From a virus, in IMG/VR virus record IMGVR_UViG_3300010885_020289, positions 1 through 33,226 of that record: 33,226 nt of DNA; one strand, written 5' to 3'. Below, in pieces: positions 1 to 33,226 of the stretch. The position numbers and the translations under genes were made by a program. Every line of letters begins with the position of its first letter. The first letter of the stretch is position 1. The notes under the pieces are model-generated. The model made no database searches. It saw nothing but the letters and a program-made list of their open reading frames with translations, and was not told where the DNA came from.

Positions 1-1058
1 ATCTTAGCTGTAACTTCATTGAGTTTGTCTTGGATAGAATCGTAATAGTCTTGGCTTTCTTTGAGATCCTTGTTGAGTTTTTCAAGTATCATTCCTAAAT
101 TAGCATCGTGTAATAGAGTTCCACACGCATAGCAAGTATGATCCTCAGAATCTTTTATCTGATTTTCCAATTTTTGTAATGCTTTAGCTGCTTGGCCAGA
201 ACTACTCTCAAGGGAAGCTTTTTCCCTGACAAGGCTCTTAACCATTTCTCGTGTCTCGCTCCACGTCTTGAGCGACGTCTGAGCTTCAATTTCTGAAACG
301 ATGTCAACTGCCTGAAGAGCCCTAATAGCGGTTTCCGTAGATTTAATTTCTTCTTCTTGTCTGGAATACCAAGCTTTTTTCTTGAGATTGAGTGACTCAA
401 TGGTAGCTTTGATACGCTCATTGCTGGTTTTCGTCGCTTCAATGTTAGCTGTCTCCTGAGTTATCTGATCTTTTGTTGATTTAACCTGTTCTTTTAACAG
501 ATCAGCCTTCTCACTAAGGGCTGTTATGCCTAAAAGCTGTTCAATCACTTCTCTTTGATCGTTTGCCTTCATTCCTAAGAAAGGTTCTGTATATGTGTTC
601 AATGCAAGTATGTGTTTGAACATCATATGACTCATACTAAGAAGAGATTGTATAGATTCTTGTGTTTTACGGCTATCTCCTTGACTCTCATCAAGATCTG
701 CTTCTTGTTCTTGATTGTTAATGTAGAATTTTAAGATATTGGGCTTACGTCCACGTTCAATCCTATATTCTAACCCATCTCTTTCAAAAGTAACAGTAAC
801 TAACATATTTTTTTGATTAATATTGTTAATTAGGTTATCTCTCTTGATGTTTGTTAGTGCTTGTCCAAACAAACTATAGCTAAGAGCATTAATGATAGTA
901 GTTTTACCAGTTCCGTTCCTGTTTCCGCTATCATCTCCACCCATATCTAGGTTTTCACCTAGCACAAGTGTTAGTTGTTCCTTTTCAAAGTCTACTGCTT
1001 GGGTTTGATTGCCCACGCTCATGAAGTTTTTTACTGTGAGGCTCTTTATTTTAATCAT
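1..1058 (-). CDS. gp46: Recombination endonuclease subunit gp46 (Rad50/SbcC-like ATPase), partial
   Basis: This is the ATPase/coiled-coil subunit of the gp46-gp47 complex, which in T4 resects DNA ends for recombination-dependent replication and host DNA breakdown. Only the first 352 residues are in the window; the C-terminal part (second coiled coil, signature and Walker B) lies beyond the left edge. The N-terminus carries a T4-gp46-like MSVGN segment (13-17) and a Walker A loop, GNRNGTGKTT at residues 45-54. A long charged helical region follows from about 190. A zinc-hook motif CYAC (residues 309-312, bases 123-134) sits in the middle, as in Rad50/SbcC. The start ATG (1056-1058) overlaps the TGA of gp47 by four bases (ATGA), so the two are translationally coupled. 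The identification is firm: domain order and partner gene both agree. Confidence 0.95.
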   Translation of the reverse strand, partial: MIKIKSLTVKNFMSVGNQTQAVDFEKEQLTLVLGENLDMGGDDSGNRNGTGKTTIINALSYSLFGQALTNIKRDNLINNINQKNMLVTVTFERDGLEYRIERGRKPNILKFYINNQEQEADLDESQGDSRKTQESIQSLLSMSHMMFKHILALNTYTEPFLGMKANDQREVIEQLLGITALSEKADLLKEQVKSTKDQITQETANIEATKTSNERIKATIESLNLKKKAWYSRQEEEIKSTETAIRALQAVDIVSEIEAQTSLKTWSETREMVKSLVREKASLESSSGQAAKALQKLENQIKDSEDHTCYACGTLLHDANLGMILEKLNKDLKESQDYYDSIQDKLNEVTAK

Positions 1059-2068
1059 AGTCCGTTATAAATCTCCAGTAGTAGCTTAGGATCGTAACTA
1101 TCGCTCTCAATACTAATGATTTGATTCATTACTATCTGATCAACACTCTCAAATTTAGTAATTTCTAAAGCACTAGTATTACCATCTAGGTCTTTTTTCT
1201 CAGGAATTAGTGTACACTCACGTATGTTGTACTTTGCCATTACTGTTTCTTTAATGAAATTAGCTTCTTCAAAGCTAATATCAATATCTAACCCAACCCT
1301 TAAATGCATTTTAGGCCTGCAAAGATTGTCCATGTCATCGATTAGTTTGCTTAATTTAGTAGTTCTATATAGTGGAGCATCTGGCCAATCAATATATTGT
1401 GGCTTATTTCCCCATTCTAATATCATCATGCCGCGCTCGCTATCCCAAGCGTCGGCAAAATTATGAGGAAAAGCATTACCGATATAATGAATGTTACCTT
1501 TATTTTGTCTTTTATGGAAGTGTCCAGTAAAAACATATTCGTTATTTGCTAGATCATCAGCTTTCATATCACCGTGATCAGGCATTTGTACCATTGCGTT
1601 CATATAAAACATTGGTAATTCGAAGTGTCCAAACATATAACGACTCTTCATTTTAGTAATTTTCTTCCATTCATCACCTACAAGCCATGGAATAAATGCA
1701 ACTTCATCCATAACAATTGGTTCTGTAATCATAGTAATGCCTGGAACGTGCTTTCCAAAAGCTACAGAGTTCATATCTCTTCGGTCTTTATAATACAGAT
1801 CGTGATTTCCAGGAAAGAAAATTACTTGATCAAATGATTTTCCTAGCTTCTCTAAGCATTCTAGTCCGCTATTCATAGTAACGATGTTGATAGAATTACG
1901 ATTGTGATTCCAATCTCCACAGAAGATTGCAGTTTCACAACCGTTATTCTTAGCAGTTTCTATAAACCAATCGACAAATTCTACGCAATCGTCAGTATGC
2001 GACTTTGAATTTGACTTTAAGCCAAAATGTATGTCTGTAAAGACAGCAGCTTTCTTAAAGAACTCCAT
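1055..2068 (-). CDS. gp47: Recombination endonuclease subunit gp47 (Mre11/SbcD-like nuclease)
   Basis: This is a metal-dependent phosphoesterase/nuclease that partners gp46. At 337 residues it is about the length of T4 gp47 (339, from memory). The metallophosphoesterase motifs are all present in order: D12-x-H14, G51-D52, G87-N-H-D90, H148 in GHFE, and H183-x-H185 in GHFHKR. All expected metal-ligand positions are therefore intact. The C-terminal third, which in this family caps the active site and contacts the ATPase, is less recognisable. A strong ribosome site, AAGGAG on the minus strand (2079-2074), lies five bases before the ATG at 2068. A sigma70-like promoter lies just upstream (2088-2116). 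The gene ends in a four-base overlap with gp46. Confidence 0.95.
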   Translation of the reverse strand: MEFFKKAAVFTDIHFGLKSNSKSHTDDCVEFVDWFIETAKNNGCETAIFCGDWNHNRNSINIVTMNSGLECLEKLGKSFDQVIFFPGNHDLYYKDRRDMNSVAFGKHVPGITMITEPIVMDEVAFIPWLVGDEWKKITKMKSRYMFGHFELPMFYMNAMVQMPDHGDMKADDLANNEYVFTGHFHKRQNKGNIHYIGNAFPHNFADAWDSERGMMILEWGNKPQYIDWPDAPLYRTTKLSKLIDDMDNLCRPKMHLRVGLDIDISFEEANFIKETVMAKYNIRECTLIPEKKDLDGNTSALEITKFESVDQIVMNQIISIESDSYDPKLLLEIYNGL

Positions 2069-2087
2069 ATAAACTCCTTATTATAAT

Positions 2088-2116
2088 ATAATAACAGAGT
2101 TTACATTAAAAGTCAA
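2088..2116 (-). promoter_or_regulatory. Sigma70-like promoter for gp47-gp46
   Basis: On the minus strand, TTGACT (2116-2111) is followed by exactly 17 bases and then TATTAT (2093-2088), a near-consensus -35/-10 pair. Transcription would start near 2081, just before the AAGGAG ribosome site of gp47. The -35 box contains the TGA stop codon of gp55, so the promoter is tucked into the end of the upstream gene. It is predicted from sequence only; AT-rich DNA gives chance matches, but the spacing and position are good. Confidence 0.6.
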
Positions 2117-2943
2117 TCGGAACTTCCGCCGCTGTTACGATCTTTAGCTAATTGCCATTCGTGATTTCCTTGGCGTGTATAGCTAGGACTAAAGTTATTC
2201 ATTTCTAAGATATCATCGCGAATATTTTGATTACGCTTCTCTATATTAATAACTCTAGTAAAGCTGTTTGTTACAGCAGCAGTATAATATGCAAACGGAT
2301 TTTGACTCTTTGATTCGTCAAATTGTAATCCTATTTGTGTTAATTGTAGAATTGCTTGCCCACGCATTTCGTCATTGTAAGTATATCCGCGAACATTTCC
2401 TCTTGTAGCATATCGTTCACATAGCTTCATAAACATCTTTGCTAGTTTATTTGTAAATTGGCCTTGATCTTTACGGAAATATCCATTTTCCATACCGCCT
2501 GTCCAATGACTTTTACCTACACACATTAGATTTCCTGCATCGTCAAACTTCCAATGTTGGAAAGGAGGGAAGTTTACTTTGTCGTGTGCATCTGCTACGG
2601 TCTTTGTCTTCTTTTTTCTTCCAGGAGCTAACGGTATATGATCAAATGACATTATACGGAACACTAGATCTGCTTTTTCAACCTTACGATAATCAATTTC
2701 GCAATCACTTAGTTTGCTTTTTTTATCTCCAGAAAGTTTACGTCTTTCAAATTCTTGTCCAGTTAGTTTCTTAGCTCGAGTTCTTTTAGCTTCTGCTATG
2801 GTTCTAATGTTAATCTTATCTAAACTTGGTAATATCATGTCATAATCACAATATGTAGGATCTACGTAACTACAATAGCTATTCTTGCTTTTATGAATTT
2901 CGTCTAGTAAGTCCTTGTTATTTAAATAGTTTACTTTTGCCAT
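2113..2943 (-). CDS. gp55: Late-transcription sigma factor gp55, enlarged form
   Basis: In T4, gp55 replaces host sigma on RNA polymerase and recognises the late promoter TATAAATA. This 276-residue protein keeps the T4-like N-terminal tag YLNNKDLL (residues 6-13). From about 165 to 245 it has a sigma region 2-like core, with MFMKLCERYA, GYTYNDEMRGQAI, FDESKSQNPFAYYTAAVTNS and INIEKR. That core closely follows T4 gp55 (its YxNNKELL, FDETKYKNPHAY and KKERK segments). About 120 residues (roughly 25-160, basic, with PPFQHW and KSHWTGG) separate the N-terminal tag from the core; T4 gp55 has only about 30 there. The C-terminus (HEWQLAKDRNSGGSSD) shows no obvious match to the hydrophobic-acidic tail with which T4 gp55 binds the gp45 sliding clamp. 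The ribosome site GGAGAAG lies at 2957-2951. The promoter is at 2964-2992. Confidence 0.9.
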   Translation of the reverse strand: MAKVNYLNNKDLLDEIHKSKNSYCSYVDPTYCDYDMILPSLDKINIRTIAEAKRTRAKKLTGQEFERRKLSGDKKSKLSDCEIDYRKVEKADLVFRIMSFDHIPLAPGRKKKTKTVADAHDKVNFPPFQHWKFDDAGNLMCVGKSHWTGGMENGYFRKDQGQFTNKLAKMFMKLCERYATRGNVRGYTYNDEMRGQAILQLTQIGLQFDESKSQNPFAYYTAAVTNSFTRVINIEKRNQNIRDDILEMNNFSPSYTRQGNHEWQLAKDRNSGGSSD

Positions 2944-2963
2944 TATTATTCTTCTCCAATCTT

Positions 2964-2992
2964 ATTATAATATACGCACATTATAAATGCAA
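2964..2992 (-). promoter_or_regulatory. Sigma70-like promoter for gp55
   Basis: On the minus strand, TTGCAT (2992-2987), a 17-base spacer and a perfect TATAAT (2969-2964) lie upstream of gp55, followed by GGAGAAG and the ATG. This is what a host-polymerase early or middle promoter should look like. Its -35 box and spacer overlap the rightward late promoter at 2982-2989. It is predicted, not measured. Confidence 0.65.
2982..2989 (+). promoter_or_regulatory. Candidate T4-type late promoter for the baseplate cluster
   Basis: TATAAATG differs from the T4 late consensus TATAAATA at one base. As the -10 element it would start RNA near 2994, leaving a leader of about 20 bases that contains the GGGGG ribosome site (3003-3007) before the ATG at 3014. 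AATAAATA at 2991-2998 is an alternative, but it sits too close to the gene to leave room for the ribosome site. The neighbouring gp55 gene supports late-sigma use. Confidence 0.6.
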
Positions 2993-3013
2993 TAAATATC
3001 TAGGGGGATTCTT

Positions 3014-3916
3014 ATGGAAGATGATTTTTTTGGTGGTATATCTGATACAGTAGCTGATGTTACTGATTCTATCAGTGATACCCTTAGTGATACAGTAGAC
3101 TCGTTAGGTGATCTAGTAGGTGAGGGGTTAAATGGATTAGCAAATGTTGCTGCCGGCGCCCTAACTGGTGCCGCTATTGGTGCAATTGGAAGTATTTTAG
3201 GTGGACTTAACACATTAGATCCCAATCTTGTTCTTAGCTCCCACAGGCGCCAAGGAATTCCTTTCGGCGCCGAATTTGATTATGATTCTAGTTCTTGTTC
3301 TACAAGATTTTCAGGACCAGCCGGACAAAAAGACTGGCGTGTAAATATCTTCAGTCCAATTATACTAGAAAGTTCGGCATTAGCTCCCCTGGCCCGCACA
3401 AACGGATTAATATTTCCATATCTACCAAGTATTACTTTTAGCAGCACTGCTAGATATGATGCAATTGCTCCTACACACAGTAATTATCCTTTTTATGCTT
3501 ACAAGAATTCACAAGTTGATGATATAACAATTGCAGGAAGCTTTACTGTACAAGATCAAAAAGAAGGTATCTATTGGTTAGCTGTTATGCATTTCTTAAG
3601 GACTGTAACAAAAATGTATACAGGTAGAGGTCCTAATTTAGGAAACCCACCACCTATCTGTACATTAAATGGCTATGGAGATTTTGTTTTCAATAATGTT
3701 AGTTGTGTAATTAAACAATTTAATATATATTTTCAAAAAGATGTTGATTATATCTCAGTAAAAGGGCCAATGGGCATGAGTTATGTTCCATCTAAGAGTG
3801 AAATTACTGTTGTATTATCTCCTGTATACAGTAGAGATAAGACAAAGACATTCAATCTTACTAGTTTTGCTAATGGAAACTTAGTCTCAGGTAGAGACGG
3901 AAAAGGTTGGTTATGA
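3014..3916 (+). CDS. gp48: Baseplate tail-tube cap/initiator protein (gp48-like)
   Basis: This 300-residue protein probably caps the baseplate hub and starts tail-tube assembly. The tube-like part is about 85-300 and contains YDAIAPTHSNYPFYAY, SQVDDITIAGSFTVQDQ, AVMHFLRTVTKMYTG and NGYGDFVFNNV, which I recognise as the gp48/gp54 type of tube protein in T4-like phages. I prefer gp48 because marine relatives are usually so named, but gp54 is a fair alternative; no second such gene follows here. The first 35 residues are acidic and Ser/Thr-rich. Residues 36-65 form a Gly/Ala-rich hydrophobic stretch with small residues spaced like a glycine zipper. The start is set by the GGGGG ribosome site at 3003-3007. 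The stop overlaps the next gene by four bases (ATGA). Confidence 0.75.
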   Translation: MEDDFFGGISDTVADVTDSISDTLSDTVDSLGDLVGEGLNGLANVAAGALTGAAIGAIGSILGGLNTLDPNLVLSSHRRQGIPFGAEFDYDSSSCSTRFSGPAGQKDWRVNIFSPIILESSALAPLARTNGLIFPYLPSITFSSTARYDAIAPTHSNYPFYAYKNSQVDDITIAGSFTVQDQKEGIYWLAVMHFLRTVTKMYTGRGPNLGNPPPICTLNGYGDFVFNNVSCVIKQFNIYFQKDVDYISVKGPMGMSYVPSKSEITVVLSPVYSRDKTKTFNLTSFANGNLVSGRDGKGWL

Positions 3917-4218
3917 TAGCAAGATATTCAGCAAGTAGTCCTTGGTATTCAACTCCAATAGTTGATAATACTTTAGATATATGGGCACCTAGGACGATTC
4001 CCTCAAGAGATGATGATTTTGAATACACTATATTACCTCAATATAATTATAGACCTGATCTTTTAGCCTACGACATTTATGGTAATCCAAAACTATGGTG
4101 GGTTTTTATGCAGCGTAACAAAGATGTTATATTTGATCCTATTTTTGATTTTCGTTCCGGCACTACTATTAAGTTGCCAAAGAAATCTGCGTTATTATCT
4201 GCATTAGGAATAGGATAA
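3913..4218 (+). CDS. gp53: Baseplate wedge subunit gp53
   Basis: In T4, gp53 is a small wedge protein that joins neighbouring wedges around the hub. Here it has 101 residues, shorter than T4 gp53 (about 196, from memory) but usual for marine relatives as far as I recall. The diagnostic block is residues 49-69, with DLLAYDIYGNPKLWW and FMQRN. It is followed by DVIFDPIFDFRSGTTIKLP, the characteristic end of this family. I chose ATG 3913, which forms the coupled ATGA overlap with the stop of gp48; the in-frame TTG at 3907 is less likely. The next gene begins three bases after its stop. Confidence 0.85.
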   Translation: MIARYSASSPWYSTPIVDNTLDIWAPRTIPSRDDDFEYTILPQYNYRPDLLAYDIYGNPKLWWVFMQRNKDVIFDPIFDFRSGTTIKLPKKSALLSALGIG

Positions 4219-4221
4219 TAA

Positions 4222-6480
4222 ATGGCTGATAACATTACTGGAGTACCACTAACATCTGATTATGTTGAACCCGGTAATCCTATTACGGTAGGGTCAGGTT
4301 CTGCATCAGATGATTTAGCACAAACTCGCGCCGTCTATGATGATGTGTTAAATAATCAACCAAGAGGTAAAAAAAACCCACTTAGTTTTTATAAAACATT
4401 TAATTATCTTTTTACTTTGGCTATTATTCCTACAGGAATTTATAATAATGGATCGTATCCATCTCCAGGTAATTTGCCTAATATTTTAATAAGATCCCAG
4501 GGTGATTGGCGTAACTGTGATAGAGTAACTACAGAATTTGGATCTTTTGATTATTATCTAGATAATCTTATTATTAGTACTATAGTAACACCAACTGAAC
4601 ACACAGGAAATACTATTAATGGTAATGCAATTTCTTTTGAAGTGTTAGAACCTTACAGTATGGGATTATTTGCTGAAGCAATTGCCGCTGGTGCAATTAA
4701 TGCAGGATATCTTGAAATTGTTGGAGCTGTTTTTATATTAGCAATTGAATTTGCAGGATACACAGATAATGATGTACCTCATATTGATTCGTCGTTAACA
4801 AAGTATATAACATTGAATATTACTGATATGACCATGAGTGTAACTAATGCTGGATGTAGATATAATATAACTGCTAATTCGGCAGCCGGTAAAACATTAA
4901 ATGATGGTAACTCAGAAACTAAATTTGATCATCAATTACACGGTATAACTGTAGAAGATTTTATATCAAAGAATGTAAAAGGGAGTTTACAATTTGCTCT
5001 CAACAGAGCATTAAATCAACTAGTTTCTGATAAAACTCTAGCATCAACAGATAAGATTGAAATAACGTTTCCAGAAAATCCAAATTTACCCGGAGTTACT
5101 AATACTATTGGTAAAGCTAAATTATTTAAAGATAACAATTCTGCTGGCGCACAACCTCAACCAGATTTAGATAAAATTTATGATAAACAAAATAAAATTT
5201 ACAAAGAAACATATAATGTTAAAGAGGACAGAGTAACAACTATTCCTAAAGCTACTCCTATAATATCTGCTATAAAAGAAATTATATTAAGAAGTGATTA
5301 CATATCTAATCAAATGCCTGGAGGTAAGTTTAATACAGATTCGATGGGGATGATTAATTGGTTTATTATTAAAACTAGAAACGAATTTGGAGAATTTAAT
5401 CCCCAAATGAACAGACATAATATGAAATGGATATATGAAATATTACCTTGGAAAGTACAAATAGATAAATTTGTACCTCCCGGCACACAACCGCCGGGGT
5501 ATGATCAATTAAGATTAAACATTCCTAAGGTTTATGATTACATTTATACAGGTAAGAATACAGAAATAATATCCTGGAATATTCGATATAATAATACTTT
5601 AGCAGATTTAAAACCAGTTGATCTTACAACAAATGCTGGAACTGCTATATCAAATGTAACAGGTGATGCTGGTATAAAACAAACAGGAAAAACATTACCT
5701 AATGCTGCAAGTGTAGGATCTAAGGAGATATCTCCTATGATTGCATTAACTGGCGCAAAAGAATTTTTAACTACTGGAAATGCAGGTAGTGGAACTGATG
5801 TATCTACCACAACAAATACTAGAATGTTAAGTAGAATAATTAACGGCGCCGGCAGTGGAACAGGTGATATGATAAATTTAGATATGGTTATACACGGTGA
5901 TCCACATTGGATATCTAATGATGTTTCCGGAAATAAAATCGTGCCTGCATCAACGTTTAGCGAAAATACAGACGGCTCAACAAATACATTTAGTGGAAAG
6001 GTATATGTAATAGCTAATTTTAGAACGCCAATTGATATTGATCCAGTAAGTGGGCTTTATAAATTTACAGCCACATTAGATACAATTAGCGGAATATATG
6101 AAGTAACATCAATGGAACATCGATTTGAAAAAGGTAAGTTTACTCAAAGATTTGCTAATGCAAATAGATTAAGAGCACAGCTTACAACAAGCGGAAAAGG
6201 TTCTGGATTTGGTATATCAGAAGGCCGCCAAGGACAGGGCGGATATCTTGCTGCGGGTAATACTAGTATATTGGGTGCAGCATTTGATCTATTAGGTGGT
6301 GCAAATGTATTTGGTTCCGGTTTACCTATTCCTAATTTAGGCGGAGTAATAGGTGGATTATCTAGAGGAATAGGTTCGGGTATAGGATCAGCTATTGGAG
6401 GAGTAGTTAATAATATAACTTCAGGTGTTGGTGATATAGTTGGAAATCTTACAGAATCAAATGATTCTACGGAAGAATAA
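4222..6480 (+). CDS. Probable baseplate hub protein (gp27-type role)
   Basis: This 752-residue structural protein lies directly before the gp5 spike gene, where a hub partner is expected. Segments resemble hub proteins of contractile tails: YDYIYTGKNTEIISWNIRYN (437-456), IHGDPHWI (about 554-561) and SGIYEVTSMEHRFEKGKFTQ (about 623-642). In that class a tube-like ring made by the protein holds the spike. It is about twice the length of T4 gp27. Residues 658-752 are a Gly-rich tail alternating small and hydrophobic residues and ending in an acidic tip. The ribosome site AGGA (4212-4215) lies inside the end of gp53. I recognise the protein type but not a close named relative; a general virion structural protein label is the safe fallback. 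Confidence 0.6.
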   Translation: MADNITGVPLTSDYVEPGNPITVGSGSASDDLAQTRAVYDDVLNNQPRGKKNPLSFYKTFNYLFTLAIIPTGIYNNGSYPSPGNLPNILIRSQGDWRNCDRVTTEFGSFDYYLDNLIISTIVTPTEHTGNTINGNAISFEVLEPYSMGLFAEAIAAGAINAGYLEIVGAVFILAIEFAGYTDNDVPHIDSSLTKYITLNITDMTMSVTNAGCRYNITANSAAGKTLNDGNSETKFDHQLHGITVEDFISKNVKGSLQFALNRALNQLVSDKTLASTDKIEITFPENPNLPGVTNTIGKAKLFKDNNSAGAQPQPDLDKIYDKQNKIYKETYNVKEDRVTTIPKATPIISAIKEIILRSDYISNQMPGGKFNTDSMGMINWFIIKTRNEFGEFNPQMNRHNMKWIYEILPWKVQIDKFVPPGTQPPGYDQLRLNIPKVYDYIYTGKNTEIISWNIRYNNTLADLKPVDLTTNAGTAISNVTGDAGIKQTGKTLPNAASVGSKEISPMIALTGAKEFLTTGNAGSGTDVSTTTNTRMLSRIINGAGSGTGDMINLDMVIHGDPHWISNDVSGNKIVPASTFSENTDGSTNTFSGKVYVIANFRTPIDIDPVSGLYKFTATLDTISGIYEVTSMEHRFEKGKFTQRFANANRLRAQLTTSGKGSGFGISEGRQGQGGYLAAGNTSILGAAFDLLGGANVFGSGLPIPNLGGVIGGLSRGIGSGIGSAIGGVVNNITSGVGDIVGNLTESNDSTEE

Positions 6481-6501
6481 TATCTATAAGGAAATTAAAA
6501 A

Positions 6502-9500
6502 ATGACAAGAACGTCTGAAGAATCACTTTCTACGCTTAGGATTGACCCAGGTCCTCACATAGGTAGGATCGTCAGTAACGTCGATCCGCATAGGCAAGGT
6601 GCTGTACAAGTAGAACTATTAGGTAATATCGGTAATCAAAGAGGAATGGATCAACAGGTATTTACTGTTAGATATGCTAGTCCTAGTTTTGGATCTACAG
6701 ATGTAGAACATGATGCTACAAATGCTCCAGACCATCATGGATCACAACAGAGTCACGGATTTTGGTCCCCACCTCCAAATACAGGCGGTATGGTATTATG
6801 TATATTCATAGGAGGTGATCCAGGTCAAGGCTATTATTTTGGATCTATACAAGATCAACATATGAATCAATCTGTTCCTGGAATTGCTTCAACTAAATCA
6901 ACAAAGAAACAATTTAAATCTTATAATCCAGATACTGGAGATTGGTCTAAAATTACTGATACTAGTAAATTAACTGATAAAGGGTCACAATTACCTGTTG
7001 GTGAAGTAAATCGACCTAGCGCAAAAGGTATGCAACCTAACACAGGTAAAATGGAAAAACCTGTTAATAGTGCAAGAGTTAGCCAACTAGCTGAACAAGG
7101 ATTAATAGACGATCCATATCGAGGAACACATACTAGCAGTGCCAGAAGAGAAAGTCCTAGTAATGTACATGGATGGTCTACTCCCGGGTCACTTGATAAA
7201 ACTCCAGGAGCTCCAACAAGATCAGTTGGTCCAAGAGATACTCAAGTAACTAAACATACAGCACGTCGTCCTGGACATTCTTTTATAATGGATGACGGTG
7301 ATGAAACACAACTTAGAAAAAGTAAACCCGGTGCCGGCCCTGCTGAATATGCCAATTTACAATCAGGTGAAACAGGCGGCGATGTTATGTTGCCCAAAGA
7401 CCAACAGATAAGAATTACTGCTGCTAATGGTGCTCAATTTATTATGCATTCTACAGAAGATTTTATTCATATACATAATTCAAAAGGAACTGCTTGGGTT
7501 GAAATGACCAGCAACGGAAAGATAGATATCTATACAGCTGATTGTGTAAGTGTGCATACAGAAGCAGATTATAATATTACCGCAGATAGAGATATTAACT
7601 TACACGCAGGCCGGTCTGTGAATATGTATGCCGACCATGATATCAATTTACATTCAAAAACTGAAACCCATGTTAAAGCTGATACTAACGTTCATATGAG
7701 TGCATCTAACCATATTGCAGTACACGCCGAGGGCGGATCTCTTACAATGATGTCAGACGATGTTGCTAATATAGTATCAGGTGATATCAGGATTGATGCT
7801 AAAAGTTTAGATATATCATCAAAAGGTCATATACATATGACTAGTGGTGAAGATACAAATATAAAAGGTGTACAGATGTTTTTCACAGCTATGCGTGATT
7901 TACATTTAGCTGCTTCTGGATCGGTTGTGCAAACATCTGCTCAGTCACATTTAACAGCGTATAGCAAAGCTATTGTACACTCGTTTGGAACTATTGAAAT
8001 GAGATCAGATGATATGTTTAGTACCTCAGGTAGCGATATGTCTATGACATCTGATGGTCCAATTGCAATTTCTGCAGATGGTGGAGATATTAGATTACAA
8101 GGTACCTCTAATGTTTATTTAAACAGCGGCCCAGGAAGAAAGAAAGGTGCAATAGCTGTTGCTACTGATCCTCATAATTTAATGCTAGCAGCTGTAAATC
8201 CTGATGCAACTAGTCCTATATCCGCAGCAGAAGCAGCTGAAGCAAACGATGCAACTGGAGCTAAACCTCATCCAACCGCAACTACAGCTAGTCCAATTAA
8301 ACACGTACCGCATACTGGATTTGGTAAAGCTATTACTACAAGAGTTCCGGGTCCACAACCTTATGACGGTCACGAACATCTCAATCCACCGGGACATACA
8401 CAAGATTTAACTGATAAACATAATGCAGATCAACCATTTAATAAAGACGAAGAAAAGAAACAAATATCTCATTCAGACGATCTAGAAAACTTACCAAATG
8501 GAACCCGTAAGCAAGGTCCAAATGTACACGGTAACAGAAGAAATCCTTATCCACATCACCCATCACCGGGTAGTGATCCAAGTAGTAATGTTACTAGTCA
8601 CGAAAGTCAAATTAGTAATAGAAATACACCAAGTGATTGGGTACAGGATCAAGAATTTATGGGAGATGTAGCAGCGTTATCCGGTAAATTAGGAATTACA
8701 GTTTCAGAATTATTATCTATTTTTGCTATAGAAACAGGAACAGCAACATTAGATCCTAGTAAGACTAATGGCGAGGGATGTGTTGGTCTTATACAAATTT
8801 GTAAGTCTACTAATCCACAATCTGGAAAAACTAACTATGACGAATTAGCTGCTCGCAGTCCTAAAGAGGCAGCTGACGATAATTTAAGTCCAGAAGGATT
8901 GAGAAAATTAACAAGACATAGACAAATGTTTTGGGTCGACAAATATTTTGATCTTATATTACCAAGTGGAGCAGGAGTATTTCCAAAAGAAGATAGGGTG
9001 TGTTATGTTTGGATGGCACTTGCTGCTGGAACTGATTCTAGTAAGTTGATTACTAAAAATACTATCTATCCTTTTTCAGATAGTCGTTGTAAGCGTAATA
9101 AAGGTTGGCAAGATCCTACCCAAGACAACGATTGTACAGTTAAAAAAGCTTGTACTTGGTTGCGTTGGTATGAAAAACAATTTATTGCTCCAAAATTAGG
9201 AGCAAAGAGTTTCAGTCCTGATCTCTCATCAGGCCCTGGCTCAACTATACAGCCAGAAGTTAAGCCAAGTATTCCAACACCAGGCAGTACAGATAATAGT
9301 TTTCCTGGAACTACACAGGAAAATACTATGCCTTCAAATACCCCAGGTGTACCAAACAGTGTACGTTGGTCTTGGTATGACGACAAATATATTGCAGTAG
9401 ATATTACAGGTCAACCTGTTAATGCAGCAGGTAACCAAGTTGCTCCTGATGCTGCATTTAGTAAACCAGCAGTATTAAATCCACCAGCTGCACCAGCAGC

Positions 9501-9663
9501 TCCTTCTACAGGTGGCTTACCTGCAAATGTAATGTCGGGATTAAATCCAAAAGGTACAGAAATATTAGGAAAAGATTTGTTGTCTAAAGCTAGCGGATTA
9601 GCATCAGCTGCTGGAAATATAACAAAGACTGCTACTTCTATTTTACCAAAACTTTTAGGATAA
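6502..9663 (+). CDS. gp5: Baseplate spike gp5: OB-fold, beta-helix and lytic transglycosylase
   Basis: This is the central spike that pierces the cell envelope and cuts peptidoglycan. It has 1,053 residues. Residues 18-125 form an OB-fold of the gp5/gpV type (HIGRIVSNVDPHRQGAVQVEL, then GFWSPPPNTGGMVLCIFIGG). Residues 300-545 form a repetitive beta-helix made of short strands with many His residues (IHIHNS, INLHAGRSVNMYADHDINLH). Residues about 711-900 look like a lytic transglycosylase/goose-lysozyme-like domain: SIFAIETG with likely catalytic E744, then GEGCVGLIQI (GLIQ at 762-765). This domain holds six Cys. A Pro/Ala/Gly-rich tail ends the protein. In T4 the lysozyme lies between OB-fold and helix and is a different fold, so both order and enzyme differ here. 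The ribosome site AAGGA is at 6488-6492. Confidence 0.9.
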   Translation: MTRTSEESLSTLRIDPGPHIGRIVSNVDPHRQGAVQVELLGNIGNQRGMDQQVFTVRYASPSFGSTDVEHDATNAPDHHGSQQSHGFWSPPPNTGGMVLCIFIGGDPGQGYYFGSIQDQHMNQSVPGIASTKSTKKQFKSYNPDTGDWSKITDTSKLTDKGSQLPVGEVNRPSAKGMQPNTGKMEKPVNSARVSQLAEQGLIDDPYRGTHTSSARRESPSNVHGWSTPGSLDKTPGAPTRSVGPRDTQVTKHTARRPGHSFIMDDGDETQLRKSKPGAGPAEYANLQSGETGGDVMLPKDQQIRITAANGAQFIMHSTEDFIHIHNSKGTAWVEMTSNGKIDIYTADCVSVHTEADYNITADRDINLHAGRSVNMYADHDINLHSKTETHVKADTNVHMSASNHIAVHAEGGSLTMMSDDVANIVSGDIRIDAKSLDISSKGHIHMTSGEDTNIKGVQMFFTAMRDLHLAASGSVVQTSAQSHLTAYSKAIVHSFGTIEMRSDDMFSTSGSDMSMTSDGPIAISADGGDIRLQGTSNVYLNSGPGRKKGAIAVATDPHNLMLAAVNPDATSPISAAEAAEANDATGAKPHPTATTASPIKHVPHTGFGKAITTRVPGPQPYDGHEHLNPPGHTQDLTDKHNADQPFNKDEEKKQISHSDDLENLPNGTRKQGPNVHGNRRNPYPHHPSPGSDPSSNVTSHESQISNRNTPSDWVQDQEFMGDVAALSGKLGITVSELLSIFAIETGTATLDPSKTNGEGCVGLIQICKSTNPQSGKTNYDELAARSPKEAADDNLSPEGLRKLTRHRQMFWVDKYFDLILPSGAGVFPKEDRVCYVWMALAAGTDSSKLITKNTIYPFSDSRCKRNKGWQDPTQDNDCTVKKACTWLRWYEKQFIAPKLGAKSFSPDLSSGPGSTIQPEVKPSIPTPGSTDNSFPGTTQENTMPSNTPGVPNSVRWSWYDDKYIAVDITGQPVNAAGNQVAPDAAFSKPAVLNPPAAPAAPSTGGLPANVMSGLNPKGTEILGKDLLSKASGLASAAGNITKTATSILPKLLG

Positions 9664-9682
9664 GTAATGAAGGGGGTGTAAT

Positions 9683-10123
9683 ATGGCAGTACAAGGTTAT
9701 AATAATTTAGTTATTGGCAACACAAGTGCCGACCCTTATCATAAAAATTTCCAACCTAAAGCATACAAGGGATTTAGTACGATTAGTTCTGCTTCTAAGA
9801 ATGGATCACTGTATGATTTAGAATTAATTAAACAGGATCTTATTAATCATTTCCATATAAAGAAGGGTGAAAAGTTAGAAAATCCAACTTTTGGAACTAT
9901 TATATGGGATATGCTATTTGAACCTCTAACTGATCAAATTAAACAATTAATAACAAACGATGTTAATGATATTATCAATAGCGATCCAAGAATTAAAGTC
10001 TTATCGAGTGTAATTACGCAAGTAGATAAAGGTATACAGTTAGAATTTACATTAGTATACGTACCTTATAATATACAACAAAGTATGCAATTTACATTTG
10101 ATCAAGATAACGGTTTAATTTAA
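9683..10123 (+). CDS. gp25: Baseplate wedge subunit gp25
   Basis: This 146-residue protein is a little longer than T4 gp25 (132, from memory). It belongs to the gp25/gpW family that joins the wedge to the sheath and primes sheath assembly. The family block is clear: GEKLENPTFG (62-71), IIWDMLFEP (73-81), and a helix with QLITNDVNDIINSDPRI (88-104), followed by beta strands. The N-terminal 60 residues carry the expected loop with FSTIS and DLELIKQDLINHF. The start follows a strong ribosome site, AGGGGG (9671-9676). It lies between the spike and gp6, and in T4 it works with gp6 in the wedge core. Confidence 0.92.
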   Translation: MAVQGYNNLVIGNTSADPYHKNFQPKAYKGFSTISSASKNGSLYDLELIKQDLINHFHIKKGEKLENPTFGTIIWDMLFEPLTDQIKQLITNDVNDIINSDPRIKVLSSVITQVDKGIQLEFTLVYVPYNIQQSMQFTFDQDNGLI

Positions 10124-10124
10124 T

Positions 10125-10139
10125 TAAAGTAGCACTTTA
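10125..10139 (+). other. Short inverted repeat after gp25
   Basis: TAAAGT, loop AGC, ACTTTA forms a perfect six-pair stem directly after the gp25 stop. The stem is AT-rich and is not followed by a run of T, so it is not a convincing terminator. It may be an RNA-processing or stability element, or chance. Confidence 0.25.
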
Positions 10140-10146
10140 TAGTTAA

Positions 10147-10154
10147 AATAAATA
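10147..10154 (+). promoter_or_regulatory. Candidate internal late promoter before gp6
   Basis: AATAAATA matches the T4 late consensus TATAAATA at seven of eight bases. It sits in the longest gap of the plus-strand cluster (52 bases). It would start RNA near 10159, ahead of the AGGA ribosome site (10163-10166) of gp6. The gap length supports a control site, but AT-rich sequence makes chance matches common. Confidence 0.35.
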
Positions 10155-10175
10155 AACTAAACAGGATCGAACTCT

Positions 10176-13100
10176 ATGTCAGTAACTAGCCGCCAAAACA
10201 AATTATTTTTATCTGAAGATTGGACTAAAATCTATCAGACATTTACTAATGCTGATTTCACTAGCTATGATTTTGAAAACATACGTAGAGTAATGATTAC
10301 CTATCTCAGAGAAAATTTTCCTGAGAGCTTTAACGATTATATTGAGTCTAGTGAATACCTTGCTCTCATTGATTTAATTGCATTTTTTGGACAGAGTTTA
10401 GCCTATCGTTTAGATTTTAATGCTAGAGAAAACTTTTTAGAACTAGCTGAACGTCGCGAAAGTATATTACGACTTGCTAATATGATAAGTTACAATCCTA
10501 GCAGAACTGTTGCTGCTAACGGGTTTTTAAAATTACAAAGTGTAATAACTACTGAAAACATTACTGATTCTAACGGAATAGGATTGGGAAATGTACAGGT
10601 ATCCTGGAATGATGCATCAAACATTAACTGGTTTGATCAGTTTACTAAGATAATGAACGCATCATTTATTGAAAACGTAAGTTTTGGAAATTCTTTATCT
10701 AAAGCAATTGTTAATGGATTATATACAGAGCAATATAAGATAAACAGTTACATAACTGATGTACCTGTATTTCCATTTTCTGCTACTGTTAACGGCAACG
10801 GATACAATTTTGAAGCAGTAAGTACTATTATATCATATGAATCATCTTCACAGACTAGTTTAGTAAAAGAAGATATTCCACAAATCGGTAATCAAGTATC
10901 AATAATTTATACAGACGACGGACAGGGATACGGAAGTGTTAATACTGGATTTTATATCCATTTTAAACAAGGTTCTTTAACTCAGAACACATTTTCTATT
11001 AATAACCCTGCAAGTAATCAGATTATTAATATAGCAGCAACTAATATTAACAATGATGACCTTTGGTTATATCAATTGGATAAAAATGGATTAGAACAGA
11101 TATCTAATCTGTGGACACAGGTTCCTACAGTTAACGGTAACAATGTAATCTATAATAGTATAGATAAAACTAAGAAAAACATCTATTTTGTACAAACTAC
11201 AGCTAATGATAGTGTAGCTTTAAATTTTGCTGATGGTATTTTTGGTAATTTACCAAAAGGTACATTTAGAACATATTATAGGACTAGCAACGGATTAAGT
11301 TATATTATTCATCCATCAGATATGACTAGTATTATTATAAATGTGCCTTATGTTTCTAAAAATGGAACATTAGAAACATTAAAAATGATATTTTCACTTG
11401 AAGCCTCTGTAACTAATGCTTCAAGTACTGAAACAAACACACAAATTAAACAAAATGCACCTGCAACTTATTATACACAGAATAGAATGATAACAGGTGA
11501 AGATTATAGTCTAGCACCACTTAATGTAAGCCAAAATATTGCTAAAATTAAAGCTATCAACCGCACATCTAGTGGAATAAGCAGGAATTTTGATTTAATA
11601 GATGCTAGCGGAACTTATAGTAGTACTAGTATTTTCTGTACAGACGGTATTTTATATCAAGAAAAGACATTACAATCATTTAAATTTAAGTTTAATACTA
11701 CAACTGATATACAAGAAATTATTTTAAATCAAGTACAACCGTTATCCTCATTAACATCAATGAGAGATTTTTATTATTCTCAGTACGGTAAAATAAACAT
11801 AAGCAACGTAGAATCGGAAGATCCTTCGATATTTTGTCAAATTAATACTGGATACAATCAAAGTAACGGATATATAGGTCACACTAGTGATAGATCACCA
11901 ATTGCTGTTATATATACTGGAACTAATTTAAAATATCTAGAACCAGGTGCATTAGTAAAGTTTGTTCCACCTAAAGGAAAGTTCTTTACTAGTAAGGGCA
12001 CAATAACTAGCACTTCAAGTAGCACCACAACTGATAGAATATGGGCAAATGTTGTATCTGTTTCAGGTAATGGAACAGGAATAAACAATAATGGAAGAGT
12101 AAATTCAAGTCCAAACAGCTTAGGAACTATAACATTTGGACAAAATATACCTGATGGCGCAGTAATTAGTCAAATAATTCCAGTTTTTCTAAACTATTTG
12201 TCTGAAGATCTACAGACAGTGATGAATAATTTAATCTTTAACTATAGATTCTTTGGATTACGATACGATTATACTTTAAGAAATTGGGTAATAATCCAAG
12301 ATAGGAATTTAAATCTTCATGATAGTTGGGGATTAGGATATGCAGGTAACAACGATGGTAATAAATTAGACAGTAGTTGGTTAATATCTTTTGAAACTGA
12401 TGGTACAAATTATACTGTATCGTATAGAGGATTAGAATATTTCTTTGAATCTATAATTGAAAACAGATTCTATTTTGATGGCACTAGAAAAATATACGAC
12501 ACATCTACTGGGTCGATACAAAAAGATAAAATATCTGTATTAAAAATTAATACATTACCAAATACTAGTTTACCGTTATCTAATGATTATCCTTGGCAAA
12601 TAATAGGAAGTGTTTTAGAAAACAACGGATATGCTAGTACAAAAGTTGTTAAAGTTACATTTTATGATTCTAACGATGACGGTATTCCAGATAATCCAGA
12701 TGCATTTAATATTATAGTAGATCCTCCAGTATTAGTTAATAATCAATTATCTAATAACAATTTTGTATTCTTTGAAAAGTATACCACTGACAATTATACT
12801 GAAGATTACCGATATATTAGCAACGATAACGGATTAATTTTGATATTTCCATTAGATAATAATGTTTCTAATCTAAGTCAGTATAATGATGGGCAATTAT
12901 TTTATTTTTATCAATCAGATAGAGTTAAAATCTATAGTAAAGCTTCTGGTGTATTAACTACGACATTAGATTACTATGCTAATATTGGTAGGACTGATTT
13001 ATATTTCTATTATTTACATAATGCTGATTCTACAACTAGAATTGATCCAAGTTCGACTAATATAATGGACATTTATCTATTAACAAAAGATTATGATGTA

Positions 13101-13667
13101 GAATATAGGAATTGGATTGTAGGAAACACTACTAAGCGTCCACTTCCTCCAACTAGTACCAATTTATTAACAACATATGGAACAAAGTTAGATGCGATAA
13201 AGAGTATCAGCGATGAAATAATATATCATCCTGTAGAGTACAAAATATTATTTGGATCAAAGGCAGATACTAGATTGCAAGCACAGTTCTTAGTAATTAA
13301 AAACACAGAGCAGGTTATTACAGATAATAATGTTAAAGCTAGAATAATACAGACTATTGATCAATTTTTTGCTCTTGGTAATTTTGATTTTGGCGATACC
13401 TTTTATTTTAGCGAGCTTTCCTCATATGTAATGACCCAATTAACTCCTTACATTACTACATTTGTAATAGTACCAATTGCTAGTGATCAAGTATATGGAA
13501 GTTTACAAGAATTAACATCAAATCCTAACGAAATATTCATTAGCGGTGCTACTGTTAACAATGTTTCTATTGTAGAATCTATTACAGCAACTAATCTTAA
13601 ATCAGCAGGCTATGTACTAACAACATCAAACATCGACATAAATTCAACAAACCTAAGAAGCAGTTAA
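10176..13667 (+). CDS. gp6: Baseplate wedge subunit gp6 (enlarged)
   Basis: In T4, gp6 dimers form the inner ring of the baseplate and are remodelled on sheath contraction. This 1,163-residue protein is nearly twice the length of T4 gp6 (660, from memory). The N-terminus has the family block: SEDWTKIYQTFTNADF, then YIESSEYLALIDLIAFFGQSLAYR and NFLELAERRESILRLANMI (up to about 110). The C-terminus (about 1025-1130) has the J-like wedge ending, with GNFDFGDTFYFSELSSYV and EIFISGATVNNVSIVES. The long middle is a beta-rich insertion that includes a calcium-loop-like sequence at 831-842. The ribosome site AGGA lies at 10163-10166. It follows gp25, its usual partner. Confidence 0.92.
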   Translation: MSVTSRQNKLFLSEDWTKIYQTFTNADFTSYDFENIRRVMITYLRENFPESFNDYIESSEYLALIDLIAFFGQSLAYRLDFNARENFLELAERRESILRLANMISYNPSRTVAANGFLKLQSVITTENITDSNGIGLGNVQVSWNDASNINWFDQFTKIMNASFIENVSFGNSLSKAIVNGLYTEQYKINSYITDVPVFPFSATVNGNGYNFEAVSTIISYESSSQTSLVKEDIPQIGNQVSIIYTDDGQGYGSVNTGFYIHFKQGSLTQNTFSINNPASNQIINIAATNINNDDLWLYQLDKNGLEQISNLWTQVPTVNGNNVIYNSIDKTKKNIYFVQTTANDSVALNFADGIFGNLPKGTFRTYYRTSNGLSYIIHPSDMTSIIINVPYVSKNGTLETLKMIFSLEASVTNASSTETNTQIKQNAPATYYTQNRMITGEDYSLAPLNVSQNIAKIKAINRTSSGISRNFDLIDASGTYSSTSIFCTDGILYQEKTLQSFKFKFNTTTDIQEIILNQVQPLSSLTSMRDFYYSQYGKINISNVESEDPSIFCQINTGYNQSNGYIGHTSDRSPIAVIYTGTNLKYLEPGALVKFVPPKGKFFTSKGTITSTSSSTTTDRIWANVVSVSGNGTGINNNGRVNSSPNSLGTITFGQNIPDGAVISQIIPVFLNYLSEDLQTVMNNLIFNYRFFGLRYDYTLRNWVIIQDRNLNLHDSWGLGYAGNNDGNKLDSSWLISFETDGTNYTVSYRGLEYFFESIIENRFYFDGTRKIYDTSTGSIQKDKISVLKINTLPNTSLPLSNDYPWQIIGSVLENNGYASTKVVKVTFYDSNDDGIPDNPDAFNIIVDPPVLVNNQLSNNNFVFFEKYTTDNYTEDYRYISNDNGLILIFPLDNNVSNLSQYNDGQLFYFYQSDRVKIYSKASGVLTTTLDYYANIGRTDLYFYYLHNADSTTRIDPSSTNIMDIYLLTKDYDVEYRNWIVGNTTKRPLPPTSTNLLTTYGTKLDAIKSISDEIIYHPVEYKILFGSKADTRLQAQFLVIKNTEQVITDNNVKARIIQTIDQFFALGNFDFGDTFYFSELSSYVMTQLTPYITTFVIVPIASDQVYGSLQELTSNPNEIFISGATVNNVSIVESITATNLKSAGYVLTTSNIDINSTNLRSS
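12666..12701 (+). other. EF-hand/TSP3-like calcium loop inside gp6
   Basis: Residues 831-842 read DSNDDGIPDNPD, with D831, N833, D835, D839 and D842 at loop positions 1, 3, 5, 9 and 12. This is the usual pattern of thrombospondin type 3 and EF-hand-like calcium loops. Only a single copy is seen. Calcium binding is inferred from the pattern. Confidence 0.5.
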
Positions 13668-13687
13668 TCCTGGAGTTATAATATATA

Positions 13688-16600
13688 ATGGCAAGTAATG
13701 ACGAATATCCACTACCAGTAAGTATAGATGACCAAAATACGAGGCAATCTGCTAGACATTTGCCTAGATTTTTCCGTAGCGAACAGAATGAAAAATTCCT
13801 ATCTGGAGTTTTAGATCCGTTACTACAGCCTGGAAAGTTAGATAGAATAAACGGTTATGTTGGCCGAAAAGATATTCCTAATTTTAAATTTAATGACAAT
13901 TATCAAACTGATATTAATACAACTCGTCAGTATTATCAATTAGAGCCTGGATTTGTTTATGAAGATCCTAAAACAGGAGAACCTGTTTGGTTTAGTGATT
14001 ATGCAGACTATATGAATAGTCTTGCATATTATGGTGCAAATACTAGCAATCACGCAAAGCTTAATGCAGAAGAGGCATATTCTTGGGATCCTAGTATAGA
14101 TTGGGATAAGTTTGTTAATTTTAGAGAATATTATTGGCTTCCAAGTGGCCCTGATCCTATAAACATATACGGTACACAGATAGAAACTGTTAGTACATTT
14201 ACTGTAAATTCAGTTATCGACGGTAATAGATCAGATTTTATATTCACTCCTGATGGATTAACTATCAATCCTAGATTAACTCTTTATAGAGGTAATACCT
14301 ATACATTTAAGATCAATTCAAATAATAAGTTGTTTGGAATTAAAACACAACCAGTAGTTGGAAACAGTTATTTTTATAATTTTGGAGTTTCAACACAGAA
14401 TATAGATCGAGGTATTATTACATTTACCGTACCATACGAAGCACCAGATTTATTATATTACATAGATAATAACGATATTGATTCTCAAGGAATGATCGAT
14501 ATACGAGATATTGATGAAGACACATTCCTTGATGTAGAAGCAGAAATCATAGGCAAGACAAATTATATCAGTACTACTGGTATTAAATTTGTTAACGGAT
14601 TAAAATTAAAGTTTATAGGAAATATTTCTCCTGCAAAATATTCTAATGGATTTTGGTATGTTGAAGGAGTAGGCACAGCTATTACTTTAACAAAATATTC
14701 CGACTTAGAATCAACTCCACTTACAAATGATCCTACTGATCTACCTTTTGATTTACAACCATTTGATTCTGTTCCATTTGAAAATGCTAACAATTATCCT
14801 AATGTTAAAGAATATCTAGTTATAAACCGATCAAGTAGAGATAGAAATCCTTGGACAAGAAATAATCGCTGGTTCCATATCAGTGTTATTGAAACAACTG
14901 CAATAGCAAATGGGCAAATAGCATCTCCTGATCAGATAACACGAGCACACCGTCCTATTATAGAATTTTTACCTAACATAAAGTTGTATCAAAATGGATG
15001 GATTGCTAAACAGGATGTAGATCTAATCGATACTACTACAACTGACGTGTTTAGTACTATTGAAGGAAGTTTAGGATATTATGTTGATGGTGAAAAACTT
15101 ATTCCAGGACACAGAGTATTATTTACAGCTGACATTGATCCATTAGTTAATGGTAAGATATATGAAGTTAGTACTATAACTGTAAACCGTACTACAGTAA
15201 AGTTTCTATCAGCAGCTTGTACTTTAATTCCTCCATATCTAGTTACATTTACATTTGATACATTAGTAACGCCACCTTCGGTAAACTTTGGTTATACAGT
15301 AGAGGGAAATAGTAATTCTAATTATGCTGGATTGTATAATGCTGTAGCCAGTACAACTTCAAGTTTAACATTACTGTATCCAATAAATCCAGGTATCTTT
15401 GGTACCGGAACAACAACAGGAACATATGATAATTTTGGAAGTCGTCCACAGTTAACTCTAATACCAACTACTGATAGCAATCCTATTGACGGTGAAGTTG
15501 CATATGCTAAAGCTGGAAATAGTTATAGAGGATCGTCTTTTTATTATAACGGCACTAAGTGGCAGCAATCACAAAAGAAAACTTCAAAAAATCAAGCTCC
15601 TCTATTTGATTTATTTGATGAAAATGAAATTAGTTTTTCAGACAGCACAGTTTATCCAAGTTCGTCTTTTTCTGGAAATAGAATATTTGGTTATAGAATA
15701 GGTCCTGGCGCAGCTGATACAGAATTAGGTTTTCCATTATACTATCGTTCAATTGATAATATCGGAGATATTGAATTTGAATTTGATTTAGAAAATAGAT
15801 CTTGGAATTATATAAAAGACTCCGCATTGTCTAATGTATATTCGTATCAAGGATTTTTAAGAAAAGCTTTGTTAAACGGATCATTTAGATTTTTAAATGG
15901 ATGGACACAAACTGTTAGATCATTATATCAAAAAGCAGTTAGAATATTAGAAGTAACTGAATCAACTGATTTGATAGCAATTGATATTTTTAATAATAGC
16001 GAAGCATTAGGTGATATAAACGCACAAATATATGTTAACAATATTAAAAGAAATGATATTTCTAGAGTTAACATTAATGGGCTTGCTTATATAAAGTTTT
16101 CTACAGCGTTACTAGCTGGTGATCAAGTAGTATATAAGATACAGACTATTGCTAATAAAAATGCTAGAGGATATTATGAAATACCGTATAACTGGCAAAA
16201 TAATCCTTTTAATGAAACTCTAGGATATTTTACATTAGGTGAAGCAATAGATCACGTGCGTACTATTGTTGAAAATAATCCAGCATTTTCTGGATCATTT
16301 CCGGGCATAAGCAACTTACCAGTACTGGGAAATGTTTCAAAATTTGGACATCGATTCTTACAACATTCAGGATCATTTCCATTAGCCGCCTATCTAATAA
16401 CGGATAAGAAAAATAATATAATTGATGCACTTCAGTGGACCTCAACTCAATATACACAGTTTAAGAAAGAATTTTTACGTATCGCAGGTGTAGCAGCGTT
16501 TGAAGGATCTATATCTGAAAGAGTTGATCAAGTATTATTAGAATTTTCAAAATCAAAATATCTAGACAAATCACCGTTTTACTTCTCAGATATGGCACCC

Positions 16601-19600
16601 TATAAAGGATATACACAACGAGATTATATAGTACAAGACACTAGATTGCCTGTATTTGTGATTGATAGTATTTTTAATCCACAATCACAAACTAGAAGAA
16701 GTGTGTTAATTTATGTTAACGAGGTCCAATTAGTATATCTAGTTGATTATACTTTTAGTAAGACTGACGCATTTGTTAATATATCCTTTCCATTACATAA
16801 GAACGATATTATTACTATAAAAGATTATGTTAGTACAAATGGTTCTTATATACCTTATACTCCATCTTCGTTAGGATTGTATCCTAGTTATGAACCTAAA
16901 GTTTTTATTGACGACACATACATAACTCCTGTTAAGGTAATACAAGGACACGACGGAAGTATTGTAGTTGCGTATAATGATTACAGAGATGATCTTATTA
17001 TGGAACTTGAAAAGAGGATCTATAATACTAGAAGAATAAACTATAACAGCAATATCTTCAATATACATAATGTAATAAGTGGCTACTATAGAAATAGTCC
17101 TACTACATCATTCTTTACTAGAAATGAATTCAACAATATAGTATTACCAGATTTCTTAAAGTGGAATTCTTTAACAAATAAGGATTATAGTAGTAATTCT
17201 TATATTACAGAAGGTAATTCATTTACTTACAATTATAGTAATTTCTTTGCAATTGACGGCATAACATCGTTGCCAGGTTGGTGGAGAGCAATATATCAAT
17301 ATGCATATGATACTGATAGACCACATAGCCATCCTTGGGAAATGCAAGGATTTACTATTAAACCTGTTTGGTGGGATACTGTATATGGAAAAGCACCGTA
17401 TACCAGTGAAAACACATTAATGTGGACTGCAATTGAGCGTGGTATAATTAATACTCCAAATTATAGAAGATCAGACATACGTTATGCCCGTCCGGGATTA
17501 ATAAACAATTTACCCGTTGACGATCAAGGTAATCTATTAAGTCCGTTAGACAGCAATTTTGTAAAAGATTTTTCATTAGTTAATGCTAGAGGAAATTACA
17601 CATTTGGAGACGGAGCACCAGTTGAAGCTGCATGGCGTAGAACCAGTGAATATCCGTTTAGTGTAATAAAAGCTATGTGCATATTATCCGGCAGCGAATT
17701 TATCGGAAAAATGTGGGATAGATTTACTATAAAGAGGAACATTGCTGGACAGATATATAACACCAAAACAGGAAAAAGATTCAATACAGCTGATATAGTA
17801 TATCCAAATACTCCAATGGGCAATATAGATGATCCAACTGTTCCTAGGTCAATGAGCAACGGATTGTCTAACATCATTGACGATTATGTGTTCTCTCTTA
17901 ACGCAGTAAGTGTAGATACTTACAAAGATGTAGTAACTGGACTTAACACTAAATTAAGTCATCGATTGGGCGGATATACTAGTAAGGATAAACTTAATGT
18001 ATTATTAGACAGCCGCAGCCCAACTGCAAGCGGTACAGTTTTCTTACCACAAGACAATTACAATATATTTTACGATCAAAGTGCTCCTGTTGCAAGTGTT
18101 GTTTATAGTGGAGTATTGATAGAAAAAATAAACCTAATTGATCAATCTGGATATAGGATTACAGGGTACGATAAGAAGTATGGAATATTCCAAATATTCC
18201 CATCAATATCAAGTAAGAATGATTCGGGATTTAATGTTGGCGGAGTTACTGAAGCGTTTTCAGAATGGACGCCAACACAATATTATACTAAAGGTTATAT
18301 TGTAAAGTATAAAAATCGTTTCTATAGAGCCATAGCACCTAACACTTCTTCGGAGAAATTTGAAGATGACTCAGCAAGATGGTCACCTTTAAATAGTTTA
18401 CCAATTACTGGCGGAATCAGTGCCTTAAACAGAACACGATTTTCAGACACTGTAAAAGTAATACCTTATGGAACTGTATTTCAAACTGTACAAGATGTAG
18501 TTGATTTCCTATTAGGATATCAAGAAAAATTAAAATCTGATGGATTTAAGTTTGATGATTTCAATAAAGAATTAGGTATAACACTTGATTGGTTAACAAG
18601 TGCTAAAGAATTTATGTTCTGGACTTTACAAAACTGGAATTCTGGATCAATAATTACACTAAGTCCAAGTGCAACTAACTTACAATTTACACCTGTTATT
18701 ACAGCATCAATTGATGATTTTAGTTCATCAGCATTTGAATACAGTATATTAAAAGCAGACGGCACACCGTTTAGATTAAATCTCATTGATATACATAGAA
18801 AAGAAAACGGATTTACTGTAAAACCAAATGTAGCTGGTGATGGCATTTATTTTATCCGTGCTAATTTAATCCAACGAGAACATATACTATTGTTAGATAA
18901 TGAATCTGATTTTAATGATGTAGTTTATGATAAGATTAGCGGATATCGTCAAGGTAGAATTAAATTAATTGGATTCAGAACTAGTAAATGGGATGGCGGA
19001 TATACCACTCCTGGATTTATGTACGACTCTGCTATTATAAATCCTTGGCAACCTTTTACAGATTATAATTTAGGAGATATAGTAAGTTATAAAAACAATA
19101 GTTTTGTAGCAATTGTTAATGTTTCCGGCTCGGCAGACTTTGTTTTCTCAAATTGGAAAGAACAAGAAAAGATATTACCAACCGGATTAATGGCAAACTG
19201 GGATTATAGAATTGAACAGTTTAGAGATTTTTATGATTTAAATGCTAGTATATTTGACGATAACCAAAAGAAGTTAGCAAGACATCTTATAGGATATCAA
19301 GATAGGTCATATCTAGATAATATTATAATTGATGATGTTGCTCAATTTAAATTTTATCAAGGTTATATAAGAGAAAAAGGAACATTCAACAGCATCACTA
19401 AACTGTTTGATGTATTAAGATCAAGCGGATTTAGTACAGTAAATCTTTACGAAGATTGGGCATTTAAAGTTGGTGACTATGGTGCATCAGATGCATATTC
19501 TGAGATAGAATTTCCATTAGATGAAAAAGCATTTAGACATAATCCGCAAGATGTTGTCCTTACAGCTAATCCTGAATATCAAACAGATTTATCTATATAT

Positions 19601-22600
19601 AATGTATCTTCATCAATGGTTACAATAAAGCCGTTTAGTTATAATGCTAAACCTTTTCCAACTAAAAATATAGACACTGAGTTAAATGACTACGGTATTT
19701 TCAAATATCAAGTAGCAGGTTACGTTAGAGAAGACGATGTTGATCACGTACTATATGACCGTGCAGCACTATTGAATTATGATATTACTCAATTCCGAAA
19801 TAGTGATAAGATATGGTTAGCTTATACAGAAAATAATGATTGGGATGTTCTCGAATATATTAAAGTAGATTTGATTATCACTACTTGGACAGTTGACTTT
19901 GTTACTAATTCTCACATATATCTATATTGTGATGGAACAGATGATCTTGCTCGCGGCGATGTAATATCAATATCTAATCTAGGATTAATAGACGGATCTT
20001 ATATTATCCAAGACGTATCAGATAACATTATCACAATTTACACACTTAGTATATTAGCAACTATACCAAATTTAGTTACTAGTGGTGTTATTCATAGATT
20101 AAAGTCAGTTAGATACAAAAATCTAATGGCAGTTTCTGATAAGATTTATAATAGATTTGATATTTTAGGTGAAAAAATATGGATTGATCAGGATCTATCT
20201 GGAAATTGGTTAGTATTAGAAAATAAAGATGCATTTTTTAATAATGCAGGCACTAATAAGTCTGATGAAATATTACCATACACTAAGATTAACAATCAAC
20301 AAAATGGATATGAAATTAAAATAAGTGGTAATAACTTATATATGGTAGTTAGTTCCCCGTTTAAAGACAGAGGATCTGTTATTATATATCGCAGGCCAAA
20401 CAATTTAAGCAAGTGGAGTTATTCTCAGACTCTTAAAATTCCTAGTGATTACATAAGCTTTTTACCAAATGATCAATTTGGTAAAAGTTTAGATATATCG
20501 TATGATGGATTAACTATTGCAATTGGAATACCTCTAGCTAGTAATTTACGTAGTTTATATAAAGGAATCTTTAGTGAACAAGCTGGATATAATCAAAATG
20601 ATATAGTAACATATTTTGATGATCAAGACACTGGATTTATGTATCGATCTAAAATTCAAGTTAATTCGGGAACAGGTTCCTCATTTGTTTATGATAACTG
20701 GGATCTTGTTAGTTCTTATACTGGATCTGTGTTACCGTCAGCTACTCCGTCTGGATTAACAAATCAGGGCGTTGTTGCTATATTTAAATATGACGGATAT
20801 ACTAATAGATTTAAAATATCAAATATATTAGGATCAGCTGATCCTGTAAGTTACGAACAATTTGGTTCTAAAGTAAAATTTGTAGAAGACACAACTTCTA
20901 ATAATCTTGTTCTTTTTGTATCAGCAACTGGATACAGTACCGATACGGTTTTCAAAACTACAACAGAGTCAAGTGTTAATTCTAATATAATCACAGTTAA
21001 TAATACTACTGGTATAAAAGTAGGACAACTTATTGTTGGGTTAATTGATCCAATAACCGAAACAAATATTACTACTAAAGTAACAGGCACTACTAGCACA
21101 CACATATATCTCGATCAATATGTAACTATTGATATTAACGAACAGTTGCAATTTAAATTGCAATCTATAGGTAGAGTACACGTTCTAGTACAAACTAGTA
21201 ATGGTTGGCAGTTTAATAATGTAGAACCTTTTGTTGATCCATTTAAAAATCCACTAGTTGATATATTTCCACCTGCTAGCTTTGATCGAGTTAGTAATTC
21301 TAAATACGGATATGATTTTGATTGTTTATCTGATTTAAGTACAATTGCTGTTTCTTCTCCTTTTACAAGAGCAGGTACTGTTTATGTATTTGAAATAACT
21401 ACACAAAGTTACGAAAGCTTTCAATCTAAATTAAATGGTATTAATTATCTTTCATTTAGACTATTTGAAGTGATTAGTTCAGAAACACTTATTGATGGAT
21501 CTGTACCTAATTTAATTGGTGGATATATTTCCGCAGAAGATGCATTTGGATATAAAGTAATTCTTTCTAAGGATCTATTATTAGTATCTGCACCAAATAA
21601 TAATTCTAAAGGAAATCACGTTGGTGCAATATTTAATTTCCAAAAAGTTAATGAAACATATCAATTACAACAATCACTTATTCCACCAGTAACTAATACA
21701 TATGCATATGAAAGATTTGGCACTACGTTATCAATTGATCCATTAGGTGACATCTTAAGCATTGGTGCAGCAGGTGGTCCGTCGGTACTTGATACGACAT
21801 TTGATTCTTATGCTAAGGGATTATATTCAGAATTTTCGTTTAATCTTGATTCAATAGTAAAAATTGAAGGCACGGGTCCATATTATGTGAACTTTAATAT
21901 TACTGATCAAGAATTTAGCCCTCCTGTTGATTTATTTTATACTATATCTGGAAATAGTAATGAAAACTATAGTGGTAACTTTATAGCAACTACTAGTACT
22001 AATTCAACTATAACTTTTAAGTATGATGATTTTCCTGGACAGTTTGGAACAGGAATTACAAAAGCAACCAATCTTGATTTAAAGTATGTGTTAGACACCA
22101 CTAGTACATCTCTTACACCAACTACATTTGATAATAACTCAACAAAATTCTACGATCAAATACCGTTTACTGGTGCAGTTTATGTATATAATAAATTTGA
22201 CGATCAATTTATCTATGCTGACAGATTAACACCAAGTGATAATTTATCAGCACAGGATAATTTTGGATTTAGTATTTGTACATCTTCAAATTGTATTGCA
22301 ATTGGTGCACCTAATAAGTCCTTTGCCGGAATATCCTATGGATCTGTGTTTATTTTTAATTATAGTTCACTTAGTTGGAATAGACTACGTGAAGCAACAC
22401 CTCTAGTAGATATTGATAAATTTAAGAAATCTTTCTATTACAATACTACTACTAATACATTAATAGGAAATCTAGATTTATACGATCCATTAAAAGGACG
22501 CATTCCGGGTATTGCTGATCAAGAAATAAAATATCAAACTTATTACGATCCAGCTGTTTATCAATATAACGGTGATACAACTTTAGCAATTAACAACGAC

Positions 22601-25600
22601 CAAATTTGGACTGACACTCATATAGGAGAAGTTTGGTGGGATCTTTCAACAATTAAGTATACTTGGTACGAACAAGGAGATGTAACATACCGTAATTTAC
22701 AATGGGGAAAACTATTTCCCGGATCTATAGTTAATGTATACGAGTGGGTTGAATCAAAATACTTACCTAGTAAGTATCAGACATTAGCAGATACTACTGC
22801 GGGATTAGCTGAAGGTATTAGCGGAATACCAAAAGATACAACTGATACTACATATAGTACTAAAATAAAATATGATACTACTAGTGGTATTATTACTACA
22901 TTATATTACTTCTGGGTTAATAATAGAAGAGTAGCACCATCTTTTATGAATAGGAAACTAAGTGCTAATGATATTGCTAACCTCATAGCTGACCCAAAAA
23001 GTCAAGGTTATAGATCAATTAGTATTACTAGTGAGAACAGTCTATCTCTAACAAATATTAAACCTAAGTTACTCGGAACAAATGTCTCGTTAAATCTACA
23101 ATTTTATGAAATAGATAATACAGAATTAGCAATACATAGAGAATATGTATTAATCCCTAAGGGCGACCGATATGCTAATATTCCAAAAATATTAGAGAAA
23201 AAATGGTTTGATAGTTTAATAGGATTAGATATTGTTGGTAATACTGTTCCTGATAATAATTTAAGTATAAGACAGAGATACGGCAATTTTAATAGTCCTC
23301 GCCAGTCTTGGTTTGTTAATCGGTCTGAAGCATTAAAACAGACTATTGAGTATGTAAACTCAGTTTTACAAAATCAAAATTTATTAGATGAGATTAATTT
23401 AAAGAATCTAGAAAAACAAGAAATTCCTCCAACATTAGAATCTGGAGAAATTGATTTAATTGTTAATAGCTTAGAAGAATTGTCATATATTGGAACTAAC
23501 GGATTACTTACTGCACAAATATCGTTAACTCTTCGAGATGGAAAAATTATAGATTGGTTTATTGATAATAAAGGCCGAGGCTACGGTAAAAATAAATTAG
23601 CACCAGAGTATGGCGACGGAGTATGGGCTGGCCCAACTGCTAAGATAGTTAGTGCTACCGGAAGTGGTGGCGAACTTAAAACTTATGTAAATTCTTACGG
23701 AGAAGTTATTTGGGTTGAAATAACTAAACAAGGACAAGGTTATACGGAGATTTTAGGAAACACAGGTACTGATATTGGTACTACTGTTGTTGTAAGAGAT
23801 TTTACCGTATTGGTATTATCGGATGTTGATGCATTGAACAGTTGGAGTTTACAGACCTGGTCATTTGTTAGCGACTTTGATGCTATATCATATCGTAACT
23901 TAGTACAAAATAATCTAGGACTTGTTACTAAAAATTATCCACATCACTGGTTAAAGACTAGGACACAATCTTATAATGTTACAAGATACTGGTCTTTTGT
24001 TGATTGGTATGCATCTGGGTTTACTGCACAATCTGACATTAAGTTTATTATAGATCGTACAGATAATTTAAGTGGATTACCTTCTGATATTGGTGATTTA
24101 GTAAAAGTAACAAATGCTGGTCTTAATTCTTGGTTATTATTGTTAAAGATTGCTAATACAAACGATCCGGATTTTACTATAGATTATCAAGTAGTTGGTG
24201 AAGAGAACGCTACTATACAATTTTCAAGTGCTCTATACAATTTCAATAGTGAAATTGGATACGATGAGAAATATAGTTATGATTTAGATTTGTATGATTC
24301 TAATCCTACTACAGAATTAAGAATCATATTAGAAGCTATACGAGATGATATCTTTGTAGAAGAATTAAGGATTGAATATGTTAATTTATTCTTTAATACT
24401 ATACATTATATTCTAAGTGAGCAGCATTTTACTGATTGGTTCTTTAAGACTAGTTTCTTAAAAATGAATCAGATTGTTGGAAATTTAAATCAAAATGCAA
24501 CATTCCAAACAGATCCATTAGCAGACTACGAATCATATATTGAAGAAGTAAAACCATATAAAACTAAGATAAGAGAATTTGTTAGCTCATATCAAGGATA
24601 TGATTATTCTTACAATACTGTGACTGATTTTGATTTGCCTAGTTATTTTAATCTAGACACTGGAAATTTTGAAACAACTGATTTATATTCTTCGTATATA
24701 ACCAAATATCCTTGGGCCAATTGGTTAGAAAATCACACTTATCAAGTAGTGGATATTGTAATAAATCAAAAAGGATCTGGATATATTTCTAAGCCAACGG
24801 TAGTTATATCACCACCAATAGAAAACTCTATTGTTTGGAATAAACTAATCCCATTAGATGAGAGTGTTTACGTATCGTTTAACCATAACTATTATCTAAC
24901 TGGTACAACTGGTGTTACTGGAAGTACACCGCCTACACATACTACTGGTTCTGTATTAAACGGAACTGTTATCTTTACATATGTAGCTACTGATGCAAGT
25001 GCTACAGCATACATTGGTACCGGATCGTTGTTTGCAATTGAAATAGATAACCCAGGTTACGGATTTTTATCGTCACCGATTATAACTATTCGAGGAGGCA
25101 ATGGCCCAATCAATTTTGTACAGGCTACTGCGGTTGCCCACATAGGTAACAATAAGGCTAGAAGTATAACTCTTAAAATGAAGTTTGACAGATATCTAAA
25201 AAATTATTATGTTAATGATTTTAGTTATACTGATACTTTCCAAGCAATAAATGAATCTGTGTTTAAATTAACATATGCTCCTGAGATTGAAAAGAGCAAG
25301 TTTACAATAACTGTTAATGACATAGAGTATTACGGATCACAGTATTCTGTATCAATAAAGCAAGAAACACATGACACATATAATTCTATAATAGGAAATA
25401 TAGTATTTGCATCTTTAGTTACCGGCATTGTAGTAATTAAGTATTACAAAAACATTGGAATATACGGTGCTGCTGATCGAATTAATTACGCATATTCTCC
25501 AACTAGCGGGCAATATGGTAAGGATCTATCACAACTAATGACCGGAATAGATTACGGTGGAGTTGAGTTTACTAGTATAGCATTTAACATAGTTGGCGGA

Positions 25601-28600
25601 TGGGATATATTAAACTGGGATATTAGTTCTTGGGATACAATTGTTACTACTAACGACGACTATGTTGTTACATTTAGTAACAATAATTCTGGCATTATTT
25701 CAAATCAATTTACATTACCTTATATTCCTGCAACCGGCGAAATAATTAATACATACTTAAAAATTAAAAACACAAATGAAACTGTTAGAATTGATAGTAC
25801 AGATCATAATATTAACTATCAATTAACAATTGAAGGAAATCCAATATATTCTCTTAACGGAGCATTTAATAATACTTCAAGTGTAGAATTTAATACTTTA
25901 GAATATACGGTAACTGTTGTACGCTCACCAGTTTACAATGTTAACACTCTTACTACTAATATTTTAATTGATGTCTTTACCACCGGTGATTCTATAAAGT
26001 TTGAATATCCACAACCATTAACTGGTTGGAAGATAGGATCAAAATCCCTTACATCAGATTCAATCAGGTACAATTATAATACTTGGAGTATAGAAATTGA
26101 TGGTGATCGCCAGTTAGATTTTATTTTAAATTCTACATATAAGTTAACACCTATATTAACTGATCACATTGTTATATCAGATCCGATAGATAATACACTC
26201 TTTGATTTCCTTTTTGATTTTGAAAATGATGATTTTACTATTGAGCTCTTTGTCAAACCAGCAGCTGAACCTGATAATGATTGGAACCCAATTCTAACAA
26301 TAGGAAGATCCCAAGGCGGAGTTGAAAGAGGTAAAGAAATACGTATAGGATATAATATTGATAATTCTGGAGTAGGATATCTTATACCTAATAACAGTAA
26401 CAACGCTAATGTATACAATGGATTTGGTAGTTTAGAATTAGATACTTGGTCTCATATAGCATTGACTAGAAAAGGTAGTTCAGTTTATTTCTTTATTAAT
26501 GGTATATTAAAAGAAGAAATTACAAATGTAGATTTTACATTTTCTGCACTTGGGCCGTTGCAAATTGGATATGGTTTATATCCAGCTGATGGTTACTTCA
26601 AGGGATCAGTAAGCAATGTTAGAGTTCTTAAAGGTACAGGATTATATACTGTTAATTTCTTAGTTCCAAATTCGCCATTAATGAATATTGAAAATACTTC
26701 GTTATTAGTATTAGATTCTCAAATCTCATTAAGATCATTCAATGGTAATGGTATTAACAATGTTATAGATATTGGTATATTAGGAAATTTACGAACGGGT
26801 GATCAACTAACATTCCGTAAGACTACTAGTGATGGCACTATTTTACCAAATGATCAATCTCTTCTTGATTCATTAATATCAGGCGGTGATTTAGCATATA
26901 TCTCGGCCAAGGGAATTACTCCGGATGAAATAATTATTGACGGCGATGATTTTGTATCAGCTGAAACAAATCACGGTCCAGAAGAATTAGTACAAGGTCA
27001 TGTTGTTGATACAGTTGACATTAAGGTATATGATGCTCCAGCTTCAGGAGGTCCACGTATCACTATTGACAATTATATTGGTGACGGTATTACGTCTACA
27101 TATCCACTAGGTGTATTACCTCCTAACGAAGATGCTGTTATTGTCTTTATTAACAAACTCTTCCAAAATTCTATTAACGTAGATTTTGCAAACAAAACAG
27201 TTACTTTGGTTACTGATGACAATTTATCAGACCCGCCCCCACTTAATAGTAAAGTAACTATTTTTATAATAGATACTGCTGGATATGATATTTTATCTAG
27301 GGAGATAATTGTTGCAGATGGTGAAACTAGAAGTTTCTTAACCGGCGCTAGATATACAGCAAACGATGTAAGTGCGTATATATTAGTTGACGGAGTTGAT
27401 ACTAGTGCATCTATTTTAACAAGCAACCAAGATAATCCAAATATCGGTAATGTTATAGTTAGACTTGAAAATCCACCTGCTGAAGGTAGCATTGTACAAA
27501 TAATGATATTCAGGGGATCTATGCAAAAATATAGTAAAACGGTTAATCACGTTATTCCTATTACTAATAAAACAACATACGATTTACCTAGAGTTCCTAG
27601 TAGCATACTACCGTTATCTGCATATGTATGGGTAATTGTTACATATAGTGTTAATGGTGTAAAAAAACAAGATTTCTTAAGAGCACCTGACTATGAAAAT
27701 TTTGTGTATCCTGAACCAATAGAACTTGATGGATTAAGATATGCATCTTATTCAGTTGAATTAGATATTATTTCTGTATATAAAAACAATATAAAATTAT
27801 TACAAATCCGAGATTATTCTTTTGATAGTGCTAATAATATAATAATTCTAAGAGATGGTATTGCAACTGATGGTGATAAAATTATAGTGGAAATCTTTAG
27901 AGATCATGATTTTGAAATTAACGGGTCAAAACTAGTCATCACTAAAAATTACAATTTATCAAACAAAGATGCTATCCTATTCACTACATTTACTAACCAC
28001 GATCAATGGGATATAATGAGAAATAATAAAGAATTTGCATTCACTACTGGATACGAAGCTGTTCCGTATGACATAACACAATACGACACCTTTGGAACTA
28101 GCATTAACACATCCGGTATATTTGATCTACCAAGAACTGTTTCTGATAAGAGCGGAGTATTGGTTTCTGTTAGCAGAGAATTATTAGTTTATGGTGTTGA
28201 TTATGTAATTCTCGACAATATGAGACAGATTAGAGTCACACTTCCAGATGTATTAACCAAGAAAGATTTTATAGAAATTATAACAACTAATCCTAAAGTA
28301 GCTACTAATAGTTTTGGATTTAGAATCTTTAAGGATATGCTGAATAGAACCCAATATAAAAGATTGGATAATAAAAAAACTACAGAATTAATTAGAGATT
28401 TAAATTATTATGATACTTCTATTGAAGTAGCTAATGGATCTATATTAGATACACCTAATAGACAGAATAATTTACCAGGAGTTATTAATATCAATTTTGA
28501 AAGAATTGAATACATGGTAAAAAATAATAATGTGTTAAGTCAATTACGTAGAGGAACCGTTGGCACAGCAATCAATGTATCTGTTCCAGCCGGAACTTCT

Positions 28601-30181
28601 GTAACAAGTATGAGTTACACCGATACTATTCCGTATACTGATAATGAAATTAAGAACACTTATATTGCCGATACAGCAATTGTAGAAAACATTGGCATTC
28701 CAGTTGGAATAGGTAACGGCACAATTTATGGTATATCTATGGTTGTTCCAAGCCACCCTGTTACTGCAACCATCTCAATTAATGCTGTTGATATAACAGT
28801 AGAATTATTATCAGGCGTTGACATTTCTGTTAATAGAAACCGTGTAAAAACAGCCATTAATAATTATTCAAATATTACTGGAGTAATAGCAGATAGAGTT
28901 GTTAATGTTGATCATCCAGAATTATCTAATAATCCCAATGGCATAGATCTAATCCCGGCAGCAATTAATATTCCAGTCAATGGATTTGTAAGCAAAACAA
29001 ATTTAAGACCATATCAAGTTACATTTAGTATTGATACACAAGCAATACCACCTAAAACTGGAATAGCATACAATATAACAGGTAGTGTAAACACTAATTA
29101 TAACGGTAGTTATATTGCAATAGATTCTACAGAAACTTCAGTAACTTTGGAATATCTTGTTGATCCGGGTGAATTTATTGAAAAATTAAATGTAATATCA
29201 TTCTCTGATAAGGTCGGAAATGGTCCTTACTTTGTTACCTTTAATATACCATTACGTACTCTAAAACCATCTATCAATGTATCATATATTATAGAAGGAA
29301 ATATAAATCAGAAATACAATAGTTCATATTATTCTAATAATAATAAACCTGTAGCTACTTCTAGTACACTTAGTACTATAACATTTAGATACGTAACAAA
29401 CCCAGGAGTGTATGGTAAAACTATTCCGGTAATTACTAGATTCAGTAAATTTGCTGTCGGTCCTATGAACTCTCCTCCATTCCATGTAACTTACACTATT
29501 GCTCCGCAAGATACTCCACCCGATCTCGGATTAAAGTATACAGTTTCTGGAAGTAATGATCTAATTGATTTTACTATATATAAAAATACATCATTTTATA
29601 ACGGATCATTTCTAGCTGTCGCAAGCACAACTACTAGCATAACATTAGAATATCCTACAGATCCTGGATTATTTGCAGGTGGTCTCATTAATCTTAGTAG
29701 TATCACAAAAATTAACTCAGCTGTTAGTTTAAATATTGATATAGATACATCAATTACTGTTGCTAATGCATATATTCTACCATTAACTTTTGTTCCAATA
29801 ATTGGTACCTCGCCTGACATAGTTGATACTAGTGATTGGTATAGAGAATCTATACCTTCAGATTACGGTCAAAATAACGAAATGGAAGTATTCGTAAATG
29901 GTACTAGAATGAATAAGACGCCATTAACTGTATATGATCAATCTTTAGCACAGGATAGTTTCAACAGTGCTGGTGATAAGCAAATAGAAGCAGATTATAG
30001 TGTAAACGGTATTGATAGTGCTATACGATTTACAAACGCACCAGCACCGGGATCAACTATAAAGATATTAACTAAAAAAGGATATACTTGGTATAATAAC
30101 GGTGAAACAGTTCAACTAGCATTTAGTGAAAGTAGAATTGCTAAGTTCATTACAGCAACTTCGGTTGATTTACCTAAATAA
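13688..30181 (+). CDS. Giant mosaic virion protein at the gp7 position
   Basis: One uninterrupted frame of 5,497 codons. I recognise it as a marine T4-like virion protein by its conserved blocks: LPRFFRSEQNEKFLSGVLDP and YYWLPSG (1-162), RPHSHPWEMQGF and WWDTVYGKAPYT (about 1211-1240), ARHLIGYQDRSYL and FYQGYIREKGT (about 1834-1957), EEVKPYKTKIREFVS (about 3630) and a C-terminal block ending in DLPK (5380-5497). It lies right after gp6, where T4 encodes the 1,032-residue wedge protein gp7, so it may fill that role, but I see no direct gp7 similarity. Between the blocks are a cupredoxin-like domain (168-275), three CBM5/12-like modules, a beta-propeller (about 2208-2900), four GxGY-type motifs (3296-3795), a LamG domain (about 4159-4344), an RIEY/LRRGT module (about 4898-4978) and five copies of a 57-75-residue repeat. 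No signal peptide or membrane segment is seen. The ribosome site GGAG is at 13672-13675. Confidence 0.85.
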   Translation: MASNDEYPLPVSIDDQNTRQSARHLPRFFRSEQNEKFLSGVLDPLLQPGKLDRINGYVGRKDIPNFKFNDNYQTDINTTRQYYQLEPGFVYEDPKTGEPVWFSDYADYMNSLAYYGANTSNHAKLNAEEAYSWDPSIDWDKFVNFREYYWLPSGPDPINIYGTQIETVSTFTVNSVIDGNRSDFIFTPDGLTINPRLTLYRGNTYTFKINSNNKLFGIKTQPVVGNSYFYNFGVSTQNIDRGIITFTVPYEAPDLLYYIDNNDIDSQGMIDIRDIDEDTFLDVEAEIIGKTNYISTTGIKFVNGLKLKFIGNISPAKYSNGFWYVEGVGTAITLTKYSDLESTPLTNDPTDLPFDLQPFDSVPFENANNYPNVKEYLVINRSSRDRNPWTRNNRWFHISVIETTAIANGQIASPDQITRAHRPIIEFLPNIKLYQNGWIAKQDVDLIDTTTTDVFSTIEGSLGYYVDGEKLIPGHRVLFTADIDPLVNGKIYEVSTITVNRTTVKFLSAACTLIPPYLVTFTFDTLVTPPSVNFGYTVEGNSNSNYAGLYNAVASTTSSLTLLYPINPGIFGTGTTTGTYDNFGSRPQLTLIPTTDSNPIDGEVAYAKAGNSYRGSSFYYNGTKWQQSQKKTSKNQAPLFDLFDENEISFSDSTVYPSSSFSGNRIFGYRIGPGAADTELGFPLYYRSIDNIGDIEFEFDLENRSWNYIKDSALSNVYSYQGFLRKALLNGSFRFLNGWTQTVRSLYQKAVRILEVTESTDLIAIDIFNNSEALGDINAQIYVNNIKRNDISRVNINGLAYIKFSTALLAGDQVVYKIQTIANKNARGYYEIPYNWQNNPFNETLGYFTLGEAIDHVRTIVENNPAFSGSFPGISNLPVLGNVSKFGHRFLQHSGSFPLAAYLITDKKNNIIDALQWTSTQYTQFKKEFLRIAGVAAFEGSISERVDQVLLEFSKSKYLDKSPFYFSDMAPYKGYTQRDYIVQDTRLPVFVIDSIFNPQSQTRRSVLIYVNEVQLVYLVDYTFSKTDAFVNISFPLHKNDIITIKDYVSTNGSYIPYTPSSLGLYPSYEPKVFIDDTYITPVKVIQGHDGSIVVAYNDYRDDLIMELEKRIYNTRRINYNSNIFNIHNVISGYYRNSPTTSFFTRNEFNNIVLPDFLKWNSLTNKDYSSNSYITEGNSFTYNYSNFFAIDGITSLPGWWRAIYQYAYDTDRPHSHPWEMQGFTIKPVWWDTVYGKAPYTSENTLMWTAIERGIINTPNYRRSDIRYARPGLINNLPVDDQGNLLSPLDSNFVKDFSLVNARGNYTFGDGAPVEAAWRRTSEYPFSVIKAMCILSGSEFIGKMWDRFTIKRNIAGQIYNTKTGKRFNTADIVYPNTPMGNIDDPTVPRSMSNGLSNIIDDYVFSLNAVSVDTYKDVVTGLNTKLSHRLGGYTSKDKLNVLLDSRSPTASGTVFLPQDNYNIFYDQSAPVASVVYSGVLIEKINLIDQSGYRITGYDKKYGIFQIFPSISSKNDSGFNVGGVTEAFSEWTPTQYYTKGYIVKYKNRFYRAIAPNTSSEKFEDDSARWSPLNSLPITGGISALNRTRFSDTVKVIPYGTVFQTVQDVVDFLLGYQEKLKSDGFKFDDFNKELGITLDWLTSAKEFMFWTLQNWNSGSIITLSPSATNLQFTPVITASIDDFSSSAFEYSILKADGTPFRLNLIDIHRKENGFTVKPNVAGDGIYFIRANLIQREHILLLDNESDFNDVVYDKISGYRQGRIKLIGFRTSKWDGGYTTPGFMYDSAIINPWQPFTDYNLGDIVSYKNNSFVAIVNVSGSADFVFSNWKEQEKILPTGLMANWDYRIEQFRDFYDLNASIFDDNQKKLARHLIGYQDRSYLDNIIIDDVAQFKFYQGYIREKGTFNSITKLFDVLRSSGFSTVNLYEDWAFKVGDYGASDAYSEIEFPLDEKAFRHNPQDVVLTANPEYQTDLSIYNVSSSMVTIKPFSYNAKPFPTKNIDTELNDYGIFKYQVAGYVREDDVDHVLYDRAALLNYDITQFRNSDKIWLAYTENNDWDVLEYIKVDLIITTWTVDFVTNSHIYLYCDGTDDLARGDVISISNLGLIDGSYIIQDVSDNIITIYTLSILATIPNLVTSGVIHRLKSVRYKNLMAVSDKIYNRFDILGEKIWIDQDLSGNWLVLENKDAFFNNAGTNKSDEILPYTKINNQQNGYEIKISGNNLYMVVSSPFKDRGSVIIYRRPNNLSKWSYSQTLKIPSDYISFLPNDQFGKSLDISYDGLTIAIGIPLASNLRSLYKGIFSEQAGYNQNDIVTYFDDQDTGFMYRSKIQVNSGTGSSFVYDNWDLVSSYTGSVLPSATPSGLTNQGVVAIFKYDGYTNRFKISNILGSADPVSYEQFGSKVKFVEDTTSNNLVLFVSATGYSTDTVFKTTTESSVNSNIITVNNTTGIKVGQLIVGLIDPITETNITTKVTGTTSTHIYLDQYVTIDINEQLQFKLQSIGRVHVLVQTSNGWQFNNVEPFVDPFKNPLVDIFPPASFDRVSNSKYGYDFDCLSDLSTIAVSSPFTRAGTVYVFEITTQSYESFQSKLNGINYLSFRLFEVISSETLIDGSVPNLIGGYISAEDAFGYKVILSKDLLLVSAPNNNSKGNHVGAIFNFQKVNETYQLQQSLIPPVTNTYAYERFGTTLSIDPLGDILSIGAAGGPSVLDTTFDSYAKGLYSEFSFNLDSIVKIEGTGPYYVNFNITDQEFSPPVDLFYTISGNSNENYSGNFIATTSTNSTITFKYDDFPGQFGTGITKATNLDLKYVLDTTSTSLTPTTFDNNSTKFYDQIPFTGAVYVYNKFDDQFIYADRLTPSDNLSAQDNFGFSICTSSNCIAIGAPNKSFAGISYGSVFIFNYSSLSWNRLREATPLVDIDKFKKSFYYNTTTNTLIGNLDLYDPLKGRIPGIADQEIKYQTYYDPAVYQYNGDTTLAINNDQIWTDTHIGEVWWDLSTIKYTWYEQGDVTYRNLQWGKLFPGSIVNVYEWVESKYLPSKYQTLADTTAGLAEGISGIPKDTTDTTYSTKIKYDTTSGIITTLYYFWVNNRRVAPSFMNRKLSANDIANLIADPKSQGYRSISITSENSLSLTNIKPKLLGTNVSLNLQFYEIDNTELAIHREYVLIPKGDRYANIPKILEKKWFDSLIGLDIVGNTVPDNNLSIRQRYGNFNSPRQSWFVNRSEALKQTIEYVNSVLQNQNLLDEINLKNLEKQEIPPTLESGEIDLIVNSLEELSYIGTNGLLTAQISLTLRDGKIIDWFIDNKGRGYGKNKLAPEYGDGVWAGPTAKIVSATGSGGELKTYVNSYGEVIWVEITKQGQGYTEILGNTGTDIGTTVVVRDFTVLVLSDVDALNSWSLQTWSFVSDFDAISYRNLVQNNLGLVTKNYPHHWLKTRTQSYNVTRYWSFVDWYASGFTAQSDIKFIIDRTDNLSGLPSDIGDLVKVTNAGLNSWLLLLKIANTNDPDFTIDYQVVGEENATIQFSSALYNFNSEIGYDEKYSYDLDLYDSNPTTELRIILEAIRDDIFVEELRIEYVNLFFNTIHYILSEQHFTDWFFKTSFLKMNQIVGNLNQNATFQTDPLADYESYIEEVKPYKTKIREFVSSYQGYDYSYNTVTDFDLPSYFNLDTGNFETTDLYSSYITKYPWANWLENHTYQVVDIVINQKGSGYISKPTVVISPPIENSIVWNKLIPLDESVYVSFNHNYYLTGTTGVTGSTPPTHTTGSVLNGTVIFTYVATDASATAYIGTGSLFAIEIDNPGYGFLSSPIITIRGGNGPINFVQATAVAHIGNNKARSITLKMKFDRYLKNYYVNDFSYTDTFQAINESVFKLTYAPEIEKSKFTITVNDIEYYGSQYSVSIKQETHDTYNSIIGNIVFASLVTGIVVIKYYKNIGIYGAADRINYAYSPTSGQYGKDLSQLMTGIDYGGVEFTSIAFNIVGGWDILNWDISSWDTIVTTNDDYVVTFSNNNSGIISNQFTLPYIPATGEIINTYLKIKNTNETVRIDSTDHNINYQLTIEGNPIYSLNGAFNNTSSVEFNTLEYTVTVVRSPVYNVNTLTTNILIDVFTTGDSIKFEYPQPLTGWKIGSKSLTSDSIRYNYNTWSIEIDGDRQLDFILNSTYKLTPILTDHIVISDPIDNTLFDFLFDFENDDFTIELFVKPAAEPDNDWNPILTIGRSQGGVERGKEIRIGYNIDNSGVGYLIPNNSNNANVYNGFGSLELDTWSHIALTRKGSSVYFFINGILKEEITNVDFTFSALGPLQIGYGLYPADGYFKGSVSNVRVLKGTGLYTVNFLVPNSPLMNIENTSLLVLDSQISLRSFNGNGINNVIDIGILGNLRTGDQLTFRKTTSDGTILPNDQSLLDSLISGGDLAYISAKGITPDEIIIDGDDFVSAETNHGPEELVQGHVVDTVDIKVYDAPASGGPRITIDNYIGDGITSTYPLGVLPPNEDAVIVFINKLFQNSINVDFANKTVTLVTDDNLSDPPPLNSKVTIFIIDTAGYDILSREIIVADGETRSFLTGARYTANDVSAYILVDGVDTSASILTSNQDNPNIGNVIVRLENPPAEGSIVQIMIFRGSMQKYSKTVNHVIPITNKTTYDLPRVPSSILPLSAYVWVIVTYSVNGVKKQDFLRAPDYENFVYPEPIELDGLRYASYSVELDIISVYKNNIKLLQIRDYSFDSANNIIILRDGIATDGDKIIVEIFRDHDFEINGSKLVITKNYNLSNKDAILFTTFTNHDQWDIMRNNKEFAFTTGYEAVPYDITQYDTFGTSINTSGIFDLPRTVSDKSGVLVSVSRELLVYGVDYVILDNMRQIRVTLPDVLTKKDFIEIITTNPKVATNSFGFRIFKDMLNRTQYKRLDNKKTTELIRDLNYYDTSIEVANGSILDTPNRQNNLPGVININFERIEYMVKNNNVLSQLRRGTVGTAINVSVPAGTSVTSMSYTDTIPYTDNEIKNTYIADTAIVENIGIPVGIGNGTIYGISMVVPSHPVTATISINAVDITVELLSGVDISVNRNRVKTAINNYSNITGVIADRVVNVDHPELSNNPNGIDLIPAAINIPVNGFVSKTNLRPYQVTFSIDTQAIPPKTGIAYNITGSVNTNYNGSYIAIDSTETSVTLEYLVDPGEFIEKLNVISFSDKVGNGPYFVTFNIPLRTLKPSINVSYIIEGNINQKYNSSYYSNNNKPVATSSTLSTITFRYVTNPGVYGKTIPVITRFSKFAVGPMNSPPFHVTYTIAPQDTPPDLGLKYTVSGSNDLIDFTIYKNTSFYNGSFLAVASTTTSITLEYPTDPGLFAGGLINLSSITKINSAVSLNIDIDTSITVANAYILPLTFVPIIGTSPDIVDTSDWYRESIPSDYGQNNEMEVFVNGTRMNKTPLTVYDQSLAQDSFNSAGDKQIEADYSVNGIDSAIRFTNAPAPGSTIKILTKKGYTWYNNGETVQLAFSESRIAKFITATSVDLPK
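14191..14510 (+). other. Cupredoxin-like domain without copper ligands (giant protein 168-275)
   Basis: The layout is LYRGNTYTFKI, FGIKT, then GIITFTVPYEAPDLLYY, which resembles cupredoxin-like domains found in marine phage proteins. In those the end normally reads like YYxCxxHxxM; here it is YYIDNNDIDSQGM. The Cys and His ligands are absent, so this is probably a structural remnant. Confidence 0.5.
15230..15421 (+). repeat. Shared beta module, copy 1 (giant protein 515-578)
   Basis: The copy reads PPYLVTFTFD, then YTVEGNSNSNYAGLYNAVAS and NPGIFGTGTTTG. It matches the module consensus: xPYxVTFxI, PP, YxVxGNxNxxYNGSY, STxxSITLxY, DPGxFG. Confidence 0.75.
18263..18391 (+). other. CBM5/12-like module 1 (giant protein 1526-1568)
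   Basis: The sequence pattern is EWTPTQYYTKGYIVKYKNRF, then YRAI and a final W about 20 residues on (ARWSPL). This is the W-Y-G-V-Y-Y-W aromatic spacing of chitin-binding type 3 / CBM5/12 modules. Sugar binding is inferred. Confidence 0.55.
19046..19165 (+). other. CBM5/12-like module 2 (giant protein 1787-1826)
   Basis: The sequence is WQPFTDYNLGDIVSYKNNSF, then VAIV and SNWKEQ. It has the same aromatic spacing as the module at 18263 and lies directly after a conserved marine-phage block (TTPGFMYDSA). Confidence 0.55.
20585..20713 (+). other. CBM5/12-like module 3 (giant protein 2300-2342)
   Basis: GYNQNDIVTYFDDQDTGFMY is followed, about 20 residues on, by YDNWDLVS. It is a more divergent version of the two upstream modules, lying between propeller blades. 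Confidence 0.4.
21869..22060 (+). repeat. Shared beta module, copy 2 (giant protein 2728-2791)
   Basis: The copy reads GTGPYYVNFNITDQ, then YTISGNSNENYSGNFIATTS and FPGQFGTGIT. It is inserted in the beta-propeller region, close to the fourth and fifth blades. Confidence 0.75.
26162..26720 (+). other. LamG/concanavalin-like domain (giant protein about 4159-4344)
   Basis: DDFTIELFVKP, then LDTWSHIALTRKGSSVYFFI, NGILKEEI and GYFKGSVSNVRVLKGTGLYT follow the standard LamG order. These domains bind carbohydrates or proteins, and in phages usually lie in host-contact proteins. Confidence 0.8.
28380..28622 (+). other. RIEY/LRRGT module (giant protein about 4898-4978)
   Basis: The order is GVININFERIEYMVKN, then LSQLRRGTVGTAINV and PAGTSV. 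I recognise this as a small domain recurring in marine T4-like baseplate proteins, often with GERIEY. Its function is unknown to me. Confidence 0.45.
29006..29176 (+). repeat. Shared beta module, copy 3 (giant protein 5107-5163)
   Basis: The copy reads RPYQVTFSIDTQAIPPKTG, then YNGSYIAIDSTETSVTLEY and DPGEF. It is the first of three copies placed in a row. Confidence 0.8.
29216..29428 (+). repeat. Shared beta module, copy 4 (giant protein 5177-5247)
   Basis: The copy reads GNGPYFVTFNIPLRTLKPS, then IEGNINQKYNSSYY, STITFRY and NPGVYG. It carries a short Asn-rich insertion (SNNNKPVAT) in the middle. Confidence 0.8.
29459..29683 (+). repeat. Shared beta module, copy 5 (giant protein 5258-5332)
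   Basis: The copy reads SPPFHVTYTIAPQDTPPD, then YTVSGSND, an insertion of about 12 residues, YNGSFLAVASTTTSITLEY and DPGLFAGG. Confidence 0.8.
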
Positions 30182-30198
30182 ATAAAGAGAGTGATAAA

Positions 30199-30852
30199 AT
30201 GGATAAGAAAAAAGTTAATCAACAAGAGCAGGACAAGAAAATGATTAGAAAACCAGATGAAAAAGGCGCCTTTAATGTTGAAGGACATATCAAGATTTTT
30301 GATCCTGAGAGTGGCCAAATTTTTGTGAATAAACGAAATGCAATTCATTATGAAAATATGAGTATAGCAATGGCTTCTAGTTTGTCTGATCAACGATCGG
30401 GTTACATTTATCAAATGGCATTTGGTAACGGTGGAACATATGTTGATCCAACTGGAATTATAACTTATCTTACTCCAAACACTGTTGGAATTAACAGCAG
30501 TCTTTATAATCAAACTTTCGTTAAAGTTGTTGATGGAAACGCTGTAGAAAATAAAGATCCAATACGAAACAACATACAGATGATGCATACTACAGGAAAT
30601 AATTATACAGATATAATTGTATCTTGTTTGCTCGATTATGGTGAACCTACTGGTCAAGGTGCATTTGACAACGCTACAGGCTTAAACGATTTATACACGT
30701 TTGATGAATTAGGATTAGTAGGATACAATCCAAATGGCTCAGGAAAGCTATTAACTCATGTATTATTTCATCCAGTACAGAAGAGTTTGAATAGATTATT
30801 ACAGATTGATTATACTGTTCGTATACAAAGCTTATCGGGGTATAGTGCATAA
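30199..30852 (+). CDS. Conserved myophage virion structural protein, function unknown
   Basis: This 217-residue protein begins with a short Lys/Gln-rich charged arm (1-20). A compact domain follows with GAFNVEGHIKIFDPESGQI, NKRNAIHYENMSIAMASSL, YIYQMAFGNGGTYVDPTGI and SGKLLTHVLFHPVQKSLNR. I recognise this pattern as a virion protein shared by marine T4-like phages and some large myophages, but I know no established role; location between the giant protein and the collar fibre suggests a connector or peripheral baseplate part. It occupies the position of T4 gp8 but does not look like gp8 (334 residues). It starts 17 bases after the giant gene, with a weak AGAGAG ribosome site. Its stop TAA shares one base with the next ATG. 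Confidence 0.65.
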   Translation: MDKKKVNQQEQDKKMIRKPDEKGAFNVEGHIKIFDPESGQIFVNKRNAIHYENMSIAMASSLSDQRSGYIYQMAFGNGGTYVDPTGIITYLTPNTVGINSSLYNQTFVKVVDGNAVENKDPIRNNIQMMHTTGNNYTDIIVSCLLDYGEPTGQGAFDNATGLNDLYTFDELGLVGYNPNGSGKLLTHVLFHPVQKSLNRLLQIDYTVRIQSLSGYSA

Positions 30853-33226
30853 TGTCTTACAAAATACAATTCACTAACAACAACAATAACACACCATTAA
30901 TAGTTAATGATAATTCTACTAATACTCAAACTAGTTTATCATTTCCTGGTAGAAACTTTGTAGGATTTTCGTCTATGATAGGCGAGAATTTCCTACATCT
31001 TTTAGAAAATTTCGCGAATACGGAACAACCATACAATCCAGTTGAAGGTCAGTTATGGTATGATAACACTGCCGGAAGTACGCAACTTCGTATATGGGAT
31101 GGTACTAATTGGTCACCAGCTGGATCAGTTAATAAGTCAACAATCGCTCCTACATTTGGAAATGTTGGCGATTTATGGATAGATACATTACATCAACAAT
31201 TATATCTATATTCAGGCGTAAATTGGGTTCTAGTTGGACCAACATTTAGTTCCGGATTAAAAAGCGGATTACAAGTTGAAGTTGTTGAGGATGCTCTCAA
31301 TAACGATAAAACAGTTTTAAAAACATATTTAAACGATCAAGTTGTATCGATATATTCAACACAGTCCTTTATTCCAAAAATAGCTATTGATGGTTTTACT
31401 AGAATTAACCCTGGACTAAATGTAACTAATGCTAGTTTTACTGGCGGTACAACAATTACTAAAGTTTGGGGTACATCAGAGAAAGCTGAATCTCTAGTTG
31501 TAGGAAACACAGTTGTTCCAGCAGCAAATTTTCTAAGATCAGATTATCCTAGTTCAACTACTTTTCCTTTATCAATTAAAGATGATACAGGTGTTACTGT
31601 TGGAACTGAAAATCAACTTAAATTACAAGTGTCTGCATCTGTTGGAACACTATATCATAGTACAGCACAATCAGCATTAGATTTAAAACTCAACATAAAC
31701 GGACAGGCAAAAACTGTTATTCGTTTAGATGCCACTACTGGAAATGTTGGTATTAATAATTTAAATCCACAAGCAACACTTGATATTGATGGCACTACAA
31801 AGATTAGCGGTGATGTACATATTACAAGCACTACTGACTCACTAACATCATCGGTTGGTGCATTAATAGTTGACGGTGGAGCAACTTTTAAAGGAAATGT
31901 TAATTTAAATAGCGATACGTATGTTGCTGGTACTTTATACCTAGATGTTAGCGAAGGGCAAAGTGGTGGTATATTACATGGTATGTTGCCGGTTAGTAAC
32001 GGTGATATAGATATAGGTGGTAATGATATCATAAACGGATACTATCCTTTCTCTAATGTATACGCTAATAAGTTCATTGCTACAAACAATGGAAGTTTTG
32101 TTGGTAACTTAACTGGAAGTGTTTCTGGAAATAGTATTTCTGCAAGTAGATTACAAGCAAGTACATTGTTTAATATAGAAGGCGACGTTTCTGCTAGTGG
32201 ATTTAGTTTTGATGGATTGACTGGTGGTATTACATATACTATTGACACTACAGTCGGTACATACGGATTTATAAGCAAGAATGGTTCTGGACCATATTTT
32301 GTTACTTTTGGAATCACTTTACAGACTATAAAACCAGCTACTGGTATTAATTACGTTGTAACAGGAAATAGTTCAGCTGGATATAATGGTAGTTATACAG
32401 CAACTGGTACTACATTAAGCAGCATTACTTTAAGATATGATATCGATCCTGGAATATTTGGCTCCGGAACTACTACTTTAACTTCGAGTTCGGGATTAGT
32501 AAAAACATTTCAAACTTTGATATCTTCTAACTTCATTACTTCAAAAGATGAGATAACTGATTCTACCGATGCAGATACTATACTATTATATAGACCAAAT
32601 GTTGGTCTTAGAAAAACCAACAAGACAAATTTTGTAAAATCGTTACCATTAGTTCCAGTTGGAAGTATTTTTCCTTTTGCAGGACCAAGCAGTAAAGTTC
32701 CAGAAGGATATGTATTATGTGACGGTAGCGAGCAAGAAAAATCTAGATATTTAGATTTGTTTAATGTTATTGGATATACATATGGTGACCCAATTACTTT
32801 AGCAGGAATAAACAGTTTTAGAATACCAGATCTAAGAGGACGGTTTGCCTTGGGTCTAGATAATATGAATAATGGAAATACTGTTACTACAGTTAATGGA
32901 TCAGAAACTACTATAACTACTCCAGCTGCCCGCGTCAGTCAAGACTCGTCTAGGGTATTAGGTAATAGTGGCGGCAACGAATCTTATACTATGAACATTA
33001 ATAATTTACCTCCTCACGTACATACACTTACTGGCGATCAAGGAACTAAATTTTATGCAGTAAATAATGAATCAGGAGAACCTACCGACGGCGGCTCTAG
33101 CAATACTGTAGTTGTACTTCCGGTAATTCCATATGGAGCTAGTTCTACAGTTGAGCGTATTGATAGGACTGGAAATGTACTATATGGACCACCTGCTGCT
33201 CAACCTTTAGCTGTTATGAATCCCTA
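30852..33226 (+). CDS. Tail-collar fibre / host-contact protein, partial
   Basis: 791 residues are present and the right edge cuts the gene. The N-terminus (about 25-125) has the marine-phage pattern FPGRNFVGFSSMIGENFLHL, then two copies of a GxLWxD...W motif (GQLWYDNTAGSTQLRIWDG and GDLWIDTLHQQLYLYSG). A beta-rich shaft follows, including one copy of the module shared with the giant protein (477-542). Residues about 604-675 form a phage tail-collar domain: GSIFPFAGPSSKVPEGYVLC, DGSEQEKSRY, then SFRIPDLRGRFALGLD. The last visible residues, AVMNPY, match the MNPYxxxNYIIK ending of collar proteins, so only about 10-20 residues should be missing. It probably acts as a short tail fibre or adhesin (T4 gp12-like class). 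The ATG overlaps the previous stop by one base (TAATG). Confidence 0.85.
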   Translation, partial: MSYKIQFTNNNNNTPLIVNDNSTNTQTSLSFPGRNFVGFSSMIGENFLHLLENFANTEQPYNPVEGQLWYDNTAGSTQLRIWDGTNWSPAGSVNKSTIAPTFGNVGDLWIDTLHQQLYLYSGVNWVLVGPTFSSGLKSGLQVEVVEDALNNDKTVLKTYLNDQVVSIYSTQSFIPKIAIDGFTRINPGLNVTNASFTGGTTITKVWGTSEKAESLVVGNTVVPAANFLRSDYPSSTTFPLSIKDDTGVTVGTENQLKLQVSASVGTLYHSTAQSALDLKLNINGQAKTVIRLDATTGNVGINNLNPQATLDIDGTTKISGDVHITSTTDSLTSSVGALIVDGGATFKGNVNLNSDTYVAGTLYLDVSEGQSGGILHGMLPVSNGDIDIGGNDIINGYYPFSNVYANKFIATNNGSFVGNLTGSVSGNSISASRLQASTLFNIEGDVSASGFSFDGLTGGITYTIDTTVGTYGFISKNGSGPYFVTFGITLQTIKPATGINYVVTGNSSAGYNGSYTATGTTLSSITLRYDIDPGIFGSGTTTLTSSSGLVKTFQTLISSNFITSKDEITDSTDADTILLYRPNVGLRKTNKTNFVKSLPLVPVGSIFPFAGPSSKVPEGYVLCDGSEQEKSRYLDLFNVIGYTYGDPITLAGINSFRIPDLRGRFALGLDNMNNGNTVTTVNGSETTITTPAARVSQDSSRVLGNSGGNESYTMNINNLPPHVHTLTGDQGTKFYAVNNESGEPTDGGSSNTVVVLPVIPYGASSTVERIDRTGNVLYGPPAAQPLAVMNP
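32280..32477 (+). repeat. Shared beta module, copy 6 (collar fibre 477-542)
   Basis: The copy reads NGSGPYFVTFGITLQTIKPA, then VVTGNSSAGYNGSYTATGT, SSITLRY and DPGIFGSGTTT. It closely follows the copies in the giant protein encoded upstream, in a different gene of the same cluster. Confidence 0.8.

Follow-up and report, generated by a model that had tools for sequence, protein, structure and literature searches.

The locus described here poses the question of why one small beta module recurs in two different virion genes of a single phage, and what this unit might contribute to the particle. The DNA analyzed (33,226 nt, hereafter the window) is a single 33-kb virus record in which the plus-strand genes resemble the baseplate cluster of a contractile tail. 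These genes are arranged in the order baseplate wedge subunit, hub/lysozyme, gp25-like protein, gp6-like wedge protein, a 5497-aa giant protein, a 217-aa protein and a collar-domain fibre. The giant has remote homologues in jumbo phages that include PA5oct, Atu_ph07, RaK2 and 121Q. Genes for SbcC/SbcD-like nuclease subunits and a late sigma factor occupy positions 3-2943 on the strand opposite to the baseplate cluster.

Six Copies of One Module in Two Virion Genes

The module family consists of six copies, five in the giant (g1 to g5) and one in the collar fibre (f1). The initial annotation had described these copies as sharing one layout, and each was located where it had been placed, with all six belonging to a single family (Table 1).

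Table 1. Positions of the two virion genes, the module copies and slot C in the window.
Feature	Position	Strand	Residues	Remarks
Giant virion protein	13688..30181	+	5497 aa	immediately follows gp6-like wedge gene; phrog_10938 virion structural protein, E 5e-223
Module g1	15188..15436	+	giant ~501-583	fills slot 1; 88-aa insertion; profile 93 bits
Module g2	21824..22075	+	giant ~2713-2796	fills slot 2, in an FG-GAP propeller-region loop; profile 103 bits
Slot C	28673..29851	+	giant 4996-5388	inserted stretch of ~393 aa; ~100 aa precede the three tandem copies and ~50 aa follow
Module g3	28967..29185	+	giant ~5094-5166	profile 99 bits
Module g4	29186..29428	+	giant ~5167-5247	small loop expansion; profile 94 bits
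Module g5	29429..29701	+	giant ~5248-5338	loop expansion of ~10 residues; profile 89 bits
Collar fibre	30852..33224	+	791 aa	reaches window end; Pfam Collar PF07484, E 6e-15; phrog_8763 tail protein
Module f1	32247..32492	+	fibre ~466-547	fills fibre slot, which separates shaft from collar domain; profile 102 bits

When the window was searched in six frames, the profile recovered the six copies at 89-103 bits and detected no seventh copy, with everything else scoring ≤4.7 bits. In leave-one-out searches each omitted copy was retrieved by the profile of the others at 52-81 bits, compared to ≤1.7 bits among 40 shuffled proteins (20 shuffles each of the giant and the fibre). Pairwise identity among the copies is 29-48% at the protein level and 47-57% at the DNA level, and at positions where the amino acid is identical between copies the codon is the same in only 25-62% of cases. 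These values bear out the proposal that the DNA has drifted while the protein pattern has been kept. The PP or KP pair and the DPGxFG motif that were proposed as elements of this pattern are evident as tendencies, but they are not fixed: the only invariant columns among 20 copies are occupied by Y, T, and P. Moreover, the unit is longer than the 57-75 residues that were assigned to it originally. The module spans ~80-90 residues because the preceding strand, for example GFISKNG or LNVISFSDKV, belongs both to the barrel described below and to the inserted stretch.

The Module Is Predicted to Form a Small Closed Barrel

The structure of f1 was predicted with AF2 from 88 residues of the fibre sequence, for which the input alignment also contained 19 relatives drawn from the window and from related phages. 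The model comprises six strands (pLDDT 87, pTM 0.77), and this confidently modelled barrel agrees with the compact fold that was anticipated for the module. The closest solved structures are small closed barrels, namely the Ighmbp2 barrel (Z 9.0) and the FCCH domains of UBA6 and UBA1 (Z about 8, 2.9-3.2 Å over ~82 residues, with a Foldseek E-value of only about 0.1). Further matches were to riboflavin synthase (Z 7.6), a stretch of the phi92 endosialidase (Z 7.1), and phage T1/FCWL1 tail proteins. The matches listed are closed barrels and contain no Ig entries. Values of Z 7-9 for so small a barrel may reflect merely a common arrangement of strands. The model of the g3-g5 tandem was weak (pLDDT 51) and too poor for judging packing, and g5 within this low-confidence model matched the same E1 FCCH structures as f1. 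A search in a library of viral structure predictions retrieved this fold in numerous uncharacterised phage proteins, in cyanophage fibres and in the phiM9 baseplate wedge, with little sequence identity and mostly weak E-values.

Judged by these models, the module is a predicted six-strand beta barrel resembling the E1-FCCH (split-barrel) type. Although E1 FCCH and other split-barrel domains provide the closest solved folds, no sequence relation with E1 FCCH was detected, the context is different and there is no sign of ubiquitin chemistry. The FCCH Pfam model failed to match any of the six copies at E-values up to 10, and the module matched no CBM family by sequence in Pfam.

Each Copy Lies within an Insertion in a Permissive Loop

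Related giants (69) were gathered for comparison, of which 65 ORFs aligned at slot 1, and 32 fibre ORFs were aligned at the fibre slot; some of the records are duplicated or near-identical, and the counts therefore do not equate to independent events. Slot 1 is ≤12 residues long in 54 of the 65 aligned ORFs compared to the 88-aa insertion in the window. Slot 2 comprises about 7 residues or fewer in nearly all giants beyond the window clade, with the exception of L018; negative or very short lengths here derive from overlapping anchors and were counted as empty. The g2 copy, which was ascribed initially to the beta-propeller, is located in that region but as an insertion in a propeller loop, outside the propeller proper. 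Slot C in relatives is occupied by a C-terminal linker of 7-34 residues or by other modules, and the fibre slot measures 2-4 residues in 24 of the 32 fibre ORFs. Thus, each copy lies in a clean insertion in a permissive loop of an otherwise conserved virion protein, and the module is an independently folding unit that close homologues of these proteins lack.

The layout of modules in the related phages G001 and G003 is the same as that in the window. G003 possesses an extra copy as an insertion of ~78 aa in a separate loop at window residue 2346, where the window phage has no copy. Extra fibre genes that include the N-terminal region of the fibre follow the collar fibre in tandem in both phages (G001, 60799-63119, minus strand; G003, 35310-37543).

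Other domains also are discernible in the giant. A Laminin-G/concanavalin-like lectin domain (PF13385, E 6e-16) spans residues 4177-4315 (window 26216-26632), and a CBM_5_12 match of the chitin-binding type is present at residues 1526-1556 (window 18263-18355). A distant jumbo-phage homologue of the giant is annotated as chitin-binding type-3. The stretch SNIITVNNTTGIKVGQLIVG... (window 20954-21166) resembles another portable module between propeller blades and had no match in Pfam. The segment of slot C that precedes the three tandem copies (window 28670-28990; ISINAVDITVEL...AINNYSNITGVIADR) recalls flagellin hook IN motifs, with no significant Pfam match.

The Same Slots Accommodate Unrelated Modules

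In other relatives the slots hold unrelated modules that include IGA, CBM5/12-like, IPT/TIG and others. The IGA module is a glycine-rich unit of ~45 aa with a consensus like GxxYxIxxxGTTxFxxIGAxxNxxGxxFxATGxGSGxGTA. It fills the fibre slot in L088, L089, L093, and L109 and slot C in L022 and L025, and among these cases G009 has it in both slot C of the giant and the fibre slot. Beyond these slots, IGA is found in a virion protein of cyanophage S-TIM54 and in two environmental phages. Slot C is filled by pairs of CBM5/12-like modules in L019 and L027 (CBM_5_12, E 6e-5 and 5e-4, which are below the curated cut-off) and by an IPT/TIG domain in L050 (E 9e-7). Three kinds of alternative module occupy slot 1 in L020, L021, L023, L025, L027, L043, and L070, and a further alternative is present in slot 2 of L018. 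Profile comparison revealed no relation between the module and IGA. The commonest alternative in slot 1 (L021, L027, L043, and L070) was suspected to be a distant FCCH-like relative, but it too showed no relation to the module in profile comparison. The IGA unit and this slot 1 filling therefore are treated as different modules.

The occupancy patterns bear on an early suggestion that the module is a shared docking unit, by which copies in the giant and the fibre would pair, or would share a partner, and so anchor the fibre on the baseplate. In the window clade the module is present in both proteins, and in G009 both contain IGA, as would be expected of docking. However, most relatives possess these two proteins with slots that are short or empty in each, and G004, G005, and G029 possess IGA in the fibre with none detected in the giant. 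As most relatives do without the module, docking is very unlikely and is rejected as the main explanation.

Distribution of the Module among Phages

A pattern scan of IMG/VR that was built from a five-row alignment of the fibre and g1 copies identified 71 loci. With a refined profile, 121 copies scoring at least 45 bits were found in 75 ORFs at 72 uncultivated-phage loci. When the module was masked in these host proteins and the two proteins of the window were added, the set separated into eight unrelated clusters. Host proteins to which a name could be given are like tail fibres or wedge-fibre connectors, and mostly the former. Ten records have two module-bearing genes (the window, G001, G003, G046, G052, G056, G064, G066, G069, and G077), in accord with the proposal that a single phage uses the module in several of its virion genes. 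Single copies produced no convincing tblastn match in 50,697 phage records, and the cultured record therefore is uninformative at the sequence level. The module is not described among Pfam or PHROG profiles, and none was found in a scan of bacterial genomes. One copy lies in a 3269-aa fibre-like ORF (L116 1088-10894; G038) that also matches the Phycobilisome family of Pfam at residues 805-864 (E 8e-6).

The barrels instead might be structural spacers or stabilisers that just lengthen or stiffen loops, or shield these from proteases, without engaging a ligand. The fold is generic with no recognised ligand site, and the slots accept many unrelated fillings or none, as an inert spacer would permit. 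Nevertheless, the alternative fillings include CBM5/12-like and IPT/TIG domains and most host ORFs are tail-fibre-like, both of which suit binding better than inert spacing. A spacer role accordingly is considered unlikely, albeit the strongest of the rival explanations.

The Copies Have Been Inherited in Place

In a tree of 22 copies from four related phages, the copies grouped by site and not by genome. Five label changes were counted, which is the minimum for six groups, compared to 13.6 in shuffles, and support for the groups ranged from strong (g1 and g2) down to moderate. The grouping by site indicates that the copies already were in place before these phages diverged, and within the window clade they have been inherited in place.

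Copies could also stay alike through recent copying between the two genes of one genome, and the presence of several copies of one family in a single genome is what such a process would generate. In contrast, identity between copies within a genome (29-48%) is lower than that between orthologs (mostly 55-72%), identity of the DNA is only 47-57%, and the tree groups by site with far fewer label changes than in shuffles. Recent copying within the genome thus is extremely improbable. The DNA identities and the site grouping uphold the original view that the copies are not a recent duplication. Shuffling between the baseplate periphery and the fibre, which also had been proposed, is not supported as a recent or within-genome process, given the site grouping in the four phages and the often closer copies of unrelated phages.

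Most copies in the clade are nearer to copies of unrelated phages than to their siblings in the same genome, a signal that is driven in large part by a consensus-like external copy. Sequence nearness of this type would fit a pool of modules that is shared among phages. The nearest external copy was dismissed as evidence of a donor phage: L119 is the top external match of the majority of clade copies, which is what a sequence close to the consensus should be.

Discussion

The module represents a new family within a known class, the virion decoration domains, with insertion slots that are unusually clear. On balance, it is best viewed as a portable, independently folding decoration domain that probably acts as an accessory surface adhesin, and we infer that it binds a ligand. 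A role as a receptor-binding unit, which was suggested at the outset, is plausible. To our knowledge, FCCH is not a known glycan-binding domain. The conserved residues of the module may be purely structural, and no conserved aromatic binding patch has been demonstrated.

The loops that form the slots tolerate such variety that they are likely to be surface-exposed. If so, the barrels would stand out from the baseplate region and, in the fibre, from a point between shaft and collar domain. On this reading they most likely bind glycans of the host surface or the environment, multivalently and with low affinity, and so would add avidity to the dedicated receptor-binding tip. Because empty, single, and triple fillings are all compatible with the scaffold, phages could acquire, lose or exchange modules with assembly intact, and those exchanged would be drawn from a pool common to phages. 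A broader and more tentative proposal, which may be correct but is advanced with less assurance than the adhesin assignment, is that the conserved giant and collar fibre carry fixed permissive sockets for interchangeable binding modules from a pool shared by uncultivated phages, so that host attachment would be tuned at sites other than the receptor-binding tip.

Several known systems provide parallels. Carbohydrate-binding modules decorate the virions of 936 lactococcal siphophages, and two have been shown to bind hosts (PMC6669499). As in the phages studied here, these are small modules on several virion proteins of one phage group that are dispensable and occur in lineage-specific combinations, whereas the folds and the virion proteins differ and binding, which was demonstrated in the 936 phages, is presumptive for the present module (PMC6669499). 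Tail-associated proteins of crAss-like phages possess tandem BACON repeats for which a role in host binding is suspected (PMC6949934). The two share the tandem arrangement of beta modules in tail-associated proteins, but BACON is a named carbohydrate-binding family whereas the module matches no Pfam family and is both in tandem and scattered over two genes (PMC6949934). In phage tail mosaicism, domains recur among tail fibre, baseplate and spike proteins that have no other relationship (PMC10684548). The phages described here differ in having precise slots that are seen both empty and alternatively filled within one protein family.

The analysis defines a recurring family, undescribed in Pfam and PHROG, that is frequent among the tail genes of uncultivated phages and gave no tblastn match in sequenced isolates. 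It also locates permissive sites of insertion within a family of giant virion proteins. These sites open the question of whether host attachment is altered by swapping small modules at fixed positions. If this is true, the sockets would constitute a natural plug-and-play system that tunes host attachment.
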